From: Acidithiobacillus ferrooxidans ATCC 23270
Lineage (GTDB): Bacteria > Pseudomonadota > Gammaproteobacteria > Acidithiobacillales > Acidithiobacillaceae
Length of the DNA: 64,000 nt
Direction of reading: 5' to 3'
NCBI RefSeq assembly: GCF_000021485.1
Contig: NC_011761.1
Coordinates: forward strand, 898,001 to 962,000
Part shown: positions 1 to 64,000 of the stretch, piece after piece
Layout of the letters: each line of letters opens with the position of its first letter
Position numbering within the stretch: the first letter of the stretch is position 1
Translations under genes and position numbers: made by a program
The notes under the pieces: model-generated
The model's input: the letters and a program-made list of their open reading frames with translations, nothing else
What the model was told of the DNA's origin: nothing
The model's database searches: none

Positions 1-420
1 CAGGCGCGGGAGCAGCATATTCGCCGCGGCAAGGCGACGAGCAACATCTGCACCAATCAGGGCCTGATGGTGACGGCGGCGACCATTCATATGGCGGCGC
101 TGGGCGGATACGGCTTGCAGCAGACGGCGGTGCTGTGCCATGAGCGTGCCGTGCGGTTGCGGGAACTGTTGACGGGGGTGCCGGGGGTGAGCCTGCCTTA
201 TGGCGGGGCCTTTTTCCATGAATTTGTCGTGCGCTTGCCTCATGCTGCCGTGGCGGTACGGGATACGCTGCTGGGCTATGGTTTGCTGGCGGGGCTCCCC
301 CTCTCGGATTGGGGGATGGGCGAAGCGGGCGATCTGCTGGTATGCACCACGGAACTGTTGGAAGAGGCGGATCTGTTGGCGTATCGCGGTGCCCTGACCG
401 CTGTGCTGGAGACTTTATGA
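1..420 (+). CDS. gcvPA: glycine dehydrogenase (decarboxylating) subunit 1, C-terminal part
   Basis: The frame is open from base 1 and gives about 139 residues to a TGA at 418-420, so the gene begins outside the window. The end matches the alpha subunit of two-subunit P-protein: a stretch reading GKATSNICTNQ followed by MVTAATIHMAALG is typical of the family. Together with subunit 2 it decarboxylates glycine and passes the aminomethyl group to lipoyl-GcvH in the glycine cleavage system. The next gene starts at 417 on an ATGA overlap, which indicates translational coupling of the two subunits. Family assignment is by recognition of sequence motifs and by the gcvPB neighbour. Confidence 0.9.
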   Translation, partial: QAREQHIRRGKATSNICTNQGLMVTAATIHMAALGGYGLQQTAVLCHERAVRLRELLTGVPGVSLPYGGAFFHEFVVRLPHAAVAVRDTLLGYGLLAGLPLSDWGMGEAGDLLVCTTELLEEADLLAYRGALTAVLETL

Positions 421-1868
421 GCTTTATGAGCGATTCCATTTTCGATCACGATCATCATGTCCCGGCGGTAGCGTTGCCCTCCGATATTCCGGCGGCGCTG
501 CTGCGGAAGACACCCCTGAATCTGCCCAATCCGTCTGAACTGGAGGTGCTGCGCCACTATACCCGGCTGTCCCAGAAGAATTTTTCCATCGATACCCAGT
601 TTTATCCGCTGGGTTCCTGCACCATGAAATATAATCCGCGGATTGCCCATACCATGGCCGCGCTGCCGGGCTTCGCACGCCTGCATCCGGATACGCCGGC
701 GCAGGGTATGCAGGGACTGTTGCAGGTGCTCTGGGAGTTGCAGGAATGGCTGGCGGCGACGACGGGCATGGCCGCGGTGAGCCTGACCCCGGCGGCGGGC
801 GCCCAGGGCGAACTGGCCGGTGTCGCCATGATCCGCGCCTATCATGCGGCGCACGGCGACCACGGGCGACGGAAGATGCTGATTCCCACGGCAGCGCACG
901 GTACCAATCCGGCCAGCGCCCAGATGGCGGGTTTTGACGTGGTGGAAATCCCTAATCTGGCCGACGGTGACCTGGATATGGCCTTTTTGGATCAGCATCT
1001 GGGGCCAGATATCGCAGGGATCATGTTGACCAATCCCTCCACCCTCGGGGTGTTTGAGCGTCGGATTACGGAAATTGCGGCACGTGTTCACGAGGCAGGG
1101 GGGCTGCTCTACTATGATGGCGCCAATCTCAATGCCATTCTCGGTCGGGTGCAGCCGGGGCAGATGGGTTTTGACGCGATGCATCTGAACCTGCACAAGA
1201 CTTTTGCCACGCCTCATGGCGGCGGCGGGCCGGGTGCGGGTGCGGTAGCGGTACAGGAACGCCTGCGTCCTTTTCTGCCCCTGCCAGTGGTCGCACGGGA
1301 AGCGGCAGGCGCGCTGCGCTGGCTGGACGAAGGGGATTTGCCCCGGAGCATTGGTCGGCTCAGCGCCCATGGCGGAAATATCGGCGTACTGCTGCGCGCC
1401 CATGCTTACCTGCGGCGCCTGGGGCGGGCGGGGGTGGGCCGGGTATCGGCTTATGCCGCGCTCAATGCCAATTATCTGCTCAGGGAGCTGCAGGGAGTGG
1501 GCTATCAGGCGGCCTTCCCGGAGCGGCGGGCCAGTCACGAGTTCATCCTGAGCGTCAGCGATCTGCAGAAGGCGACCGGTATACGGGCGCTGGATGTGGC
1601 CAAGCGCCTGCTGGATTTCGGGATTCACGCGCCGACCGTTTACTTTCCCCAACTGGTGCCGGAGTGCCTGCTGATCGAACCTACGGAGACCGAAAGCAAG
1701 GCGACCCTGGATCGTTTCGTGACGGTGATGGCGCAGATTCGCCGAGAGGCCTTGGAGCAGCCGGAGCTCTTGCGGGAAGCACCTCACCATCTCCCGGTGG
1801 GGCGTCTGGATGAAGCCTTGGCGGCGCGGCGTCTGGATGTCGCGGGAGGCTTTGTGACGACCGTCTGA
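417..1868 (+). CDS. gcvPB: glycine dehydrogenase (decarboxylating) subunit 2
   Basis: This 483-residue protein is the PLP-binding beta subunit of glycine decarboxylase. The PLP lysine is in LNLHKTFATPHGGGGPG, near residue 261, and the GSCTMKYNPR motif sits near the N-terminus as usual. The start at 417 overlaps the gcvPA stop (ATGA). A second in-frame ATG at 426 is an alternative. A longer open frame extends upstream from 309 inside gcvPA, but the overlap start fits the family. The convergent msbA-like gene begins only 4 bases after the stop, and no terminator is evident between them. Confidence 0.95.
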   Translation: MSFMSDSIFDHDHHVPAVALPSDIPAALLRKTPLNLPNPSELEVLRHYTRLSQKNFSIDTQFYPLGSCTMKYNPRIAHTMAALPGFARLHPDTPAQGMQGLLQVLWELQEWLAATTGMAAVSLTPAAGAQGELAGVAMIRAYHAAHGDHGRRKMLIPTAAHGTNPASAQMAGFDVVEIPNLADGDLDMAFLDQHLGPDIAGIMLTNPSTLGVFERRITEIAARVHEAGGLLYYDGANLNAILGRVQPGQMGFDAMHLNLHKTFATPHGGGGPGAGAVAVQERLRPFLPLPVVAREAAGALRWLDEGDLPRSIGRLSAHGGNIGVLLRAHAYLRRLGRAGVGRVSAYAALNANYLLRELQGVGYQAAFPERRASHEFILSVSDLQKATGIRALDVAKRLLDFGIHAPTVYFPQLVPECLLIEPTETESKATLDRFVTVMAQIRREALEQPELLREAPHHLPVGRLDEALAARRLDVAGGFVTTV

Positions 1869-1872
1869 ACCG

Positions 1873-3561
1873 CTATGCGGCCCCGTGCCCCTGGTCATCC
1901 GCCACGATCCGGCCGCGTTCGAGGCGGATGATCTGATCGGCGAGGCGGGTGGTGCGCGGACGGTGTGCGATGATGATGATGGTTTTGCGGCCGTGGAGAG
2001 CGCTGAGGGTCTCCGCGATGTGTTCTTCACTTTCGCTGTCGAGGTTGCTGGTGGCCTCGTCGAGGACCAGTACGGGGCGATCCAGATAGAGCGCGCGGGC
2101 GATGGCGAGCCGCTGGCGCTGTCCCCCGGAAAGATTGCCGCCATTACCCTTGATCAGCGTGTCCAGCCCGCCGGTCGTGGCCAGAAAATCCCAGGTGTGG
2201 GCCTGCCGCGCGGCAGCCTCGGCGCGTTGGCGGTCCGGTTGCGCGTCGGCGTAGGCGATATTGCTAAGAGCGCTGCCGGTGAAAAGTACAGGCTCCTGGG
2301 CGACAAAGGCGAAATAGCTGCGGTAATCGTCGGAAGGAAGTTCGCGAATGGATTGCCCCGCCACGGTGATGTCTCCCCCACTGGGCGGCAGAAGGCCAAG
2401 CATCACCCGCGCCAGACTGGTTTTTCCACCGCCGCTGGAACCGACGATGGCGGTCGTGCTCAACGGTGGTATGGTGAACTGGAGTCCGCGCAAAATCGCT
2501 TCACCACTCATCTGCAGTTGGAGGTCGTGGCACTGCCAGGTGCCCCAGGGGCGCGGGATGGCGGAACGGGTACCGGATTCTGCGGGCTGATCCAGCCAGG
2601 CGAAAAGGCGGTCTGCGGCCGAGAGTCCCTGCTGCAGTTGATTGTTGGCCGAGGAAAGCTGGCGCAGCGGCTCGTAGACCATCCCGAGCGCTGTCAGGAA
2701 GCTGAAAAAGGCCCCGGTCGTCATGTCGCCATTCACCACCTGACTGCCGCCCAGATAGATGATGACCCCGATGCCCAGCGCGGCGATCATTTCCATGATA
2801 GGGACGGTCGCCTTCTGGATACGGGCGATCTGCATCATCAGGTCGAAATAGCGCCGCGCCTGAACACCGAACCGTTGTGCCTCGAAGGCTTCACTGCCCT
2901 GACTTTTGATGACCTCGGCGCCGCGCAGGCTCTGGGAGAACTGATCCATGATCTGGCCCATCTGCTCCTGCTGGCGCTCGCCGCGCTGGCGCAATTTCTG
3001 CCCGAAACGAATCAGGGGATAAAACGCGATGGGCAGGGTGACCAAGCTGATGAGCGCCAGCTTCCAGCTCATGTAAAATACCACCGCCATCAGCGCGATG
3101 ATCTGGAAGGTGGATAGAAAGAAGCGCGCCAGCACCGACAGCCCCTGCTGCAACAAGGTCAGGTCCAGGCTCATCCGGGACAGGGTGCTGCCGTGACTGT
3201 TATCGATCAGGACGCCGAGGGGCAGACGCAGGGTGTGGGCGAACAGACGTTCGCGCAGGCGGCGCAAAATGTCTTCTTCCACCCGGGCGAGGGTGATGGC
3301 CTGCAGGTAGTCGGCGCTCCCTTTGACCGCGTAGATCGCGATGACACCCAGGGGCAGCCAGATAAGCATGTCGGCGTTGCGGTCGATGAATATCCGGTCG
3401 AGGACCGGCTTGATCATGTAGGCCACTCCGCCGGTGGCCGCGCCCGAAATCACCATGAACAGCATGGCGACGGCGATGCGTCCCCGGTACGCGCGAACCA
3501 GACTGAGCAGGCGGTAAAAGCTGGGAGAACGGAGCGCGGCGCGGGCGCCAGCGTCACTCAC
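1873..3561 (-). CDS. msbA: MsbA-like lipid A/lipid ABC exporter (fused permease and ATPase)
   Basis: The 562-residue protein has an N-terminal transmembrane domain of about 320 residues followed by an ATPase domain. Walker A is GSSGGGKT (about 374-381), the ABC signature is LSGGQ (about 477-481) and Walker B is VLVLDEATS (about 497-505). This layout is that of half-transporters of the MsbA/exporter family, which flip lipid A core across the inner membrane as homodimers. The start is a GTG overlapping the ferredoxin TGA (GTGA), so the two genes are probably one transcript. The substrate is inferred from family resemblance only. Confidence 0.85.
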
Positions 3562-3881
3562 TCTTCGAGCAGTCCCCGCTTATCCTTGACGTGCAGCCAG
3601 GCATCGGCATCTTCCGGTGCGGCTTTCTTCTGGATGATGGCCGGCCAGATCTTGGCAAGACGGGCGTTGATTTCTTCAAATTCTTTCTGACCATCCGGCA
3701 TGTCGTCATCGCGGAAAATGGCGCCCGCAGGACATTCCGGTTCGCAGAGGGTGCAATCGATGCACTCATCGGGGTCGATGACCAGGAAATTCGGCCCTTC
3801 GCGGAAGCAGTCCACCGGGCAGACGTCTACACAGTCAGTATATTTGCACTTGATACAAGATTCAGTCACCACATAAGTCAT
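3558..3881 (-). CDS. fdxA: 7Fe-8S ferredoxin (FdxA-like)
   Basis: The product is 107 residues long. The N-terminal half has [14 protein letters not shown] and a second [12 protein letters not shown] motif, the cysteine pattern of ferredoxins that carry one [3Fe-4S] and one [4Fe-4S] cluster, as in Azotobacter FdI. The C-terminal extension is also typical. The ATG at 3881 is chosen because GAGGAG lies about 10 bases upstream. An upstream GTG at 3899 would lie over that ribosome site. It is a soluble electron carrier; its partner is not evident from the context. The stop overlaps the start of the msbA-like gene. Confidence 0.93.
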
Positions 3882-4091
3882 GGGGGCGGAGCTCCTCACG
3901 GTTGAGTCTGATGGATTATAGCCGGATGTGCCGGCGGGTCGCGGGTCTATTCTAGCCTAAGGCGGCAGTGCTGCGCACTAGTTGGGGGCGGATTCGGGAA
4001 AGGCAGCCCAGCAGGAATGGCAGCCCCGGAGGTGGGTTGGAAAATAGATAAAATTAGACTAATATTACATGGCGTCGCAGGCTAAGGGCGT

Positions 4092-4122
4092 TTGGCAGGG
4101 TGCGAAAAACTTCTGCTATAGT
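4092..4122 (+). promoter_or_regulatory. probable sigma70 promoter of the peroxiredoxin gene
   Basis: TTGGCA (4092-4097) is followed, after 19 bases, by an extended -10, TGCTATAGT (TATAGT at 4117-4122). The long spacing is offset by the TG extension. It lies about 45 bases before the peroxiredoxin start. No binding site for a redox regulator was recognised. Confidence 0.6.
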
Positions 4123-4167
4123 GAAAATTCAGACTTTGTCCCGTCGTTTCAACAGAGGAGAAACCCA

Positions 4168-4770
4168 ATGGCCGTATTAGTAGGAAAAGCTGCCCCCGAT
4201 TTTGTAGCCCCCGCAGTCATGCCAGATAACAGCATCAACGAAAAGTTTCAGTTTTCTCAGCATATTAAGGGAAAGTATGCGGTTCTGTTCTTTTATCCCC
4301 TCGATTTTACCTTTGTCTGCCCCTCGGAAATTCTGGCGTTCAATCATCGCCTGAACGAGTTCAAGTCCCGCAATACCGAGGTCATCGCTTGCAGCGTGGA
4401 CTCCCATTTCACCCATCTGGCCTGGAAGAACACGCCGGAAGAGAAGGGCGGTATCGGCCATATCCAGTTGCCCATGGTCGCCGACCTCTCCAAGAGCATC
4501 GCCCGCAATTACGATGTCCTGCTCAACGATGAGGTTGCCCTGCGCGGTTCCTTTTTGATCGACCGTGAAGGCATCGTGCGTCACGAGGTGGTCAATGACC
4601 TGCCCCTGGGCCGCAACATCGACGAAATGATCCGGATGGTGGACGCACTGCAATTCTCGGAAGAACACGGCGAAGTTTGTCCTGCCCAGTGGCAGAAGGG
4701 TAAAGCAGGCATGAAGCCGACCAGCGAAGGTGTCGCCGACTTCCTGGCGCATCACGGCAAAGAGCTCTGA
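4168..4770 (+). CDS. 2-Cys peroxiredoxin (AhpC/TSA family)
   Basis: The product is 200 residues long. The peroxidatic cysteine is Cys51 in FTFVCPSE and the resolving cysteine is Cys171 in GEVCPAQW, so this is a typical 2-Cys enzyme that reduces peroxides in the cytosol with thioredoxin or AhpF-type reductants. The ATG at 4168 has AGAGGAG 7 bases upstream. An open frame continues upstream to 4069 but crosses the promoter, so it is not used. The gene is monocistronic, with its own promoter and a strong terminator at 4833. Peroxide defence suits an iron-oxidising acidophile. Confidence 0.95.
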   Translation: MAVLVGKAAPDFVAPAVMPDNSINEKFQFSQHIKGKYAVLFFYPLDFTFVCPSEILAFNHRLNEFKSRNTEVIACSVDSHFTHLAWKNTPEEKGGIGHIQLPMVADLSKSIARNYDVLLNDEVALRGSFLIDREGIVRHEVVNDLPLGRNIDEMIRMVDALQFSEEHGEVCPAQWQKGKAGMKPTSEGVADFLAHHGKEL

Positions 4771-4832
4771 CTGCCGGTCACTGCTGAGATCCCCTGTCTG
4801 GACGGACGCGGGGATGTGCCGAAGTGAAAAGG

Positions 4833-4861
4833 GCCCGGACGCCAGTCGTCCGGGCTTTTTT
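4833..4861 (+). terminator. Rho-independent terminator after the peroxiredoxin
   Basis: A perfect 9-bp stem GCCCGGACG / CGTCCGGGC encloses CCAGT and is followed by six T residues. It may also terminate the convergent minus-strand gene that ends at 4869. Confidence 0.9.
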
Positions 4862-4868
4862 CCGGGCT

Positions 4869-5594
4869 TCAGTGCAGGCCGTGTCCAGCCCCTTCCGCCG
4901 CTTCCGTCATCACCGCCCTTACCGCGTCGGGGAAATCCCCCTGCGCCATCTGCTGTGTTCCCTCCTGAAAGAAGCGGGGGGCATCGGCTGGCAAGTAGTG
5001 AATGATTGCTGCAAAAGCCTTGCGCATTTCCACAGGATCATGGGCGCGCGTCGCGGTAATCCCCCAGTTCAGCAGCAGGATGCGCCAGGGGCGGTGCGGG
5101 TCTGCGCCATCCAGATCGGCAGCGTAGTCTGCTGCAGCGGCTTCTTTCACCTCGCCCGTCAAGCGGGCGAGGGGCCGCAGTTCGGCGGGCTCGGCGTGAC
5201 CGTTGGCCAGAATGGCCAGACCGTTGACCACCGGTTCCAAGGTGTGGATGAGGCCATGTTGGTTGCATACCCACGCGGCGATACTGACCGTGATCATTTC
5301 CAGGGCGGTTTTCGCCGGACGTTCACCCAGACGATCGGCCCAGGTGGCGAGGTCCATCAGCAAACCGATGGCGAGGTCACCGATGCGCTCCGCTTCGTCG
5401 TCGGGCAGGGTGGGATCCCAGGAGGCCACATCCGTTGTCAGCACCTTGAAAAGCTGGCGCAGGGCGTCCACGATTAGTGGCGGGGTGATCTGTTCTCCGG
5501 TGGCAATGCCGCTCGCCGCAAAGGCACCGAGAACGGGTTTGGCGTATTGTTCAAAGCGCTGTTGTGCGCCCGCTATGTCCAGGATGAGAGCCAC
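4869..5594 (-). CDS. conserved hypothetical protein
   Basis: The product is 241 residues, alanine-rich and predicted to be helical; no known domain was recognised. The GTG at 5594 is preferred because GGAGG lies 6 bases upstream. An alternative GTG at 5642 would add 16 residues. The frame is open far upstream but there overlaps the divergent PHP gene at 5698. It is cytosolic as judged by the lack of a signal peptide or membrane segments. The divergent layout with the PHP phosphatase suggests promoters back to back in about 100 bp. Confidence 0.6.
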   Translation of the reverse strand: MALILDIAGAQQRFEQYAKPVLGAFAASGIATGEQITPPLIVDALRQLFKVLTTDVASWDPTLPDDEAERIGDLAIGLLMDLATWADRLGERPAKTALEMITVSIAAWVCNQHGLIHTLEPVVNGLAILANGHAEPAELRPLARLTGEVKEAAAADYAADLDGADPHRPWRILLLNWGITATRAHDPVEMRKAFAAIIHYLPADAPRFFQEGTQQMAQGDFPDAVRAVMTEAAEGAGHGLH

Positions 5595-5697
5595 TGCTGC
5601 CTCCGATATGCCCCGATGAAGTTGAGCATGGTATGCTAGCACGGAATGTCGCCGGGTTTTGCAAAGGGCGGCTCCCATTTTATCCAGGAACTTCCTC

Positions 5698-6558
5698 ATG
5701 GCGCAGCAATATCCTGTTTCTCCGGTCGATTTGCATATGCACTCCATGGCCTCCGATGGCACCATGACGCCTGCTGACTTGGTGCAGCGGGTGCATGGGG
5801 CGGGAGTGCGTGTCATGGCACTGACGGACCATGACAACACGGCGGGGTTGGATGAGGCCGCGGTACAGGCTGAGACACTGGATATCCGGCTCATCCCCGG
5901 CGTGGAAATCTCCAGCGAATGGGAAACCCAGGGCATCCATATCGTGGGCCTTTTCGTTGATCCGAAAAACAGCGTCTTACAGGAAGGACTGAGCCGGATC
6001 ATGGCGTTCCGCGACTGGCGCGCCATGGAGATCGACCGCTTGCTGGCAAATGCCGGTATTCCCGGCGCAGAAGCCGGAGCGCGGGCGATGGCGGGCAGCC
6101 GGATGGTGGGGCGCAGCCACTTCGGGCGCTGGCTGGTGCGCGAGGGGTGCTGTGCAGACGCGAACGAGGCCTTTGGCAAATATTTGGGGCGTGGTTGCAA
6201 GGCCTATGTACCCAGCAACTGGATTCCCATGACCGAGGTGGTCGGCTGGATCCATACAGCGGGCGGATATGCCGTTCTCGCCCACCCCGGTCGCTATAAG
6301 CTCAGTGGAACCAGATTGCGCGCTCTGCTCAGCGCATTTCGGGACGCGGGTGGCGTCGGTCTCGAGGTCTGTACCGGCAGTCAGGCAGCCGGTGATCGCG
6401 AGCATCTGGGGCGCCTGGCACAGCAGTTGGGCATGGCCGGTTCTGTGGGTTCCGACTTTCATGGTCCGGACGCCGGTCACGCGGCCATCGGCCATCTGCT
6501 ACCCTTGCCCGACGGTGTGGAGCCAGTCTGGGAGCGCGCCGGTATTCACCTTTACTAA
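5698..6558 (+). CDS. PHP-domain phosphoesterase (TrpH/RNase AM-like)
   Basis: The product is 286 residues. The four PHP metal-binding motifs are visible: DLHMHSMASDG near the N-terminus, LTDHDN, a central HPGRYK and the C-terminal GSDFHGPD. The length and order match the YciV/TrpH group, which acts as 3',5'-nucleoside bisphosphate phosphatase and 5'-3' exoribonuclease in Escherichia coli. The ATG at 5698 has AGGA upstream; an in-frame extension to 5659 is less likely. It is cytosolic. The exact substrate in this organism is inferred. Confidence 0.85.
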   Translation: MAQQYPVSPVDLHMHSMASDGTMTPADLVQRVHGAGVRVMALTDHDNTAGLDEAAVQAETLDIRLIPGVEISSEWETQGIHIVGLFVDPKNSVLQEGLSRIMAFRDWRAMEIDRLLANAGIPGAEAGARAMAGSRMVGRSHFGRWLVREGCCADANEAFGKYLGRGCKAYVPSNWIPMTEVVGWIHTAGGYAVLAHPGRYKLSGTRLRALLSAFRDAGGVGLEVCTGSQAAGDREHLGRLAQQLGMAGSVGSDFHGPDAGHAAIGHLLPLPDGVEPVWERAGIHLY

Positions 6559-6657
6559 CCGGCCAATCCTTCAGGGTTTTGTGGCGCTTCCGCGCATTTT
6601 CAACGGCGGGGCGCTGTGGTAGCTTTGCTCTCCATTGCGGATTCACATCAGGGGAAG

Positions 6658-7698
6658 ATGGTGCAAAACAGTCAAAAGTCAACCAGCTACGCCAACTTGG
6701 GCACGTTCGTGTTGCTGCTGGTCTACGCTGGCGCCGCATACACCCTCAGCCCCTTCGCAGGTCCCCTGCTGATGGGGGCGGTGCTGACGACGGTGGGCTG
6801 GCCCTGGCAATTGCGTCTGGAGCGTGCCTTCCATATGCCGCGCTGGCTGGGCTCCCTTGTCCATGCCCTGGTGTGGGTGGCGATCATCATCATTCCCGCG
6901 GTCATCATTGTAGATTCGGTCCTGCCCCAGTTGGCACTGCTGATTTCCCGCTGGCAGTCGGGTGGTCCCCTTGTCGTCGTGCCGCCGGAGGTGATGAAAA
7001 TTCCCTATGTGGGACACTGGTTGCTCAGCCACCTGCGCGGGCTGAACGGTGCCTACCTCTCCGCGCTGGTAAGCACACATTCCGGCATCATCACCGATTC
7101 TCTGAGCCAACTCTGGATATTCACCCTGCACACGTTTTTTGCCGCGCTGACGGTGTTTGCGCTGGCCCTCCATGGCGAACGTCTGACGGAGGCGTTGCGC
7201 CTTGGGGCCGGACAAATATGGGGCAGTGATCGCGGCGATCGTTTATTGGCCGCCAGTCGGGATGCGGCGCGCTCGGTGTTGATCGGCCTCATCGGTGTAG
7301 GTGTGGTAGAGGGCATGTTTATCGGCATTGCCTACGCTGTTGCCGGACTGGGTATGTGGCCCCTCTGGCTGGTTGCCACGGCGCTGATATCGCCTATCCC
7401 TTTCGGGGCGACGGCGGTAGTCGGCGCTGCCACCCTGTGGCTCGCTTTTACGGGGCATTGGTTTGCCGGTCTGCTCGTCCTGATCTGGGGGCTGATCGTG
7501 ATTACCGCGGCGGACCTGGTGGTCCGCCCGCTGCTCACCGGTTCGCAGACGCAAGCCCCTTTCTTTCTGGTGTTCTTCAGCATCCTTGGCGGCGCCGAGG
7601 CGTTTGGTCTGATCGGCCTGATTATCGGACCCATTCTGGTGCTGCTGGCGCGTGGCGTGTGGCGCGCATGGGAGCGGCGCGTTCGCCTTCAGGAGTAG
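6658..7698 (+). CDS. AI-2E family transporter (PerM-like permease)
   Basis: The product is 346 residues with about seven or eight hydrophobic segments, and the C-terminal half has the conserved G-L-I-G-x-x-x-G-P-I-L motif of the family (GLIGLIIGPILVLLARG). Members export AI-2 or act as Na+/H+ antiporters or permeases of unclear substrate. The ATG at 6658 (MVQNSQK) follows a GGGGA ribosome site; a GTG at 6616 is possible but lacks one. It stands about 100 bp after the PHP gene and could be co-transcribed with it. Confidence 0.85.
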   Translation: MVQNSQKSTSYANLGTFVLLLVYAGAAYTLSPFAGPLLMGAVLTTVGWPWQLRLERAFHMPRWLGSLVHALVWVAIIIIPAVIIVDSVLPQLALLISRWQSGGPLVVVPPEVMKIPYVGHWLLSHLRGLNGAYLSALVSTHSGIITDSLSQLWIFTLHTFFAALTVFALALHGERLTEALRLGAGQIWGSDRGDRLLAASRDAARSVLIGLIGVGVVEGMFIGIAYAVAGLGMWPLWLVATALISPIPFGATAVVGAATLWLAFTGHWFAGLLVLIWGLIVITAADLVVRPLLTGSQTQAPFFLVFFSILGGAEAFGLIGLIIGPILVLLARGVWRAWERRVRLQE

Positions 7699-7803
7699 CT
7701 GGCCGATCTGGGTGATTAGGGAACTGTACAGGCTTCCCGTCTATCCAACCAATGGGTATTATCTTTGCAATGGATATCATTGCAATCACATCAGGAGCAG
7801 ATC

Positions 7804-8226
7804 ATGGATTACTCAATGTTGGATCAACAATACAATCAGTTGCAGCAACAGACCCAGAATAACCTGCAGGCCCTGCAGCAGGTGGCCGGACGGGTGAGCG
7901 CCATGGCGCCCGATAACATGACCGGGCGCGAGATCAGTATGGAATTGCGCGGTCTGGCCATGAATTTGCAGCAACAGCAGCAGAATGTAGGGATGATGCT
8001 GCAGCAGATGGCGCAGCATATTCAGCAACTGGAAATGCAGATGCAGGGGATGGGGCAGGGTGGAATGAACCCCAATATGGGACAGCAGCGTCCCTGGAAT
8101 GCACCCATGCAGGGGCAGCCGGGTATGGGGAGCGGTTTCCTGGGTAATGTCATGACCGGTTTGGGGCTGGGTGCCGGCTTCGCGGTGGCGGACAATATCG
8201 TTGATGATATTTTCGACAGCTTCTAG
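7804..8226 (+). CDS. small Gln/Met-rich coiled-coil protein
   Basis: The product is 140 residues. The first 80 are Gln-rich with a clear heptad-like character (runs such as QQQQQNVGMMLQQM). A Met/Gly/Pro-rich linker follows, then a C-terminal GLGLGAGFAVADNIVDDIFDSF-type glycine-rich amphipathic segment. The start ATG follows CAGGAGCAGATC. I do not recognise a family. It resembles DUF-type proteins with a terminal glycine zipper, which could allow membrane association, but that is inference. Confidence 0.65.
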   Translation: MDYSMLDQQYNQLQQQTQNNLQALQQVAGRVSAMAPDNMTGREISMELRGLAMNLQQQQQNVGMMLQQMAQHIQQLEMQMQGMGQGGMNPNMGQQRPWNAPMQGQPGMGSGFLGNVMTGLGLGAGFAVADNIVDDIFDSF

Positions 8227-8279
8227 GTCGAAATGTGGATCGCTCGTTTTGACGGTTTTCTGCAGATTGTGTCCTGCCC

Positions 8280-8747
8280 ATGATGCTACCGTTGCCGGTC
8301 TATCTGGATCTGGAGTCGCGGGTTCTTGCCTGGGCTGCAGGCCAGGGGTGGCGGTTGCAGCGTACCGGCTCTTTGCGCCGGGATGAATGGCCGGTGCCGC
8401 GCCTGGAGTTTCTGCGCGAGGGGAGGTTGGCATTGGACGAGTGGGACGTCGCGTTGGCTGCCTGTCCTCTGTTCGCGAGGGCTGCCTCCGGGCAACGGGA
8501 GGCATGGAGTCATGAAGGCATCAGGGTGAAATTTTATCAGGCCCCGACCGAGTTTCTGGGGTTTGCGCAGATCGCCCATACCGGACCGGCCGGGTTTGTC
8601 GCTGCCTGTCGCCGCTTGCCCGGCTGGGATGAGGCACCGGCACCCGATGAGGTGACTGCATTTGCTCGCGTCGGACTGCCTTATATACCTCCCTCCCGGC
8701 GTCCTCTGGAGGGGCTCGCGATGTTGCCTGGAGCTGCGTGTGACTAA
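8280..8747 (+). CDS. hypothetical protein upstream of rlmB
   Basis: The product is 155 residues, soluble and arginine/tryptophan-rich; no domain was recognised. The tandem ATG codons at 8280/8283 lack a good ribosome site, so the start is uncertain. Its end overlaps the rlmB GTG start by 8 bases, which argues that the two are translated from one message. Function is unknown. Confidence 0.55.
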   Translation: MMLPLPVYLDLESRVLAWAAGQGWRLQRTGSLRRDEWPVPRLEFLREGRLALDEWDVALAACPLFARAASGQREAWSHEGIRVKFYQAPTEFLGFAQIAHTGPAGFVAACRRLPGWDEAPAPDEVTAFARVGLPYIPPSRRPLEGLAMLPGAACD

Positions 8748-9507
8748 AGAATCCCTTTATGGTATCCATGCGGTCAGCGCGGCACTGGATGCAGAGGAAT
8801 TGCTGGAACTCTGGGTTGCCGTCGAGCGGCGGGCTGATGAGCGCATTGCGCCTTTAGTGCAGAAGGCTGCAGAACAGCGTCTGCCGGTGCAGGAATGGCG
8901 GAGTGTGGCGCTCGGCCGGAAACTGAACACCGACCGGCACCAGGGCGTGGGCGGCTTGCTGCGCGCCTTTCCCGGACAAGATTTCGAGGCGATCCTCGCG
9001 CAACTGAACGGCTGTGGTTTTTTGTTGGTGCTGGATGGTGTGCTGGATCCCCATAATCTTGGGGCATGCCTGCGCAGTGCGGAGGCGGCGGGGGTCGACG
9101 CGGTGATTCTGCCCCGGGATAACGCCTGCCCGGTCAATGCTACCGTGCGCAAGGCGTCCGCCGGATCGGCGTCACGCGTTCCGGTCTGTACCGTGACCAA
9201 TCTGTCGCGCACTCTGTCCTCGCTGCAGGAGGCGGGATTCTGGCTGGTCGGGATGGCGGGGGAGGGTTCCCGGAGCCTTTATGCGCTGGACCTCGACATG
9301 CCGCTAGTGATGGTGATGGGGGGTGAGGAGAAGGGCTTGCGCCGCCTTACCCGGGAGCATTGCGATTACTTGGCGCATATTCCCATGATGGGAGCCATCG
9401 AAAGCCTGAACGTGTCCGTAGCTACCGGGATCTGCCTCTTCGAGGCGGCCCGGCAGCGGCGGAATCTGTCCCCCGCGCGGCCTGTCGCGCAGGAAAAATC
9501 CGCTTGA
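8740..9507 (+). CDS. rlmB: 23S rRNA (guanosine-2'-O-)-methyltransferase RlmB
   Basis: The product is 255 residues. It has the small N-terminal substrate-binding domain (YGIHAVSAAL at the start) and a SPOUT methyltransferase domain with LDGVLDPHNLGACLRSAEAAG, MGGEEKGL and the knot motif SLNVSVATGICLFEA. The enzyme methylates G2251 of 23S rRNA with SAM. The GTG at 8740 has GGAG 6 bases upstream and overlaps the preceding gene. A longer frame from 8662 has no support. Confidence 0.93.
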   Translation: MTKESLYGIHAVSAALDAEELLELWVAVERRADERIAPLVQKAAEQRLPVQEWRSVALGRKLNTDRHQGVGGLLRAFPGQDFEAILAQLNGCGFLLVLDGVLDPHNLGACLRSAEAAGVDAVILPRDNACPVNATVRKASAGSASRVPVCTVTNLSRTLSSLQEAGFWLVGMAGEGSRSLYALDLDMPLVMVMGGEEKGLRRLTREHCDYLAHIPMMGAIESLNVSVATGICLFEAARQRRNLSPARPVAQEKSA

Positions 9508-9531
9508 ACCCGCGGCAAGGCCATTCCTGAT

Positions 9532-10305
9532 ATGCTGGTAGATTCGCACTGTCATCTGGATTTCGAAGATTTTGACGCAGACCGATCTGAGATCCTGGCC
9601 CGTGCCCGGGCGGCGGGCGTGGGGGAAATGCTGATCGCCGCCGTCGTCGAGGCGCACTGGCCGCGGGTGCAGGCCCTTGCCGCCGGGCACGCCGGCGTAT
9701 GGGCGGCAGTGGGAGTACACCCCAACGAACCGGCTGGGGCAACGCCGGAATGGGAGCGTCTGCTGGTCGCGCTGGCCGCCGATAAGGTGGTTGCCGTCGG
9801 GGAGACCGGCCTGGACTATTACCGCAGCGAAGGGGACTTGTCCTGGCAACGGGAACGGTTTGCCCAGCATATAGCGGCGGCCAAGGCCACAGGAAAGCCG
9901 TTGATCGTGCACACCCGTGCGGCGGCCGCAGACACCCTTGCCATGCTGCGCAGTGAAGATGCGGCGGCCGCCGGCGGCGTCATCCATTGCTTTACCGAAA
10001 ACCGAGATTTTGCGCGGACGGCCCTGGATATGGGTTTTTATATCTCCTTTTCCGGCATCGTGACGTTCAGGAAGTCCGTCGAATTGCAGGCGGTGGCGAA
10101 GATGCTGCCGGCGGATCGCCTGCTGGTGGAGACGGATGCGCCTTATCTGGCTCCCGAGCCGCAGCGCGGCAGGCGCAACGAGCCGGCTTTCGTGGCCCAT
10201 GTCGCGGCCTTTCTCGCAGCGTTGCGGGGCGAGGCGCCGGAGGCGGTCGCCACGCAGACCACCGCCAATTTCCACGCCCTGTTCAGACACGCGGTAGCGT
10301 CATGA
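9532..10305 (+). CDS. TatD-family metal-dependent hydrolase/DNase
   Basis: The product is 257 residues with the TIM-barrel amidohydrolase-like motifs of the family: DSHCHLDF at the N-terminus, GETGLDYY, VHTRA, and the C-terminal ETDAPYLAP. TatD/YcfH proteins are metal-dependent exonucleases acting on DNA in the cytosol. The stop overlaps the next start (ATGA at 10302), so it forms an operon with the PhnP-like gene and probably with rlmB. Confidence 0.92.
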   Translation: MLVDSHCHLDFEDFDADRSEILARARAAGVGEMLIAAVVEAHWPRVQALAAGHAGVWAAVGVHPNEPAGATPEWERLLVALAADKVVAVGETGLDYYRSEGDLSWQRERFAQHIAAAKATGKPLIVHTRAAAADTLAMLRSEDAAAAGGVIHCFTENRDFARTALDMGFYISFSGIVTFRKSVELQAVAKMLPADRLLVETDAPYLAPEPQRGRRNEPAFVAHVAAFLAALRGEAPEAVATQTTANFHALFRHAVAS

Positions 10306-11060
10306 AGGTGGTTTTCCTCGGTACGGGATCCAGTGCCGGAACCCCGGTGATTGCCTGCCACTGCCCGGTTTGTTGTAGCGACGACCCGCGCAATCACCGC
10401 CTGCGGGCCAGTATCCTGGTGCGGGATGAAGGCGTTGATCTGCTGGTGGATACCGGTCCTGACCTGCGTCAGCAGATGCTGCGTGCCGGCGTGCAGTCGC
10501 TGACGGCCGTGCTCTATACCCATTTTCACGCCGATCATATCAATGGGGTTGACGATCTGCGCGCCTTCAATTTTGCACAGGAGGTCGTGATCCCCTGCTA
10601 TGCGGATGAGCGCACGGCAGCGGAGCTGGAGAGCCGTTTCCGCTATTGTTTTCTGCCGCCGGATCCGGCCTGGGCGAAACCTTCCCTGTCCATGCACCGG
10701 ATCGTATCGCCGCAGACCTTTGGCGGGGTTCGGGTGACGCCCATACCCGTGCTGCACGGTGATCTACCCATACTCGGGTACCGTTTCAATGATGTGGCGT
10801 ATCTGACGGATCTGAAAACGATTCCAGACGCCAGCCTAGAGCTGCTGCGGGGTTTGAAAGTGTTGGTCCTGGATTGTCTGCGTTATGAATATCACCCCAC
10901 CCATCTGCATGTCGAAGAGGCCCGGTACTGGGCGCGCCGGATTGGCGCGGAACGGACCATTCTTACTCACATGACCCATGACGTGGATTACGCGACATTG
11001 GCGGCGGAGTTGCCGGAGGGCGTCATTCCCGCCAGTGATGGTATGGTCCTGGACCTTTAG
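10302..11060 (+). CDS. MBL-fold metallohydrolase (PhnP-like)
   Basis: The product is 252 residues of the metallo-beta-lactamase fold. The metal site THFHADHINGVDD is clear, with a later LTHMTHDVDY and an N-terminal GTGSSAGTPVIACHCPVC that carries the Zn-binding cysteines seen in PhnP (cyclic ribose phosphodiesterase). The ATG at 10302 is coupled to the tatD-like stop. Since no phosphonate genes are nearby, the true substrate is open. This is the last chromosomal gene before the tRNA. Confidence 0.88.
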   Translation: MKVVFLGTGSSAGTPVIACHCPVCCSDDPRNHRLRASILVRDEGVDLLVDTGPDLRQQMLRAGVQSLTAVLYTHFHADHINGVDDLRAFNFAQEVVIPCYADERTAAELESRFRYCFLPPDPAWAKPSLSMHRIVSPQTFGGVRVTPIPVLHGDLPILGYRFNDVAYLTDLKTIPDASLELLRGLKVLVLDCLRYEYHPTHLHVEEARYWARRIGAERTILTHMTHDVDYATLAAELPEGVIPASDGMVLDL

Positions 11061-11148
11061 CATCGGCATCTGCAGGACCGGCGCGTGCAAAGAGGTACCC
11101 AGAAAAGGTTTGACATCATCCGCATGAATCCATATATTACGCCGCATC

Positions 11149-11224
<76 letters not shown>

Positions 11225-11230
11225 AACAAA

Positions 11231-12280
11231 TCAACTGGTTACAGTGCGTTTGGCTTCCTCGACCAAGTGTGGTTGTGACAATTTTGTACCATACGCCGGC
11301 TGCAGGTTTTGACCCGCGTTCTGCGCATACTGGGCGAGGTGTTCCGGTGATAGGTGAGCGTACTTGCGCACCATCTCCGATGAGTGCCACCCTCCGAGAT
11401 CCTGCAAGGTGTTGAGCGGAGTTCCAGCCTGGATATGCCAACTCGCCCAGGTATGGCGAAGATCATGCCACCGGAAGTTTTCGATCCCTGCCCGTTCCAG
11501 GGCTTTTTTCCATGCCTTCGTATTCACTTGTGTGACCCGTTTCCCACAATAAGTAAAAACATAAATGGGATGATTTCCGATTTGCGCCCGAAGAATGGAT
11601 ATCGCAACATCATCCAGAGGTACCGTGATTGGCTTTCTAGCCTTGGCTTGATCGGCGTGTATCCAGGCGATTTTTCGCCCGAGATCCAACTGAGACCATT
11701 CCAGTCCGGTGACATTTGATCTGCGGAGACCTGTCGCCAGGGAAAACGCCGCCATATCCCGTAAATGTGGTGGTAACTCGTTAAGAAGCAGAACCGCCTG
11801 CTCTGGGGTTAACCATCGCACTCTTTGTGTTGGCGTTGGGTAAGGACGCAAAAGTGGTGGATAATCCAGCCATCCCCACTCCACGGCGGCGCGAAGCATG
11901 GAACGGATCAGCGCCATATAATGATTTGCGGTGGACGCTGATGTCTGTGTCTTTTTGATTTGGAGAACGGTCATTATGCGATCCCGATTGAGGTCACGAA
12001 GGGGTACACCTCGAAAGTGATCCTGTAGCCACGCCAGAAAAATTTCATCCGTCACCAAGCTCGCCTTGTGAGCCTTTTCATCCAGCCACCGTACTCCGGC
12101 ATCATCCCACGTATATGCTGGTCTGTCCCCTAATTGGACCTGCCGCCAGGCCTGGGCCTTGAGGCTATCGTGGAGTTCTTCTGCCTGTGCCTTTTCCGTT
12201 GTTCCAGCCGAGCGTCTAATGCGCTGCCCGTTGGGTGTAGTGAAGCTAATCCACCAAGTTTTACCACGTTTGTAGAGCAT
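11231..12280 (-). CDS. int: tyrosine recombinase (element integrase)
   Basis: The product is 349 residues. The N-terminal part (MLYKRGKTWWISFTTPNGQR) is the arm-binding type seen in phage and island integrases. The catalytic residues are all visible: Arg in SLATGLRRSN, His-x-x-Arg in HDLRHTWASW, His in GGWHS and the nucleophile Tyr in VRKYAHLS. The gene reads toward the tRNA, as in most tRNA-integrating elements, and would catalyse integration and excision. Its start overlaps the excisionase-like gene by about 150 bp in another frame. Confidence 0.95.
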   Translation of the reverse strand: MLYKRGKTWWISFTTPNGQRIRRSAGTTEKAQAEELHDSLKAQAWRQVQLGDRPAYTWDDAGVRWLDEKAHKASLVTDEIFLAWLQDHFRGVPLRDLNRDRIMTVLQIKKTQTSASTANHYMALIRSMLRAAVEWGWLDYPPLLRPYPTPTQRVRWLTPEQAVLLLNELPPHLRDMAAFSLATGLRRSNVTGLEWSQLDLGRKIAWIHADQAKARKPITVPLDDVAISILRAQIGNHPIYVFTYCGKRVTQVNTKAWKKALERAGIENFRWHDLRHTWASWHIQAGTPLNTLQDLGGWHSSEMVRKYAHLSPEHLAQYAQNAGQNLQPAYGTKLSQPHLVEEAKRTVTS

Positions 12281-12489
12281 TTTGCCTCCGTGTTTCCGCG
12301 TGAAGGCGCCGCTTGCCGATTCTGAGGATATAGGGATCGGAAGTAGGCGACAAGGTCATCCTCCAGAAACGCCCAGCACCTGCCAGGTTTAGCTGCAGGG
12401 ATAGTCCCCTTCTTCGCCCTTCGGCGCACCTCTTCCTTGCTGAGGTTGAGGAATTTTGCGGCATCATCCAGGTCCAGGGTTCTGGCCAT
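12130..12489 (-). CDS. excisionase-like HTH DNA-binding protein
   Basis: The product is 119 residues. Residues 1-55 form a helix-turn-helix of the excisionase/HTH_17 type (LDDAAKFLNLSKEEVRRRAKKGTIPA...CWAFLEDDLVAYF). The remaining part is polar and low in recognisable features. The ATG at 12489 has AAAGGAG 7 bases upstream. It lies just upstream of int and overlaps it, which suits a recombination directionality factor, although the assignment is inferred from fold and place. Confidence 0.75.
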   Translation of the reverse strand: MARTLDLDDAAKFLNLSKEEVRRRAKKGTIPAAKPGRCWAFLEDDLVAYFRSLYPQNRQAAPSRGNTEAKCSTNVVKLGGLASLHPTGSALDARLEQRKRHRQKNSTIASRPRPGGRSN

Positions 12490-12509
12490 GGCGTTCTCCT
12501 TTCCGATCT

Positions 12510-12932
12510 CTACGACATCCGTGCAAAACATGGCATTGCGGCGCCAGGGTACAAGCATCCGCCGGAACAATTTGTGCCGGCATCGCCGCATTGGACCTTT
12601 ACCTTGGTCAGCCTGGTGGTGACGGTCACCGGATCCGCATCCCATTTGCCCGGGCAGGGCGCATCCACGCCACCGAAAGAGTACGTGCGTTCCTGACTAT
12701 CGACAGCAAGAATATGGTGTGGAGTAACCGACTGAACGGTGAGCGGTATCACCTCACGCGCTCCAAAATCATATAGCACGCGGTCACCGGGTTGGAGATT
12801 GAACTGTACCAGCGTGTCGCGCTCATGGACCCCGGTTGCTTCGTAGTCATAGCCGTTCCGGTGCAGCAACGGCCGGTAACGATGGCTGGCAGTATAGCGG
12901 TAATCGCGGTTGTCGAAGGCGGTGCGTGACAT
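12510..12932 (-). CDS. hypothetical protein, first gene of the integrase operon
   Basis: The product is 140 residues with a beta-rich centre (QPGDRVLYDFG...VIPLTVQSVTPHHILAV) and several cysteines at the C-terminus. I do not recognise the family. It starts with ATG at 12932, 34 bases downstream of a good minus-strand promoter, and is followed by the excisionase-like gene and int on the same strand. Confidence 0.55.
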   Translation of the reverse strand: MSRTAFDNRDYRYTASHRYRPLLHRNGYDYEATGVHERDTLVQFNLQPGDRVLYDFGAREVIPLTVQSVTPHHILAVDSQERTYSFGGVDAPCPGKWDADPVTVTTRLTKVKVQCGDAGTNCSGGCLYPGAAMPCFARMS

Positions 12933-12965
12933 TGGACAGTACCCATCGGTGGTGACGATGGTTAA

Positions 12966-12994
12966 AGTATAGCGCCACTAAACATTATGGTCAA
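12966..12994 (-). promoter_or_regulatory. sigma70 promoter for the integrase operon
   Basis: On the minus strand TTGACC (12994-12989) and TATACT (12971-12966) are separated by exactly 17 bases. It would drive the hypothetical gene, the excisionase-like gene and int. Confidence 0.75.
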
Positions 12995-13294
12995 GCAGGG
13001 CATTACATCGTTTCATGGGCTGGTGAGAAGGATTTTCTTGCGGCAAGGCCGAAGATTTTGATAGGGATAAAAGGCTGGATTCACCATGGAGTAATCAACG
13101 TCGTGGGCGCTGTGTGAGTGTCGCCATGTGCAGCCTGTGTCTGTGCTTCGTGAAGTCCGTTGGCGCGACAGTTCGGCGTGGAGCGGGGCAGAGTATGATG
13201 CTTTCCGTTCCACCCCCGTAGCAACTAAAGCGTTATGCAACAGGATGTTGGGTGTTTCGGATTATAAACGATGGCACACTTTATTAGAGAAACG
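12995..13294. other. 300-bp intergenic stretch without a convincing gene
   Basis: It holds the upstream side of the integrase promoter and the 3' side of the repressor gene. A 75-codon minus-strand frame at 13013-13240 is open, but it has unbalanced composition and no ribosome site. No terminator or repeat was clear. Confidence 0.5.
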
Positions 13295-14026
13295 TTAAAT
13301 CGTCGAACCGTTTTTGATTGGCGATATCAATGTCACACTAAACTCAATAACCTCACCAATAATGGCGATGTGCTCCATATCCGTTGCGGACACTTGCACA
13401 TCTGGATAAGCTGGATTGTTGGAACGAATAATAATACCGCTATCCGGGCGCTTAAATAGAGCCTTTACTTGTATTTCTTCGCCTGACCTTAGAACGTATA
13501 TTTTTCCGTTTTGTATGTTGGTTCGGCTTTTGTCAACAGTGATCCACGCTCCGTTTTTGATGTACGGCTCCATTGAGTCACCATAAACCCTGACTCTAAA
13601 CAGATACTTACTGTCAAGGCCGTATTTTTGAAGCCAAGATCTGGCGTATCGAAATTTACGCTCCTCTTGTATTGTTTCGCATACAATTCTGCTGCCCGCA
13701 CCAACCTGTAAATTCAAGGCGGGGATTTCTACCTCACCATCACCTAAACCTTCTTCGTCTTGATATTCTGAAACACTCAGACTACCTTCCGGCTTCTGTG
13801 GTTTGTGCGCTGCGGATTCGCGTCCACTCCATAGCCACTCAATGGGTACACCAGACAATTCGGCTAGGCGGAAAAGGTTTTCCCTCGAGGGAACGGTTCT
13901 GGTGGCAATATTTCCAGAAACCCATTGTGATATAGATCCACGAGAAATCCCCAGCTTTTCGGCCAAGGCATTCTGTGTAAACCCGGATTGCTTGATGGCA
14001 AACTTGATTCTTTCATGTAGTTCCAT
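13295..14026 (-). CDS. CI/LexA-type repressor (XRE HTH + S24 peptidase)
   Basis: The product is 243 residues. Residues 1-65 are an XRE-type helix-turn-helix (FTQNALAEKLGISRGSISQWVSG). The C-terminal half is an S24 autopeptidase with the nucleophile Ser in YGDSMEPYI, a candidate Lys in QVKALFKRP and a possible Ala-Gly cleavage site (GAGSR) between the domains. Such repressors keep phages and SXT-like ICEs silent and are inactivated by RecA during the SOS response. It is divergent from the Cro-like gene at 14109 and most likely binds the 80-bp region between them. Confidence 0.88.
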   Translation of the reverse strand: MELHERIKFAIKQSGFTQNALAEKLGISRGSISQWVSGNIATRTVPSRENLFRLAELSGVPIEWLWSGRESAAHKPQKPEGSLSVSEYQDEEGLGDGEVEIPALNLQVGAGSRIVCETIQEERKFRYARSWLQKYGLDSKYLFRVRVYGDSMEPYIKNGAWITVDKSRTNIQNGKIYVLRSGEEIQVKALFKRPDSGIIIRSNNPAYPDVQVSATDMEHIAIIGEVIEFSVTLISPIKNGSTI

Positions 14027-14072
14027 ACCTAAAAGTTTAGCTGATCTATACGTGCTGTCAGCCGGGCGGCGC

Positions 14073-14100
14073 TTGACATAGTGTTTAGCACGGCTGTACT
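14073..14100 (+). promoter_or_regulatory. rightward promoter in the repressor/Cro-like control region
   Basis: TTGACA (14073-14078) and TGTACT (14095-14100) are 16 bases apart. The predicted start of transcription is within 2-3 bases of the ATG at 14109, so the Cro-like message may be leaderless or nearly so. Complementary CGTGCT (14051-14056) and AGCACG (14087-14092) could be operator halves for the repressor. Confidence 0.6.
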
Positions 14101-14108
14101 CTGTCGAT

Positions 14109-14318
14109 ATGGATACGAAACTCATCATCAAATCCTTGGGCGGTCCTACCGCCGTGGCGAGACTGATCGGCATCACAAAAGGTGCGGTCTCGCAGTGGAA
14201 GGCTATCCCAGTCGATAAGGCTATCCTTATAGAGCGCGCCACCCACGGGTCAATTACCCGGCAAGAGCTTCGCCCAGATATCTTTCTTCCACACGTCTCA
14301 GACGGTGACACCTCGTGA
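14109..14318 (+). CDS. Cro-like HTH protein
   Basis: The product is 69 residues and almost wholly a helix-turn-helix: KSLGGPTAVARLIGITKGAVSQWK. It matches small Cro/YdaS-type proteins that oppose a CI-type repressor. It has no ribosome site, consistent with a near-leaderless transcript. The stop overlaps the GTG of the next gene, so the pair is translationally coupled. Confidence 0.8.
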   Translation: MDTKLIIKSLGGPTAVARLIGITKGAVSQWKAIPVDKAILIERATHGSITRQELRPDIFLPHVSDGDTS

Positions 14319-14626
14319 GCCTACTCTCCAGGTTGCAGGACGAAAAGGCACGCAAGGCCGCGCAGAAAATCTTACAGAAAATGCAAGTTCCTGGATGCCA
14401 AACTGCGTTGGCCAAGGCCCTTGGCGTATCCGAGGCGACCGTATCCCGAGCGAAGAACCAATGCCTGGAGAACGGCATTGCGCTGGTTTACTCCTCCAAA
14501 CACAAGATCGTCCACGAAGACGCTGTTTGCGTCAACCGCCACGCGCTGGATTTCATGCGGGCGATCACCGTCCTGGTGCTGAGCAGCGACGAGATGTGGA
14601 CCATCATTTGCGAGGATCTGGAATGA
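14315..14626 (+). CDS. phage CII-like regulatory protein
   Basis: The product is 103 residues. The centre, ALAKALGVSEATVSRAKN, is a helix-turn-helix of the kind in lambda CII proteins, and the length fits. It starts with GTG on the Cro-like stop. CII-type proteins activate repressor and integrase promoters; whether this one does so is inferred from place (repressor, Cro-like, CII-like in lambda order). Confidence 0.7.
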   Translation: MSLLSRLQDEKARKAAQKILQKMQVPGCQTALAKALGVSEATVSRAKNQCLENGIALVYSSKHKIVHEDAVCVNRHALDFMRAITVLVLSSDEMWTIICEDLE

Positions 14627-14629
14627 TGC

Positions 14630-14928
14630 AGGCCCTGCGCGATATCAGCTCCTTGACACCCCCGTCCGCCTGGGGCTACGCTGATTCCGTCACTGGGGTT
14701 CCAGTGATCGGGTTTGAGAGCCCGAAACAATCAGGCGGACAGCCGCCATTCCCTTACGGGAGTCGGCATTTTTTATGTCCGTGGTCCGGCGTTGCTCCTA
14801 TGGGCGGGCCGGACGGGGAGCCGAAAGGCTCGCCGGTGCCTGGTTGCCGGTCTCTCAACCCGTTCGGTTCCGTCCACCCTTGTGAGAGGGGGTTGGCGGG
14901 AAATAGACCGCAAACCAGGAGTTTGACC
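14630..14928 (+). promoter_or_regulatory. structured leader region, Ash/icd-like
   Basis: About 300 bp between the CII-like gene and the antirepressor contain many short inverted repeats, for example CACTGGGGTTCCAGTG (14692-14707) and GGGTTTGAGAGCCC. Overlapping frames read RHFLCPWSGVAPMGGPDGEPKGSPVPG and FYVRGPALL, which recall the poorly understood Ash family of P4-like elements. It may act as a structured RNA rather than as protein. The assignment is tentative. Confidence 0.4.
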
Positions 14929-15564
14929 ATGGACACCCATACCCCCGGCGCGTCCGCGCCTGTGCAGGCTGCAAAGTCCGCTGTCTTTCAATTCCACTCC
15001 ACCGAAGTCCGCACCGTAGATCGTGACGGTCAGGTGTGGTTTGCTGGCGATGTTGCCAAGGCGCTGAACTATGCTGATGCCGTGCAGATGACCCGGGTTC
15101 TCGATGAGGACGAAAAGGGTCTGCACACTATGCAGACCCTTGGCGGCAACCAGCAGGTTGTTGTTCTCTCCGAATCGGGCCTCTATCACGCCCTGCTCAA
15201 ATCTCGCAAACCAGAGGCTCGCCCTTTCAGGCGATGGGTCACTGCTGAAGTCTTGCCCGCCATTCGTCGTAATGGCACTTCTTCAGTCGCGGCCGCGCAG
15301 ATCCCCGATGCATTACAGAAAACCAGGTATCTGCTCACGGTCTATGCGGATGGCCGCTCCCAGATCACGCCACTTCCACAGGATGCGGCCGTGCTGTCAG
15401 CCAAGAACAAAATCAGCATGTCCACGCTCATGCGCGAATTCATACCCAGCGAGATATTGCCGGACCTGATGCACATCGGACTCGACCGTCTGGCCAGGAT
15501 GGCGGAACAAGGCAGAAATGTCCCCGTCTGCGCCACCCCCGTCGATAAGGAAGTCGAGCCATGA
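14929..15564 (+). CDS. BRO-N domain phage antirepressor-like protein
   Basis: The product is 211 residues. Residues about 20-120 are a BRO-N domain (VWFAGDVAKALNYADAVQMTRVLDEDEKG ... LSESGLYHALLKSRKPEARPFRRWV). BRO proteins bind DNA and in phages often act as antirepressors. The C-terminal part is unassigned. The ATG at 14929 follows AGGAG, though the frame is open much further upstream through the structured leader. The stop overlaps the next short frame. Confidence 0.82.
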   Translation: MDTHTPGASAPVQAAKSAVFQFHSTEVRTVDRDGQVWFAGDVAKALNYADAVQMTRVLDEDEKGLHTMQTLGGNQQVVVLSESGLYHALLKSRKPEARPFRRWVTAEVLPAIRRNGTSSVAAAQIPDALQKTRYLLTVYADGRSQITPLPQDAAVLSAKNKISMSTLMREFIPSEILPDLMHIGLDRLARMAEQGRNVPVCATPVDKEVEP

Positions 15565-15788
15565 GCCCTGGATTCCGTTGTTCCTGCCTGTTCCGTTTAC
15601 GAATGGGTATGGGGTCGCGAAGGGAAGCCGCCCCAGGTGGGGTGCAGGCCTCGCCAGTTCCATGCCCTGAACCGTCCACTTCTATGCCAGGAAACGGAGG
15701 CATCCGGATTGCGTCCCCCTTCACGCAATCATTCCTGGCACCCTACATACGAAGGGTTGAGGGGGTAGATTTATGCCGATTCGTTTGA
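15561..15788 (+). CDS. small hypothetical protein, doubtful
   Basis: A 75-codon frame begins at an ATGA overlap with the antirepressor stop and runs into the next gene's start. The product is Pro/Gly/Ser-rich with a hydrophobic C-terminal third (ASPFTQSFLAPYIRR). The position suggests coupling, but the composition is weak evidence of a protein. Confidence 0.35.
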   Translation: MSPGFRCSCLFRLRMGMGSRREAAPGGVQASPVPCPEPSTSMPGNGGIRIASPFTQSFLAPYIRRVEGVDLCRFV

Positions 15789-16957
15789 TCAGGGACGGCA
15801 TTTTAACCAGCGAACCAGTATGTTCGCTTTCTTGGCCTTCGGAGGTTCTTTACCGGCGGCTTATGTCTGTTGTAGATGATTATGGCAGATTTCATGCCAA
15901 TCCAAGGTTGGTTCGTGCGGCTTGTTACCCGCTGCAGATCGATAAAGTTTCCGACGCGGACATTGGGAAGTGGCTCACCGAGTGTGTGACAGCGGCCCTT
16001 GTAAGTGTGTACCCGGCATCGGACGGGAAGCGTTACTTGCAGATCGAGAAGTTCGGGCAACAGATTCGTTCCAAAAGTAAGTTCCCGGAGCCAGACGGGG
16101 ACGTTCCGCTAACATCTGTTAGCAATTGCGAACAACAGAAAACAGTTGATTCCAATTGTGCGCAGATGGAAGCAGATGTTGTCGAGGTCGGGCAGCATCA
16201 AAACTCGCCTGATGACAGTTGCAAGCATGTGGAAACGGGTGCCTCACATTGTGATCAGCACGCCGAGCCAGTTAAGAGCGACTCTAAATTAGATGGCGCT
16301 AACATTCCGGCTAAGAACGACTCTAAATTAGAACTGTCTGATATGCTGGAAAATCATGGTGTTATCACTTGCAACGCATCTGATAACAATTGCAAACAAT
16401 TGTCGGCAACTGCTCACTTAGGCGTATGCGTATTCGGAGTCGAAGACGAAGGCGGAGACGGATGCGATATGCGTGCGCAAGCCCACGCGCACCCGCCCGC
16501 GCGCGAGGACGGTGACGCCCCGCCTGACGGCGGCGCGGATCGCGTGGTTTCAGCCGCTCGTTTCGGCGAATTCTACGCCGTGTATCCGAAAAAGGCGGCC
16601 AGAGCGGAAGCCCTCAAGGCCTGGAAAGCCAAAAAACTGGACCGCCTGGCGGATGTGATCATCGCCGACGTGAAGCGCCGCCAGGTCGAGCACCGTCCCT
16701 GGCTGGAGGGATTTACCCCCAATCCGGCGACCTACCTCCGGGGAGAACGCTGGACCGACGAGATCGAACCCGTCCGCAAAGCTCCAGCTTCAGCTTCAGC
16801 TTCGGCGGTGTCCCTGTCGGACGACATCGCCCAGACCCTGCACAGTTTGCCGAGCCTGCAGGGGCTGGAGCACCTGTCGAAACACGGCAGGGATACCGCC
16901 TTGGCCGCTCAGGAATGGATCCGGATGCGCAGGGCTCGCAATGGGGGTGACCTGTGA
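15773..16957 (+). CDS. phage-type replication organiser protein
   Basis: The product is 394 residues. Residues 1-100 form a winged-helix replication-initiator-like domain (SLSWPSEVLYRRLMSVVDDYGRFHANPRLVRAACYP). Next is a long low-complexity linker rich in Cys, Ser, Asp and His, and then a conserved C-terminal block (FGEFYAVYPKKAARAEALKAWKAKKLDR ... PATYLRGERW) found in many phage replication proteins. GAGGGGG upstream supports the ATG at 15773. It likely loads helicase at an element origin. The stop overlaps the next start. Confidence 0.75.
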   Translation: MPIRLIRDGILTSEPVCSLSWPSEVLYRRLMSVVDDYGRFHANPRLVRAACYPLQIDKVSDADIGKWLTECVTAALVSVYPASDGKRYLQIEKFGQQIRSKSKFPEPDGDVPLTSVSNCEQQKTVDSNCAQMEADVVEVGQHQNSPDDSCKHVETGASHCDQHAEPVKSDSKLDGANIPAKNDSKLELSDMLENHGVITCNASDNNCKQLSATAHLGVCVFGVEDEGGDGCDMRAQAHAHPPAREDGDAPPDGGADRVVSAARFGEFYAVYPKKAARAEALKAWKAKKLDRLADVIIADVKRRQVEHRPWLEGFTPNPATYLRGERWTDEIEPVRKAPASASASAVSLSDDIAQTLHSLPSLQGLEHLSKHGRDTALAAQEWIRMRRARNGGDL

Positions 16958-17688
16958 TCGACCAGGACCTTGAGGGGTTTTCGCAAATCATGACCGGCCT
17001 GGGGGAAATCTACCGGCTCTCGATTTCGGCTTCGATGATCGAAATTTACTTCCGGGCTTTGCGCCGCTACGACCTGGCGGCGGTGGATGACGCCATTCAG
17101 CGCCATTTGCTCAACCCGGACAACGGCCAGTTCATGCCGAAGCCTGCGGACATCGCGCGAATGCTGGACGGCGGCAGCAAAGACACGGCGGCGCTGGCGT
17201 GGAGCCGTTTCGACCAAGCCCTGCGGCACATCGGCACGTATCGGGATATTCGCTTCGACGACCCGATCACCATGCGGGTCGTGCAGGACATGGGCGGCTG
17301 GATCGCTTTTGGCGAGAAAACCGAAGACGAATGGCCCTTCGTCGCCAACGATTTCAAGGCACGCTACGCCAGTTACCGGTCCCGGTCGGCGCCGTTCGAC
17401 TTCCCGGCGTTGTTGCGTGGCCGGGTGAACGGCGAAAACGGATCCCAGGGATTCGCGCTGGAGCCCCCCGTGGATTTTGGCGATCCGGACCGGTGCCGGC
17501 TGGTCGAGCAGCGCGGGTCCGATTCGGCGCAAGACGGAGATATCCGCCGCGCGCTGGATGGGGCAACGGCGCGATTGGGGATCGTTGGCCTACCCAAGCC
17601 CTCTGCCGGGGTGCAACCCCCTGCCGATGATGCGCGACCTCCGTTGCCCCGGGTGAGTGCAAACCCGGAGCCGGTCCATGCGGGGTGA
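16954..17688 (+). CDS. phage-replication-associated protein (DUF6475-like)
   Basis: The product is 244 residues. The N-terminal 130 residues (LSISASMIEIYFRALRRYDLAAVDDAIQRHL ... FMPKPADIARML) are typical of small proteins encoded after phage replication organisers. The C-terminal part is Pro-rich and probably disordered. It starts with GTG at 16954, overlapping the upstream stop. It probably helps helicase loading, but this is inferred from synteny. Confidence 0.65.
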   Translation: MIDQDLEGFSQIMTGLGEIYRLSISASMIEIYFRALRRYDLAAVDDAIQRHLLNPDNGQFMPKPADIARMLDGGSKDTAALAWSRFDQALRHIGTYRDIRFDDPITMRVVQDMGGWIAFGEKTEDEWPFVANDFKARYASYRSRSAPFDFPALLRGRVNGENGSQGFALEPPVDFGDPDRCRLVEQRGSDSAQDGDIRRALDGATARLGIVGLPKPSAGVQPPADDARPPLPRVSANPEPVHAG

Positions 17689-17692
17689 CGCC

Positions 17693-17878
17693 ATGTTTCT
17701 CGACCGATGGGCGCCGGATGGGGCGTTTTCGAGCGACGAAATGGAACGGCTTTGGGACGAGGCCTGCGCCTTGCCTGGAGACCGTTTCGAAAACTGGTAT
17801 CGGCTGAAACCGCCAAGCGGCGGACAACGACAAGCCACCCCAAAACAGCAACAAACCGCACAGGAGTTCGCAAAATGA
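17693..17878 (+). CDS. small hypothetical protein
   Basis: The product is 61 residues, acidic in its first half and Gln/Lys-rich at the end (DEMERLWDEACALPGDRFENWYRL). GGGGTG lies upstream of the ATG at 17693; an in-frame ATG at 17678 is an alternative. The stop overlaps the next ATG. Function unknown. Confidence 0.5.
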   Translation: MFLDRWAPDGAFSSDEMERLWDEACALPGDRFENWYRLKPPSGGQRQATPKQQQTAQEFAK

Positions 17879-18090
17879 GCAAAACGAGCACAAGCCGCAA
17901 GCCGATGTATCGCATCTACGGGATCACCGCCGACGGGAACGAAACCCTGCGCGGCCGGTTTTCCACCTTGCCACGGGCCAACAAGGCGCTGGACGACCTG
18001 GATTTTGCCTTGTTCACGCTGCGGGACGCCGGAGTTGGGAGCGCGTTCATCGCCTATCAGATTCGCGGACCTGAAGGATTGGGGGTCTGA
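17875..18090 (+). CDS. small hypothetical protein
   Basis: The product is 71 residues (MSKTSTSRKPMYRIYGITADG...) with alternating beta-strand character (YRIYGITADGNETLRGRFSTLPRANKALDDL). CAGGAG precedes the ATG, which overlaps the previous stop (ATGA). It continues the short phage-like operon. I do not recognise it. Confidence 0.6.
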   Translation: MSKTSTSRKPMYRIYGITADGNETLRGRFSTLPRANKALDDLDFALFTLRDAGVGSAFIAYQIRGPEGLGV

Positions 18091-18091
18091 A

Positions 18092-18217
18092 GTGTCGATC
18101 AAAAAGCCTCGGCAAGGCCCCAAATTTCGCCCAGGATCGACGATCTCAAGGCGGGTGCTACCTATGTACCACTTCGGTCTCGAAAACGCGCCGTGGGGTA
18201 TTTATGGCGGTTTTTGA
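18092..18217 (+). CDS. very short ORF, doubtful
   Basis: A 41-codon frame opens with GTG directly after the preceding stop, with GGGGGTC nearby, and ends overlapping the next gene's first codons. It is basic and Gly/Pro-rich. Coding is uncertain. Confidence 0.25.
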   Translation: MSIKKPRQGPKFRPGSTISRRVLPMYHFGLENAPWGIYGGF

Positions 18218-18956
18218 TACCGAGCGGCCAGCGGTGCTGGATCCAGGCTGGGGAAATCGCTGGCCAAACCAGGCGAAACGCCTGCTGAAAGGCGCGCGGT
18301 GGCCTTTGGCGGGCACGCTGGCCGGCTTCCTCGCGCTGAACGTCGCATTGCCGCAGCCGCCGGTGCTGGTCGTCCCGGTGGACCTGTTCGCCGCAGGATT
18401 CGTGCTGTCCATGTTACGCGCGGCGGACGGAAAGGTCGATCCGGGCGAGCGGCGGTCAGTGCTCGTTCGCGGTCTGCGGTTGATGGGAGAGGCTTTGCCG
18501 GAATTGGCCAGATTCACGTTGGAAATCTTCGCGTTCGTGGTGGTGGTGCAGGTGTTTTTGATGGGGGCGGCCGCCCTGTTTTCATCGCCAGGCATCGCCA
18601 GCGTTTCGATTCGGCAGATTCTGGCTCATGGCTGGATGCGGGGCGGAATCGGGACGAGTCTTTTGGACGTGATCTTGCTGGGAACCCCGGGAATGATTCC
18701 CGCTTTTTATCTCTCCATGCACGATGGCACGAGAACATGGCGGGCCTTTGCGACGGCGTTTCGCGCGGTCGTGGAAAATCCGAACGCGCTGCGTGTTTTT
18801 GTTTCCGCGCTACCGGTTTCCATTGTGATCGGCATGCTGTATTTGGCTGTTGGCGGCGGTTTGGTCGCGGGCGCTTTGGCCCAAATCCTTATCGGAATGG
18901 CATGGATGTTCTTGCTGCTGTACGGGTATGTTTTTTCTGCGGAGATTTTCCTGTAA
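18204..18956 (+). CDS. integral membrane protein of unknown function
   Basis: The product is 250 residues. At least five hydrophobic segments are visible (around 35-65, 105-125, 150-170, 190-220 and 225-245). No transporter motif was recognised. It is the first of a series of membrane or envelope proteins in this part of the element. Confidence 0.65.
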   Translation: MAVFDTERPAVLDPGWGNRWPNQAKRLLKGARWPLAGTLAGFLALNVALPQPPVLVVPVDLFAAGFVLSMLRAADGKVDPGERRSVLVRGLRLMGEALPELARFTLEIFAFVVVVQVFLMGAAALFSSPGIASVSIRQILAHGWMRGGIGTSLLDVILLGTPGMIPAFYLSMHDGTRTWRAFATAFRAVVENPNALRVFVSALPVSIVIGMLYLAVGGGLVAGALAQILIGMAWMFLLLYGYVFSAEIFL

Positions 18957-18982
18957 TTCGCGTGGTTTTTTGGGGGTGTAAC

Positions 18983-19486
18983 ATGCTGGTTGACCAGAGA
19001 ATAAATACGTCGATGGTAAGAAATATTCTGAGTAAACGATTTGGAATCCCGGTTTCCGCCATCCGCTTCGATTTTGACGAATTCCGCGAAACGCTAAATT
19101 TCAAGTTAAAGTGGAAGAAAAACAGATTCGAGGGCTTCATTGTCTCGAAAATGTCCAAGGTCGCGATCAAGGCTGCGTTTGGTTACGAGCTCATTATTTA
19201 TCCGGATGGTCGTTATAATCCTTGCGAAAACACAACGATTTCGGAATTCGCAAAAATCGATCTGGAAACCATGCCGATTTACCTATTGGCCCGGCACGTC
19301 AGCAACACTATCGCGCGCGGCGTGGTCGCCATACTCAAGGCAACGCTGGCTGGTGAGTCGGAATGTTTGGAAGACGGGGTGCAGGAGGCCATGGATAGGG
19401 AGGAACAGTTGGCTATCGACAGAATGCTCTTTGACGAGTATGGCATCTCGCAGCATCCGAACCTGCCGAATCGGGATCTTTTATGA
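18983..19486 (+). CDS. hypothetical protein
   Basis: The product is 167 residues, soluble, with basic patches (LKWKKNRFEGFIVSKMSK) and an acidic C-terminus. The ATG at 18983 follows GGGGGTG. The stop overlaps the transglycosylase ATG. No family recognised. Confidence 0.6.
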   Translation: MLVDQRINTSMVRNILSKRFGIPVSAIRFDFDEFRETLNFKLKWKKNRFEGFIVSKMSKVAIKAAFGYELIIYPDGRYNPCENTTISEFAKIDLETMPIYLLARHVSNTIARGVVAILKATLAGESECLEDGVQEAMDREEQLAIDRMLFDEYGISQHPNLPNRDLL

Positions 19487-20112
19487 TCAGTCGCTTGCCC
19501 GCCGTGGTTCGAAGGAATGTCCTTGCGACGTTACCCATCATCGGATTGGGATTCACCGTGTTGGCTGGCGCCCATGGCTCCGGATTGCCCCATCCGGTTC
19601 GCTCTGTTGCGGCCACTCAGGTTGCCGATCCATTGCGAAGCTGCGTGAATCCGATCTACGCACGCGATAAAAACGCTTTCACCCATTTGGCCCGTCATCT
19701 GCGTCAGCGTAAAAACCAAGTGCGCCGGTTGGCCGGGCCTTATGCCGGCATGGTGTTACGAGCCGCCAGGCGGGCGCATGTGCCAGCGCGGCTGGTGGCA
19801 GCGGTGGTGCGGGTGGAGAACGGCGGCGACTTCCACGGGGCGGCCACGCGGGTTTCTTCCGCCGGCGCCATCGGCGTCATGCAACTGGAGCCAGCGACAG
19901 CTTGGGACACCTTGCGGGTCAATCCCTGGAACCCCCGCCAGAACATTGAGGGTGGTGCCCGATTTCTGGCGCTGCTGCTGCGGGAGTTCGGCGGTAATGT
20001 GCGGCTGGCGCTGATGGCTTACAACGCCGGTCCAACCTGGATCGCGCAGGGTGGCCGACCGGAACAGGCGGTGATCTATGCCAATGAGGTCCTGGCTTAT
20101 GCTTACGCCTGA
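19483..20112 (+). CDS. lytic transglycosylase (SLT domain), exported
   Basis: The product is 209 residues with an N-terminal hydrophobic signal segment (residues about 12-30) and a C-terminal SLT domain. The catalytic Glu is in VVRVENGGDF, followed by SSAGAIGVMQLEP and MAYNAGPTW. Such enzymes open peptidoglycan for assembly of conjugation machines. It is coupled to the upstream gene by ATGA. A second, VirB1-like enzyme is encoded at 60326, so the element has two. Confidence 0.88.
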   Translation: MISRLPAVVRRNVLATLPIIGLGFTVLAGAHGSGLPHPVRSVAATQVADPLRSCVNPIYARDKNAFTHLARHLRQRKNQVRRLAGPYAGMVLRAARRAHVPARLVAAVVRVENGGDFHGAATRVSSAGAIGVMQLEPATAWDTLRVNPWNPRQNIEGGARFLALLLREFGGNVRLALMAYNAGPTWIAQGGRPEQAVIYANEVLAYAYA

Positions 20113-20452
20113 TCTCTTTCCGGAAACTAAAAACACGGAAGCGCGCGAAGAATATGCCCAGGTCTTCGCCCTGTATCGCAATCGCTATCCACGGCTGACG
20201 TCGCCGCAGGACTGGCGGGAAAACGGCAAGTTGGACTCTTGGGCGCACGAGATGGTTGCCGCCGTGCTTTTGCCCGGGTGGCTCGCGGCGGGCCGGTCTG
20301 AGAAGGCGTTCGCGGCGTTGCGAAAGGATTTCGTGGACGACGCGGAGCAGAATGGATGGCCGGAAAGTCCGCATTGGCCGAGCACAAACGTGCTCGCCGA
20401 CAAAAAGCCTGGAGACTCGGCAAAAACCGTTTGCAACGATCCAGAAAGATAG
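20099..20452 (+). CDS. hypothetical protein
   Basis: The product is 117 residues (MLTPDLFPETKNTEAREEY...), helical, with several Trp residues and a disordered C-terminus. The ATG at 20099 overlaps the transglycosylase end by 14 bp; a few codons further upstream are possible. No family recognised. Confidence 0.55.
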   Translation: MLTPDLFPETKNTEAREEYAQVFALYRNRYPRLTSPQDWRENGKLDSWAHEMVAAVLLPGWLAAGRSEKAFAALRKDFVDDAEQNGWPESPHWPSTNVLADKKPGDSAKTVCNDPER

Positions 20453-20459
20453 TATATTT
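20431..20459 (+). promoter_or_regulatory. element promoter with TAGTATATTT box, copy 1
   Basis: TTGCAA (20431-20436) and TATATT (20453-20458) are 16 bases apart. The -10 lies inside the box TAGTATATTT (20450-20459), shared with six other sites in this element. The next start (20496) is 36 bases downstream. Confidence 0.55.
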
Positions 20460-20495
20460 TATATTCATCAGTCCTAACCTTTCAGGGGGTCATTT

Positions 20496-20792
20496 ATGTC
20501 GCAGCGTGTACTGATCACCGGTGTCGGGTTGATTTTCGCGGCCAGTCTGGACCGTCGGCCGCAACTGCTGAACCAATTTTGGCCTGGTACCCTCACCTTG
20601 GCGCACCCCCTGGCGTCTCTGCTGATCTGTCTGGGTGCTGGCCTGGTGGTGGCAAGCCTTTTGTTTTCCGGACTGAACGGCCTTTGGTGGACGCTTGGCG
20701 CCGTCGTGCGGCGCTCTTTCTCCGGCGCTGGTCGCGCTTCTTTTTCGGGGCCATCCTCCGGATTGGGCGGGGGCGTCGATGGCTCACGATAA
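20496..20792 (+). CDS. small membrane protein
   Basis: The product is 98 residues with two hydrophobic segments (about 5-18 and 38-72) and a Gly/Ser-rich tail. AGGGGG precedes the ATG. It is the first gene after a TAGTATATTT-type promoter. The tail overlaps the next start. Confidence 0.55.
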   Translation: MSQRVLITGVGLIFAASLDRRPQLLNQFWPGTLTLAHPLASLLICLGAGLVVASLLFSGLNGLWWTLGAVVRRSFSGAGRASFSGPSSGLGGGVDGSR

Positions 20793-21054
20793 TCTGGAGC
20801 CGGCGGTGGGGTGGGCGATCTGGACGCTTCAGAACACCTCGTGGAGCAAAGCTACGATTTTCAAAAAGGCCCGCACCCGGTATGGGGTGCCAGCCATGGC
20901 CGTAGAACGGGCGGTTGTAGCACGGCTTGGTCAATCCTGGATGGATGCGCGTAGCGCGGATCTTATGGCGCAATTCAGGCCGCAGCATGTCTACGATCGA
21001 AGTTTGAGCATGAGGATTCATTATGCGGCGAAAAAACATCTGAAAAATATTTAG
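20779..21054 (+). CDS. hypothetical protein
   Basis: The product is 91 residues, basic and helical (WSKATIFKKARTRYGVPAMAVERAVVARLG). It could bind nucleic acid, but no family was recognised. GGGGGCG lies upstream of the ATG at 20779. A longer frame starts at 20695. Confidence 0.5.
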   Translation: MAHDNLEPAVGWAIWTLQNTSWSKATIFKKARTRYGVPAMAVERAVVARLGQSWMDARSADLMAQFRPQHVYDRSLSMRIHYAAKKHLKNI

Positions 21055-21062
21055 CGGTAATT

Positions 21063-21133
21063 TTGGATCAGGCGCGTTTCGGGATTTTCCTTTTTCGTGG
21101 CCCAACTAGCTGAACGACACGCGCCTGATCCAA
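21063..21133. repeat. 15-bp perfect inverted repeat with 41-base spacer
   Basis: TTGGATCAGGCGCGT (21063-21077) is the exact reverse complement of ACGCGCCTGATCCAA (21119-21133). It has no T-run on either side, so a terminator is unlikely. It fills the gap before a new translation unit with an AGGAGG site. Confidence 0.85.
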
Positions 21134-21163
21134 GGTGCTCGCATAGACAGGAGGATTCGCACA

Positions 21164-21439
21164 ATGAGCAGTTCGATTTATACGTTTTCTGTCATAGATG
21201 GGGTCATTTGTATTGAGGATTGCGATGGCCCCAAATCTGTCACCAACGATATCGAGAATGTGCTGGACGATCTGGGGTGCTGTGGAATGGCGTTGGATGG
21301 TCCTGTCATCTATCGTGATTCGGAAGGGCTTTGGTCGGAGATCCGGCTTCAAAATGGGAAGTTCCAGGCGTTTCATGGGCCTGAGTACGACACCAGAGAA
21401 GATGCGATTGCGGCTATCGCCAAGGCGTTTGATCTGTGA
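21164..21439 (+). CDS. small acidic hypothetical protein
   Basis: The product is 91 residues, acidic, with beta-strand alternation (IYTFSVIDGVICIEDCDGP). A strong AGGAGG precedes the ATG. The stop overlaps the topoisomerase GTG, so the two are coupled. Its role is unknown; regulation of or binding to the topoisomerase is possible only by position. Confidence 0.65.
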   Translation: MSSSIYTFSVIDGVICIEDCDGPKSVTNDIENVLDDLGCCGMALDGPVIYRDSEGLWSEIRLQNGKFQAFHGPEYDTREDAIAAIAKAFDL

Positions 21440-23553
21440 CCAAGCTGCTGATCGTCGAATCTCCGACCAAGGCCCATCACATTCAGGCGATGTTGGGTTC
21501 CGGGTGGTCGGTCAAGGCCACGGTGGGGCATATTCGGGATTTGCCCATCAAGGGAGACGCGGCCTATGTCCGCCCGCCGGATTTCAAGCTGAACTACGAA
21601 ATCACCGAGCGCGCCAGCAAAACCGTTCCCGCATTACGGGCTGCCGCTCGCGACGCGGAATCCGTGTATATCGCCACCGACCCGGATCGCGAAGGCGAGG
21701 CCATCGCCTGGCATGTCTGTCAGGTGTTGGGCATTAAACCCGGAGCGGCAAAGCGTGTGACCTATCAGGAGGTCACCGAGCCCGCCATCCGCAAGGCGAT
21801 TGCCGCGCCCCGCACGGTCAACATGCCTCTGGTGGCGGCCCAGGAAGCGCGCCGTGCGTTGGATCGCATCGTCGGCTGGGAGGTGTCCGGTCCATTGTCG
21901 AACGCCATAGGATCCAGGGCCTCCGCCGGGCGGGTACAGACGCCGGCGCTGAGCCTGGTGGTCGCCCGTGAACAGGCGATTCGCCAATTCAAACCAACGC
22001 CTTGGTTTCAGGTTCTTGCCCATGTCGCAGGGAAAGACGCGGCCCCGGACTGGCGGGCCGTCTGGGTGGATGGAACCCAGGAAGGGGAATATTTCCAGGA
22101 CAAGGCGCACGCGAAAGCGCTGGCCGATGCCCTGCCGTCCATGGCGCTGAAAGTCACCAAAGCGGAAACCAAGCCGGTTCGCAAGCCGCCGGCGCCGCCG
22201 TTCACCACCAGTTCCATGCAAATGGACGGTGCCAGGGCGCTGAAAGCCCCGGTGGACGCCATCATGAAAGCGGCGCAATCCCTGTTTGAGCACGGTCACA
22301 TCACCTATCACCGGACCGATAGCCCGAACCTCTCGGAAGAGGGGGAAGGCTTGCTGCGCGCCGCGCTGAAAAAGGAAAACCTGCCCCTGGTGGAGACCCC
22401 GCGCCGCTGGAGGTCCAAGGGCGGGGCGCAGGAGGCCCATGAAGCCATTCGTCCGACCCGGCCGATGGTGCGGCAGGCTGGGGAGAACGATCTGGAGCAG
22501 GCCCTGTATGACCTGATCCGCAAGCGAGCGTTGGCGTCCCAGATGCCAGACGCTGTCTATCAGCAGACTTCCTGCACGCTGGACGGCGGCATGTTCCAGG
22601 GAAGGCCCGCCGTGTTCCGGGCCGTTGGCTCGGTGCTGAAGGATCCCGGTTGGATGGCGCTCTATCGGGAAACGGCGGAAGACGAGGAGGGCACGGAGAA
22701 TCCGGCGGCGAATCCGGTACCCAGGCTTGCCGTGGGCGATGCCGTCCGGGCTGCGCGCGGGGAATGTCTGTCCAAGACGACCAAGGCGCCGCCGCGCTAT
22801 ACGGAATCCACGCTCATCAAGGCGCTGGAAGATCACGGTGTCGGGCGGCCGTCCACCTACGCGAGCATTCTGAAGAACCTTTTCGCCAGGGAGTATATCC
22901 GCAGAAAAGGCAAGTCTCCGGCGCTGTACGCCACCGAGCTGGGAGAAAAGATCGTCGAAGCCTTATCCGTTTTTGATTTTTCCAATGTGGATTACACCCG
23001 GGAGGTCGAGGCGGATCTGGATCGGATCACCGAAGGCCAGATGCGGCCCCGGGATTTGCTGGCCAAGTCGTTCGCGGATATTCAACGGATTCTGGATGCC
23101 ATGCCGACGCAGGCGCGGGCGCAGGGTCGTCCTTGCCCGATAGAGGGCTGCGACGGCACGGTGCGCCGACTGGAGAGCAAGCGAAAGCCCGGCGTGTTTT
23201 TCTGGATGTGCAGCAATCGGGATGCGCACCCCTTACTCCAGGATAACGATGGCGAACCAGGGGCACCCTTTGCCGAGCGGGTGGAAGCGGGAGATGGGCC
23301 GGCATGTCCCGAGTGTGGCGCGGCCACCAGCCGGCAGGAGACCGGGAAGGGATATGGATATTTCCGTTGTGGGAAAGGGCACGGTTCCTGGTGGGATGAC
23401 AAAGGGTCCCTGGGCAAAAAATGGGAAGACCGGGCACCGGCACAAGGCGCCGCTTCCGGCCCGGCCAGGAAAAATACCGGATCAAAGGCATCGTCCACCA
23501 AAAGACCGACCAAAGGCACTCGAACCAAGGCCCGTTCGAGTATTATGGATTAG
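21436..23553 (+). CDS. type IA DNA topoisomerase
   Basis: The product is 705 residues. It begins with the TOPRIM domain (LLIVESPTKAHHIQ ... ATDPDREGEAIAWH), carries the catalytic Tyr in HITYHRTDSPNLSEE and the helical domains (GRPSTYASILKNLFAREY), and ends with at least two cysteine-rich zinc-ribbon repeats (CPIEGCDGT, CPECGAATS) and a basic tail. It relaxes negative supercoils and passes single strands. Conjugative elements often carry their own copy to aid DNA processing. It is shorter than TopA of E. coli (about 865) because fewer zinc repeats are present. GTG start at 21436. Confidence 0.92.
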   Translation: MTKLLIVESPTKAHHIQAMLGSGWSVKATVGHIRDLPIKGDAAYVRPPDFKLNYEITERASKTVPALRAAARDAESVYIATDPDREGEAIAWHVCQVLGIKPGAAKRVTYQEVTEPAIRKAIAAPRTVNMPLVAAQEARRALDRIVGWEVSGPLSNAIGSRASAGRVQTPALSLVVAREQAIRQFKPTPWFQVLAHVAGKDAAPDWRAVWVDGTQEGEYFQDKAHAKALADALPSMALKVTKAETKPVRKPPAPPFTTSSMQMDGARALKAPVDAIMKAAQSLFEHGHITYHRTDSPNLSEEGEGLLRAALKKENLPLVETPRRWRSKGGAQEAHEAIRPTRPMVRQAGENDLEQALYDLIRKRALASQMPDAVYQQTSCTLDGGMFQGRPAVFRAVGSVLKDPGWMALYRETAEDEEGTENPAANPVPRLAVGDAVRAARGECLSKTTKAPPRYTESTLIKALEDHGVGRPSTYASILKNLFAREYIRRKGKSPALYATELGEKIVEALSVFDFSNVDYTREVEADLDRITEGQMRPRDLLAKSFADIQRILDAMPTQARAQGRPCPIEGCDGTVRRLESKRKPGVFFWMCSNRDAHPLLQDNDGEPGAPFAERVEAGDGPACPECGAATSRQETGKGYGYFRCGKGHGSWWDDKGSLGKKWEDRAPAQGAASGPARKNTGSKASSTKRPTKGTRTKARSSIMD

Positions 23554-23605
23554 CTATGCGAGATGATATGGAACACGACGAAAAGGCAAGGCGGATAGGA
23601 TTGAA

Positions 23606-24022
23606 ATGATTGGAAAAATTAAAATGCCAGGCTTTCAGGAAAGGTCTAAGCGACAGGAGGTGCCCTGTGGCGACTGCCATCTTTGCTGCAAAAACATGCT
23701 GATCGTCGTTTCTCCCAGCATGGGCGATGACATTGCCCAGTTCGAGGCCGTTCCCATGCCGGAAATGCCGGGATTTTTCAGAATTCCTGAACAAGAAAAC
23801 GGCGATTGCCATTATCTGGGCAAGGATGGCTGCACGATACACGATCATGCGCCGGCCATGTGCCAGTTCTTTTCCTGCATTGGTGCCGTGCGTGGGCTAA
23901 CGCCTAAAAAGGCTGCGGAGGGGATCGCCAACAACCGTCTGGCGCCGGCGGTGCTGAAGCGGGGTAGGGATTTGTTGCGGGAGCAAATGGCGTTTCGATC
24001 GAAGAAACGGAGGACCGGATAG
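23606..24022 (+). CDS. YkgJ-like cysteine cluster protein
   Basis: The product is 138 residues. Cysteines fall in the YkgJ pattern: CGDCHLCCKNM at the N-terminus, CHYLGKDGCTIHDHAPAMCQFFSC in the middle. The family is thought to bind zinc or iron-sulfur. It is cytosolic. A second in-frame ATG at 23624 is possible. Function in the element is unknown. Confidence 0.8.
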   Translation: MIGKIKMPGFQERSKRQEVPCGDCHLCCKNMLIVVSPSMGDDIAQFEAVPMPEMPGFFRIPEQENGDCHYLGKDGCTIHDHAPAMCQFFSCIGAVRGLTPKKAAEGIANNRLAPAVLKRGRDLLREQMAFRSKKRRTG

Positions 24023-24373
24023 GTGTGTCAATTTGATGGCGTCTTAAAAAACTATCACGCAAGGCTATTGTGGATCATGGCCAGGAAAACTGTGTTTCAC
24101 AAAGAGTTAACTCCAATCTATATTGCTGGATTTATGGCATTGATGGCCTATGGCATAGGGTACGTTCTTCTTCAGCCTCATATTGCTACTGTTCCACGTC
24201 ACTGCAGCTTCCCTTTCTGTATGACCGTGATAGCCACAAGGTTAATTTGTGGTTTTGCGGTTATTTTAGGTGCCGGGTTTTCATTCTTCCTGGGCCGCTG
24301 GCTGCGCGAGGTTTATCGCTCCGCGAAGCGTGAGGCTCGGAAAGGTATCGAGACTGAAAAGGAAGTTCACTAA
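24023..24373 (+). CDS. small membrane protein
   Basis: The product is 116 residues from a GTG with GGAGG 9 bases upstream; an internal ATG at 24077 is an alternative. Two transmembrane segments (about 32-52 and 74-95) are followed by a charged C-terminus. The stop is next to the following ATG. Confidence 0.6.
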   Translation: MCQFDGVLKNYHARLLWIMARKTVFHKELTPIYIAGFMALMAYGIGYVLLQPHIATVPRHCSFPFCMTVIATRLICGFAVILGAGFSFFLGRWLREVYRSAKREARKGIETEKEVH

Positions 24374-25242
24374 TGCGCGGAATCGGTTTTCTTTCCCGTT
24401 TTGGCAGTAGCATCGCCGCCCTATTTTCAGCCGGGGCCGGGGCGTGCGCCGGCGGCGTGTGCGCGGTGGGTGCTCAGGCCGGAGCCAGTCTGTTGGGTGC
24501 TGGTGCTTCCGGCGGTCTGGCAAGCATGGCGGCGGCTTCCGGCGCGCCGATTTTCGATCTTGCACCGGCGATCGCTCCATCGGCAGTTTTGCCATGGTGG
24601 ATCAAACTCGCGGTGGTCGTGTTGATCGGGTCCATCGCTTATACCGCTGCATCGTTGCGGGAAACTCCGCGCCTGGCTGTTTTGGCCACCCTGGGCGGCA
24701 TCCTGGTGGTTGTCGCGGAAATGCGCTGGCTGCCCGGGGGAAATAGCACGGAGTATTCGGTCATGGCGACGGGGATGGTCCCGTTGCTGTTCGCTCCCTT
24801 GCTGGCGCGCGTTGACCTGCCCAAATTCATTCGCTGGGAGTTGCGTTTGCTGGTGGGACTCCTGGCGCTGGTCGCGATTGCCGTTGCCCTTGGATTGCAG
24901 ATGATCAAGGGTTGGCAGCCTTGCCCGCTTTGCTGGCTGGATCGTGGTGCCTTGTTGGGTGTCGCAGTAGGCGCGCTGGGTGGGTTCGATCGGCTGTTGC
25001 TGGCCGGCGTGATGGGTGGGCTGGCCGGGTCATTGGCTCAAATCATCGAAATGCAACATGCATCGACATCACTGGCGCATGTTTGCACGCTGATCAGCGC
25101 TGGTGGCCCGAGCTGTGGCGTCGCCGGATCGCAGGTGCTCTGGTTCGCACCCATCGGCATCGAAACGGCGGGACTGTTCGTGCTGCTCTGGGCGATGTCG
25201 TTCTGGCTGCTGCGGCCTCTATTGTTGGGGAAAGCCCGTTGA
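24373..25242 (+). CDS. DsbB-like disulfide-bond membrane oxidase
   Basis: The product is 289 residues. The N-terminal 60 residues are Gly/Ala-rich. About five transmembrane helices follow, with the motif GWQPCPLCWLDR after the third, matching the DsbB PCPLC active site. A second cysteine pair (CTLISAGGPSC) lies in the next periplasmic loop, as in DsbB. It would re-oxidise a periplasmic thioredoxin-fold protein with quinone. A DsbC/G-like gene follows two genes on, and TraF-like and TraH proteins further along contain disulfide motifs, so it may mature the transfer machine. Confidence 0.75.
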   Translation: MRGIGFLSRFGSSIAALFSAGAGACAGGVCAVGAQAGASLLGAGASGGLASMAAASGAPIFDLAPAIAPSAVLPWWIKLAVVVLIGSIAYTAASLRETPRLAVLATLGGILVVVAEMRWLPGGNSTEYSVMATGMVPLLFAPLLARVDLPKFIRWELRLLVGLLALVAIAVALGLQMIKGWQPCPLCWLDRGALLGVAVGALGGFDRLLLAGVMGGLAGSLAQIIEMQHASTSLAHVCTLISAGGPSCGVAGSQVLWFAPIGIETAGLFVLLWAMSFWLLRPLLLGKAR

Positions 25243-25397
25243 TCTCGTATTGGCTGGTTATCCTGCTGACGGGGATTGCCTTGTTGCCAGTCGCCGCCCT
25301 TGGCTTGGTGCTGGTGTTTTCGATCAGCGTTTTCGCCTGGCGTGGCGTCAAAGACCGCATTCAGGCGGGGGAGGATGAGGCGAATGGGGAAGAATAG
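25239..25397 (+). CDS. 52-residue single-pass membrane peptide
   Basis: A TTG at 25239 overlaps the DsbB-like stop (TTGA). The peptide (MISYWLVILLTGIALLP...) has one long hydrophobic segment and ends in a charged tail (RGVKDRIQAGEDEANGEE). It overlaps the next start. The tight packing supports translation. Confidence 0.5.
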   Translation: MISYWLVILLTGIALLPVAALGLVLVFSISVFAWRGVKDRIQAGEDEANGEE

Positions 25398-25932
25398 CCG
25401 TGGCATTCTGTTGGCTCTGCTGATGGCCATGTCGGCGCTGGTGACCGCCCATGCGGCGGATTTTCTGACCCGGGTGCAGGATCAGGGCACATCGTTCCTG
25501 ATCGGGAGGTCCGGCCCGGTGTTCACCGATTTCGTGGACCCGGATTGTCCCTATTGTCACCAGGAGTTTCGTGAGCTTCAGCCATTACTGCTATCTGGCA
25601 AGCTGCGGTTACGGATCGTGCCGGTTGCAGTGCTGGATGCCGGCAGCCTGCCCAGGGCCGCCACCTTACTAGAGTCGCGTCACCCAGGGGAGACGTTTCT
25701 CCAGGCGGAGGCGGGGTTTCACAATGGGCACCTGGCATTGCCGCGTATGCAAAACGTGCCGCCGGCCATGGCATCCGCTGTCGAGCGTAACAACCAATTG
25801 CTGGAGGACATCGATCCCGATGGTGAAGTGCCGGCGATTCTTTTCGAGGATCGCGCCGCTGGCAAGGTCGCTAGCCTGATCGGGGAGCAACCCATTACCG
25901 TCATGCAGCGAGCGCTGATAGCGGCGCAATGA
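25384..25932 (+). CDS. DsbC/DsbG-like periplasmic thioredoxin-fold protein
   Basis: The product is 182 residues. Residues 1-24 are a signal peptide ending in AHA-AD. The active site CPYC is in VDPDCPYCHQEF, and later IDPDGEVPAILFEDR carries the cis-Pro. The N-terminal dimerisation domain of DsbC is mostly absent. It likely isomerises or oxidises disulfides in exported element proteins and is re-oxidised by the DsbB-like protein. The ATG at 25384 is favoured by the GGGAGG spacing over 25375. Confidence 0.8.
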   Translation: MGKNSRGILLALLMAMSALVTAHAADFLTRVQDQGTSFLIGRSGPVFTDFVDPDCPYCHQEFRELQPLLLSGKLRLRIVPVAVLDAGSLPRAATLLESRHPGETFLQAEAGFHNGHLALPRMQNVPPAMASAVERNNQLLEDIDPDGEVPAILFEDRAAGKVASLIGEQPITVMQRALIAAQ

Positions 25933-25958
25933 GTGTCATTTTTGCAAAGGAGAGAGAA

Positions 25959-26366
25959 ATGCGAAGCATACGTCGTTTTGCGGTAATTCTGGGTGCAGTT
26001 GGTGGGTTGTTGGCTGTTGGTTCAGGATGCGCGCTCGCCGGAGAATCGGTGACCGCATTAACTCATTCAACCAAGAAAACAGGGTCAATACTGAGCGCGC
26101 CCTGGATGATGGCCAATGTGCTTATACCGTTTCAACCACAGGATAAGAAATGTACGGCTCGGCTGATGCTGGTTACCAAAACAGAACTGTACAGGTTTAT
26201 ACACGGTAAAAACCATGTTGTATCGGTTTCTCTTGTGAACAAAGACGGAGAATATGATGGATCCGGAAAATTTGAGTGGGGTAGCTCAGTCACCCAGGCG
26301 CGTTGTCAATATGAAGCTGTGCTTCCGGCTGTCCCCGCTTATATGAAAGCAATTGGCGCCAAATAA
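25959..26366 (+). CDS. exported hypothetical protein
   Basis: The product is 135 residues with a signal peptide (residues about 1-28, ending near ALA-GE). A cysteine in the signal region (GSGCALA) is not a canonical lipobox. The mature part has two cysteines (KKCTARL, QARCQYE) that could form a disulfide. AAGGAG precedes the ATG. No family recognised. Confidence 0.6.
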   Translation: MRSIRRFAVILGAVGGLLAVGSGCALAGESVTALTHSTKKTGSILSAPWMMANVLIPFQPQDKKCTARLMLVTKTELYRFIHGKNHVVSVSLVNKDGEYDGSGKFEWGSSVTQARCQYEAVLPAVPAYMKAIGAK

Positions 26367-26380
26367 GTGGAAATCCTGTA

Positions 26381-26656
26381 ATGCCTTCATCAGCACAACA
26401 AGACGATCCCGAAGCCATTTTCGAAAGCTTGGCCAAGGAAATAGGGCAGTGCGGCCAGTATTATGAAATATGGGAGCCTCGAATGATCAAGGCGATTTCC
26501 AGCTATCTCGACACCGCAACCCCTTCACCTCAGATTCAGGCCGCGCTTTGGGGGAAGATGGGATATGGGCCTGATGGCCCGTCTCCAGAGGATCTTGCAG
26601 AGACAAGGAAGCAAGAGGCGGAGGCATGGGAAGAAATTCGCAGGAATACACTGTAA
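26381..26656 (+). CDS. small acidic hypothetical protein
   Basis: The product is 91 residues, acidic, helical, rich in Glu and Gln. No membrane segment. The ribosome site is weak. It stands between the exported protein and a coiled-coil gene on the same strand. Confidence 0.5.
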   Translation: MPSSAQQDDPEAIFESLAKEIGQCGQYYEIWEPRMIKAISSYLDTATPSPQIQAALWGKMGYGPDGPSPEDLAETRKQEAEAWEEIRRNTL

Positions 26657-26673
26657 ATCGAAAGGAGAAGATT

Positions 26674-26922
26674 ATGGAAATCAGTAAAAAAGCACGGGAA
26701 GCCATTGAGGACATCATCAACCGCCGGGCGAAAATCGCGTCCATGCAGGAGCAACTGAAGGAAGACGTCAAGGCGGTCGCCGAGCATCTGGACATCAAGC
26801 CCGGCAAGCTAAACAAGATCATTGGCCTGGTGGAGAAGGAACGACAGTCGGGTGAGGTCGTCGAGGAGGAGCGCGACACGCTGGATACGGTCGAGTCCCT
26901 GGTTGGGGAGCGCGAGGAGTGA
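26674..26922 (+). CDS. small coiled-coil protein
   Basis: The product is 82 residues, highly charged, with heptads from residue 4 to 60 (KKAREAIEDIINRRAKIASMQEQLKEDVKAVAEHL) and an acidic tail. AAAGGAG precedes the ATG at 26674. A DNA-associated or regulatory role is possible but not shown. Confidence 0.6.
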   Translation: MEISKKAREAIEDIINRRAKIASMQEQLKEDVKAVAEHLDIKPGKLNKIIGLVEKERQSGEVVEEERDTLDTVESLVGEREE

Positions 26923-26929
26923 GACTGGC

Positions 26930-27817
26930 TTGAGACCTCGCCTGGTCTATTCCTCCCAGATGCGGCTGGTTTCCGGAAAGGAATCCGCCCGCCCGCCCCA
27001 GGAACCGGGGGTCACTCTGGTTCTAGGATCGGGTGGAGCTCGCGGGCTGGCGCACATTGGTGTTCTGCAGGCGTTGAAAGAAATCCGGGTACCGGTGCGT
27101 GCGGTGGTTGGTTGTTCCATCGGTGCGCAGATCGGGGCGCTGTATTGTGCGGGGGTGTCACCGGAAGATCTGGCGGATACCGCACGGCAAGTCAATTTTT
27201 CCACGGTTATTCGGATGTTCATGCCCTTTCCATTTGGTGCCGGACTGGTCCGGGACCGGGGGGTGCGAAAATTTCTTCAGGCGGAATTGCAACGAAAATC
27301 CATCCAGGATCTCGCCGTGCCGTTTGTGGCGGTCGCCACGGATCTGCAAGATGGAACGGAGGTGGTGCTGGACTCAGGCCTCGCCTGGTCGGCGGTGCGG
27401 GCCAGTATCGCCATGCCCGGCATTCTGGCCCCGCATACGCATGAGGAGAGGCGGCACCTGGCGGACGGCGCGCTGGTCAATCCTCTCCCCGTGTCTGTCG
27501 CCAGATCCCGGTACCCATGGCCGGTGGTCGCGGTGCAGGCTCAGCTATCGCCCCGGCTACGGCCGGAGATCGGCGGGCGGTTTCGTCGGCCATTCGGCTG
27601 GTTCCAGGTGGCGCGGTTGGCCAACGAGACGGCGCTTTGGGAGTTGGGACAGGCGAGGTTGCGGGAATGTCCGCCGGATGTGCTGGTGGAACCGGCGGTG
27701 CGGGAACATAGCTGCTTCAGTTATCATCAGGCCACGGATCTGATCCGGGTTGGGTACGACGCGGCCGTCAACTCCCCCGCCCTGAAGGGCGGAGCTTGTG
27801 AAAGCAGGCTAGGTTGA
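26930..27817 (+). CDS. patatin-like phospholipase (RssA type), 3' end altered by the IscB element
   Basis: The serine hydrolase motifs are complete: oxyanion loop GSGGARG, nucleophile GCSIG and the Asp of ADGAL. The protein is about 295 residues and similar in layout to RssA. The start is uncertain: TTG at 26930 has GAGGAG upstream, and ATG at 26960 has none. The last 15 or so residues (after VGYDAAV) are encoded by the left end of the IscB element. The original C-terminus may be the 18 codons at 29426-29482 (AIRKFALQKG). The catalytic domain is intact, so the enzyme may still act. Confidence 0.8.
   Translation: MRPRLVYSSQMRLVSGKESARPPQEPGVTLVLGSGGARGLAHIGVLQALKEIRVPVRAVVGCSIGAQIGALYCAGVSPEDLADTARQVNFSTVIRMFMPFPFGAGLVRDRGVRKFLQAELQRKSIQDLAVPFVAVATDLQDGTEVVLDSGLAWSAVRASIAMPGILAPHTHEERRHLADGALVNPLPVSVARSRYPWPVVAVQAQLSPRLRPEIGGRFRRPFGWFQVARLANETALWELGQARLRECPPDVLVEPAVREHSCFSYHQATDLIRVGYDAAVNSPALKGGACESRLG
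27777..27792 (+). repeat. left-end hairpin of the IscB element
   Basis: CCGCCC (27777-27782), loop TGAA and GGGCGG (27787-27792) form a perfect 6-bp stem. Subterminal hairpins of this sort are the recognition sites of single-strand HUH transposases of the IS200/IS605 group. Confidence 0.7.
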
Positions 27818-28061
27818 CCAGGGGGCCGGAGTGATCCGGCAGACGTTTGCAACAGGTCGTTGAGACCCACTCCGGGATGCTTCCTCAGTCCCGGACACTG
27901 GAAGGTGAGAATCATGCTGGCGAAAGGGAAAGCGCCGAAGGTTCCAGCCGCCATCGCAAGATGGGAGCCGGTTGCAGACAACCCCGAGGGGAGATCGCTG
28001 CGCGGATAGTGCCCGCAAAGCGGCGTCACAAGCGCCCGTAAGGGCTTTGTAGGAGGTAGTC
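27810..28061 (+). ncRNA. omega-RNA (HEARO RNA) of IscB
   Basis: About 250 bases directly before iscB carry no gene but several paired segments, for example CCGGAGTGATCCGG (27826-27839) and GCGCCCGTAAGGGC near the end, and finish at the iscB ribosome site. Position, length and structure match the HEARO RNA that guides IscB. In known systems the guide lies at the 5' end and is copied from sequence flanking the left end, here the lipase gene. Boundaries are approximate. Confidence 0.7.
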
Positions 28062-29426
28062 ATGGCCGTATTGGTACTCGATAAAAGAAAGAAGCCGTTG
28101 ATGCCGTGCTCGGAGAAACGGGCGCGGCTGCTGCTGGAGCGTGGCCGGGCGCGGGTGCATCGCATGGTGCCGTTTACCATCCGGCTGGTGGATCGCTTGC
28201 AGGAAGATTCCACCTTGCAACCCGTCCGGCTCAAGCTCGACCCAGGTAGTAAAACAACCGGCATGGCTCTGGTTCGGGAACAGGAGTCTGTGGACGAAGA
28301 TACCGGCGAAATCCAGCGCAAGGCCATAGTGTTGATGCTGCTGGAGTTGCAGCATCGGGGCTATGCCATTCGCGACGCGCTCACCCAGAGGCGGGCTTTT
28401 CGGCGGCGGCGGCGCGGGAATCTGCGCTACCGTCCGGCCCGCTTCGACAATCGCGCCAAACCAGAAGGCCGTTTGGCTCCGAGCTTGCAGCACCGGGTCG
28501 ATACGACGATGGCTTGGGTGCAGAGGCTGTTGCGCTGGGCGCCGGTATCTGCCCTGTCCACCATGCTGCACCGCTTCGATACCCAGGCACTCCAGAATCC
28601 CGAGATCAGCGGGATCGAGTACCAGCGCGGCGAACTGTTTGGCTACGAGGTCCGCGAGTACCTATTGGAGAAGTGGGGCCGCAAGTGCGCCTACTGCGAT
28701 GCCCAGAATACCCCATTGACCATCGATCATATCCACCCCAGGAGCGCGGGCGGCTCGGATCGGGTATCGAATCTCACCCTGGCCTGTTTCCCCTGCAACC
28801 AGCGCAAGAGCAACCGGGACGTGCGGGAGTTTCTGGCGCACGACCCGAAACGTCTGACCCGCATCGAGGCAAGCCGCAAGGCACCCCTCAAGGACACCGC
28901 TGCCGTCAACAGTACCCGTTGGGCGCTTTGGCGGCAACTGGTGGCTACCGGTCTCGATGTCGAGGTCGGCACCGGCGGCAGGACGAAGTGGAATCGCAGT
29001 CGGCTACAAATCCCCAAAGAACATTGTCTGGACGCTGCCTGCGTGGGGCATGTCGATGGTCTCGAACACTGGCAGCAGCCGGTACTCGGTATCAAAGCGA
29101 CGGGGCGCGGAAGCTACCAGCGCACGCGGCTGACAAAGCACGGCTTCCCGCGTGGCTATCTCACCCGCAGCAAGAGTGCTTTCGGGTTCCAGACGGGCGA
29201 TATGGTCAAGGCGGTAGTGACGAAAGGCAAGAAGGTAGGCACCTATCTGGGCCGCGTTGCCATCCGGGCCAGCGGCAGCTTCAACATCCAGACCGGGAAC
29301 GGACTGGTGCAACACATCCATTACCGATTCTGCAAACTGGTTCAGCGCGGCGATGGTTACGGATACCACTGGTCGCTTCTCCACCCCGCGCTGAACCACG
29401 GGATTGCCGAAGCTGGGAGGAACTGA
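28062..29426 (+). CDS. iscB: IscB RNA-guided nuclease
   Basis: The product is 454 residues. Its parts in order are: the PLMP domain (KPLMPCSEKRARLLLERGRA, residues 11-30), RuvC-I with Asp60 in KLDPGSKTTG, an Arg-rich bridge helix (about 108-130), RuvC-II near Glu186, the HNH domain with zinc cysteines Cys209/212 and 242/245 and the DH pair at 222-223, and RuvC-III with His321 and Asp324. All catalytic residues appear present. IscB is the ancestor group of Cas9 and cuts double-stranded DNA chosen by the omega-RNA. GGAGG precedes the ATG. Confidence 0.92.
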   Translation: MAVLVLDKRKKPLMPCSEKRARLLLERGRARVHRMVPFTIRLVDRLQEDSTLQPVRLKLDPGSKTTGMALVREQESVDEDTGEIQRKAIVLMLLELQHRGYAIRDALTQRRAFRRRRRGNLRYRPARFDNRAKPEGRLAPSLQHRVDTTMAWVQRLLRWAPVSALSTMLHRFDTQALQNPEISGIEYQRGELFGYEVREYLLEKWGRKCAYCDAQNTPLTIDHIHPRSAGGSDRVSNLTLACFPCNQRKSNRDVREFLAHDPKRLTRIEASRKAPLKDTAAVNSTRWALWRQLVATGLDVEVGTGGRTKWNRSRLQIPKEHCLDAACVGHVDGLEHWQQPVLGIKATGRGSYQRTRLTKHGFPRGYLTRSKSAFGFQTGDMVKAVVTKGKKVGTYLGRVAIRASGSFNIQTGNGLVQHIHYRFCKLVQRGDGYGYHWSLLHPALNHGIAEAGRN

Positions 29427-29482
29427 TGCACCACGCGCAGGCTATTCGAAAGTTCGCGCTGCAAAAAGGAGCCATCCTGTGA
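29426..29482 (+). pseudogene. 18-codon remnant, probable original lipase C-terminus
   Basis: The short frame MHHAQAIRKFALQKGAIL overlaps the iscB stop (TGATG). Its sequence resembles the final helix of patatin-like proteins (…A…AIR…). It most likely is the lipase 3' end cut off by the IscB element, although it could be translated by itself, since GGGAGG lies upstream. Confidence 0.45.
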
Positions 29483-30069
29483 CCCAACAATCGGCTTTTA
29501 TTCACGCTCTGCATACGGACCCCTGGGCCTTTCCCTTCGCGGTGCTTTTCGTGCTCTTACTGTTCGACCTGTCCATGCTGGTCCATGAGCTGGGGCACGC
29601 CTGGGCGATACGAAAGCTGTTGGGGGATGATGCGCTTCTGGAGGTTAAGGCGGGCATCGGGGTGTTTTACCGGCGGGGCAGGTTGTCCCTGGGCATTTTG
29701 CCAATATGGGGCTACGCGCGGTTCACCGAATCCATGGCAAGTCCGATGCAGTGGCGGATCATTTTTTTGGCGGGGCCCGTGGCATCGGTATTCATGGGTG
29801 GCGTGTTCAGCACTCTGGCGATGCTGCCCATCCCCAGCAATTGGGCGCAAGCTTTTGTGATCATGGGGATCGCCAATTATGCGCTGGCGGCGGTCAATCT
29901 CATCCCGATCCCGCCACTGGATGGCTGGAAGATCGTCGAAAGCTACCTGCCGGCGTTCGGCATCCATCTAAAACCCGCACAGCGGGCGTTGCTGTATCGG
30001 TGGGGAATGGTGTTCATCATTGTCGTCAGCGGGCTGTTCTTGTTGGAAAACGGGTTTTATCACGGGTAA
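29479..30069 (+). CDS. M50-family (site-2 protease-like) membrane metallopeptidase
   Basis: The product is 196 residues with about four transmembrane segments. The zinc motif HELGHAW is in the first helix pair and the third ligand motif is LIPIPPLDGWKI. The GTG at 29479 has AAGGAG 8 bases upstream. No PDZ domain is present. Intramembrane proteases of this sort often cleave anti-sigma factors or small membrane proteins, many of which are encoded nearby. A second protein with HELAHW lies at 57400. Confidence 0.82.
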   Translation: MTQQSAFIHALHTDPWAFPFAVLFVLLLFDLSMLVHELGHAWAIRKLLGDDALLEVKAGIGVFYRRGRLSLGILPIWGYARFTESMASPMQWRIIFLAGPVASVFMGGVFSTLAMLPIPSNWAQAFVIMGIANYALAAVNLIPIPPLDGWKIVESYLPAFGIHLKPAQRALLYRWGMVFIIVVSGLFLLENGFYHG

Positions 30070-30082
30070 AAGGAGCGATATC

Positions 30083-30337
30083 ATGTTTGGATTTGGAGAA
30101 AATCATCAGCAAGCGATGCAGGCGCAGTGTCCCTGTTGCCAGACGCAGATGCAGGATATGGGGACCCACGGCATCCGTATGGGGGGCTTGACTGGCGTGC
30201 TGGGCGCCGGCGCCGCCATGTTGGGCGGGCAACTGGCCAGCGACGGGGAGGAGGCTTTCGAGAAAAAGATGGTCGTGCAGGTGTTTGTCTGCCCGCAGTG
30301 CCACGAAACCTCGTTCAAGTACATCAAGGGCTTGTGA
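30083..30337 (+). CDS. small zinc-ribbon protein with a hydrophobic middle
   Basis: The product is 84 residues with CPCC near the N-terminus and CPQCHE near the C-terminus, flanking a Gly-rich hydrophobic segment (GLTGVLGAGAAMLGG). The two pairs could form one zinc site. AAGGAG precedes the ATG. The stop overlaps the next GTG. Confidence 0.6.
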   Translation: MFGFGENHQQAMQAQCPCCQTQMQDMGTHGIRMGGLTGVLGAGAAMLGGQLASDGEEAFEKKMVVQVFVCPQCHETSFKYIKGL

Positions 30338-30570
30338 CCATTATGGAAAAGCCTGCCAACAAGGAAATGGTTGCTCTCCTGAAAAAGCCCTTATCCATCA
30401 TTGGATGGGTGGACATGGTTTTTTTGGTGGCTATTCTGGCGCTGGTCATCTCCCATCGGATCACAATGGGCATGTTTGAGGCGGTTTTGGTGGCTTTCGC
30501 GGTCATCCAGTCGATCGTGGTGCTCACCTGGATTTATCGGGTCAAGAAACGCTTACAAAAGGATTTTTGA
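30334..30570 (+). CDS. two-helix membrane protein
   Basis: The product is 78 residues with transmembrane segments about 22-42 and 48-68 and a basic tail (RVKKRLQKDF). It starts with GTG overlapping the previous stop; an ATG at 30343 is possible. No family recognised. Confidence 0.6.
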   Translation: MTIMEKPANKEMVALLKKPLSIIGWVDMVFLVAILALVISHRITMGMFEAVLVAFAVIQSIVVLTWIYRVKKRLQKDF

Positions 30571-30571
30571 T

Positions 30572-30841
30572 TTGGATTGGACAAAAATAGTCCACGCGCC
30601 GCAATACGGCGTGCGGCGTCCGCGAAACCAGGAGCCGGTCAACCAGCCGGATTTATTATGCTGCGGCGGTGAGGGTGCTTGCCCGGTTACCGATGAGCAC
30701 ATAGGCCGGTTCCATTATTCGCGCGATCTGGATTTGCCCGTGGAGCAAGTCCAGGAACGTATTGTTCCCAGTCGGTCACCGGTCAAAGTTGAAATCCGGA
30801 AGTCCCGGAAAATACCGACCCATATCCCTATCCCATCCTGA
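30572..30841 (+). CDS. hypothetical protein
   Basis: A TTG at 30572 opens an 89-residue frame with AAAGGA about 9 bases upstream. The product has a CCGGEGAC cysteine cluster and a basic C-terminus. No known family. It is tightly packed between its neighbours. Confidence 0.45.
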   Translation: MDWTKIVHAPQYGVRRPRNQEPVNQPDLLCCGGEGACPVTDEHIGRFHYSRDLDLPVEQVQERIVPSRSPVKVEIRKSRKIPTHIPIPS

Positions 30842-30853
30842 AAGGAAATTCTC

Positions 30854-31747
30854 ATGCTTTTCACAGAACCCTATGCCGGTCCCACACCCATCGTTCAGGT
30901 GATCGCCAGCGCCCGGCGCGAGGTCAGCCTGAATGTGTACTATCTGTCCAGTCGGCCTATTCTGAATGCTTTGCGGGCCGCGCATGCGCGAGGTGTGGCG
31001 GTGCGGGTGATTCTGGACGAGCATCCCTATGGCATGAAGCCCTGGATGATCCAGAAGGAGGTTCGCGCCGTGCAGGCCACAGGCGCTGCATTGCAGTGGG
31101 CGCCGCCACGCTTTGAGGCGGCCCCGGGCCGGTACGTCTTCGACCATGCCAAGTACGTGTGCGATACCCACGAATGCGAAATCGGCACGGCCAACTTCGA
31201 TTGGAGCGCCTTTCATCGCAACCGGGAGTACCTGGATGTGACCAGAAACCCCAACATCGTTCGGGCGGCCAATGCGGTATTCGCGGCCGACTGGACCAAT
31301 CAACGGGCCCCGGCCTGGACGCATCGGGTGTTGGTCCTATCTCCCGGCACGTCGGCCGGACAAATGCTGGCGGTCATCAATCAGCCTGGAACCGTGGAGA
31401 TCGAGAGCGAGGAGATGGGCAATGACCGGGAAATGCTCGACGCCATTGCCGCCAAGGGTGCGCAGGCCTGGGTGATCCTTCCGGCCAGCATCAGCGCCCA
31501 GGACAAACGCAACGCGGACTTTCTGATGCGGCACGGGGTGCATGTACGGCTGTTGCCAAAGAAACCGATCTACATGCACGCGAAAGCCGAAATTTCGAGC
31601 CATTACGCCTTTGTGGGGAGCGAAAATTACAGTGTTTCGTCGCTTCAGATGAACCGGGAAATGGGGCTGATCCTGAACAATCCAAGAGATATTTCCATGT
31701 TGCAGGCGCAGTTCGCGCGGGACTGGAAGGCGACGGGGCCGGCATGA
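30854..31747 (+). CDS. phospholipase D-family protein with two HKD motifs
   Basis: The product is 297 residues. The two HxK motifs are in VFDHAKYVCDTHECEIGTANFD and IYMHAKAEISSHYAFVGSENYS; the HxKx(n)GxxN pattern is complete in both halves. Such proteins are phosphodiesterases acting on phospholipids or nucleic acids. No signal peptide was seen, so it may be a cytosolic nuclease. AAAGGA precedes the ATG. The stop overlaps the next ATG. Confidence 0.85.
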   Translation: MLFTEPYAGPTPIVQVIASARREVSLNVYYLSSRPILNALRAAHARGVAVRVILDEHPYGMKPWMIQKEVRAVQATGAALQWAPPRFEAAPGRYVFDHAKYVCDTHECEIGTANFDWSAFHRNREYLDVTRNPNIVRAANAVFAADWTNQRAPAWTHRVLVLSPGTSAGQMLAVINQPGTVEIESEEMGNDREMLDAIAAKGAQAWVILPASISAQDKRNADFLMRHGVHVRLLPKKPIYMHAKAEISSHYAFVGSENYSVSSLQMNREMGLILNNPRDISMLQAQFARDWKATGPA

Positions 31748-32427
31748 GGCGTGCGCAACTGCTGTGGCTGCTTTTGGGCTTGCCGAGCCTCGCTGCGGCG
31801 CAGGTGCTGACACCAGCGCCAAATCCGGCCAGCGTCAATTTCCATGTGGTGACGCATTACCGGGTGCCCAGAACGGTGTTGCATGCCGATCTACAGGCAG
31901 AGGCGTCGGGGAAAAACCCGGCGAAGCTGGCCGCCATGGTCAATCAGGACGTGGCCTGGGCAAAAGCCCTGCTACAATCGGTGCCTGGGATTACCTGGCG
32001 TAGTGCCGGGTACCAGACCCAGGCGACGGGCCAAACCGGTGCGCCCTGGCTGGTACGGGAAGATCTGGCCGTGCAAAGTCCGGATCCGGCCGCGTTGCTC
32101 CCCTTGCTGGGCACGTTGCAATCCCGGTTGCGCCTGGTCGGGATGCATTATGCAGCGTGTCCTGCCGCCGCACACAAGGCACGGAGAGCGGCTGAGCTGC
32201 GGGGGCTGCGCCGGTACCGGAAAGAAGCACAGCAGAATTGCGCGGCGATGGGCTACAAGGGGGCGCGTCTGGGACAGGTCTTCATCAACACGAATGTCGT
32301 CCCATTGGCGCGGCCTATGCCGGTCATGGCGCTGTCCGCCCGGGCCGTTCCCGGGCCGGTAGTCGGCCGGGGCGGGACGGAAAGTGGCAGGGTGGTGGTT
32401 GGGGGCAATGCTTACTGTGAGAGGTGA
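31744..32427 (+). CDS. exported SIMPL/DUF541-like protein
   Basis: The product is 227 residues with a signal peptide (residues 1-20, AAA-QV) and a fold typical of SIMPL-domain periplasmic proteins (Ala-rich AEASGKNPAKLAAMVNQDVAWAKALL then YQTQ). It is coupled by ATGA to the PLD-like gene. The function of the family is unclear. Confidence 0.65.
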   Translation: MRRAQLLWLLLGLPSLAAAQVLTPAPNPASVNFHVVTHYRVPRTVLHADLQAEASGKNPAKLAAMVNQDVAWAKALLQSVPGITWRSAGYQTQATGQTGAPWLVREDLAVQSPDPAALLPLLGTLQSRLRLVGMHYAACPAAAHKARRAAELRGLRRYRKEAQQNCAAMGYKGARLGQVFINTNVVPLARPMPVMALSARAVPGPVVGRGGTESGRVVVGGNAYCER

Positions 32428-32583
32428 TATATGCGACAGTTACCGTTCGATTCTGGAAATTTCGGCAATATGCAAAACAGGGTTGGAAACCGCAAGCCCA
32501 GCGGCTTTGATCGATCGGATGGTCTTAAATGCTTCTGGTTGGAACGTCCCATTGGACGGTAGGCAGCACAACGCGGAACGCGA

Positions 32584-32796
32584 TCAGTCTTTGAGTTCCA
32601 GTTGGGCCGCATCAGTCCTTGTGGTAACCGGACGTGATAATGCAATTTCCAACGCTGTTTCAAGCCGAATTACCCGCCCCGTTAGATTCTCAATCTTTTC
32701 CTGCTGTGACTTTGCTGTGCCGGCCAGTGCCTCAACCTTGTCATTCATCTTGATGACGGTGGTTAACGCATCCCACATCTTGTCCGTGATTGCCAT
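32584..32796 (-). CDS. small coiled-coil protein
   Basis: The product is 70 residues with a heptad stretch (KVEALAGTAKSQQEKIENLTGRVIRLETALEIAL). The ATG at 32796 overlaps the stop of the ribbon-helix-helix gene (TGATG), so the two make a minimal operon opposite in direction to everything around it. Confidence 0.6.
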   Translation of the reverse strand: MAITDKMWDALTTVIKMNDKVEALAGTAKSQQEKIENLTGRVIRLETALEIALSRPVTTRTDAAQLELKD

Positions 32797-33074
32797 CAAT
32801 ACACCCGCCCAGATTCCATGGCTGCAATACGTTTGTTTGAGGTATCCACAAAGGACAATGCGTCGTCAACGGCAGCACTCGCCTGGGCAGTTGTCTTCAA
32901 CATCTGGTCAATCATCCCCTCCAGCATCTTCTCGTCCTCGCTCGGGCGGAACGACGAGGCGGCGCGGCGTAGAAACTCTCCCATCGACATATGAGCGTCC
33001 CGGGCCATCTTGGAGATCAGTGCCTTCTCCTGCGAAGTCACCAGAACCGGAATGCGTTCATTGGCTGTTGCCAT
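32796..33074 (-). CDS. ribbon-helix-helix-like protein
   Basis: The product is 92 residues. The N-terminus (ERIPVLVTSQEKALISKMARDAHMSMGEFLRRAA) fits the beta-strand plus two helices of RHH regulators and mobilisation (MobC/relaxosome-like) proteins. AAGGAG precedes the ATG at 33074. Partnered with a coiled-coil protein, it may be a DNA-binding regulator or a plasmid-type mobilisation accessory. A toxin-antitoxin role is possible, but no toxin was recognised. Confidence 0.6.
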   Translation of the reverse strand: MATANERIPVLVTSQEKALISKMARDAHMSMGEFLRRAASSFRPSEDEKMLEGMIDQMLKTTAQASAAVDDALSFVDTSNKRIAAMESGRVY

Positions 33075-33152
33075 TGCTTTCTCCTTGCTGTGCATGTTCA
33101 GCACATGTGTATCATAAATGGAGCCCGCAAAAAATCAAGTGGGCTTACAACC

Positions 33153-33647
33153 ATGTTTTGCACAAAACGGAGGTTGGTCGGGTTTGATGCGAGCAAAGAC
33201 TTCCCACCTCAGTTTGCACATAGCCGAAATTTCTTTGTGCCGGCTTGCGAGCGTTGGAAGCAGGAAGCGCTGAACGATCAGGGATCTGAATATCTGGGGG
33301 ATATGCTCAGGATACGCACGTTGGTGCAGGACGGACGTTCTCCGCAGGCTATTCTGCGGTTTTTCGGGCTCCCGGATCATGGGCATCCGGACCGTCTTTT
33401 TGATATCGTCGGGGACGTGCAGTTGCAGGTCTTCACGGAGATGCTGGCGCTGACCGGGGAGGAGTATCGCATCGACTGGTCCCGGCGCGACGGGTCTTTT
33501 TGTCTCTGGTATCGGGATCGGGACCATCGGCGGGATGCGACGCGGGATCTCCTGTTCGTGCGCGCCAACACCAAGGTCCTGTCTGCCGGGGCAGAGATAC
33601 GCAATAGCCCGGTGCATGGCTTTGGGCTTTTCGCCTTGAAAAAATGG
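33153..33647 (+). pseudogene. SET-domain protein, N-terminal fragment
   Basis: About 165 codons read up to NSPVHGFGLFALKKW, the start of a SET domain (lysine-methyltransferase fold), and are then cut by the IS607 element at a GG (33646-33647). The upstream 140 residues are not recognised. The matching C-terminal part is at 35825-36244, in frame if the element is removed. The start (ATG 33153) is uncertain. Confidence 0.7.
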
Positions 33648-35824
33648 TATCACCAACGTCGTCCGTTAAGATGGATTTTAATAGAATAGGATGGAACCAA
33701 TACGACCACCACTTGTCTTAGTTTTCATGGGAAAGAAACTGAGCGACTACGCCAAGGAGCGTGGCATTGGGTACCGCGCCGCCTGGAACCGTTTTAAGGC
33801 GGGCCGAATACCTGGCGCCTGGCTGGATGAAACCGGACATGTCGTCGTTCCCGACCCGTCCGAACGAAAAGGCACTAAGGCCGTGATCTATGCGCGGGTC
33901 TCTTCAGCCGAGAATCGACCCAACCTGGAGAGCCAAGCCGAACGACTGGGGCAGTACGCCACGGCACGAGGCTGGCAGGTGATCGAGGTCGTCAAGGAAA
34001 CCGGCAGCGGCGTCAATGATCATCGCAAAAAACTGGAGAAGCTACTGCAAAAATCCACAAATTGGGACATTCTGATTGTGGAACACAAGGACCGCCTGAC
34101 CCGCTTCGGTTTTCATTATATCGACACCCTTCTGAGCCAACTGGGGAAGCGGATCGAGGTGGTCAATCTAGCCGATAACGACAAAGAAGATCTGGTGCAG
34201 GACCTGGTGGCGGTCATCTATTCGTTCAGCGCCCGCATGTATGGACTTCGCCGCAGCAAGCGGCGCACCGAGCGGTTACTGGCCTGCCTGGAACAAGAAG
34301 CAGCAACCGTCGCCAGTGATCCAGGAGTGGTGGCATCATGATGCGCACCTACCCATACAGTCATGCGGCCAATGCCGTTAAAGAACGGCAGATATGGGAC
34401 GTGCTGCGCGCCTATCGGCAATCGGCGCAACGAATCGCCAATGACCAATGGAAGTCGTTATTCATTACTGGCAGCATGGAAAAAGACGGATCCATTTGTC
34501 CGGCTGACCATATCATCTCCAAACGGTATCTGCAGACCTGCCAGCGTCAGGTTGTCGGAGTCCTGAAGTCCTGGCTTTCCAATCGCAAAAATGATTTCAG
34601 GATGCTGGTGATCCATTCATCGCTTTGGAAGGACAAGACGGAAGACGGAGAACGTCTTCGTATTCAGTTACTTTTCATCAACAAGCACGGGCTTTGGTTT
34701 AAGGACCGCGTCGTCATGCGGAAAGAGGTTATTCCGGCACATGTGATGCGTTTGGCGCGTAATCTCTTCCGTCGGTTGATGAACAAACATAACAAGCCAT
34801 CCTTCCGGCATGTGGGTATGGCGCTGGATGCCAAAGTGGCCAGAGTGGAGGCACCCAATAAAGCGCACAGCGCAGAATTCCCTTACTGGCTGACTTTGGC
34901 TACTCTGAATCCGCGCAAGCCCATCCACATACCATTGCATGAAAACCCATACGCCCTGGCGGCGGACGGTGATGAAAAGGCTTTTGTGCAAATCAATGTG
35001 CGGCGAGGCACGGCCATAGCCGGACAACTCGGCGCATTGGATATCGCCCGCATCAAGGAATCTGCGCCGGTGTTTTCACTTGAACGCCCCAGGCCGCAGA
35101 TCGTAGATACGCTCGGCATCGACGTGGGTCTGAGAACGCTGGTAGCCACCAGCATGGGGGAATTGCTTGGGCGCAATCTGATCGATCGCTTGAGCCGTCT
35201 GGACGCGCAGATCTCCCGTCTGGCGGCCGAGCGCCAAAGACAAAGACTGCCCGTGCATTCACGGCGTTACGACACGTTGGTCAACCGGATGCGGTCTTTC
35301 CTCAAGAACGAAATCGGACGGGTGCTGAATGGGTTGTTTGCACGGGTACATCCGGCCAAAGTGGTGATTGAGTCCCTGGATTTCCGCAGCCCTGATTTGT
35401 CCAGGAGGCTCAATCGGCTGGTGCAGAACTTCGGGCGCACCTGGTTTCGTCAAAAGCTCGACATGCTCTCTGAGGAATATGGTTTTCTGGTCGAGGAAGT
35501 GCATGCGGCGTATAGCAGCCAGACGTGCAAATCCTGTGATTATGTGGCGAAGAATAACCGTTCTTCGCAGTCAAAGTTTCATTGCCGCTTTTGCGGCAGG
35601 AAAGCGCACGCCGATCCGAACGGAGCGGAAGTCATCCGGCAGAGACGTTCTCTGCCCGAGTACGCTCCGTGGAGATCGAAACGGCAAATCCTTCAGGCAA
35701 CGGTTGGCCGTTTCCTGAAGCGATGGACCGGGCGGTTGTCCGGCATGCAGGTCAATAGTGCCCTGCGTCTTGTTGTGGAAGGTAATCCCTATTTTGCGGA
35801 TCACCGGGCGGCCATTTGGCCGGG
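33648..35824 (+). mobile_element. IS607-family element (tnpA serine recombinase + tnpB)
   Basis: The boundaries are placed at GG dinucleotides at each side (33646-33647 and 35823-35824), the sort of core IS607 recombinases use. Removing the stretch restores one open SET-domain frame of about 304 codons. There is no target duplication. Ends were inferred by frame, not by comparison with an empty site. Confidence 0.7.
33727..34341 (+). CDS. tnpA: IS607-type serine recombinase (TnpA)
   Basis: The product is 204 residues. An N-terminal MerR-like helix-turn-helix (LSDYAKERGIGYRAAWNRFKAGRIPG) precedes a resolvase domain with the catalytic Ser in YARVSSAENRPNLESQ. This order is that of IS607 transposases, which move circular intermediates with little target specificity. 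The family usually starts at this ATG; one at 33691 is also in frame. The stop overlaps tnpB. Confidence 0.9.
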   Translation: MGKKLSDYAKERGIGYRAAWNRFKAGRIPGAWLDETGHVVVPDPSERKGTKAVIYARVSSAENRPNLESQAERLGQYATARGWQVIEVVKETGSGVNDHRKKLEKLLQKSTNWDILIVEHKDRLTRFGFHYIDTLLSQLGKRIEVVNLADNDKEDLVQDLVAVIYSFSARMYGLRRSKRRTERLLACLEQEAATVASDPGVVAS

Positions 35825-35843
35825 AAACACCACGACAGATTAA
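34338..35843 (+). CDS. tnpB: TnpB RNA-guided nuclease of the IS607 element
   Basis: The product is 501 residues. RuvC-I Asp is in TLGIDVGLRTLVATS, RuvC-II Glu in VVIESLDF, the zinc finger is CKSCDYVAKNN ... CRFCGRKAHAD, and RuvC-III Asp lies in HADPNGAEV. All are present. TnpB cuts DNA guided by an RNA made from the element's right end, with the guide copied from right-flank DNA. The last codons appear to run into flanking SET-gene sequence, so its C-terminus may be element-plus-host. It is coupled to tnpA by ATGA. Confidence 0.9.
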   Translation: MMRTYPYSHAANAVKERQIWDVLRAYRQSAQRIANDQWKSLFITGSMEKDGSICPADHIISKRYLQTCQRQVVGVLKSWLSNRKNDFRMLVIHSSLWKDKTEDGERLRIQLLFINKHGLWFKDRVVMRKEVIPAHVMRLARNLFRRLMNKHNKPSFRHVGMALDAKVARVEAPNKAHSAEFPYWLTLATLNPRKPIHIPLHENPYALAADGDEKAFVQINVRRGTAIAGQLGALDIARIKESAPVFSLERPRPQIVDTLGIDVGLRTLVATSMGELLGRNLIDRLSRLDAQISRLAAERQRQRLPVHSRRYDTLVNRMRSFLKNEIGRVLNGLFARVHPAKVVIESLDFRSPDLSRRLNRLVQNFGRTWFRQKLDMLSEEYGFLVEEVHAAYSSQTCKSCDYVAKNNRSSQSKFHCRFCGRKAHADPNGAEVIRQRRSLPEYAPWRSKRQILQATVGRFLKRWTGRLSGMQVNSALRLVVEGNPYFADHRAAIWPGNTTTD

Positions 35844-36244
35844 CGGATTCCATGATGTTCTATGGAATTTGGAACTATATTAACGATGTTTTCGTGGAAA
35901 ATCTGGGTGGGCAGGTGCTTTCCCACGATGAATACGAGTTGCTGCAGGCCCGGTTGGCCCCTGGCCTGGGCCGCATGCGCCGGTTCTTTTTCATGGAATG
36001 GAATGCGCTGCCGGGAGACCGGTTGCTCGCCAGGCCTTTCCGTACGCAATACAGCTATATCAACCACTCGACGGAACCCAATGTTCGGATCGAGCCTTTG
36101 CCTTGCGGTGGGCTGTCTTTGGTGATTAGCCGGGACATCGAGCCGGAGGAGGAGTTCTTCCTGGATTACCGGCTGGAACCGTTGCCGCGCGGATATTTCG
36201 AGTCCCCATATTCAGGGTATCTGGTGCCGGCCGCCGTGCGGTAA
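35825..36244 (+). pseudogene. SET-domain protein, C-terminal fragment
   Basis: It carries the SET core: RTQYSYINHSTEPNVRIEPL (the NHS motif that binds SAM) and EEEFFLDYRLEP (the catalytic Tyr region), then a short tail. A TTG/ATG start inside could give an N-truncated protein, but the SET N-half is lost to it. It ends only 11 bp before CRISPR array 1. Confidence 0.75.
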
Positions 36245-36254
36245 AGTGCAAGGT

Positions 36255-36934
36255 CTTCTCAGCCGCGCACCTGGCGGCATACTCTTCGCGCCGGTGCGAC
36301 GCCGGGCGATCCATGCGTTCCCAGCCGCACCCCTGGCGGCACACGAAGCGCCGATTTCCAGCATTCGGTCGCCCATCTTCCTATCCGCGCGTGTGGCGGC
36401 ATACAGCCCATACTGCCGTCGCCTCACTGACGCTCGTACTTTCAAACCGCGCAACTGGCGGTATACTAGGTTCTGTACTGTTTTTTTGCCAATACAAACT
36501 TCCCAGCCGCGCACCTGGCGGCACACAGCCACCGCGCGGAGTATTGCCCGGTGGACTTCTTCTCAGCCGCGCTTGGCGGCACGCTATCCGTTTTTTCTCC
36601 GGTATTGCCACCTTCTTCCCAACTGCACTGTGGCGGCACACGTTTACCGTATCCATGGCACGGACTATGAAAACTTCTCAGCCGCACACCTGGCGGCACA
36701 CCACCGGGGGCTGGCGGCCCCCAAAACTTCTCAGCCGCGCACCTGGCGGCACACCCCTAGCTCATCCCCTTCCGGGCCCTCTGCGTCTTCTCAGCCGCGC
36801 GTGTGGCGGCATACTGCGCAGTCAGGGCATCTGCAACTTGCGCGATCTTCTCAGCCGCGCGTGTGGCGGCATACCGCTGATCATCTTGGTAGACCGCGAC
36901 ATATCACTTCTCAGCCGCGCGTGTGGCGGCATAC
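36255..36934 (-). CRISPR. type IV-A CRISPR array 1 (12 repeats)
   Basis: Twelve copies of a 27-28-base repeat, on the minus strand GTATGCCGCCACACGCGCGG plus CTGAGAAG, recur about every 60 bases with 26-35-base spacers. On the plus strand they begin at about 36256, 36318, 36378, 36440, 36500, 36560, 36616, 36675, 36728, 36788, 36848 and 36908. The last three are identical and the others grow degenerate to the left, so the leader is on the right (36935-37087) and transcription runs leftward, away from dinG. Confidence 0.93.
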
Positions 36935-37087
36935 CGCAAACCCATTCCAGCAACAGCCTGATTTCCAAAGGAAATACGGAGCGAGACCTAACCGACCTTC
37001 GGTTTTTCTCCGGTCGGTAGCGGCTTGTTTTACAGCAATTTTCTTTGTTGTGAAAGAACGAATATCTTGTGATTGCTGCGGCGATGC
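36935..37087 (-). promoter_or_regulatory. leader of CRISPR array 1 / dinG-array spacer
   Basis: This lies between the dinG stop and the most conserved repeat. It holds a 7-bp hairpin, ACCGACC (36991-36997) with GGTCGGT (37012-37018). Read on the minus strand, it could be a dinG terminator or a processing site. Array 1 is on the same strand as dinG, so co-transcription is possible. Confidence 0.55.
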
Positions 37088-39319
37088 CTATTTCGGAGGA
37101 AACACGAACAGCTTCTTTTTTGGATACCCGTCCAGGATGGTTTTCACCGACTCCTGCCAGGATTCCATGTATGGCCAGGAACTCCAGGGCCGGCCATCGA
37201 GCATCCAGATGTCGATCTTTTGCATGTCGGGATGCCGAACAATGCGCCCGAGACCTTGCCGTAACATCATCAGAGACTCGTTGATAATCGGGCGTACGCT
37301 GGTTTTTTCGATGCGCTTCAGCATGGACAGGCTGCGATTCAGGCCGACTGGCGCGCAGGTCAGGATGAGCGTGGACAGAAGACGATCTTTATCGGGAGAA
37401 ACGCTCTTGTCGGTGAGATCGATGCCGGTCCATGCCGCGCCAGCCGCGATCAGGATGGGTTGGATTCCATTGGCGTAGAGCGCCCGGTATTGTTGTTCGG
37501 CGGAGGAGAAGCGGTTTTTCTCGCTCTGAATCACAATGCGTTCCGCAGGTATGCCAAGTTCCACCAAGCGCTGACCGATGGCAGAGGCATGCGAGAAAGC
37601 GACCGTGAGAATAACGGTTCCCCCGTGTTGTTTCTTGCGTAGAATCGCAGCGGTGCTCAATGAGAGGTTGTAAAGCCACAAATTCATGTCGCCTTGCTCG
37701 GTTTTGCCGACTGGGCGGGACAAAAGAAACGCCGCTTTGGCATTTGGAACATGCAGATGAGGAATGTTGCGGACCCACGGCGCCACAATGGGTGATGGCG
37801 TGTCCAGGCGAGACAGGGGAAGCGCGAGCACGCTTTTCAGATAGTCGCATTTCATCTGCCCGAAGCGGTCGGGAAGATAGAGCGTGGCCGAAGCGATAAT
37901 GGCGCCATGAGTTATGTCCTTCCAGATGCCGCCCAGCACCTTTCCCAAGTCCTCTCGTCCGGAGATGATCGACGGAAAGCGCCGGTCGGGAGAAAATTGC
38001 AGGTAGACCGTGCTCGCTTTTCCCTGGATGGCGGTTATGGCGTTATCCAGAATGAATCTGGCTTTTTTGACATCCTTGACGACGGAGAGCGCCTTTTTGT
38101 TGAGGGCGGCGTCGAGGTCGGAAAATAATGTCTCCAATTCCTTATTGCCGGCATCCAGGCAGAGTGTTTGCCCGTCGCCGACGTCCAGCGCGGATACCTG
38201 CTGGATGCAGTGGGACACGGCAGACACCGCCTTGCTCACGACAGAGCCTTTTCCGGCCCCGGTTTTTCTCTTGGAAACGTAGAGATGGAATCGCAACATG
38301 CGAAGGGAAAGCGCGTTGGAATATACGCGCGAGATATTCTGCTCGAAGAGATGACCTTCATCGACAATGAGTATATCCGGCTGTCCGAACAATCCCCACT
38401 TATCCCGGAAAGCCAGTCCCAGCATGGTGTGCGTGCAAAAAAGGATCCGGCTTTTGCGGGCATATTCCCGCGATTCCACCAGGCGCTTATCCTCATCGTC
38501 TTCGGTCACGAAATCTTGCGGGTTCAGGTTGGTGGCCAACGCCTTCAGGTCGTGCGTCATGTGGTGCATCTTGGTTGGCGCGCGGGACATGGCGCGGATC
38601 AGCGCGGCTTCATGTATCAGGGGGCCGCCCTGGCCCATCCAGAGCTGTACGGCAGGATCTTTGTCTCCGCTTTGGTCCAGGTATTCCTGGAGCTTTCCTG
38701 GATCGATGAATTCCTGGGATCCGGGGAAGAAGCCGGCTTGCACCCCGCCCGCCAACCCTTCAGCCGTCAACCGTTCCAGTTCAGACCAGAGATGGCCCAG
38801 CACAGCGAGAGTTGGCGCGGTAATCACGATCTTCTGCAGATCTGGCCGCTCTTTGGCCATGGTCAGGGCGGCCATAATCATGGCCCGAGATTTTCCAACG
38901 CCAGTGGATCCTTCCAGCATGCCGATGCGCTTTTGGCGCAGGGAGGTCAGGCAATTCCGATAAAACAACGCTTGCTCTTGGGACGCGCCGGAGAAGGGCG
39001 GCGGAGTGGTCAAGGCGAAAGCGGAGTTGAAAGCGTCGTGCTTGGCGCTGGTTTCCGCCAACCCTGCGGCACACAGCGTGGCGAATGTTTGCTGGAAAGA
39101 AAGGCTCAAGCTTTGGGCCGCCTCTTCGATCTTGGTGTGCTGCGCGGGGGAGAAGAACAGGCTTTTGCGCGGCAAACTCGCGATGTCCACCGCCGGCGGC
39201 CACCGTGTTGCTTCAACGTGAAGGCCGATGGCCACCAGGTTGCGGTACGTGTCGGTGATGTTGGTGGCCATGGCGTGGGCGTCGGGTACGGAGATGAGCG
39301 GGACTGTCACTGTGGGCAT
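37088..39319 (-). CDS. dinG: type IV CRISPR-associated DinG helicase
   Basis: The product is 743 residues. Superfamily 2 (XPD/DinG) helicase motifs are visible: Walker A GSTGVGKSRA, the DEGH box in ILIVDEGHLFEQN, IIASATLY and motif VI QGLGRIVRHPD. The N-terminal 110 residues are unique, as in type IV DinG proteins, and the Fe-S cysteines of ordinary DinG are not evident. In type IV-A systems this 5'-3' helicase is recruited by the crRNP to plasmid targets and is needed for interference without cutting. The ATG at 39319 has GAGGA upstream. Confidence 0.93.
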   Translation of the reverse strand: MPTVTVPLISVPDAHAMATNITDTYRNLVAIGLHVEATRWPPAVDIASLPRKSLFFSPAQHTKIEEAAQSLSLSFQQTFATLCAAGLAETSAKHDAFNSAFALTTPPPFSGASQEQALFYRNCLTSLRQKRIGMLEGSTGVGKSRAMIMAALTMAKERPDLQKIVITAPTLAVLGHLWSELERLTAEGLAGGVQAGFFPGSQEFIDPGKLQEYLDQSGDKDPAVQLWMGQGGPLIHEAALIRAMSRAPTKMHHMTHDLKALATNLNPQDFVTEDDEDKRLVESREYARKSRILFCTHTMLGLAFRDKWGLFGQPDILIVDEGHLFEQNISRVYSNALSLRMLRFHLYVSKRKTGAGKGSVVSKAVSAVSHCIQQVSALDVGDGQTLCLDAGNKELETLFSDLDAALNKKALSVVKDVKKARFILDNAITAIQGKASTVYLQFSPDRRFPSIISGREDLGKVLGGIWKDITHGAIIASATLYLPDRFGQMKCDYLKSVLALPLSRLDTPSPIVAPWVRNIPHLHVPNAKAAFLLSRPVGKTEQGDMNLWLYNLSLSTAAILRKKQHGGTVILTVAFSHASAIGQRLVELGIPAERIVIQSEKNRFSSAEQQYRALYANGIQPILIAAGAAWTGIDLTDKSVSPDKDRLLSTLILTCAPVGLNRSLSMLKRIEKTSVRPIINESLMMLRQGLGRIVRHPDMQKIDIWMLDGRPWSSWPYMESWQESVKTILDGYPKKKLFVFPPK

Positions 39320-39391
39320 GTTTGCAAATCCTCGAAGATGGCTATAGACTAACAATAGTATATTTAATCTATCACGGCAACAGGGGTCATT
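39320..39391. promoter_or_regulatory. divergent dinG/csf1 control region with TAGTATATTT box, copy 2
   Basis: The 72-bp gap must hold both promoters. It contains the element-wide box TAGTATATTT (39356-39365), 26 bases before csf1. No good -35 was found on either strand, so an activator may be needed. Confidence 0.6.
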
Positions 39392-40141
39392 ATGCATCTC
39401 ACATCATCGGACATCGTCTGCATGGCCATGGGGCTGAAGCCAGAAGGCGCCTTGGCGCCGCATGAGGGCACCTGCTCCTTTTGCGGCAAAAATATCTGGC
39501 CCGGGGATCGATACACGAAATTTTCCGTAGGGCCATCCTTTATGGATGTTGCGGACTTGGCGGCAAGGGGATCCGGCATGACCTGCGGCCACTGCACTCC
39601 GCTGATGAGCAGCGCCATGTTACGCGCAACGGCCAACGGGATCTTTTCCGAGGGCGGCGTCCAGCCGTTTGCCAAATGGGTGGACGTGGCCCGTGGATTG
39701 TTGAACCCGCCGGAACCGCCCTTTGTGATGTTGTACGCCACCCGCAAGAGTCAACACATGGCCTGGCGGGCACGGGTCAACCTCAGTCGCGATCTGTTTT
39801 ATGTCCGCGTCGGCCTGCGGGATCTCAAGATTCGGCGGCCAGTCCTCCTATCGGCGGTGCAGGCTTGCCAAACTCTGGGCTCATTCATGGGGATCAAGCC
39901 TACCGCCAAGTCGCTCGCCCATCCGTTCGCCGTACTTTCCAGTGATCTAAAAGATCCGGCGCACAGCCTGCTGCGTCGGAAGGGCCCAGAAAAAACGCTG
40001 GATGAGGCGGCGGAGGCCTATCCGGAAGCCTATCAGTTGATCCAATCGCTCACCCTGGGTGAAACCTGGGCCATGCGGTTTCTGTTGTCCCCCAACGCCG
40101 GCGCACAAGCGGCGGCTCAATCCGAAGGAGCTTTGTCATGA
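39392..40141 (+). CDS. csf1: Csf1 (type IV large-subunit-like, Cas8-like)
   Basis: The product is 249 residues. A zinc-finger-like pair, CSFCGKNIWPGDRY and MTCGHCTPL, lies in the first 75 residues, the hallmark of Csf1. It takes the place of the large subunit in the type IV effector and may help in target recognition. AGGGG precedes the ATG. The stop overlaps csf2. Confidence 0.9.
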   Translation: MHLTSSDIVCMAMGLKPEGALAPHEGTCSFCGKNIWPGDRYTKFSVGPSFMDVADLAARGSGMTCGHCTPLMSSAMLRATANGIFSEGGVQPFAKWVDVARGLLNPPEPPFVMLYATRKSQHMAWRARVNLSRDLFYVRVGLRDLKIRRPVLLSAVQACQTLGSFMGIKPTAKSLAHPFAVLSSDLKDPAHSLLRRKGPEKTLDEAAEAYPEAYQLIQSLTLGETWAMRFLLSPNAGAQAAAQSEGALS

Positions 40142-41199
40142 TCAAGCGTTTTTCTGCGTTTATTCGTACCCGGTCCCCATTGCACATTGCCGCTCCCGGC
40201 AGCATGCGGTTTGATCCAGCCACGGGAAAGACCGTCTATGGCGGGCAGAGCGTTGGCGTGCCTTGTACGGGCATCCAGCGTGAAGTGTTGTTCAACGAAG
40301 CGGGCGAGGCGAAGCACTTTCCCGTGATCGCCGCCAACAACATCTCCGGCCGTCTGCGCCGGCATGCCGCGCGCATCATCCTGGAAGCGATCCGGTTGCG
40401 CGGGCAGAAGGTTTCCCTGGCGGTCTATAACGTCCTGCAGTGTGGCGCGGTAACGGGTAATCCGGATGGCAAAGACATGACCCTGGGCGAATACCGGCAG
40501 TATCGGGACGATCCCTACTTTGGGCTGTTCGGCGGCGGTCCGAAAATGATGCGGCGCTGCCTGGAAGTCGAAAACGCCTTGCCGGTTCACGCGGATACCA
40601 CGGCGAATCTGGGCAGCATGGCGCATCCACACGCTCACCGGCATGCCCAGGGCGATCACTTCACCGACGTCTGGGGCTTTCGCCGCAATGATGATTTGCG
40701 GGATCTGGTCAACATCCACCAGGCTGCGGAAGTGGTGGAGAACTTTGAGGCGGAATTCAATGCCCGGCAGCAGGCTATTTTGGGCGAGGTCGATCGCGAG
40801 AAAGGCTCCAGCAAGACCAGTGTGAAAACCTATTCGGCACTGGAGTTCGTGCGCCCGGGAACGCTGTTCGATTTTTCCATCCTGATGAAGTGGGCCATCA
40901 GCGATGCCCAGGCCGGCCTGTTTCTGCTCACCCTGGATAGCCTGGCGGAGACGGAGCGGCTGGGCGGATACGGGCGTAACGGATTCGGTCGCTTTTCGTT
41001 CGACGATGCGATCTTGTTGACCAGTGATGGGAAAGAACACCAGGATGCGTTCCACGATGGCCGCCTGAATCGCGAGGATCCTCTGGTGGCCCATACGCTT
41101 TCCGCCTGGCATGCCGCGTCTCAGAAAATCGACGCCACGGCGTTGGCCAACCTGATCGCCCCTGACCGGGGTGCGGCCCCTGACCGGGGTGCGGCGTGA
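40138..41199 (+). CDS. csf2: Csf2 (Cas7-like backbone protein)
   Basis: The product is 353 residues of the RAMP/Cas7 type: RTRSPLHIAAPG at the start, an internal RNA-binding region and glycine-rich ERLGGYGRNGFGRFSF near the end. Several copies would line the crRNA in the effector. The final codons come from an 18-bp tandem duplication (41161-41196), giving DRGAAPDRGAA. It is coupled to csf1 and csf3 by overlaps. Confidence 0.92.
   Translation: MIKRFSAFIRTRSPLHIAAPGSMRFDPATGKTVYGGQSVGVPCTGIQREVLFNEAGEAKHFPVIAANNISGRLRRHAARIILEAIRLRGQKVSLAVYNVLQCGAVTGNPDGKDMTLGEYRQYRDDPYFGLFGGGPKMMRRCLEVENALPVHADTTANLGSMAHPHAHRHAQGDHFTDVWGFRRNDDLRDLVNIHQAAEVVENFEAEFNARQQAILGEVDREKGSSKTSVKTYSALEFVRPGTLFDFSILMKWAISDAQAGLFLLTLDSLAETERLGGYGRNGFGRFSFDDAILLTSDGKEHQDAFHDGRLNREDPLVAHTLSAWHAASQKIDATALANLIAPDRGAAPDRGAA
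41161..41196 (+). repeat. 18-bp tandem duplication at the csf2/csf3 junction
   Basis: The unit CCTGACCGGGGTGCGGCC occurs at 41161-41178 and, with one base change at its end, at 41179-41196. It adds six codons to csf2, and its last base is the first base of the csf3 GTG. Confidence 0.9.
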
Positions 41200-41888
41200 A
41201 GCCGCTGGAAATCCGCTTCCGGCTGGCGACGCCGATGCTTGTCCATTCGGACCTGCCCTTTCATTTCGATGCGCTGATGGCTTATGCCGTCAGCCGGGAC
41301 AGTGAGATGAATGGCTCGGCGGATCCCTGGTTGGATGCGGAAGACCTGTCAGAAATCCTGGGTCGGGAAGGCGAGGGAGATTCCTGGGTCTGGCAGGCCT
41401 CCAGAATGGAGGTCTTGGCCAGACTCCCTTACCCGAAGATCTATGAATCCGCCAACAACCTGCGGTTCACCGATCCATCACGGTTTTACGATGATCTGGA
41501 CCGGGGGTTGTGGCAGCCGCGCGGAAAAGTGAATCCGGAGACCTTCCGGATCGATCCCAATAGCGGCCAGCAACGCGGGTACCAGATGTATCTGACGACA
41601 TCCAACGCGCAGGAGGTCGCCTTTTATGTGATCGGCGAGGAGGAAGCCATCCGCTTTTATCTCTCGCAGGTGACCCATCTGGGGAAAGGCAGCAAGAACG
41701 GGTATGGACGCATTTCCAACGCGGAAATTCGGGACTGCCCGGAGGCCGCCGACCGGTGGCGCAAACGCTGGCTCCACAAAGATATGCCGGGGGCCGATGG
41801 CGTGGAGTACGCCCCGGTCATGGGGCGGTTGCGTCAACCTTATTGGGACAAGGCGCATTTTCATCCGGTCTTGGAACCGGTCAGATAA
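41196..41888 (+). CDS. csf3: Csf3 (Cas5-like protein)
   Basis: The product is 230 residues. The pattern (RFRLATPMLVHSDLPFHFDALMAYA at the N-terminus and LGKGSKNGYGRISNAEI later) matches Csf3, a RAMP of the Cas5 role that binds the 5' handle of the crRNA. The GTG start overlaps the csf2 stop. Confidence 0.9.
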   Translation: MKPLEIRFRLATPMLVHSDLPFHFDALMAYAVSRDSEMNGSADPWLDAEDLSEILGREGEGDSWVWQASRMEVLARLPYPKIYESANNLRFTDPSRFYDDLDRGLWQPRGKVNPETFRIDPNSGQQRGYQMYLTTSNAQEVAFYVIGEEEAIRFYLSQVTHLGKGSKNGYGRISNAEIRDCPEAADRWRKRWLHKDMPGADGVEYAPVMGRLRQPYWDKAHFHPVLEPVR

Positions 41889-41900
41889 GGGGGCTTTCCG

Positions 41901-42068
41901 ATGGATTCAGAGACCTGGACGGATAGAAAGACCGCCATAATGGCGGCGAAGCGTTATCTGCGGCAAAAGCGACAGGAGCGCTGCCGCGATAGAGGTCGGT
42001 GGGTTGGCGGGGCGACGGCAATGCTCGCCATTGGCGTGATCCTTGTAAAGTTAAGGAGGCATTTGTGA
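41901..42068 (+). CDS. 55-residue membrane-anchored peptide inside the csf operon
   Basis: The frame opens with ATG and GGGGG 8 bases upstream, and its TGA overlaps the GTG of csf5. The peptide has a basic, Arg/Lys-rich first 36 residues and one hydrophobic segment (GGATAMLAIGVILVKL) near the C-terminus. I know of no such standard type IV component. The tight packing between csf3 and csf5 supports translation. Confidence 0.6.
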   Translation: MDSETWTDRKTAIMAAKRYLRQKRQERCRDRGRWVGGATAMLAIGVILVKLRRHL

Positions 42069-42628
42069 AGGCGCTCAAATATATCGACATCCATATTCAC
42101 CAGGGCCGGGACAGTCAGATACCCACGGCGCATGGCGCCAGCAATCTGCAGGCGCTGCTGGACGTGTTGCACGGGGCATTCGTGGAATTTCCAGGGACCT
42201 TCGCCCTGGCATTCCCCGATGTTCAGGTGGGCGAGTTCCGGCACCCCGGGCGACGCGTGCGGATCTTTGCGGAGGATGCGGAATCGCTCTGTGGGCTTCG
42301 CACCTTGGTGGATCATTCCGACAGCCTGGATTTTCGGGTGAAGGTGAAGGGTGACGTGCAGGAAGTGCCGGCGGATTTCGCTGGGCCATGGGTGGAATAC
42401 CGACGGTTCCGGATTCCAGGAAAGACATCGCGCAGGCCGGAGTTTCGGGCGGCGCGGATCGAAAAGGCCGACACGTTGCCATATATTGGTGTTCATAGCC
42501 GGAGCACGGATCAGTATTTTGTGGTGTACATCGATCCGATCCCGACGAATGGCCGCTTGGACGGTGTGCCGGGCGGCTATGGGTTGTCGGTCAGTTCCCG
42601 CGCGGTTTCCGTTCCGGATCTGCCGTAA
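42065..42628 (+). CDS. csf5: Csf5 / Cas6-like crRNA-processing protein
   Basis: The product is 187 residues from a GTG with AAGGAGG upstream. It sits where type IV-A loci encode the Cas6-like RNase (Csf5) that cuts the repeat hairpin to make crRNA. The terminal GRLDGVPGGYGLSVSSRAVSVPDLP is a plausible glycine-rich loop of a RAMP fold. The fold itself is too diverged for me to name catalytic residues. It is the last gene before array 2 on the same strand. Confidence 0.75.
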   Translation: MKALKYIDIHIHQGRDSQIPTAHGASNLQALLDVLHGAFVEFPGTFALAFPDVQVGEFRHPGRRVRIFAEDAESLCGLRTLVDHSDSLDFRVKVKGDVQEVPADFAGPWVEYRRFRIPGKTSRRPEFRAARIEKADTLPYIGVHSRSTDQYFVVYIDPIPTNGRLDGVPGGYGLSVSSRAVSVPDLP

Positions 42629-42763
42629 CCGGAGCGTTGTTCTTTCGCAATCTAAAAAAGCCATAGGATACATGCTGTTGCTGGCCACTCGAAAAGCGAA
42701 GGTTTATCGTCAGTTTTGGCGGTTTTTCTTTGCGAATCAGTGGTCAGGAATGGAATTTTTGTA
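42629..42763 (+). promoter_or_regulatory. leader of CRISPR array 2
   Basis: This 135-bp AT-richer stretch lies between csf5 and the first repeat. It shares GCTGTTGCTGG and a GGAATGG near the repeat border with the array 1 leader read in its own direction, but is otherwise different. No clear promoter was found. Confidence 0.55.
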
Positions 42764-44681
42764 GTGTGCCGCCAGGTGCGCGGTTGAAAAGCAAAAAGGC
42801 TTGTATCTCGATGCGGCGACGGGGTGTGCCGCCAGGTGCGCGGTTGAAAAGGGGTCGCGCGCAATATTGATGTCGTAGTGGTATGCCGCCAGGTGCGCGG
42901 CTGGGAAGATATGACGCAGATCCGCGCGGGATCAGTATGCCGCCAGATGCGCGGCTGAGAAGAACGGCGACCTGACCTTCACCGGCTACTCCGTGTATAC
43001 CGCCATGTGTGCGGCTGAGAACAAAGCCAGCGCTGGTGAAGAAGGCCGCGCCAAGTATGTCGCCATGTGTGCGGCTGAGAACTTGGAGCAGGCGATGGCC
43101 TGCAAAATACTTGCAGTATGCCGCCAGGGGCGCGGCTGGGAAGAGGGGGCCAAATCCACATCCACGTCGTCCTTACGCGACGTATGCCGCTACATGCGCG
43201 GTTGGAAATAGTAAATCCCCTCATTTATTCCCCCTAGTATGCCGCCATGTGCGCGGCTGGAAAGGGTTTGGCGCATTCCGCGCTGAGTAGAGACGACGTA
43301 TGCCGCCATATGCGCAGCTTGTAATGTGCCGCGCTTGATCGCAGTTGCCGTGTATTGTGTGCCGCCATGTGCGCGGCTGGGAAGATTTCTTCGAACACGA
43401 ACGGGTCTAACTGACGATGTGCCGCCATCACGCGGTTGGGAAGGAGAGCCAGATCGGTTGGTTCAATCGCCATGAGTATGCCGCCATGTGTGCGGCTGGA
43501 AAGGCCCCTCCAGCGGGGCGGCTTTTTTGTGGGATGTATGCCGCCAGGTGTGCGGCTTAAAAAGTAGTGATTTAATCGACGAAGGCGCAAGGACACGTAT
43601 GCCGCCAGGTGCGCGGCTGAGAATGGCGGCGGCAATAAGACGCTCAAGCGCGGCTGAGAAGACGAAAACGGGGGGCCCAAAGCGCAACCGCAGGGAAAGT
43701 ATGCCGCCAGGTGTGCCGCTATGGGCGCGGCTTGGAAGATTTCGCCGGTTGAGGGAATAGAGGGTGAGGCGTATGCCGCCATGTGTGCGGGTGGAAACGC
43801 GTCTTCTGATCCGCCGAAATTATCGTATGCCGCCATAGGTGCGGTTGGGAAGAAGCATCAGAGAGACCTAGATGGATTTCGGTATGCCGCCAGATGCGTG
43901 GTTGAGAAGTTGCTGATCCTGACTTTTCTGGACCAGTGATCGTATGCCGCCAGGTGCGCGGCTTAAAAAGGCTCAAAGTGCTCGTCAAAGACCGGGAGAG
44001 GTGTGCCGCCGTGGGTGCGTGCGGTTGGGAAGTGGCATGAGGCTCGCCTGCCGAGCCCCAAGTTTGCCGCCATGTGTGTGGCTGGAAAGACATGGAATCT
44101 GGTCATGGTAGGCAGGTCGAAATATGCCGCCAGATGTGCGGCTGGAAAGGCGCTGGAAAATCGATCGCGGTGATTGGAACGGTATGCCGCCAGGGGTGCG
44201 GATGAGAAGAACAACGATCCGGTCTACGGCTCTTATAACCGGTGTGCCGCCATGTGCGCGGCTGGGAAGTACGGGGCAAAGTCACGCGCCTTGCGGCTCG
44301 TGTATGCCGCCAGGTGCGCGGCTGGAAAGGAACGTATCCCGCCGACGAGCACAACAAATCGGTATGCCGCTAGGCACGCGGCTGGGAAGTTCCGGGCCTC
44401 GTGCCCGATTTCTTTTGTGTATGCCGCCATGCGCGCGGCTTGGAAGTGCACAGGCAAAACGAGACGGAAGCGATTGTCGTATGCCGCCATGTGTGCGGCT
44501 TAGAATGCGCCCCGCGACCGGGATTTTCACCCGTTCGTATATGTCGCCATGTGAGCGGCTGAGAAGAGCCAGCGCATTTACACGGCCTAAGCTATTAACG
44601 TGTGCCGCCAGAAGCGTGGCTTGGAAGAGATCGGTGGCGCTAACACCGATGACACTATGCCGCCAGATGCGCGGCTGATTT
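42764..44681 (+). CRISPR. type IV-A CRISPR array 2 (about 33 degenerate repeats)
   Basis: Repeats of the form GTATGCCGCCAGGTGCGCGG plus CTGGGAAG (27-28 bases) recur about every 60 bases with mostly 32-33-base spacers. The first two (42764, 42824) are identical GTGTGCC variants. The last (44655) has lost its end (CTGATTT). Copy 16 is cut to about 13 bases (43648-43660), and copy 17 (43699-43737) has 12 extra bases. Repeats vary in the loop and the tail but keep GCCGC...GCGGC. Polarity is plus, away from csf5. Confidence 0.95.
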
Positions 44682-44705
44682 TGTTGCAAATTGGGTGGAT
44701 ATAGG

Positions 44706-44734
44706 TTGACCGACACAAGCTAGTATATTATAAT
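44706..44734 (+). promoter_or_regulatory. sigma70 promoter overlapped by TAGTATATTA box, copy 3
   Basis: TTGACC (44706-44711) and TATAAT (44729-44734) are 17 bases apart, a near-consensus promoter. The element-wide box (44721-44730) covers the spacer and the edge of the -10, which suits an operator. The next start (44758) is 24 bases downstream. Confidence 0.75.
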
Positions 44735-44757
44735 CATTACCGGAATGGAGGTGCGCT

Positions 44758-44919
44758 ATGTTGAAAAAGATTGCCGCAAGCTGGTTCCCGATTCGTTTGC
44801 ACTGGAAGCCGCAGGAAAAGATCCGGGATCTGGCGGTGGCCGCAGGAGTCGGGTTCGCCGGAGTGGTTCTGGTTTTCGTGGTGTTGATGATCTTCATGGA
44901 GATCGCAAAGCTGATGTAA
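44758..44919 (+). CDS. 53-residue membrane peptide
   Basis: ATG with GGAGG upstream gives a peptide with a basic N-terminus (MLKKIAASWF) and one transmembrane helix (VGFAGVVLVFVVLMIF). It is the first gene behind a near-consensus promoter. Function unknown. Confidence 0.6.
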   Translation: MLKKIAASWFPIRLHWKPQEKIRDLAVAAGVGFAGVVLVFVVLMIFMEIAKLM

Positions 44920-44951
44920 CACACAGAAAGTAAAAGAAAAGGCGGTGCCGC

Positions 44952-45341
44952 ATGATCAAGATTTTCCGTTTTTCCAGCTTTTTGGCCGTGGTGGTCATCA
45001 TCACCAAGACCGGCCTGTTCGTTGCCAATGAGTTCGATGGCAAGGCAGATCGTGTCGCGGTCCACAAGATCACTCGGCTGATCGACGAGGCTCTGCGGCG
45101 TCGTGGTGAGATCGAGGAGGCCGCAGATGGCATCGTGGCCATGGCGGAGGCCATCAGCGTTTCCGTTGTCCGTGCGATCGTTTGGGTGGCCCGTGGTTCT
45201 GGCACCGTGGCCCGGAACGCCAGGAAGGTCTGGCGCGGTCTGCTGGATCGTGCCAGCACCATTTGCGCTTCCGGTGTGGCCCGTAGCTTTCCAAATTATC
45301 ACAAAGCTACGGAAGCCATGTCGCTGCACGGGTTGATTTAA
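44952..45341 (+). CDS. hypothetical protein with N-terminal membrane anchor
   Basis: The product is 129 residues. One hydrophobic segment (about 8-26) is followed by a helical, Arg/Glu/Ala-rich body. No family recognised. It lies in the operon that leads to the primase-like and RecD2-like genes. Confidence 0.55.
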   Translation: MIKIFRFSSFLAVVVIITKTGLFVANEFDGKADRVAVHKITRLIDEALRRRGEIEEAADGIVAMAEAISVSVVRAIVWVARGSGTVARNARKVWRGLLDRASTICASGVARSFPNYHKATEAMSLHGLI

Positions 45342-45344
45342 GCT

Positions 45345-45788
45345 ATGTCCGCCAGCGTGGACAAGGTGTTATCCCTGCTTCCCAAGTACCGGAAATTCGG
45401 CCCTGGGAAGTGGATGGCGATTTGTCCTGCACACGATGATCGTCATCCTTCACTTTCCATACGGGAGGCGGAGGATGGCAAAGTGCTGATGCACTGTTGG
45501 GCGGGGTGTTCCGTGGAACAAATCGTTAACGCATTAAACCTTTCCATGGTGGATCTGTTTGAAGATTCCGCCAGAGATTTTCGTGGGGAGACCAGTGGAG
45601 TTGGCTCGCTGCGCAAATCCTTTGACTACCGGGACGCCTTGACCGGCGTGTCCCAGGAAGCGACGGCCGTTATGTTGATCGCGTCGGAAATCATTCATTC
45701 TGGATCTATCAAACCCCATCATTATGACCGGTTGCGCAAGGCGGAATCGCTCATTTCTGATGCCTTAGCCGTCGCAGGGGGGCGCTAA
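45345..45788 (+). CDS. primase-type zinc-finger (CHC2-like) protein
   Basis: The product is 147 residues. WMAICPAHDDRHPSLSIREAEDGKVLMHCWAGCSVEQI is the zinc-binding domain of DnaG-type primases (C-H-C-C ligands). The TOPRIM catalytic part is absent, so it cannot be a full primase. It may bind DNA and work with another enzyme. The stop overlaps the helicase ATG (TAATG). Confidence 0.8.
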   Translation: MSASVDKVLSLLPKYRKFGPGKWMAICPAHDDRHPSLSIREAEDGKVLMHCWAGCSVEQIVNALNLSMVDLFEDSARDFRGETSGVGSLRKSFDYRDALTGVSQEATAVMLIASEIIHSGSIKPHHYDRLRKAESLISDALAVAGGR

Positions 45789-47923
45789 TGCCCGAAATGC
45801 AGACGCTCATCGGCCAGGTCACCCGCCTTATCTTCTCAGGCAAGGCGGATTCCTTTCGCATTTTTGAGGTGCAGATCAAGGGCGCGAACAAGCGCGAGAT
45901 TGTCACCGGCGAGTGGCAACGGGCCCGTGTGGGCGCGAACATCGAAGCGGCGGGAACCTGGGAGAAGCGCAAAGGAAAGGATGAAATTCAGTTCAAAGCC
46001 CGTTCTATTCTGGAAATCGTACCGACAAGCGCCGACAGCATTTTGTCTTGGCTTGAGGGCGGGGCGGTAAAGGGCATTGGCAAGGTGTCCGCGAAAAAGC
46101 TGGTGGCCTGCTTCGGCGCTGGATTGCTGGAGATTCTGGACCAGCATCCAGAACGGATCGTGGAGGCCGGTATCGGCAAGAAACAGCGCGAAAAGATTAT
46201 CGAGGGCTGGAAAATCGCGTCCGCCACCAGAATCATCATGCAGTTTCTTCGGGAAGTCGGGATTGGCCCGGAACGCTCCAACGCGGTATGGCGCCAGTTC
46301 AAGGATCACCCCGCCATCGCTGGCCAGCCGGCGGTGCTGGTGGCCCGGCTGCGCAACAACCCCTATCGCCTGATCCGCGTGCGCGGCATCGGGTTCTCGT
46401 TGGCCGACCAGGCGGCCGGCAAACTGGGCATTCGCGCCGACGCGGATTATCGGGTGGACGCGGGGATCGAGCACACTCTGCAAACTCGCACCGAAGACGG
46501 TCACGTTTGGACTCCCGAGCCGACGTTGCTGGGCCTTTGCAAAGAATTGCTGGGCGTCAGCCAGGAAAAGATCGTGGCGCGCATCCAGGTGATGCAGGAA
46601 GCACAGCAGATCGCGACTGAACTGGGCGCGCCTAATCGCTTCGCCAGCGTACGTCTTTCCAGAATGGAAATTTCCCTGGCGGCCAAGATTCGCTCCCTGT
46701 CTGGTCCGGCGCCCAAGAAAACGATGCGCTTCCCCGCCGGATTCGTTCCGGATCCCACGCAAATCGAGGCGCTGAACCAGATCAGCGATCGCAAGCTGGC
46801 GATTCTGGCCGGCGGGCCAGGCATGGGAAAGACCACCCTACTCAAGACCTGCGCACAGTCGGCAGTGGCGAGCGGCATGAGGGTTGCTCTTTGCGCCCCA
46901 ACCGGCCGTGCGGCCAAACGCATGAACGAGGCGACGGGCATGGAGGCCAAGACCATTCATCGGCTGTTGGAGATGAAGAGGGGTGGGCTGGCGGAGCGTA
47001 ATCGGGACAACCCTATCGAAGCGGACTGGATCATCGTGGACGAGGTCTCCATGCTGGATATGGAGTTGGCCTGGAAGCTGTTTGACGCCATTCCGGCCCG
47101 TGCCCGCGTGCTGCTGGTCGGCGATCCGGACCAGTTGCCTTCCGTGGGCCCCGGGCAAGTTCTGGCCGATCTCATTGCCTGCGGCAAGGTTACGGTGGCC
47201 AGGTTGAGCAAGATCTTCCGGCAGCAAGCCGGGTCCGGTATTCCGGTGATGGCCACCCAGGTCATTCAGGGCGTCGTGCCGAACCTGGATCCCGATTCGT
47301 CGGATTGTCCGTTCGTGGATGCAGAATGCATCGGGGAAGAAAGCGAGGAGGCGACAGCGGTGGTGGTGCGGCGCATCGTCCAAGAGTCGGAAAAACTGGG
47401 CAGCCGCATGCAGGCGCTGGCGCCCATGCGGAACGGTCCGCTGGGCACGCTGAAGCTCAACCAGGCCTTGCGTGAGGCGTTCAACCCGGATGCCGGGCAG
47501 CCGCACCGGGGCCGGTTCCGGCTGGGGGACTGGGTAATTCAGACGCGCAACAACTACGACCTGGATGTCTATAACGGCGATCTGGGTACCGTGGTGGCCA
47601 TAGAGGAGGGCGACGAACAGGCCGTGGTGGTGGATTTCGAGGATCGCGTCGTCCGCTATGAGGATAATGAGGACTTGCGGGATCTTGATCACGCGTATTG
47701 CCTGACCATCCACAAGTCCCAGGGTGGCCAGTTTCCCGGGGTCGCCATGGTGGCCACTACCGCGCACTTTGTCATGCTCAAGCGCAATCTGCTGTACACG
47801 GGCATGACGCGGGCCGAGAAGCATCTGCTGCTGATCTCGACGAAAAGGGCCCTGCAGATCGCGTGTAAGAAATCCGGCATTGAGAAGCGGGACACGCTGT
47901 TGGCCCAGAGGATCGGCGGATGA
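45788..47923 (+). CDS. RecD2-type 5'-3' DNA helicase
   Basis: The product is 711 residues. The N-terminal region of helix-hairpin-helix-like segments (about 60-330) precedes SF1B helicase motifs: Walker A GGPGMGKTTL, DEVSML (motif II), VGDPDQLPSVGPG (motif III), and TIHKSQGGQFPGVAMV near the end. This matches RecD2/TraA-like enzymes. It probably works in element replication or transfer and is coupled to the primase-type zinc protein. Confidence 0.92.
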   Translation: MPEMQTLIGQVTRLIFSGKADSFRIFEVQIKGANKREIVTGEWQRARVGANIEAAGTWEKRKGKDEIQFKARSILEIVPTSADSILSWLEGGAVKGIGKVSAKKLVACFGAGLLEILDQHPERIVEAGIGKKQREKIIEGWKIASATRIIMQFLREVGIGPERSNAVWRQFKDHPAIAGQPAVLVARLRNNPYRLIRVRGIGFSLADQAAGKLGIRADADYRVDAGIEHTLQTRTEDGHVWTPEPTLLGLCKELLGVSQEKIVARIQVMQEAQQIATELGAPNRFASVRLSRMEISLAAKIRSLSGPAPKKTMRFPAGFVPDPTQIEALNQISDRKLAILAGGPGMGKTTLLKTCAQSAVASGMRVALCAPTGRAAKRMNEATGMEAKTIHRLLEMKRGGLAERNRDNPIEADWIIVDEVSMLDMELAWKLFDAIPARARVLLVGDPDQLPSVGPGQVLADLIACGKVTVARLSKIFRQQAGSGIPVMATQVIQGVVPNLDPDSSDCPFVDAECIGEESEEATAVVVRRIVQESEKLGSRMQALAPMRNGPLGTLKLNQALREAFNPDAGQPHRGRFRLGDWVIQTRNNYDLDVYNGDLGTVVAIEEGDEQAVVVDFEDRVVRYEDNEDLRDLDHAYCLTIHKSQGGQFPGVAMVATTAHFVMLKRNLLYTGMTRAEKHLLLISTKRALQIACKKSGIEKRDTLLAQRIGG

Positions 47924-48000
47924 GTCGCCTTCCACATCCGGATCGTTGGTGGCACGGAGGCTGGAAATATCCAGCCAGAATACAGGGCAAATGGCGTTGA
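47920..48000 (+). CDS. 26-codon ORF, doubtful
   Basis: It begins on the helicase stop (ATGA) and encodes a Trp/Arg-rich peptide (WWHGGWKYPARIQGKWR). Coupling makes translation possible, but there is no other support. Confidence 0.25.
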   Translation: MSRLPHPDRWWHGGWKYPARIQGKWR

Positions 48001-48027
48001 TCGGCGCGGCCAAGGGAGGAATTAGAG

Positions 48028-48726
48028 GTGGGAACGTTTGAGTCTGCAAGAGACAGCGCAACAGTTGGCGGACAGTTTCGTGCGCATCCCGTTTTGTATG
48101 TGCGGATGTTTATTACGATCTTTGTAGTGTGCCAGGGCGTGTTTTTTGGGCTGAATGGATTTTCCTATGTGTGGCTAGAGACCTGGTTGGCGTTTGCGAT
48201 AGGTATCGCTATCACAGCATCGTATATTTCTGTAGCTGCGGACATGGCCAGCCGCGCGGAACGCTATCAACGGGATCAGGGCCGGAATCAAAACCTGAAA
48301 CATGTGGAGCAGGTTAATGGTTTTGGCGAGTTTGACGCGGTTGAGATAGAGACAACGAAAGCCGAAGTGATGACGGACTCCGAGTTTGTCTTCGGCAGAA
48401 TCAAAGATGTAGCACGGTTTATTGTGTGGGCACTGGTACGGTTGGCGCTTTTCATGGCGTTTGTTCTGGGCTTGATAATTGCCCATGACGTTGGCTGGAA
48501 CCTCATTAAATTCCATCAACAGTTTGCAACTGCTTCATGGAATAACCTGCCGATGGCCAAGGAAATTTACAAAGACCAGGGTTTTTTCCTGATGGCGTTC
48601 GGATTCTTCCTTATGGTTGATGTCGCGGGCGTGCGTGGTTTCGGAAAAGAGCAGCACGAGATTTTTATGCGATTCGTGGGCAAGCGGCTTGCTCGGAAAC
48701 GACAGACAAAGGCGCGGGCGGACTGA
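48028..48726 (+). CDS. integral membrane protein
   Basis: The product is 232 residues from a GTG with GGGAGGA upstream. Four hydrophobic segments (about 25-48, 52-70, 125-152 and 185-205) flank a charged cytosolic loop. No family recognised. Base composition is somewhat more AT-rich than the helicase gene. Confidence 0.6.
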   Translation: MGTFESARDSATVGGQFRAHPVLYVRMFITIFVVCQGVFFGLNGFSYVWLETWLAFAIGIAITASYISVAADMASRAERYQRDQGRNQNLKHVEQVNGFGEFDAVEIETTKAEVMTDSEFVFGRIKDVARFIVWALVRLALFMAFVLGLIIAHDVGWNLIKFHQQFATASWNNLPMAKEIYKDQGFFLMAFGFFLMVDVAGVRGFGKEQHEIFMRFVGKRLARKRQTKARAD

Positions 48727-48744
48727 AGAAGCAGGAGATGGGAG

Positions 48745-48987
48745 ATGCGCAGCAGAATACTAGCGCTGGGTGCGCTGGCCTTGGCGCTGTCCGGCTGCGG
48801 CAGTTCGCATATAGATCATCATTCCAACGCTCAGATCGGCCTTGGCCAGGTTAAGCGGGCCAGCGCTTGCGTCAAGACACGGATCATCCGATTCGTGGAC
48901 CTGCATCATTCCATGATGGATTATCGGCAACTAAGAATGGCGGAGAAGGCATGTGGAGAGGTTGGGGACAAGCAGGGCATTGTCTGA
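48745..48987 (+). CDS. small lipoprotein
   Basis: The product is 80 residues. The lipobox LALSGC after a short hydrophobic signal predicts lipid attachment at Cys18. The mature part is short and basic. AGGAG precedes the ATG. It could be an entry-exclusion or lysis-type lipoprotein, but that is conjecture. Confidence 0.7.
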   Translation: MRSRILALGALALALSGCGSSHIDHHSNAQIGLGQVKRASACVKTRIIRFVDLHHSMMDYRQLRMAEKACGEVGDKQGIV

Positions 48988-49029
48988 TCGAAATCCTGCT
49001 TCCACATATTGGCTTTGCGCAAAGGGGGA

Positions 49030-49527
49030 TTACTCCCTCCGTCGCTTGATTGCGCGGATAGCCCAATACACAAACCAAAATAGAAAAGACCCAAAAGTAA
49101 AAACGGAAATGAGAACGCTCGACCAAAACAACCAACCGTGCTGCTTTAGTTCGGAATTATATTTGATGCCGCGCACATAATCGGCGCTTGCACGCTGTCG
49201 GCGTATTTTCTCGAACAGATTAGATTGTTTGCGCAGCAAACTCATGGTCAATTTTTGCGTCATCAGCGGGGGCCACTCTTTAACGGCCAGGCGCATGCAA
49301 CGTTGCGAATCGCGCAACCGCATCCTGTTCGCCCTCCAGTCCGAACTCTGTGGCGTTAGATTGATTTTGGCCGTTATTTCCTCCGCTTTGCTGAGATGCC
49401 GCAAGGCCGAAGCCTGGCTGATGTCACCATTATTCCAGAAGGGGGAACAGGGTTCGAATGGCGAAGGCGCTCTGAAAATGAAGCCAAGGAGAACGAATGC
49501 TACCAATATTCCAATAATATTGCCCAT
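49030..49527 (-). CDS. membrane protein with two terminal helices
   Basis: The product is 165 residues. It has a hydrophobic N-terminus (5-20), a basic helical middle and a C-terminal transmembrane segment (about 132-155) with a RRR tail. It is on the strand opposite to its neighbours. The ribosome site is weak. No family recognised. Confidence 0.55.
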   Translation of the reverse strand: MGNIIGILVAFVLLGFIFRAPSPFEPCSPFWNNGDISQASALRHLSKAEEITAKINLTPQSSDWRANRMRLRDSQRCMRLAVKEWPPLMTQKLTMSLLRKQSNLFEKIRRQRASADYVRGIKYNSELKQHGWLFWSSVLISVFTFGSFLFWFVYWAIRAIKRRRE

Positions 49528-49552
49528 CAGAATTTACCAATCCACGAGTAAG

Positions 49553-49581
49553 TTGACATCCTAGATAGAATAGTATATTAA
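49553..49581 (+). promoter_or_regulatory. sigma70 promoter overlapped by TAGTATATTA box, copy 4
   Basis: TTGACA (49553-49558) with TATTAA (49576-49581) gives 17-base spacing; the box TAGTATATTA (49571-49580) overlaps the -10. It would drive the methyltransferase remnant and the CysH/DndC-like operon. Confidence 0.7.
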
Positions 49582-49631
49582 TACACATGGCGCAACATGC
49601 TGATGGGTGGCGACAAAAAGGGGCTTCTAAG

Positions 49632-49849
49632 ATGCTAAAACAACAGTTTGTGCTGGATGTGGCGGATGAGATCGTCGTGGACCTGTTTGCCGGCGGCGGG
49701 GGCATGTCCACGGCCATGACGGGCGGAAGTTCAGCAAGAGCAATCAGGTACGGTTTTGCGGGAATTCGGTGTCGCCACCGCCTGCTGAGGCGCTGATATG
49801 GGCGAATTATGTGGACGCCGGACAGGCGCAACAGGCGAGGGTGGCATGA
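49632..49849 (+). pseudogene. collapsed cytosine-5 DNA methyltransferase
   Basis: The first about 35 codons carry motif I (IVVDLFAGGGGMSTAM) of C5 methyltransferases. After a break near 49725, another frame (from 49745) reads VRFCGNSVSPPPAEALIWANY, the motif X region of the same family, to a TGA at 49847-49849. All motifs between, including the catalytic PC and the target-recognition domain, are missing. So an internal deletion with frameshift has removed about 85 percent of the gene. The stop overlaps the next ATG. Confidence 0.75.
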
Positions 49850-51570
49850 ACAAAGACGCTATTTCAAGTATGCAAAGACTGCTGTGCGATCGGCCCGTAT
49901 CTGTCGCCTGGAGCGGCGGAAAGGACTCAAGCGTGGTCCTGAACCTTACCATGCAGGCTGCGAAGGCGGTTCTCGAAAGCGGTCAAACCATAGCCGCACC
50001 CATCCTCGTGACCCATGGGGATACAGGTATCGAGAACCCGGAAATACGCGCCTATGCAAGCACTGAAATCGGCCGTTTGCGCCGGTACGCCGAACGGCAT
50101 CGTATTCCTCTGGCAGTTCATGTCGCCACGCCAAATCTCACAGAGTCCTGGCCGCTTCGGGTGATCGGTGGCCGTGCTCTGCCGTCTTTTCCAGGCATGA
50201 ATCATGACTGCACCACGGATCTCAAAATTCATCCGATGCAGCGTTTGCGCAAGCGATTACAGAATCCGAAAACGGCCGCTTCTCTGGTTACCATCATCGG
50301 AACCCGTTTCGAGGAAAGCCCGCAAAGGGCAGCCCGCATGCTCGAGCGCGAAGAAACGGCGGATAAACCATGGCTCGGGGACGACAATCAATGGTATCTG
50401 TCACCGATCGCCTATTGGACCATGGAAGAGGTTTGGGAATACCTGGGGCAGTGCCGCGACGGGAATCCGGATGTACTGACGTTTTCTCGATTTGAAGAGG
50501 TCTTTCGGATCTACGCGGACGCGGCTGGATCTTCCTGCGCAGTGGTCGGAGACATGGCGACCAAGGGACAAGCCAAACCCTGTGGTGCCCGCACTGGTTG
50601 TGCGGTCTGCACGCCGATTGGCCGGGACAAAAGTCTCGAAGCCATGATCGAGGCTGACCCGCGCTACCACTATTTGCTGGGCCTGAATCAGTTGCAGCGT
50701 TTCTTGCTCAACACCCGTTGGGATTTCACTCGTCGCAACTGGATGGGCCGCAGCGTGGATGCGGAAGGATATATCACGATTGCGCCAGATGTGTATTCGC
50801 CGGACATGCTGCGGGATCTCTTGCGCTATGTACTGACCATTGACGCTGTAGAGGCAGAAACCGCTCGCGCCGAGGGGCATGCACCCCGGTTTCAGTGGAT
50901 CGATCCGAAAATACTGTTGGCGATCGACGCGCAATGGAGTCTGTACGGGTATCACCCGGCTTTTGAAGCGTTGCGAATATTCCATGACGTCCACGATCTG
51001 GGCCGCCGCTATCCGGTTCCGGATGTGGATGCCTGGCCGCAACAGCCCATGCCCCGCAAACAGCGGTTGTATGTGGGCACACCCTGGGAAGATCAGCAGG
51101 ACTTGCAGGGCTATCGGGATATCCAGCAAGAGATCGCCGTTGGTTCCGATAGTCCTTGCATGGGGACGCGGCGACTCGCGAACGGCCATGTCGTTATGGA
51201 TGTGGAAAGTAGCGTGGCATTCGATTTTGATGATGAGGGGGTTGCAGACTTCTTCGGGCTGGAGTACGACGCCATTCTGGAAGATTTGCAAGATGGTCGG
51301 GATTTTGGATGCTGCGGTTCCTACCTGTATTACTCCCGTATGGGGATGTTGTCTGTTGCGCCACAAGCCATTGCCACCATAGACAAGATCATGCGCCGCA
51401 CCCAATGGTTGTATGCCAAAGGGTGGAATGGACAGCGTCAGGTGGAATTTTTGCCGCATCGATCCATCCGACCAGAAAAAGATGGGATGACCGGACCATT
51501 GCCGCTTCACGAGTCGTTCCTGGAACATCATTTGGATACTGGACAGAAACAGCAGGAGCTGGTGGCATGA
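49846..51570 (+). CDS. CysH/DndC-like PP-loop protein (PAPS reductase family)
   Basis: The product is 574 residues. The PP-loop SGGKDSS is at residues 23-29 and NHDCTTDLKIHP and SPIAYWTMEEVW follow, as in PAPS reductase/DndC proteins. A cysteine group (SSCAVV ... KPCGARTGCAVC) could bind an Fe-S cluster. The C-terminal 270 residues are not recognised. DndC inserts sulfur into DNA; CysH-like genes are also typical partners of type IV-B CRISPR loci. The ATG at 49846 is on the methyltransferase-remnant stop. Confidence 0.8.
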   Translation: MNKDAISSMQRLLCDRPVSVAWSGGKDSSVVLNLTMQAAKAVLESGQTIAAPILVTHGDTGIENPEIRAYASTEIGRLRRYAERHRIPLAVHVATPNLTESWPLRVIGGRALPSFPGMNHDCTTDLKIHPMQRLRKRLQNPKTAASLVTIIGTRFEESPQRAARMLEREETADKPWLGDDNQWYLSPIAYWTMEEVWEYLGQCRDGNPDVLTFSRFEEVFRIYADAAGSSCAVVGDMATKGQAKPCGARTGCAVCTPIGRDKSLEAMIEADPRYHYLLGLNQLQRFLLNTRWDFTRRNWMGRSVDAEGYITIAPDVYSPDMLRDLLRYVLTIDAVEAETARAEGHAPRFQWIDPKILLAIDAQWSLYGYHPAFEALRIFHDVHDLGRRYPVPDVDAWPQQPMPRKQRLYVGTPWEDQQDLQGYRDIQQEIAVGSDSPCMGTRRLANGHVVMDVESSVAFDFDDEGVADFFGLEYDAILEDLQDGRDFGCCGSYLYYSRMGMLSVAPQAIATIDKIMRRTQWLYAKGWNGQRQVEFLPHRSIRPEKDGMTGPLPLHESFLEHHLDTGQKQQELVA

Positions 51571-52457
51571 GAAAGCGTGATATTTCCATCATGGGCGGCG
51601 TTATTGTGTTTGTCATAGCCGTACTTTTGGGTATGGCGCTGTTAGTGGGCAACATGCATCGCTGGTATCAGGTGCGTGTGCCGTTTGCGGTGGCCGTACA
51701 GCACAACAGAGCATATCTTGAAGCTGCGAACGGCATTATAGATGAATCTCGCAGGTGGCATGCTTACACGAAAAAAACACCGCAAAAATCGTGGAGCATT
51801 TTTCGCTTTAAGCGCATTCCCCACACGCAGGTGACACAACAGGGTGGATACCCCGTGTGGACGGCGCACATTCCGTTGGGCGGCGAAACCTGCAAGCAGG
51901 TGGAATATGACGAAGCTCCGATCTCGCCCCGAGTTTCATACTGGAAAACGCCCATCCTGCAAAGGTGTCAGGATCTCACCAAAAACGGCGCTTGCATGGG
52001 GTACAGTTACGATTCGCATAGAAACGGTGATCGCATGACGCCTGGTACGCTCCAGGATTGGCACATTTCAGTGCATTGCGGCCGACAATTTATCATGATC
52101 CGCAAATATGGGGCGGTCTTTTTTGGTCCCGCCCTGGAAAGCAGCCTGCATCAGGCGGGGATGCTGGTTTTCAGTTTGACACACGCCATGGATTACAGCG
52201 TGATCCAACAGCAGCACTTGCATTTTTCGCGGTTTAATCGGCTACTGCATCGTCCGCTATATCCGGTTTCCTTGCCGGATGTCGGCCATCACTTCCATTT
52301 TTTTTATGGCGCTAACGATACGTTGTATTTAGGCGTCCATGTTCAGAGCCATGCATTGATAAAGCGTGCTGTGGAGTATTTTGGGTATGAGACTACGGAG
52401 GAAATGGGTGCAAACCGGCGTGGTGGTCATTGGTTGCTATTTCGCGAGCAGGATTGA
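51567..52457 (+). CDS. membrane-anchored hypothetical protein
   Basis: The product is 296 residues with one N-terminal transmembrane helix (about 9-29) and a large soluble domain with four cysteines (GETCKQV, QRCQDL, GACMGY, VHCGRQF) that could pair in the periplasm. ATGA overlap couples it to the CysH/DndC-like gene. No family recognised. Confidence 0.6.
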   Translation: MRKRDISIMGGVIVFVIAVLLGMALLVGNMHRWYQVRVPFAVAVQHNRAYLEAANGIIDESRRWHAYTKKTPQKSWSIFRFKRIPHTQVTQQGGYPVWTAHIPLGGETCKQVEYDEAPISPRVSYWKTPILQRCQDLTKNGACMGYSYDSHRNGDRMTPGTLQDWHISVHCGRQFIMIRKYGAVFFGPALESSLHQAGMLVFSLTHAMDYSVIQQQHLHFSRFNRLLHRPLYPVSLPDVGHHFHFFYGANDTLYLGVHVQSHALIKRAVEYFGYETTEEMGANRRGGHWLLFREQD

Positions 52458-52461
52458 CAGA

Positions 52462-53001
52462 ATGGAAAACAGACATCTGGTCAAAGATTACTGCTCCTTC
52501 TGTCACAAGTCGGTGTATGCCGACGAAGGCTACCACGGAGCCACCTTGGATCATTACGATTGCCATACGGCCGACAAGCCGGTTGTTGATCACCAGGCGG
52601 AAATGCAGGCGGCCATGGACGCCGGTGATAGAGCCATAGGCAGCCTGCTGGACGGCCTACAGCTAAAACGGCGCAGGGCCAGGGCTGGTGAAGGCGCACT
52701 GGCGCAGCATGTCAAAAAACTGGTTATTGAGGCCATCCAGGAGAAATTCGGATGCGGTGTGCGATCCGCCCATCTTTGGTTGCAGGAAGGCGATTATCGT
52801 GGCCCCAAATGGGACTGCGATAGCTGGGGTGTCAACGCCGTGCTGGATGATGGGCACAATCTGATGGTGAGTTGCAGTAGTCTCGCCACAATGGGCGAAT
52901 ATCGAAGGTGCAACCAGGTCAAGCTCGATCACGATGAGGGTGATGCGCTAACGAGTTTTCACATTAACCCATATGCTTTTTTGGGCATTATCAAAGGCTA
53001 A
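52462..53001 (+). CDS. hypothetical protein with N-terminal CxxC zinc motif
   Basis: The product is 179 residues. CSFCHKSVYADEGYHGATLDHYDCH resembles a small zinc finger; the middle is helical and the C-terminus mixed. It follows the membrane-anchored gene at a 4-bp gap. Function unknown. Confidence 0.6.
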   Translation: MENRHLVKDYCSFCHKSVYADEGYHGATLDHYDCHTADKPVVDHQAEMQAAMDAGDRAIGSLLDGLQLKRRRARAGEGALAQHVKKLVIEAIQEKFGCGVRSAHLWLQEGDYRGPKWDCDSWGVNAVLDDGHNLMVSCSSLATMGEYRRCNQVKLDHDEGDALTSFHINPYAFLGIIKG

Positions 53002-53025
53002 CGCTGGGTAACGGAGGAAAATATT

Positions 53026-53214
53026 ATGGAGAACCAAAACTGTGAACAAGATAGTCCTTTATTTGCAATCATGATGGTCTTTTCCGGATTGACAATTTTA
53101 GGGATAATTCTGTTACCAAATTATGGGCTTAACATTTTTACTTATGGGCTTCTTACAGTTTGTTTTGGGATACCGCTCATTGGATTTTTCTTAGGTTTGG
53201 CGAAAATGAGGTAA
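53026..53214 (+). CDS. 62-residue two-helix membrane protein
   Basis: Two hydrophobic segments cover most of the protein. GGAGG precedes the ATG. The coding sequence is notably AT-rich compared with its neighbours (many TTT, ATT and TTA codons), which points to a separate origin. Confidence 0.6.
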   Translation: MENQNCEQDSPLFAIMMVFSGLTILGIILLPNYGLNIFTYGLLTVCFGIPLIGFFLGLAKMR

Positions 53215-53220
53215 GGGTAG

Positions 53221-53502
53221 ATGGTGCATCCAATGGAATTGCTTCTTGCGATAATTATATTCTCCCCTCTTACATTGCTATACGTGGTTTTAGTTTTTGG
53301 AGCGCTAGGAGCACAGCTTTATGGTGATGCGCTTCTTATGGGTGGCATATTTATCTGTAATGAAACGGTATTTGCGGCCGCAATCGTTTATTTGCACGTC
53401 CTTTCTATGCCCGGTTATGCGCTTGTTTCCGGAGGAGTCGTTGGGGCGCTGCTCTTTTTTGCAGGACTCGCGAAAACAGGAATGGCTCCAAAAGCGCGAT
53501 AA
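53221..53502 (+). CDS. 93-residue membrane protein
   Basis: Three hydrophobic segments are visible. It follows the previous gene by 6 bp and shares its AT-rich codon use in the first half. No family recognised. Confidence 0.6.
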   Translation: MVHPMELLLAIIIFSPLTLLYVVLVFGALGAQLYGDALLMGGIFICNETVFAAAIVYLHVLSMPGYALVSGGVVGALLFFAGLAKTGMAPKAR

Positions 53503-53531
53503 CGACTCAATTCAGACGGATTCCGTGGAGA

Positions 53532-55220
53532 GTGGACGTCAATAAACACACGCAAATCCATCACGCATTAATGCGATCCGCCCTGCTGCACCTGCAATCA
53601 GGCCGGTACCAGGACGCGGTGGATGCTTTTCTTCGGGTGGCCCAGTCCGCATCCAGCCCGACCGCTATGCGCGCCGACGCGCTTTCCAATATGGCCGTCT
53701 GTTATTTGCGCGTTCGAGATTGGAAAAACGCCGCAGGATGCGCGCAGGCCGCAGTGAAGCTCGATGCTACCCATGTCGATGCCTGGTTCAACCTGGGTGG
53801 CGCACAGAAGGCGCTGGACAATAGCTTGGACGCCATGCACGCCTTCCGGCGCGTTTGCGCGCTGCGCCCCGAGCGATTGGACGCCTGGAGGTACCGGGCG
53901 ATCGTAGCGCAAAGCATCGCCCTTTGGGACGAGGCGATCGAGTGCTGGTCGACGGTGCTTCAGAAAAACGGCGATCCCTCTGCGTTCGCGGGCCGGATCG
54001 AGTGCCTGGTCCAGAGCGGAAGGGCGCCGGCGGCGGAACAGGAAACCGCCGCTTATCTGGCCCGGAACCCGGAGGACGTGTTGGCGCGATATCTCCATGC
54101 GCTGGTGCTATCCAACCTGCAGCGATTCGATGAAGCCTGGCTGTTGGCGCAACGGTTGCACGGGAATCCCGCGCTGGATCTCCTGTCCGCCTGGGTGGCG
54201 ATCCATGCTGGAAAAGAAGTGGCGAAATCCATGTTGGAAAAGCTCCCGGAAAGCGCCAGAAAGCACATTCTGCGGCTGAAGACCGCGCGGGCGGAGGATC
54301 TTCCCGGGCTTGTCGCTCAGGCCAGGTCTTGGCTGGCGAGACCCCAGGCCGATCCGGCGGACGATTTGGCAGGTTTGCACTTTCAGTTGGGCAGAATCGC
54401 GGACGACTCCCAGAAGTACGAGGCAGCCTGGGAGCACTACACGGCGGCGCATCGCTGGCTCGCCCGCGTGCAGCCCTATCACGAAGATGGACGGCAGGCG
54501 CTGGACGCCTGGTTACGACAACGCCCCTGGGAAGCTGTATCGCCGGTGGATCATGGCGCTCCATCATGGATCTTCATCGTCGGCATGCCCCGGTCGGGAA
54601 CCTCGCTGCTCGAACAGATCCTGGACCAGCACCCCGTGATCACGGGGACGGGAGAGCGCCACGAAATGCAGGCCATGGCCCAGGCGCTCTTCGCCGACGG
54701 GAACCTGGACGCCGCGCGCGAGGCCTGCGTAACCTTTGCGCGGAAAGGCCGGGAGCTGGCGCCGGATAGTCGCTGGATCATCGACAAGATGCCGCACAAT
54801 TTCCTTTACGCCGGGATGTTGCTGCACTTATTTCCTGGCGCGCGAGTGCTCTGGTGCCGGCGCGATCCGCTGGATACCACGGTATCCATTTGGCGCCAGC
54901 ATTTCCGGGGGGTGCATCCGTACGCCCACGACTGGGAGGCTCTGCAAGCCACGTACCGCTGGCACGAGACGCTGATGGAAGCATGGCGTGAGCGGTATCC
55001 GGAGCGAGTGTTGGAAGTTCGGTACGAATCCATCGTGGAAAATCTGGAAGGAACGATTACCGGCGTATTGGGTGGACTGGGCGAAACCTGGGACTCGGCT
55101 TGCGCGAGGTTCTTTGAAAATCCCCGGAAGATTATCACTGCCAGCCGGGAGCAGGTGACCCAGCCACTGTATCGGGACGCTGTGGGATCTGGAAAAAGGT
55201 ACGGCATTCCTGTAGGTTAA
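53532..55220 (+). CDS. TPR-repeat sulfotransferase
   Basis: The product is 562 residues. TPR-like helix pairs cover about residues 10-320 (for example WFNLGGAQKALDNSLDAMHAFRRV). The sulfotransferase domain begins at IFIVGMPRSGTSLLEQIL, the PAPS 5'-phosphosulfate loop, with the 3'-phosphate site later (CRRDPLDTTVSIWRQHF). It would move sulfate from PAPS to a protein, sugar or lipid acceptor. GTG start at 53532 with GGAG upstream. It is an unusual cargo on such an element and stands near a PAPS-binding CysH-like gene. Confidence 0.85.
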   Translation: MDVNKHTQIHHALMRSALLHLQSGRYQDAVDAFLRVAQSASSPTAMRADALSNMAVCYLRVRDWKNAAGCAQAAVKLDATHVDAWFNLGGAQKALDNSLDAMHAFRRVCALRPERLDAWRYRAIVAQSIALWDEAIECWSTVLQKNGDPSAFAGRIECLVQSGRAPAAEQETAAYLARNPEDVLARYLHALVLSNLQRFDEAWLLAQRLHGNPALDLLSAWVAIHAGKEVAKSMLEKLPESARKHILRLKTARAEDLPGLVAQARSWLARPQADPADDLAGLHFQLGRIADDSQKYEAAWEHYTAAHRWLARVQPYHEDGRQALDAWLRQRPWEAVSPVDHGAPSWIFIVGMPRSGTSLLEQILDQHPVITGTGERHEMQAMAQALFADGNLDAAREACVTFARKGRELAPDSRWIIDKMPHNFLYAGMLLHLFPGARVLWCRRDPLDTTVSIWRQHFRGVHPYAHDWEALQATYRWHETLMEAWRERYPERVLEVRYESIVENLEGTITGVLGGLGETWDSACARFFENPRKIITASREQVTQPLYRDAVGSGKRYGIPVG

Positions 55221-55228
55221 ATATACTA
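55219..55228 (+). promoter_or_regulatory. AAATATACTA box, copy 5 (reverse orientation)
   Basis: This is the reverse complement of the element box. It is followed by the IS605-type element; without that insertion it would lie roughly 60 bases before the HTH-type gene at 56755. On the plus strand it contains TATACT. Confidence 0.5.
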
Positions 55229-55269
55229 TAGGGATTGCGGAGAAAAAATTTCATGAGTGTGTTGGAAGG

Positions 55270-56735
55270 AGTGTTGACATCCTCCTCGCCCTAAAGGATG
55301 AGGATTCCTTCCTGCCAGCAGCGGCCCTACTTCAGCCACTTCGATTGACCCATTCCCTTTGGTTTGGGCCAACTTTACGGCTTACGCCGCGAAACAGGCT
55401 ACCCCGGCGTGCCCCGCCGTTGACTGCAACCCCTCGCAGGGTGCTAACCCTCTTGCGAGGATGTTCTGTGCCGCATTCACATCGGCGTGCGCTTCGTGCC
55501 CGCAATGCAGACAACGGAACACTGCCGCTTTACGGTTCCCGGCGTCCACAGCACCGCACGACGCGCACGCTTGTGAGGTGTAGGCAGGGTCCACCAAGAG
55601 CAGTATGCCGCCGGCCCACTGGAGCTTGTAGCCCAGCATCTGTTTGAGCATGCCCCAGCCCTGATCGAGAATGGATTTGTTCAGCCCTGATTTCTGCCGG
55701 ACATTGCGCCCGGGTTGCTCGACGGTCCCCTTTGCGGACGCCGTCATGTTCTGCACTTTCAGATCTTCCAGTACCACCACCGCGTGGTTTTTGCTGATGA
55801 TGGTACTGATCTGATGCAGAATGGTCTTGCGAGTCGCAGCTATTCGCTGATGCAGTCGCGCGATTTTGGCCTTCTGTTTTTTCCAGTTGGCCGAGAACTT
55901 CACTTTGTGCGCGAGCTTTCTTTGCTCCCGCGCCAGCCTCTTTTGCAGATCCCGATAAGCCGTAACCGGCAGGAACATAGTACCATCGGACAAGGTCAGG
56001 ACATTGTCCGCTACGTTCCGGTCACCGCCAACGGCGGTAGTAGCCTGGCGAACCGGATCGGCGACTGTTTTCTCGGTCTGAATGGCGACGTACCAGTGCC
56101 CACCCGCACGGCTGACGGTGACATTGCGGATTTCACCACCGATGATGCAGGACTTGCGGAATTTCACCCATCCAATTTTCGGCAGGAAGATTTTAGGAAG
56201 TACATGCCGACCGTCTTGGTCCGCTAGCTTCAGATCGAAGCGGATATGGTCGGGCTCCGGGTAGCGCATACTGTCATGGACGAACTTCTTTTTGAATTTC
56301 GGGAATTTCTTGACGGATGTATTATCGAATGCGTCTTTGAGTGCCCGTGTCAGGTTTTTCAGCGTCTGCTGCTGCGGCATCGACGGGGATTCCGCGAGGA
56401 ATCCGAAAGCTTCCGTGTTCCGCCAGGTTGTGAGCAAATCGCACAGCCCGGCATAATTCAGGGTACCGCACTGGTGATCGAGATAGCTCTTCTGGACGGA
56501 GAGTGCCCGGTTCCAGACGAAGCGCACGCAACCTACTGCGCGAGCCAGAAGGTTTTCCTGTTCCGGTGTAGTTTCGAGTCGGTAGCGCACGGCTTTTTGG
56601 ATCAGCATGGTGTATAATTATACAGTAGTCATGGTAGGCTGGCAACCGATCTGTCGATGGAAAGCCGGTTTCGACGGCATGGAGCCGTCTCACTGCCGCG
56701 CTATGCATCCCCGCCGTGAACAGACGGGGCTTTTC
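55270..56735 (-). mobile_element. IS605-type element with tnpB only
   Basis: TnpB is flanked by end hairpins: CATCCT...AGGATG (55278-55300) at the 3' side and CCCCG...CGGGG (56709-56729) at the 5' side. No tnpA is present, so it is non-autonomous. It stands between the sulfotransferase and an HTH-type gene, whose 5' end it may have removed. Ends are approximate. Confidence 0.7.
55382..56608 (-). CDS. tnpB: TnpB RNA-guided nuclease (IS605 OrfB type)
   Basis: The product is 408 residues. The N-terminal helix-turn-helix region (YRLETTPEQENLLARAVGCVRFVWNRAL), RuvC-I Asp in GGDRNVADNVLTLSDG, RuvC-II Glu in VVVLEDLKVQNMT, the CASCG ... CLHCGHEAHAD zinc finger and the last Asp in ADVNAAQN are all present. 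It should be an active nuclease guided by RNA from its right end (near 55300). It is unlike the IS607 TnpB in length and sequence. Confidence 0.9.
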   Translation of the reverse strand: MLIQKAVRYRLETTPEQENLLARAVGCVRFVWNRALSVQKSYLDHQCGTLNYAGLCDLLTTWRNTEAFGFLAESPSMPQQQTLKNLTRALKDAFDNTSVKKFPKFKKKFVHDSMRYPEPDHIRFDLKLADQDGRHVLPKIFLPKIGWVKFRKSCIIGGEIRNVTVSRAGGHWYVAIQTEKTVADPVRQATTAVGGDRNVADNVLTLSDGTMFLPVTAYRDLQKRLAREQRKLAHKVKFSANWKKQKAKIARLHQRIAATRKTILHQISTIISKNHAVVVLEDLKVQNMTASAKGTVEQPGRNVRQKSGLNKSILDQGWGMLKQMLGYKLQWAGGILLLVDPAYTSQACASCGAVDAGNRKAAVFRCLHCGHEAHADVNAAQNILARGLAPCEGLQSTAGHAGVACFAA

Positions 56736-56754
56736 GCGCTTTTTGGTAAGAGCT

Positions 56755-57378
56755 GTGCCTGTTGGTCTCTCTACGGGGCCGCGCGAAGATTATGTGGCGC
56801 CGAAGAGTTATCGGCGAGATACAGATGTCGGCGCGGTCGCGAAAATGGTGATGGCGCAGGCGGGCAAAAGCTCATCATTGGATCGTGCTTCGGCGTTGGC
56901 GATGAAGCCGGCAGTAGCGGCAAAGGCGGTTACGGACACCGCACTGGTTCTGGAGGCAGTGCGTCAGGGCGCAAAAAGCACCACGGAGATAGCGGCGCGG
57001 ATCGGCTTCCAAAAACACCGTGTCGTTAAAATCGTCTCGAATTTGGTGCGGCAAACGGTGCTTCGTGATCTTCCCAGAAAACCTGGAGAGGACCGCCTGG
57101 TGGAGCTGGCGGATGTCGGAGAGCACGAAGGGAAAACGGAAGATCTTGCGCAGTGCGATGTAACGGATGGCCCGCGTTTGGCGGCGGAACAAACACAGAT
57201 CGGGAAAGGGGAAGACGTGGACATCGACACCATCACCAAGCTGGTCACGCAAATCAAAGCGGATCTGGACGCCGTAGTCGAAACCGCCAGGCGGCTGGAA
57301 GAGCGGGCCGAAGCTGGCGAGAAAGCGTCGGAAGAACTAGCGGCGTTGCGGGAAACGCTCAAAAGACTGGTGCCATAG
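56755..57378 (+). CDS. HTH-containing DNA-binding-like protein, 5' end uncertain
   Basis: The product is about 207 residues from a GTG at 56755. A helix-turn-helix is seen at TTEIAARIGFQKHRVVKIVSNLVR, and the C-terminus (from DIDTITKLVTQIKADLDAVVETARRLEERAEAGEKASEEL) is a coiled coil. The frame runs back to 56716 inside the IS605 end, so the natural start may have been lost. It could be a regulator or partition-type protein. Confidence 0.6.
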   Translation: MPVGLSTGPREDYVAPKSYRRDTDVGAVAKMVMAQAGKSSSLDRASALAMKPAVAAKAVTDTALVLEAVRQGAKSTTEIAARIGFQKHRVVKIVSNLVRQTVLRDLPRKPGEDRLVELADVGEHEGKTEDLAQCDVTDGPRLAAEQTQIGKGEDVDIDTITKLVTQIKADLDAVVETARRLEERAEAGEKASEELAALRETLKRLVP

Positions 57379-57399
57379 CCGTCGATCTGGAGCGCCGGC

Positions 57400-57894
57400 A
57401 TGGCATTCAGCCCTGGTGACTTGGCCGGCCTGCTCACGATCATTTGGGTGCTGGTGCTACGCCTGTTTCGCCGACACATCGTCGTTCTCTGGATGGTGGC
57501 ACTCCCCGGTGTAATCCTGCATGAGTTGGCGCACTGGACCATCGCGTTCATCACCATCGGTCGCCCCGGCTTTCCACGCTTCCTGCCCAAGCGAATGGGC
57601 AACGCCTGGGCCCTTGGCCGCGTGCCCATCCATCATCCCCGCTGGTACAACGGCGCGCTGATCGGCCTGGCGCCGTTGCTGCTCATCCCGTTGGCGGGAT
57701 TGGCGCTCCATGATGGAATCCCGGACACATTCCACTGGGGCGCCGCCTGGAAATTCGCGGTGGTCCCATTTATCGCGGCCGAATGCCTGCTAGAATGTCT
57801 GCCGTCGCCGGCGGACTGGAGGTTGGCGCGGATGTCGGCGATTCCGCTGCTATTATTCGGGATTGCTGGATTTTTGTGGTGGAAGGCGCACTGA
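57400..57894 (+). CDS. membrane protein with HELAHW metalloprotease-like motif
   Basis: The product is 164 residues with four transmembrane segments. HELAHW lies in the second segment, as in M50 proteases, but no NPxPxxDG motif is seen, so the third metal ligand is unclear. It may be a divergent or inactive homologue. Relation to the M50 protein at 29479 is only in the motif. Confidence 0.65.
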   Translation: MAFSPGDLAGLLTIIWVLVLRLFRRHIVVLWMVALPGVILHELAHWTIAFITIGRPGFPRFLPKRMGNAWALGRVPIHHPRWYNGALIGLAPLLLIPLAGLALHDGIPDTFHWGAAWKFAVVPFIAAECLLECLPSPADWRLARMSAIPLLLFGIAGFLWWKAH

Positions 57895-57904
57895 AGGGAT
57901 CACT

Positions 57905-58570
57905 ATGCCCAGGCACGTTGATTTTAGGCCGTCCGGATTGATCGAGCTTTTATTGTTGGTAGCCATCGCCGTCCTTTTGGGATTTGCGGTGGTCCCGCAT
58001 ATCGACGCTTACTTTTACCGGCTCAAAGCGGAAACCGTGGTGACCAGGTATCTGGACGCAGTACGTGCCGTGCAGCGCGATATTCGCCAAGCGACCGCCG
58101 GGCGTGTCCTGTACTTTGTCCGGACAGATTCGCACTCCGGCCTTTTTGCCAATCATGGAAAACTGCTGCACCATGCCGCAACCTATGCCGTGGGCAGCAA
58201 GTACGCGGAGCCTGGTGTTATCTATCTGAGCCATGCTTCCTTTATCCTGGCGCCGAATATCCGGTTTGCAGATCACTATTTCCAGCGGGATCCTGATCTC
58301 ATGTTTCTGTACCGGGATTGGTCTCGTGTGGGCAGGCCGTTGCGATGGCCTGCCATGGAGATCTCTGGGGACGCGGCGCAAGACGCCGGATCGTTCTGCA
58401 AAGGCAATCCGGTGGTGGTGACGGTCGGGATGAATTTCGATTATCGAAGCCGGAACAGGAATATCCGAAGCAAGGTGGGGGCGCTGTTGCGGAAAAACGG
58501 GTTCAAACCCCATAACGATACGGTGGCCGTGGCCATCAATACCCAAGGCGCCGTATGCAATGTCGAGTGA
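57905..58570 (+). CDS. pseudopilin-like hypothetical protein
   Basis: The product is 221 residues. The N-terminus RPSGLIELLLLVAIAVLLGFAVVP resembles a type IV prepilin helix, but the Glu falls at +3 after Gly rather than +5, so processing is doubtful. The following helix (VVTRYLDAVRAVQRDIRQ) and a globular domain fit a pseudopilin-like fold. ATG at 57905. Confidence 0.5.
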   Translation: MPRHVDFRPSGLIELLLLVAIAVLLGFAVVPHIDAYFYRLKAETVVTRYLDAVRAVQRDIRQATAGRVLYFVRTDSHSGLFANHGKLLHHAATYAVGSKYAEPGVIYLSHASFILAPNIRFADHYFQRDPDLMFLYRDWSRVGRPLRWPAMEISGDAAQDAGSFCKGNPVVVTVGMNFDYRSRNRNIRSKVGALLRKNGFKPHNDTVAVAINTQGAVCNVE

Positions 58571-58685
58571 AAAATCGCCAGCCGGACCATCCTGAAATTT
58601 TGGATGTCCCGGCCATCACGGGCAGGCCGGATAATTCGGGTGGACCAAAAATTGGGCGGCAGTTGACGCTAAGAAAGGAGAAGCC

Positions 58686-59030
58686 ATGTTGAGGAAAACG
58701 CTGTGTGCATTGGTTCTGGTCGGAGTTTCCGGAATAGCGATGGCAGGCACGCCATATGCTGGAAAGTGGCAAGCCAAGTTCTCTGGTGGTGATCATGGAC
58801 ATTGCAAGATCCAGATTCGCCCATCCGGGCAGATCGAAGGCAAATGCAACGGGCATGATGAGGGCGCCGCCCCGTTTTGGGTGAAAGGATTCGTGCATGG
58901 ATCCTCCGTGCATTTCGGGGTAGCCGCTACCGGTGCCCGATTTGCGGGATATATATGCGGAAATCACGGCGAAGGCACATGGCGCAATGCCGGTACTGCC
59001 GGATCATGGAAAATCCGGAAAGACGGATAA
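58686..59030 (+). CDS. small exported protein
   Basis: The product is 114 residues with a signal peptide (1-20, AMA-GT). The mature part is Gly/His-rich with two cysteine pairs and beta-strand repeats (GKWQAKFSGGDHGHCKIQIRPSGQIEGKC). AAAGGAG precedes the ATG. No family recognised. Confidence 0.65.
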   Translation: MLRKTLCALVLVGVSGIAMAGTPYAGKWQAKFSGGDHGHCKIQIRPSGQIEGKCNGHDEGAAPFWVKGFVHGSSVHFGVAATGARFAGYICGNHGEGTWRNAGTAGSWKIRKDG

Positions 59031-59423
59031 CCACTTGCCGAACAGGGCTGCTGGATAATCCAGATGAGATCGGGAAAGCCGGTACCGATGGGAAATCCGT
59101 ACTGTGGAAGACGGATGGTCCGAATATGACCCAGGTGGATCGGGATGGCGAACGCAGGCACGACGGCAGTGCCGAGACAAGGGAGCCGAAGGCGACCGCA
59201 CGTTCCCGGACGTGCGCTGTACGCTCGCAGAGCGTGATCCGGCCCGAAGGGCCTGAAATGCCCCGTAGGGGCTGATGTGGGGCCCGGAGCGTAGCGAAGG
59301 AGCCTGAATGCCCCGGAACGAAGTGGAGGGGCTTTTAGAGCTAAAATCCAGCAACAGAGGGTCCTGCACGGCGCATGCTGTTGGCACTGCTGATAGCATG
59401 CTATGGGTATGCTGTACGCATAA
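59031..59423. other. 393-bp gene-free stretch with serial GC hairpins
   Basis: It contains GGCCCGAAGGGCC (59241-59253), GCCCCGTAGGGGC (59260-59272), and GCCCC (59310-59314) with GGGGC (59328-59332) followed by TTTTA. The last could end plus-strand transcription. A 132-codon frame at 58877-59275 crosses it, but looks non-coding. It may hold a structured RNA. Confidence 0.5.
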
Positions 59424-59455
59424 GAAAAACCCCAAAGCCGAAGCGATGGGGTTGG
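59424..59455 (-). terminator. Rho-independent terminator of the 59470-60138 gene
   Basis: On the minus strand AACCCC and GGGGTT (CCCC at 59430-59433, GGGG at 59448-59451) enclose a GC-rich loop with TTCG and are followed by TTTTTC. It lies 15 bp after the stop. Confidence 0.75.
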
Positions 59456-59469
59456 GGTAGATCGGATGG

Positions 59470-60138
59470 TTACGCTGCAGAGGATTCCGCAGCCTGTTCG
59501 GACGGGAAAAGACTCAGCTTTTGGGCGAGCGCGTAGAAGTATTCTTCCTTGGCACTCGCCTTGACGGCGTTGAGAGCCTTCTTGTCCTTCACACCTGCAG
59601 CTACCAAAGCGTCAGATGCGGTGGCAGCGGCAGCGGCGGCCAACTGGAAGTGCGGCTTGGTAGCCTTTACCTCCTCGCCGTTGATTTTCACCGACGCAAC
59701 ATGGTTGACGAAGGTACGACCATCGCGCTCCACTACGTCCGGGAAGCAGGTGATGGTCACCTCTGCACCGATACCATGAATGGCAACGGCGGCACCCAGT
59801 TTGGGCAGGAGGCGTTCGCAGAACTCGGTCCCGACATCGAGACTGAGAATCGGCGAGGACCTGTCATTCCCGAGAGCAACACGGACCTTGCGGTACACAT
59901 TGCCTTCCCCGTCTTTGGTTTCCGTGGTGGAAACCTTGGTGATTGGGCCGGTCAGTTTGTACTGAACCGGGACATTGGCGGTTTTCAGGGTGGAGCGTGC
60001 AATCTTGCAACGCTCTTCTGAATAGCCTTTCTTCCATTCATCGGCACCTATGATGCCTTTGGCGGCGGTGAGCGCTGCGGTTGTAGCTGCGTCATTGACC
60101 AAGATGAAACCGCTTACTACCGTATTATGCTGTAACAT
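59470..60138 (-). CDS. hypothetical protein, possible OB-fold
   Basis: The product is 222 residues. The middle alternates strands (VPVQYKLTGPITKVSTTE ... YRKVRVALGNDR ... VNHVASVKINGEEV), like a single-strand-binding OB fold, and the C-terminus is Ala-rich and helical. AAGGAG precedes the ATG at 60138. An OB-fold role is inference. It is transcribed against the conjugation operon. Confidence 0.55.
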   Translation of the reverse strand: MLQHNTVVSGFILVNDAATTAALTAAKGIIGADEWKKGYSEERCKIARSTLKTANVPVQYKLTGPITKVSTTETKDGEGNVYRKVRVALGNDRSSPILSLDVGTEFCERLLPKLGAAVAIHGIGAEVTITCFPDVVERDGRTFVNHVASVKINGEEVKATKPHFQLAAAAAATASDALVAAGVKDKKALNAVKASAKEEYFYALAQKLSLFPSEQAAESSAA

Positions 60139-60259
60139 GGCACATCTCCTTTCAAAAATGGGCTGGATGCCCGGTAAATTCCGGAAAGGAGTAGCAGACA
60201 GTTTTCCGAACACCATGCCAGACAGTTTTCCGCCTGTTCTGGACAACAACGGAAGCCTC

Positions 60260-60307
60260 TTGCATAGAATCGCGGCACTGTGTATAAGATATTTGCTAAA
60301 TATACTA
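60260..60307 (+). promoter_or_regulatory. sigma70-like promoter with downstream AAATATACTA box, copy 6
   Basis: TTGCAT (60260-60265) and TATAAG (60283-60288) are 17 bases apart. The box AAATATACTA (60298-60307) would lie at the transcription start, 18 bases before the transglycosylase ATG. Confidence 0.6.
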
Positions 60308-60325
60308 CTGCTTGCGAGGTCGCGC

Positions 60326-60805
60326 ATGTTCTTGCCTCCCGGATCCTTCCACGGAGTACCAGTCGAATGCATAGAGCGGGCCTCATCGACCTACGGTGTT
60401 CCATATCAGGATATTGTGGCGCTGATGCGAAACGAAGGAGGGCGGCCGGGGACGGCGGCACGAGACTCGAATGGAACAACGGATCTAGGTCCGATGCAAG
60501 TAAATACATGCCACCTGCCGTTTTTGGAAAAGTACGGGTACCGTTACCGGACATTGCGGTATAATGGGTGCGCAAACGTAATGGCGGGCGCTTGGGTTTT
60601 TGCGCGCTGCCTGGCCCAGACGGGCAGTTTGCTCGCGGCGGCAGCGTGTTATAATGCGGGGCACGGGAATATGCAGGCAGCGTGGCGGTCGGGTTATGTG
60701 CAGCGGTTCGCCGGCCATCTGGGCATTGTGATCGGCGGGGCGTCGGAAAATCCTGCAAGGCTGGCGAATCCGTGGATGGATGCCAGCTTGGTGGTGGAGC
60801 ACTGA
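60326..60805 (+). CDS. VirB1/TrbN-like lytic transglycosylase
   Basis: The product is 159 residues. The catalytic Glu is in IVALMRNEGG, with DLGPMQVNTCHL and ACYNAGHGNM later, the order of VirB1-type enzymes. No signal peptide is evident from the ATG at 60326; a longer frame upstream adds a hydrophobic stretch. It would open the cell wall for the transfer channel, and it directly precedes traF-like, traH and traG. Confidence 0.88.
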   Translation: MFLPPGSFHGVPVECIERASSTYGVPYQDIVALMRNEGGRPGTAARDSNGTTDLGPMQVNTCHLPFLEKYGYRYRTLRYNGCANVMAGAWVFARCLAQTGSLLAAAACYNAGHGNMQAAWRSGYVQRFAGHLGIVIGGASENPARLANPWMDASLVVEH

Positions 60806-60849
60806 GCAGGGCGGAAATTGAGGTTTCGTCAAAGCATCACAAGACAAAT

Positions 60850-60859
60850 TAATATACTT
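60850..60859 (+). promoter_or_regulatory. TAATATACTT box, copy 7 (reverse orientation)
   Basis: A reverse-orientation copy of the element box, with one change from AAATATACTA and TATACT as a possible -10. It lies 26 bases before the traF-like start, at the head of the conjugation operon. Confidence 0.5.
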
Positions 60860-60885
60860 GTTTTACGCTAAGAAAAGGGAACGAC

Positions 60886-61899
60886 TTGGGCCACTGTAGT
60901 AACCAGCGGATTCACCATGGAAATGTCCTTGCGATAGCCGTCGCGACGACGTTTATTGGTTTGTGCCTGTCGTTCTGCGGACCCGATGTCGCTCAGGCTA
61001 ATGTGCTTTCCGGCGACACACACGGCTGGTTTTGGTACCAATTGCCACCTCCACCGCCCAAGCCACTGCCACCACCCAGACCCGTGGTGCAGGCACCGCC
61101 AAAACCCGCTCCGGTGAAGAAGGTCGCGCCCAAACCGGCGGGACCGAAGGTCTTTTCGGTGCAGTGGATTAAAAAAACATTGCCCAAATGGAGAAATCGG
61201 GCGATCAACGACCCAAGCACCAAGAATGTCACGCAATACTTGGCGTTGCAGAAGGTCATGTTCGATAAGGCCCAGAATTTCGCAGAGCGATTCGTCCAAG
61301 TCGCCAACACGAATCCGGTGCTCAATTATTCCGCGATCATTCCACGATCCGGCGCAGGCAATACGGATTTCCAGTCCTATTTGCAGCAGAATAAAATGCG
61401 GGCACTGCGCTATTTGAGCAAACACGTCGGGATGTGGGTGTTCGTGAAGCATGGATGCCCGTTTTGCGACATGCAGTTGACGCAGTACGGCAATATGAAC
61501 CAGATGATCCATTTCGCTACTGACTATATCGACGTGAATAACGGGCCGATTACGGGTCTACCGAAAAATGCGGTGCTTGTGCAGGATCATGGCCAGGCGA
61601 AGGATTTGCACCTGGTCGAGACCCCGACCATCATCATGATTTATCCGCCCGATAATTTTGCGATTATCGCGCAGGGTTACCAGGTCATGGGCAGCCTCGA
61701 GGACAATATCCTGGCGGACGCCGAGTATCTGCATCTCTTGCCGAAAAAGCTCACGGAATGGACCGGGGCCAATGCATATGAGCGCGGAGTGCTGACCACG
61801 GCACAGATGAAGCAAGCGCAGAACCAGAAAAACGCGAACCCGCAGACCATTACGCAGTACATCGAAAACGCCACGGCATCCAGAATCTCAAATTGGTGA
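60886..61899 (+). CDS. traF: TraF-like conjugal transfer protein (thioredoxin fold)
   Basis: The product is 337 residues from a TTG with AGGGA upstream. A signal sequence ends near residue 39 (AQA-NV). A Pro/Lys-rich linker (about 52-88) is followed by a thioredoxin-like domain with CPFC at 191-194 and a cis-Pro in ETPTIIM. This matches TraF of F-type systems, which helps pilus assembly and disulfide formation. The linker DNA at 61100-61132 resembles a CRISPR spacer of array 2. Confidence 0.8.
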   Translation: MGHCSNQRIHHGNVLAIAVATTFIGLCLSFCGPDVAQANVLSGDTHGWFWYQLPPPPPKPLPPPRPVVQAPPKPAPVKKVAPKPAGPKVFSVQWIKKTLPKWRNRAINDPSTKNVTQYLALQKVMFDKAQNFAERFVQVANTNPVLNYSAIIPRSGAGNTDFQSYLQQNKMRALRYLSKHVGMWVFVKHGCPFCDMQLTQYGNMNQMIHFATDYIDVNNGPITGLPKNAVLVQDHGQAKDLHLVETPTIIMIYPPDNFAIIAQGYQVMGSLEDNILADAEYLHLLPKKLTEWTGANAYERGVLTTAQMKQAQNQKNANPQTITQYIENATASRISNW

Positions 61900-61910
61900 G
61901 GAATTTCATT

Positions 61911-63590
61911 ATGCAACAAGCCCATCCGGAACTAAAGAAGATCACCAAGGGCGTACTGGTCGCCACGCTGACATCGGTGCTCACTTCCGGCTTTCTGAAC
62001 GCAGAAAGCCAGGCTTTGGGCATGCAGAACTTCGTGAACCAGATGTTCATCGCCAGCAGCGGCGCGACCGCCGCCGGATCCGGAAACGGTGTGACTTATT
62101 CGGGCGGTTATTTCGAAGCTCGCACACCGCTATCCGGCGCTAACGTCATTGCGTTCTCTCCGCCGGACATTTCGGCCGGGTGCGGCGGCATCAACCTGTT
62201 CTTCGGATCCTTTCATTTTATTAACGGCCAAGAATTTATGGCGCTGTTGCGGGAAATCGGTCAGCAAGCCCTGGGCTATGCCTTCCAGTTGGCCATCGAC
62301 GCCATGTGCCACCAGTGCGGCGCATTGCTTTCGATGATTGAAAAAGATATTCAGGACATGAATAACGCCCTTAAGAATACCTGTCAGTTGGCTAAGGGGA
62401 TTTTCAACGGCGATGATATGGGCGATATTGCGCAGGTGGTGAACCAGACCCGAAGGGTGATGTCGTCCGCTGTCGGTGACGTGTCCGATATTTTTAAGGG
62501 CACGGAGCCGGCGATGTCGTCAACCATTGCCAGCGATGAAACCAGCATCTCCACAAACTGGACAGAGCTGATGACTTCAGTCGGACTCAACGGGCAAGCA
62601 GCCAAGACCCCCGTGCCGAAAACTGCACCGCAAGCTTATAGTTTGCCCCAGTACAATATGTTCTGGAAAGCGATCAATGCGGCGGATACTCAGGATATGC
62701 TGCTTGGACTGAGTGATACGACTATGGTAGCCAGCGTACCGGAAGCGGTGAGCACGACCAACTCGAATATTTGCGCGACGACTACGGAAACCACCAACGC
62801 CTGCACCAAGGAAATTCTCATGAGCCTGGTCGGGACGCTGATCATCCTGCCGGGGGAATCGACCAACAGCAGCAATGCGAGCGGCGCCGCCACGCAGAAT
62901 CAGACCAACAATACAGCCACCGGCAACATCAACAGCAACACACTGGCCTGGGGTGCATCGCTGAATTTGCAGCAACTCGTGAACGGAATATCAAAGGCGC
63001 CCGTTTGGCAATGCACTTACCGGAATATTGGCGGAACGCATTACCAGACATTTGGTCCGGTCACGGGATGTATAGGACCACTGGGTACGACCACCCTGGG
63101 TGGTATGGGATATGTCGGGATAAAAACCGCTGTGCGCGGATATCTGTTGGGCGGATACGTGGGCGGGGTCTATCACAATGGACTGGTCAACGATCTGAAT
63201 ATGGGAATCACGCCAAGCGCGGCTACACTGGCTTTTGAGCAGGGGATGCCGTACGGCACGGCCACTATCCTGCAGGATGCGGAAACCGGAAATCAGAACG
63301 ATCCAGGTGTTGGTTTGATGGCGCAAATCGCGAAATTGCTGGAACCCTATATCGTCGATGAATTCGCCGTGAAATTCGGAGACGCGGCGCTGGATGCCGT
63401 CGGCGTATATAACGGACAGAACCATATCATCGTCCCTCCGGATTACAAGTTCTATTTGGCGGCGCTGAATGCGCAAATACAGACCTACGAGACAAAAGAA
63501 TCGCTGAACGACAAAAACGTGCGCCTGGCGGAAGAGTTGGTGCAAAGCGCCAAGGCCAGGATAGCCAACGCGAGCGGAGGAAAGGTCTGA
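61911..63590 (+). CDS. traH: conjugal transfer protein TraH
   Basis: The product is 559 residues with an N-terminal signal-like segment, the conserved SPPDISAGCGGINLFFGSFHFINGQEF block and MCHQCGALLSMIEKDIQDMNN, and a C-terminal coiled region. These are hallmarks of F-type TraH, a periplasmic/outer-membrane pilus assembly factor with disulfides. ATG at 61911 follows GAGGA. Confidence 0.92.
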   Translation: MQQAHPELKKITKGVLVATLTSVLTSGFLNAESQALGMQNFVNQMFIASSGATAAGSGNGVTYSGGYFEARTPLSGANVIAFSPPDISAGCGGINLFFGSFHFINGQEFMALLREIGQQALGYAFQLAIDAMCHQCGALLSMIEKDIQDMNNALKNTCQLAKGIFNGDDMGDIAQVVNQTRRVMSSAVGDVSDIFKGTEPAMSSTIASDETSISTNWTELMTSVGLNGQAAKTPVPKTAPQAYSLPQYNMFWKAINAADTQDMLLGLSDTTMVASVPEAVSTTNSNICATTTETTNACTKEILMSLVGTLIILPGESTNSSNASGAATQNQTNNTATGNINSNTLAWGASLNLQQLVNGISKAPVWQCTYRNIGGTHYQTFGPVTGCIGPLGTTTLGGMGYVGIKTAVRGYLLGGYVGGVYHNGLVNDLNMGITPSAATLAFEQGMPYGTATILQDAETGNQNDPGVGLMAQIAKLLEPYIVDEFAVKFGDAALDAVGVYNGQNHIIVPPDYKFYLAALNAQIQTYETKESLNDKNVRLAEELVQSAKARIANASGGKV

Positions 63591-63592
63591 TC

Positions 63593-64000
63593 ATGTACAT
63601 TTACGTCGTCGGCAACATTCAGTCTTTCTTTAGCGTCCTGACCGGCATACAGATGCTGTTCAACCCGGCGAACAACACCCTGTGGGCAAGTCAGGGCACC
63701 AACGCGTCAGGCTTCCCTGGCAGTTGGGCGCTGGGGCTGGGGTTGATGTTCGGGTTCATCATCATGATCCTGACCGGCATGAACAATCTGCGCATCGAAT
63801 TCCACAAAATGCTGATTATCATGGTTGTTTTCATGGCGCTCTGGGAAGTGCAAACCAGCGCCACGGTGGAAAACATGCTGACGGGTAATTCCGTGACGGT
63901 GCAAGGCATACCCATCGGCATTGTCTATCCGGCCGCCATTTTTTCGACCATCGCCTATGATGCGGCGGAAGAAATCGGGCAGGCCGATCAAAACGCCGGC
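63593..64000 (+). CDS. traG: conjugal transfer protein TraG, N-terminal part
   Basis: 136 codons are in the window and the frame is open at its end. MYIYVVGNIQSFFSVLTGIQMLF and two further hydrophobic segments match the TraG N-terminal domain (mating-pair stabilisation, inner membrane). It begins 2 bp after the traH stop, in F-type order traF-traH-traG. Confidence 0.9.
   Translation, partial: MYIYVVGNIQSFFSVLTGIQMLFNPANNTLWASQGTNASGFPGSWALGLGLMFGFIIMILTGMNNLRIEFHKMLIIMVVFMALWEVQTSATVENMLTGNSVTVQGIPIGIVYPAAIFSTIAYDAAEEIGQADQNAG

What the first reader, a model, noticed from the sequence alone, without database searches (positions are those of the whole stretch)
43022..43054. A spacer of array 2 is a diverged copy of the element's own traF-like gene
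The spacer after the fifth repeat aligns without gaps to 61100-61132 in the traF-like linker: 27 of 33 bases match, including 11 in a row (GGTGAAGAAGG). Four of the six mismatches fall at third codon positions of the traF frame. That pattern is expected if the spacer was taken from a homologous gene in a related conjugative element, not by chance. It suggests that this type IV system targets competing conjugative elements while the host copy escapes by mismatches.
Basis: partly seen in the sequence, partly recalled or inferred. Interest (0 to 1): 0.82.

Follow-up and report, generated by a model that had tools for sequence, protein, structure and literature searches.

The report
CRISPR spacer resembling its own traF
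A CRISPR guide sequence in a bacterial conjugative element resembles, better than chance, part of that element's own DNA-transfer gene traF, perhaps because it was copied from a rival relative's version of the gene, although no exact source could be found.

Summary
The match is real: spacer 43023-43054 fits 61101-61132 inside traF (60886-61899) at 26 of 32 bases (27 of 33 with repeat base 43022). The window lies in ICEAfe1 of Acidithiobacillus ferrooxidans ATCC 23270, which carries a known type IV-A CRISPR system. Only 14 of 79,994 natural 32-mers match the window this well, none of them beside a 5'-CC. Five other spacers of the two arrays have good protospacers in relatives, nearly all preceded by 5'-CC, a type I-F-like PAM; the traF site has it too (GCC). 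The traF reading gains support but stays unproven: no protospacer was found in the collections searched; the stretch is Lys/Pro/Ala low complexity; unrelated genes match equally well in far larger searches; codon phasing alone has P = 0.10; TraF linkers of relatives have diverged. The wider claim, rivalry with conjugative elements, rests better on two other spacers (30/32 and 28/32) that hit one Sak4-like gene about 6 kb from Dot/Icm-type conjugation genes in another genus of the family; whether that gene belongs to the conjugative element or to phage-like DNA beside it is open. Verdict: observation confirmed, interpretation partly supported, known kind of system.

The parts
43023..43054 (+). 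spacer A2_05, 32 nt, the spacer of the finding
61101..61132 (+). traF linker stretch matching the spacer at 26 of 32
61098..61100 (+). GCC directly 5' of the match: the PAM-like flank also seen at other protospacers of these arrays
60886..61899 (+). traF, 337 aa (PF13728, E 1.5e-65); AFE1066 in PMC6370655
42764..44682 (+). CRISPR array 2: 28-nt repeats, mostly 32-nt spacers, beside cas6
36256..36934 (-). CRISPR array 1, diverging from the cas operon
37088..39397 (-). DinG/Csf4 helicase of type IV-A
39392..40141 (+). Csf1 (Cas8-like)
40138..41199 (+). Csf2 (Cas7)
41196..41888 (+). Csf3 (Cas5)
41999..42628 (+). Cas6 of the Csy4/Cas6f kind
36345..36376 (-). spacer A1_10: 30 of 32 to a Sak4-like gene on a contig with conjugation genes (G025:C23:76363), 5'-GCC
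44210..44241 (+). spacer A2_24: 28 of 32 to the same gene (G025:C23:76207), 5'-ACC, encoded peptide identical
44090..44121 (+). spacer A2_22: 30 of 32 to a Toprim primase gene (G013:C113), 5'-GCC, both mismatches synonymous
36283..36316 (-). spacer A1_11: 26-28 of 34 just 5' of a CHC2 primase gene in small integrated elements, 5'-GCC at 6 of 7 loci
43504..43535 (+). spacer A2_13: 24-27 of 32 at 7 loci, at 6 of them about 10 bases from the A1_11 site (terminator-like sequence), 5'-GCC at 6 of 7

Best explanation
A2_05 is an ordinary interference spacer of the type IV-A arrays carried by ICEAfe1. Spacers are inferred to have been added in trans by a type I-F Cas1-Cas2/3 complex, which selects 5'-CC flanked DNA (inferred; the own genome has no I-F cas1 match). 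The source was most likely a traF allele of a related F-type conjugative element, closer to ICEAfe1 than any sequenced relative found here (inferred). The crRNA would guide the Csf complex and DinG to repress that rival's pilus-assembly gene. ICEAfe1's own traF keeps the PAM but differs at six positions, including guide position 4, so it should not be bound effectively. Shown here: the match, its excess over chance, the common 5'-CC flank, and two sister spacers aimed at one gene on a contig with conjugation genes. Not shown: the actual traF protospacer, acquisition, expression, interference.
For: Match and controls. Of 875 Lys/Pro/Ala-coding 32-mers, most of them from loci selected for the very motif, 2 reach 26 against the linker, both overlapping in one locus. 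201 spacers (duplicates included) from arrays of relatives reach at most 72% identity (23 of 32) against 324 kb of ICE and flank. 5'-CC at protospacers of five other spacers and at traF. I-F PAM is upstream 5'-CC (PMC12174588, passages). The array beside I-F cas1 in relative G009 has 28-nt repeats at 60-base spacing ending GGCGGCTTAGAAG. I-F cas1 over cut-off in 3 of 31 genomes of the order, no match in the own genome. In A2_22 and A2_24 all mismatches leave the encoded peptide unchanged, the divergence pattern expected when only a relative of the true target is sampled.
Against: No traF protospacer in the collections searched. Low-complexity site: about 130 bases of 64 kb, an unlikely place for a homologous hit and a likely one for convergence. 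Relatives' TraF linkers 17-22 of 39 identical, and at DNA level at most 20 of 33, mostly 18-19. Whole-genome BLAST E 0.075. The best match met in any search is an IMG/VR contig at 27 of 32 without CC. Scanned at 74% or more, no other spacer hit the fetched TraF-bearing contigs of five relatives. A1_04 has a 23 of 25 match with flank GCT, against CC. Other cas1 families were not searched.
Confidence: 0.57

Rival explanations
1. Convergent low complexity: the spacer came from an unrelated gene (phage, plasmid or satellite) encoding a Lys/Pro/Ala-rich stretch, and resembles the traF linker only because both encode K-P-A-x-V-K-K-x-A-P with similar codons.
For: 28 loci among 84,980 species genomes and one viral contig encode the motif; none of the 29 shows similarity to the TraF domain, and 5 of the 29 match the spacer at 26 of 32. 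Random synonymous codons for the spacer's own peptide reach 26 against the linker in 6.5% of 20,000 cases. Codon-phased mismatches are expected here too.
Against: Hits to the pattern, which was written after seeing traF, are rare (28 in the genome collection) while this one is in the same 64 kb. Of 875 Lys/Pro/Ala-coding 32-mers only 2 reach 26, and of 20,000 random K/P/A/V sequences none. The 5'-GCC flank is not required by this model.
Confidence: 0.32
2. Self-acquired spacer: taken from ICEAfe1's own traF or an identical copy, after which spacer and gene drifted apart.
For: The match is to the own element. Repeats differ from their consensus by 3.6 of 28 bases on average, so array DNA can change.
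Against: A2_22, older if the leader lies beside cas6, still matches a relative at 30 of 32 with only synonymous differences, so spacers here do not seem to drift that fast.
Confidence: 0.05
3. Regulatory self-targeting: the crRNA deliberately represses the ICE's own traF, like the pilN-targeting crRNA of the Pseudomonas oleovorans type IV-A system.
For: Precedent for natural targeting of a host pilus gene by type IV-A (PMC11656645, passages). The PAM-like flank is intact. With overexpressed crRNA only mismatches at positions 1-3 reduced CRISPRi in IV-A1 (PMC11519345, passages).
Against: Six mismatches with one at position 4; single mismatches at guide positions 1-5 abolished CRISPRi at basal crRNA levels in IV-A1 (same passages).
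Confidence: 0.04
4. Plain chance.
For: Own-genome BLAST E 0.075. A similar 26 of 32 match occurs in relative G017 without a CC flank.
Against: 14 of 79,994 natural 32-mers, 0 of 79,994 with CC.
Confidence: 0.02

Closest known systems
Type IV-A CRISPR-Cas of ICEAfe1 (subject of Moya-Beltran et al. 2021, CRISPR J; not held, not read)
   Same: This is that very locus: ICE at 909149-1200493 with a type IV system (PMC10322971, passages).
   Different: Whether that paper already lists the traF-like spacer, the Sak4-like target or the CC flank could not be checked.
Type IV-A1 (Pseudomonas oleovorans / P. aeruginosa) and IV-A3
   Same: Csf1-3, DinG, Cas6, array; arrays aimed at mobile elements; seed-dependent CRISPRi (PMC11519345 and PMC11656645, passages).
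   Different: The PAM given for P. oleovorans A1 and for A3 is 3'-TTN-5' on the target strand (AAN), and AAG by survey; a P. aeruginosa study used a TTC flank (PMC8175902, passages). Protospacers found here carry 5'-CC.
Type I-F CRISPR-Cas
   Same: Upstream 5'-CC PAM (PMC12174588, passages); 28-nt repeats at 60-base spacing as in the I-F array of G009; Csy4-like Cas6.
   Different: The cas operon here is csf-type and the genome has no I-F cas1 match. Cas3 was not searched for.

Membership tests
Type IV-A CRISPR-Cas | csf1, csf2, csf3, dinG/csf4 and a cas6 next to a CRISPR array | tested here: met
Type IV-A CRISPR-Cas | carried on a conjugative or plasmid-like element | tested here: met
   tRNA-Ala att repeats at 909180 and 1200449; TraF, TraH and transglycosylase genes; T4SS list in PMC6370655 (passages)
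Type IV-A CRISPR-Cas | spacers aimed at conjugative elements | tested here: inconclusive
   A1_10 and A2_24 hit a gene about 6 kb from DotI, DotH, TrbI-like, DotM and coupling-protein genes on one contig, but phage-like regulators lie beside it and no relaxase was seen among the proteins scanned; other targets are integrase-primase elements
Type IV-A CRISPR-Cas | 5'-AAN/AAG PAM reported for A1 and A3 | tested here: not met
   flanks are 5'-CC; a consensus PAM has not been found in all IV-A systems and may reflect the acquiring machinery (PMC8175902, passages), so this is not a defining feature of the family as a whole
Spacer derived from a traF homologue | perfect or near-perfect protospacer in a traF gene | tested here: not met
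   none found; only the own copy at 26 of 32
Spacer derived from a traF homologue | PAM of the array at the matching site | tested here: met
   GCC at 61098-61100
Type I-F-like acquisition in trans | I-F cas1 available to the array | tested here: inconclusive
   no match in own genome, over cut-off in 3 of 31 genomes of the order
Type IV-A CRISPR-Cas | crRNA-guided, DinG-dependent repression | not testable with these tools
   needs experiment

The most novel reading that the evidence does not exclude
The ICEAfe1 type IV-A system is a 'borrowed I-F' variant: I-F-style repeats, 32-nt spacers and 5'-CC PAM, filled in trans by I-F adaptation machinery, and used in a feud between conjugative elements with two different transfer machines, its own F-type relatives (traF) and an I/Dot-type element of a neighbouring genus (Sak4-like gene hit twice).
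Probability: 0.42. Interest if true: 0.58.

Novelty: new member of a known kind. Interest (0 to 1): 0.4.

Why it matters
If right, this locus gives an inferred PAM for an ICE-borne type IV-A system that differs from the AAN/AAG reported elsewhere, two independent spacers on one gene near a rival conjugation system, and a plausible spacer against a pilus-assembly gene whose host copy escapes. That makes ICE-versus-ICE exclusion in Acidithiobacillus directly testable. Type IV-A anti-plasmid function itself is already known.

Tried and rejected
Rejected as targets of A2_05: plasmid and phage BLAST hits (48 and 24 records at E up to 10, 30 and 24 listed; the lowest E-value is a 22-base exact run in Sinorhizobium hflX, 22 of 32 over the spacer, flank AGT); IMG/VR L084 (27 of 32, flank GAA, five mismatches in the first 12 positions) and L083 (22 of 32), both; G017 L096 (26 of 32, flank CAG). 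The IMG/VR scans need an exact 18- or 19-base seed or the traF codon frame, so a protospacer with scattered mismatches in another frame would be missed.

Not counted among the five convincing spacers when inferring the 5'-CC flank, although seen: A1_04 at 23 of 25 (hairpin-like, flank GCT, against CC), A1_07 at 25 of 32 (flank ATG), A1_10 at 25 of 32 in L094 (flank TCC). Counted as exceptions in the 6 of 7: A2_13 in L188 (flank GAC) and A1_11 in L107 (flank GCT). L030 and L082, L086/L119 and L178, and L090 and L109 hold the same sites and were counted once.

A1_05 has a 23 of 32 match with GCC on the minus strand at 29721 in an M50 peptidase frame: nine mismatches, several in the seed, judged chance. 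A2_11 has 22 of 31 with ACC elsewhere on G025:C23: judged not significant over 43 spacers.

Searches of viral contigs for relatives of the Sak4-like gene, the Toprim primase and TraF gave no relative. Plasmid tblastn with TraF: 1463 records, every best place under 60% identity. Class-wide TraF search: 27 of 369 genomes with a match including the own, none outside the genus above 33% identity; none of 43 spacers hit those loci at 75% or more.

Full report
What the window is. The genome holding the window has 2,982,397 bases in one contig and the window is 898001-962000 of it. An att repeat of the tRNA-Ala end occurs at 909180 and 1200449, and PMC10322971 (passages) lists an ICE of A. ferrooxidans ATCC 23270 at 909149..1200493 with a type IV CRISPR-Cas system. 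PMC6370655 (passages) lists AFE1066 traF with 337 aa, the size of the frame at 60886-61899 (PF13728, E 1.5e-65). So this is ICEAfe1. The cas operon is type IV-A by profile: DinG/Csf4, Csf1, Csf2, Csf3 and a Csy4-like Cas6. Two arrays flank it, array 1 at 36256-36934 (minus) and array 2 at 42764-44682 (plus). I cut 43 spacers from them, two of these from a disordered stretch.

The observation. The alignment is as described. The spacer is 32 nt (43023-43054); base 43022 belongs to the repeat. In the traF frame the spacer would encode KPALVKKAAP against KPAPVKKVAP.

Is it chance? Shuffles of the 32-mer never reach 26 in the window (0 of 1000 dinucleotide, 0 of 1000 plain). Against 324 kb of ICE and flank, A2_05 is first of 43 spacers (z 7.2). 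Natural 32-mers of the same chromosome reach 26 in 14 of 79,994 cases, and none of 79,994 does so next to a 5'-CC (the 32-mers overlap, so they are not independent). 201 spacers (duplicates included) cut from arrays of relatives reach at most 72% identity against the same DNA. Because the site is Lys/Pro/Ala low complexity I also conditioned on that: 2 of 875 natural Lys/Pro/Ala-coding 32-mers (both in one locus) and 0 of 20,000 random K/P/A/V sequences reach 26 against the linker, while 6.5% of 20,000 random codings of the spacer's own peptide do. On the other side stand whole-genome BLAST E 0.075 and the codon phasing, which alone has P 0.10.

Is there a better target? None was found: plasmids and phages, 31 genomes of the order at up to 3 mismatches, two exact-seed scans and one codon-degenerate scan of IMG/VR, and one codon-degenerate scan of 84,980 species genomes. 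The last gave 28 loci; with the one IMG/VR locus 29 were read. By their residues they are Lys/Pro/Ala-type stretches, none of the 29 frames or loci is similar to the TraF domain while five relatives' TraF are, and 5 match the spacer at 26 of 32. TraF was found in 6 of 17 genomes of the genus counting the own and one fragment. In the five longer homologues aligned, four at 61-66% identity and one at 37%, the linker keeps 17-22 of 39 residues, and the best DNA match to the spacer in those loci is 20 of 33, mostly 18-19.

What do the other spacers say? Searching both arrays in the 31 genomes and scanning the fetched loci gave five spacers with convincing sites. A1_10 (30 of 32) and A2_24 (28 of 32) lie 124 bases apart in one gene of G025:C23, an AAA_24 / Sak4-like annealing protein. 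It sits beside a CI-like repressor and an anti-repressor, and about 6 kb from the first of a run of DotI, DotH, TrbI-like, TrbN-like, DotM and coupling-protein genes. I read the contig as carrying a conjugative element of the I/Dot type; but no relaxase was among the proteins scanned, and the phage-like regulators leave open that the Sak4-like gene belongs to a neighbouring prophage (of 10 proteins given to PHROGs, 4 matched, none structural). A2_22 (30 of 32) lies in a Toprim primase gene beside an integrase-like and a D5-like gene. A1_11 (26-28 of 34, 7 loci) and A2_13 (24-27 of 32, 7 loci) occur together, about 10 bases apart, in 6 loci; where annotated (L182, L184) these are small integrase, CHC2-primase, ATPase or DUF3987 elements. 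Mismatches of A2_22 and A2_24 leave the peptide unchanged, and A1_10 has one replacement.

PAM. Bases 5' of these sites: GCC (A1_10), ACC (A2_24), GCC (A2_22), GCC at 6 of 7 loci (A1_11; one GCT), GCC at 6 of 7 loci (A2_13; one GAC). A hairpin-like hit of A1_04, 23 of 25, has GCT and speaks against. The traF site has GCC. This is the type I-F PAM (PMC12174588, passages) and differs from the AAN/AAG reported for IV-A1 and IV-A3 (PMC11519345, passages), though one P. aeruginosa study used a TTC flank and a PAM has not been found in all IV-A systems (PMC8175902, passages). The array beside I-F cas1 in relative G009 has 28-nt repeats at 60-base spacing with the same 3' end style, and I-F cas1 is over cut-off in 3 of 31 genomes of the order but not found in the own genome (other cas1 families not searched). 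Acquisition in trans by I-F machinery is therefore my inference; a plasmid-borne type IV system has been shown to use a host I-E system this way (PMC11656645, passages).

Mechanism. Published IV-A1 work shows that mismatches at guide positions 1-5 abolish CRISPRi at basal crRNA levels, only 1-3 when crRNA is overexpressed. The own traF mismatches the guide at positions 4, 7, 10, 12, 24 and 31, so it should escape, with that caveat and the caveat that the data are from another IV-A system. The PAM result came from other spacers, so its presence at traF is independent support. It is partly discounted because a proline codon, common in such linkers, supplies the CC.

Weighing. A homologous hit would be unlikely to fall in the 130-base linker of a 64 kb window; a convergent one would be drawn to it. 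Against that, even Lys/Pro/Ala-coding DNA seldom matches this well, and the PAM fits. I put the traF-allele origin at a little over one half and unrelated Lys/Pro/Ala origin at about one third.

Literature limits. Moya-Beltran et al. 2021, the paper on this very system, is not held and was not read; its title was seen in reference lists. I therefore make no claim that any of this is unpublished. Paper searches: (listings).

Noticed in passing
42764-44682: 28 aligned repeats of array 2 differ from their consensus by 3.6 of 28 bases on average. Variation sits mostly at a few columns (3, 12-14, 16, 21, 23-25, 28) while most others are nearly invariant, and adjacent repeats are only slightly more alike (p 0.012). 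Spacers nevertheless keep near-perfect matches, so the cause of the repeat diversity is unexplained.
   Followed up: partly
27767-29426: HEARO (omega-like) RNA at 27767-27998 directly upstream of an RRXRR+HNH protein (IscB-like) at 28062-29426.
   Followed up: no
33691-35843: Resolvase-family gene followed by a protein with a Cas12f/TnpB-type TNB domain, an IS607-like pair (the IS name is recalled).
   Followed up: no
45788-47923: 711-aa frame whose length equals that of AFE1047, listed as relaxase TraA in PMC6370655 (passages), but Pfam shows RecD2-type helicase domains (HHH_RecD2, AAA_19, SH3_13) and no relaxase domain, and PADLOC a type IV RecD model.
   Followed up: no
14796-14881: C4 antisense RNA family hit above threshold.
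   Followed up: no
43597-43711: Disordered part of array 2 with a truncated repeat inside a long spacer and two overlapping repeats.
   Followed up: no
L200 and L201 (G005:C712, G015:C144): Weak csf2-like and cas1 hits (both below cut-off) on the same contigs with arrays of GGGG-type repeats in two relatives, so other class 1 systems.
   Followed up: no
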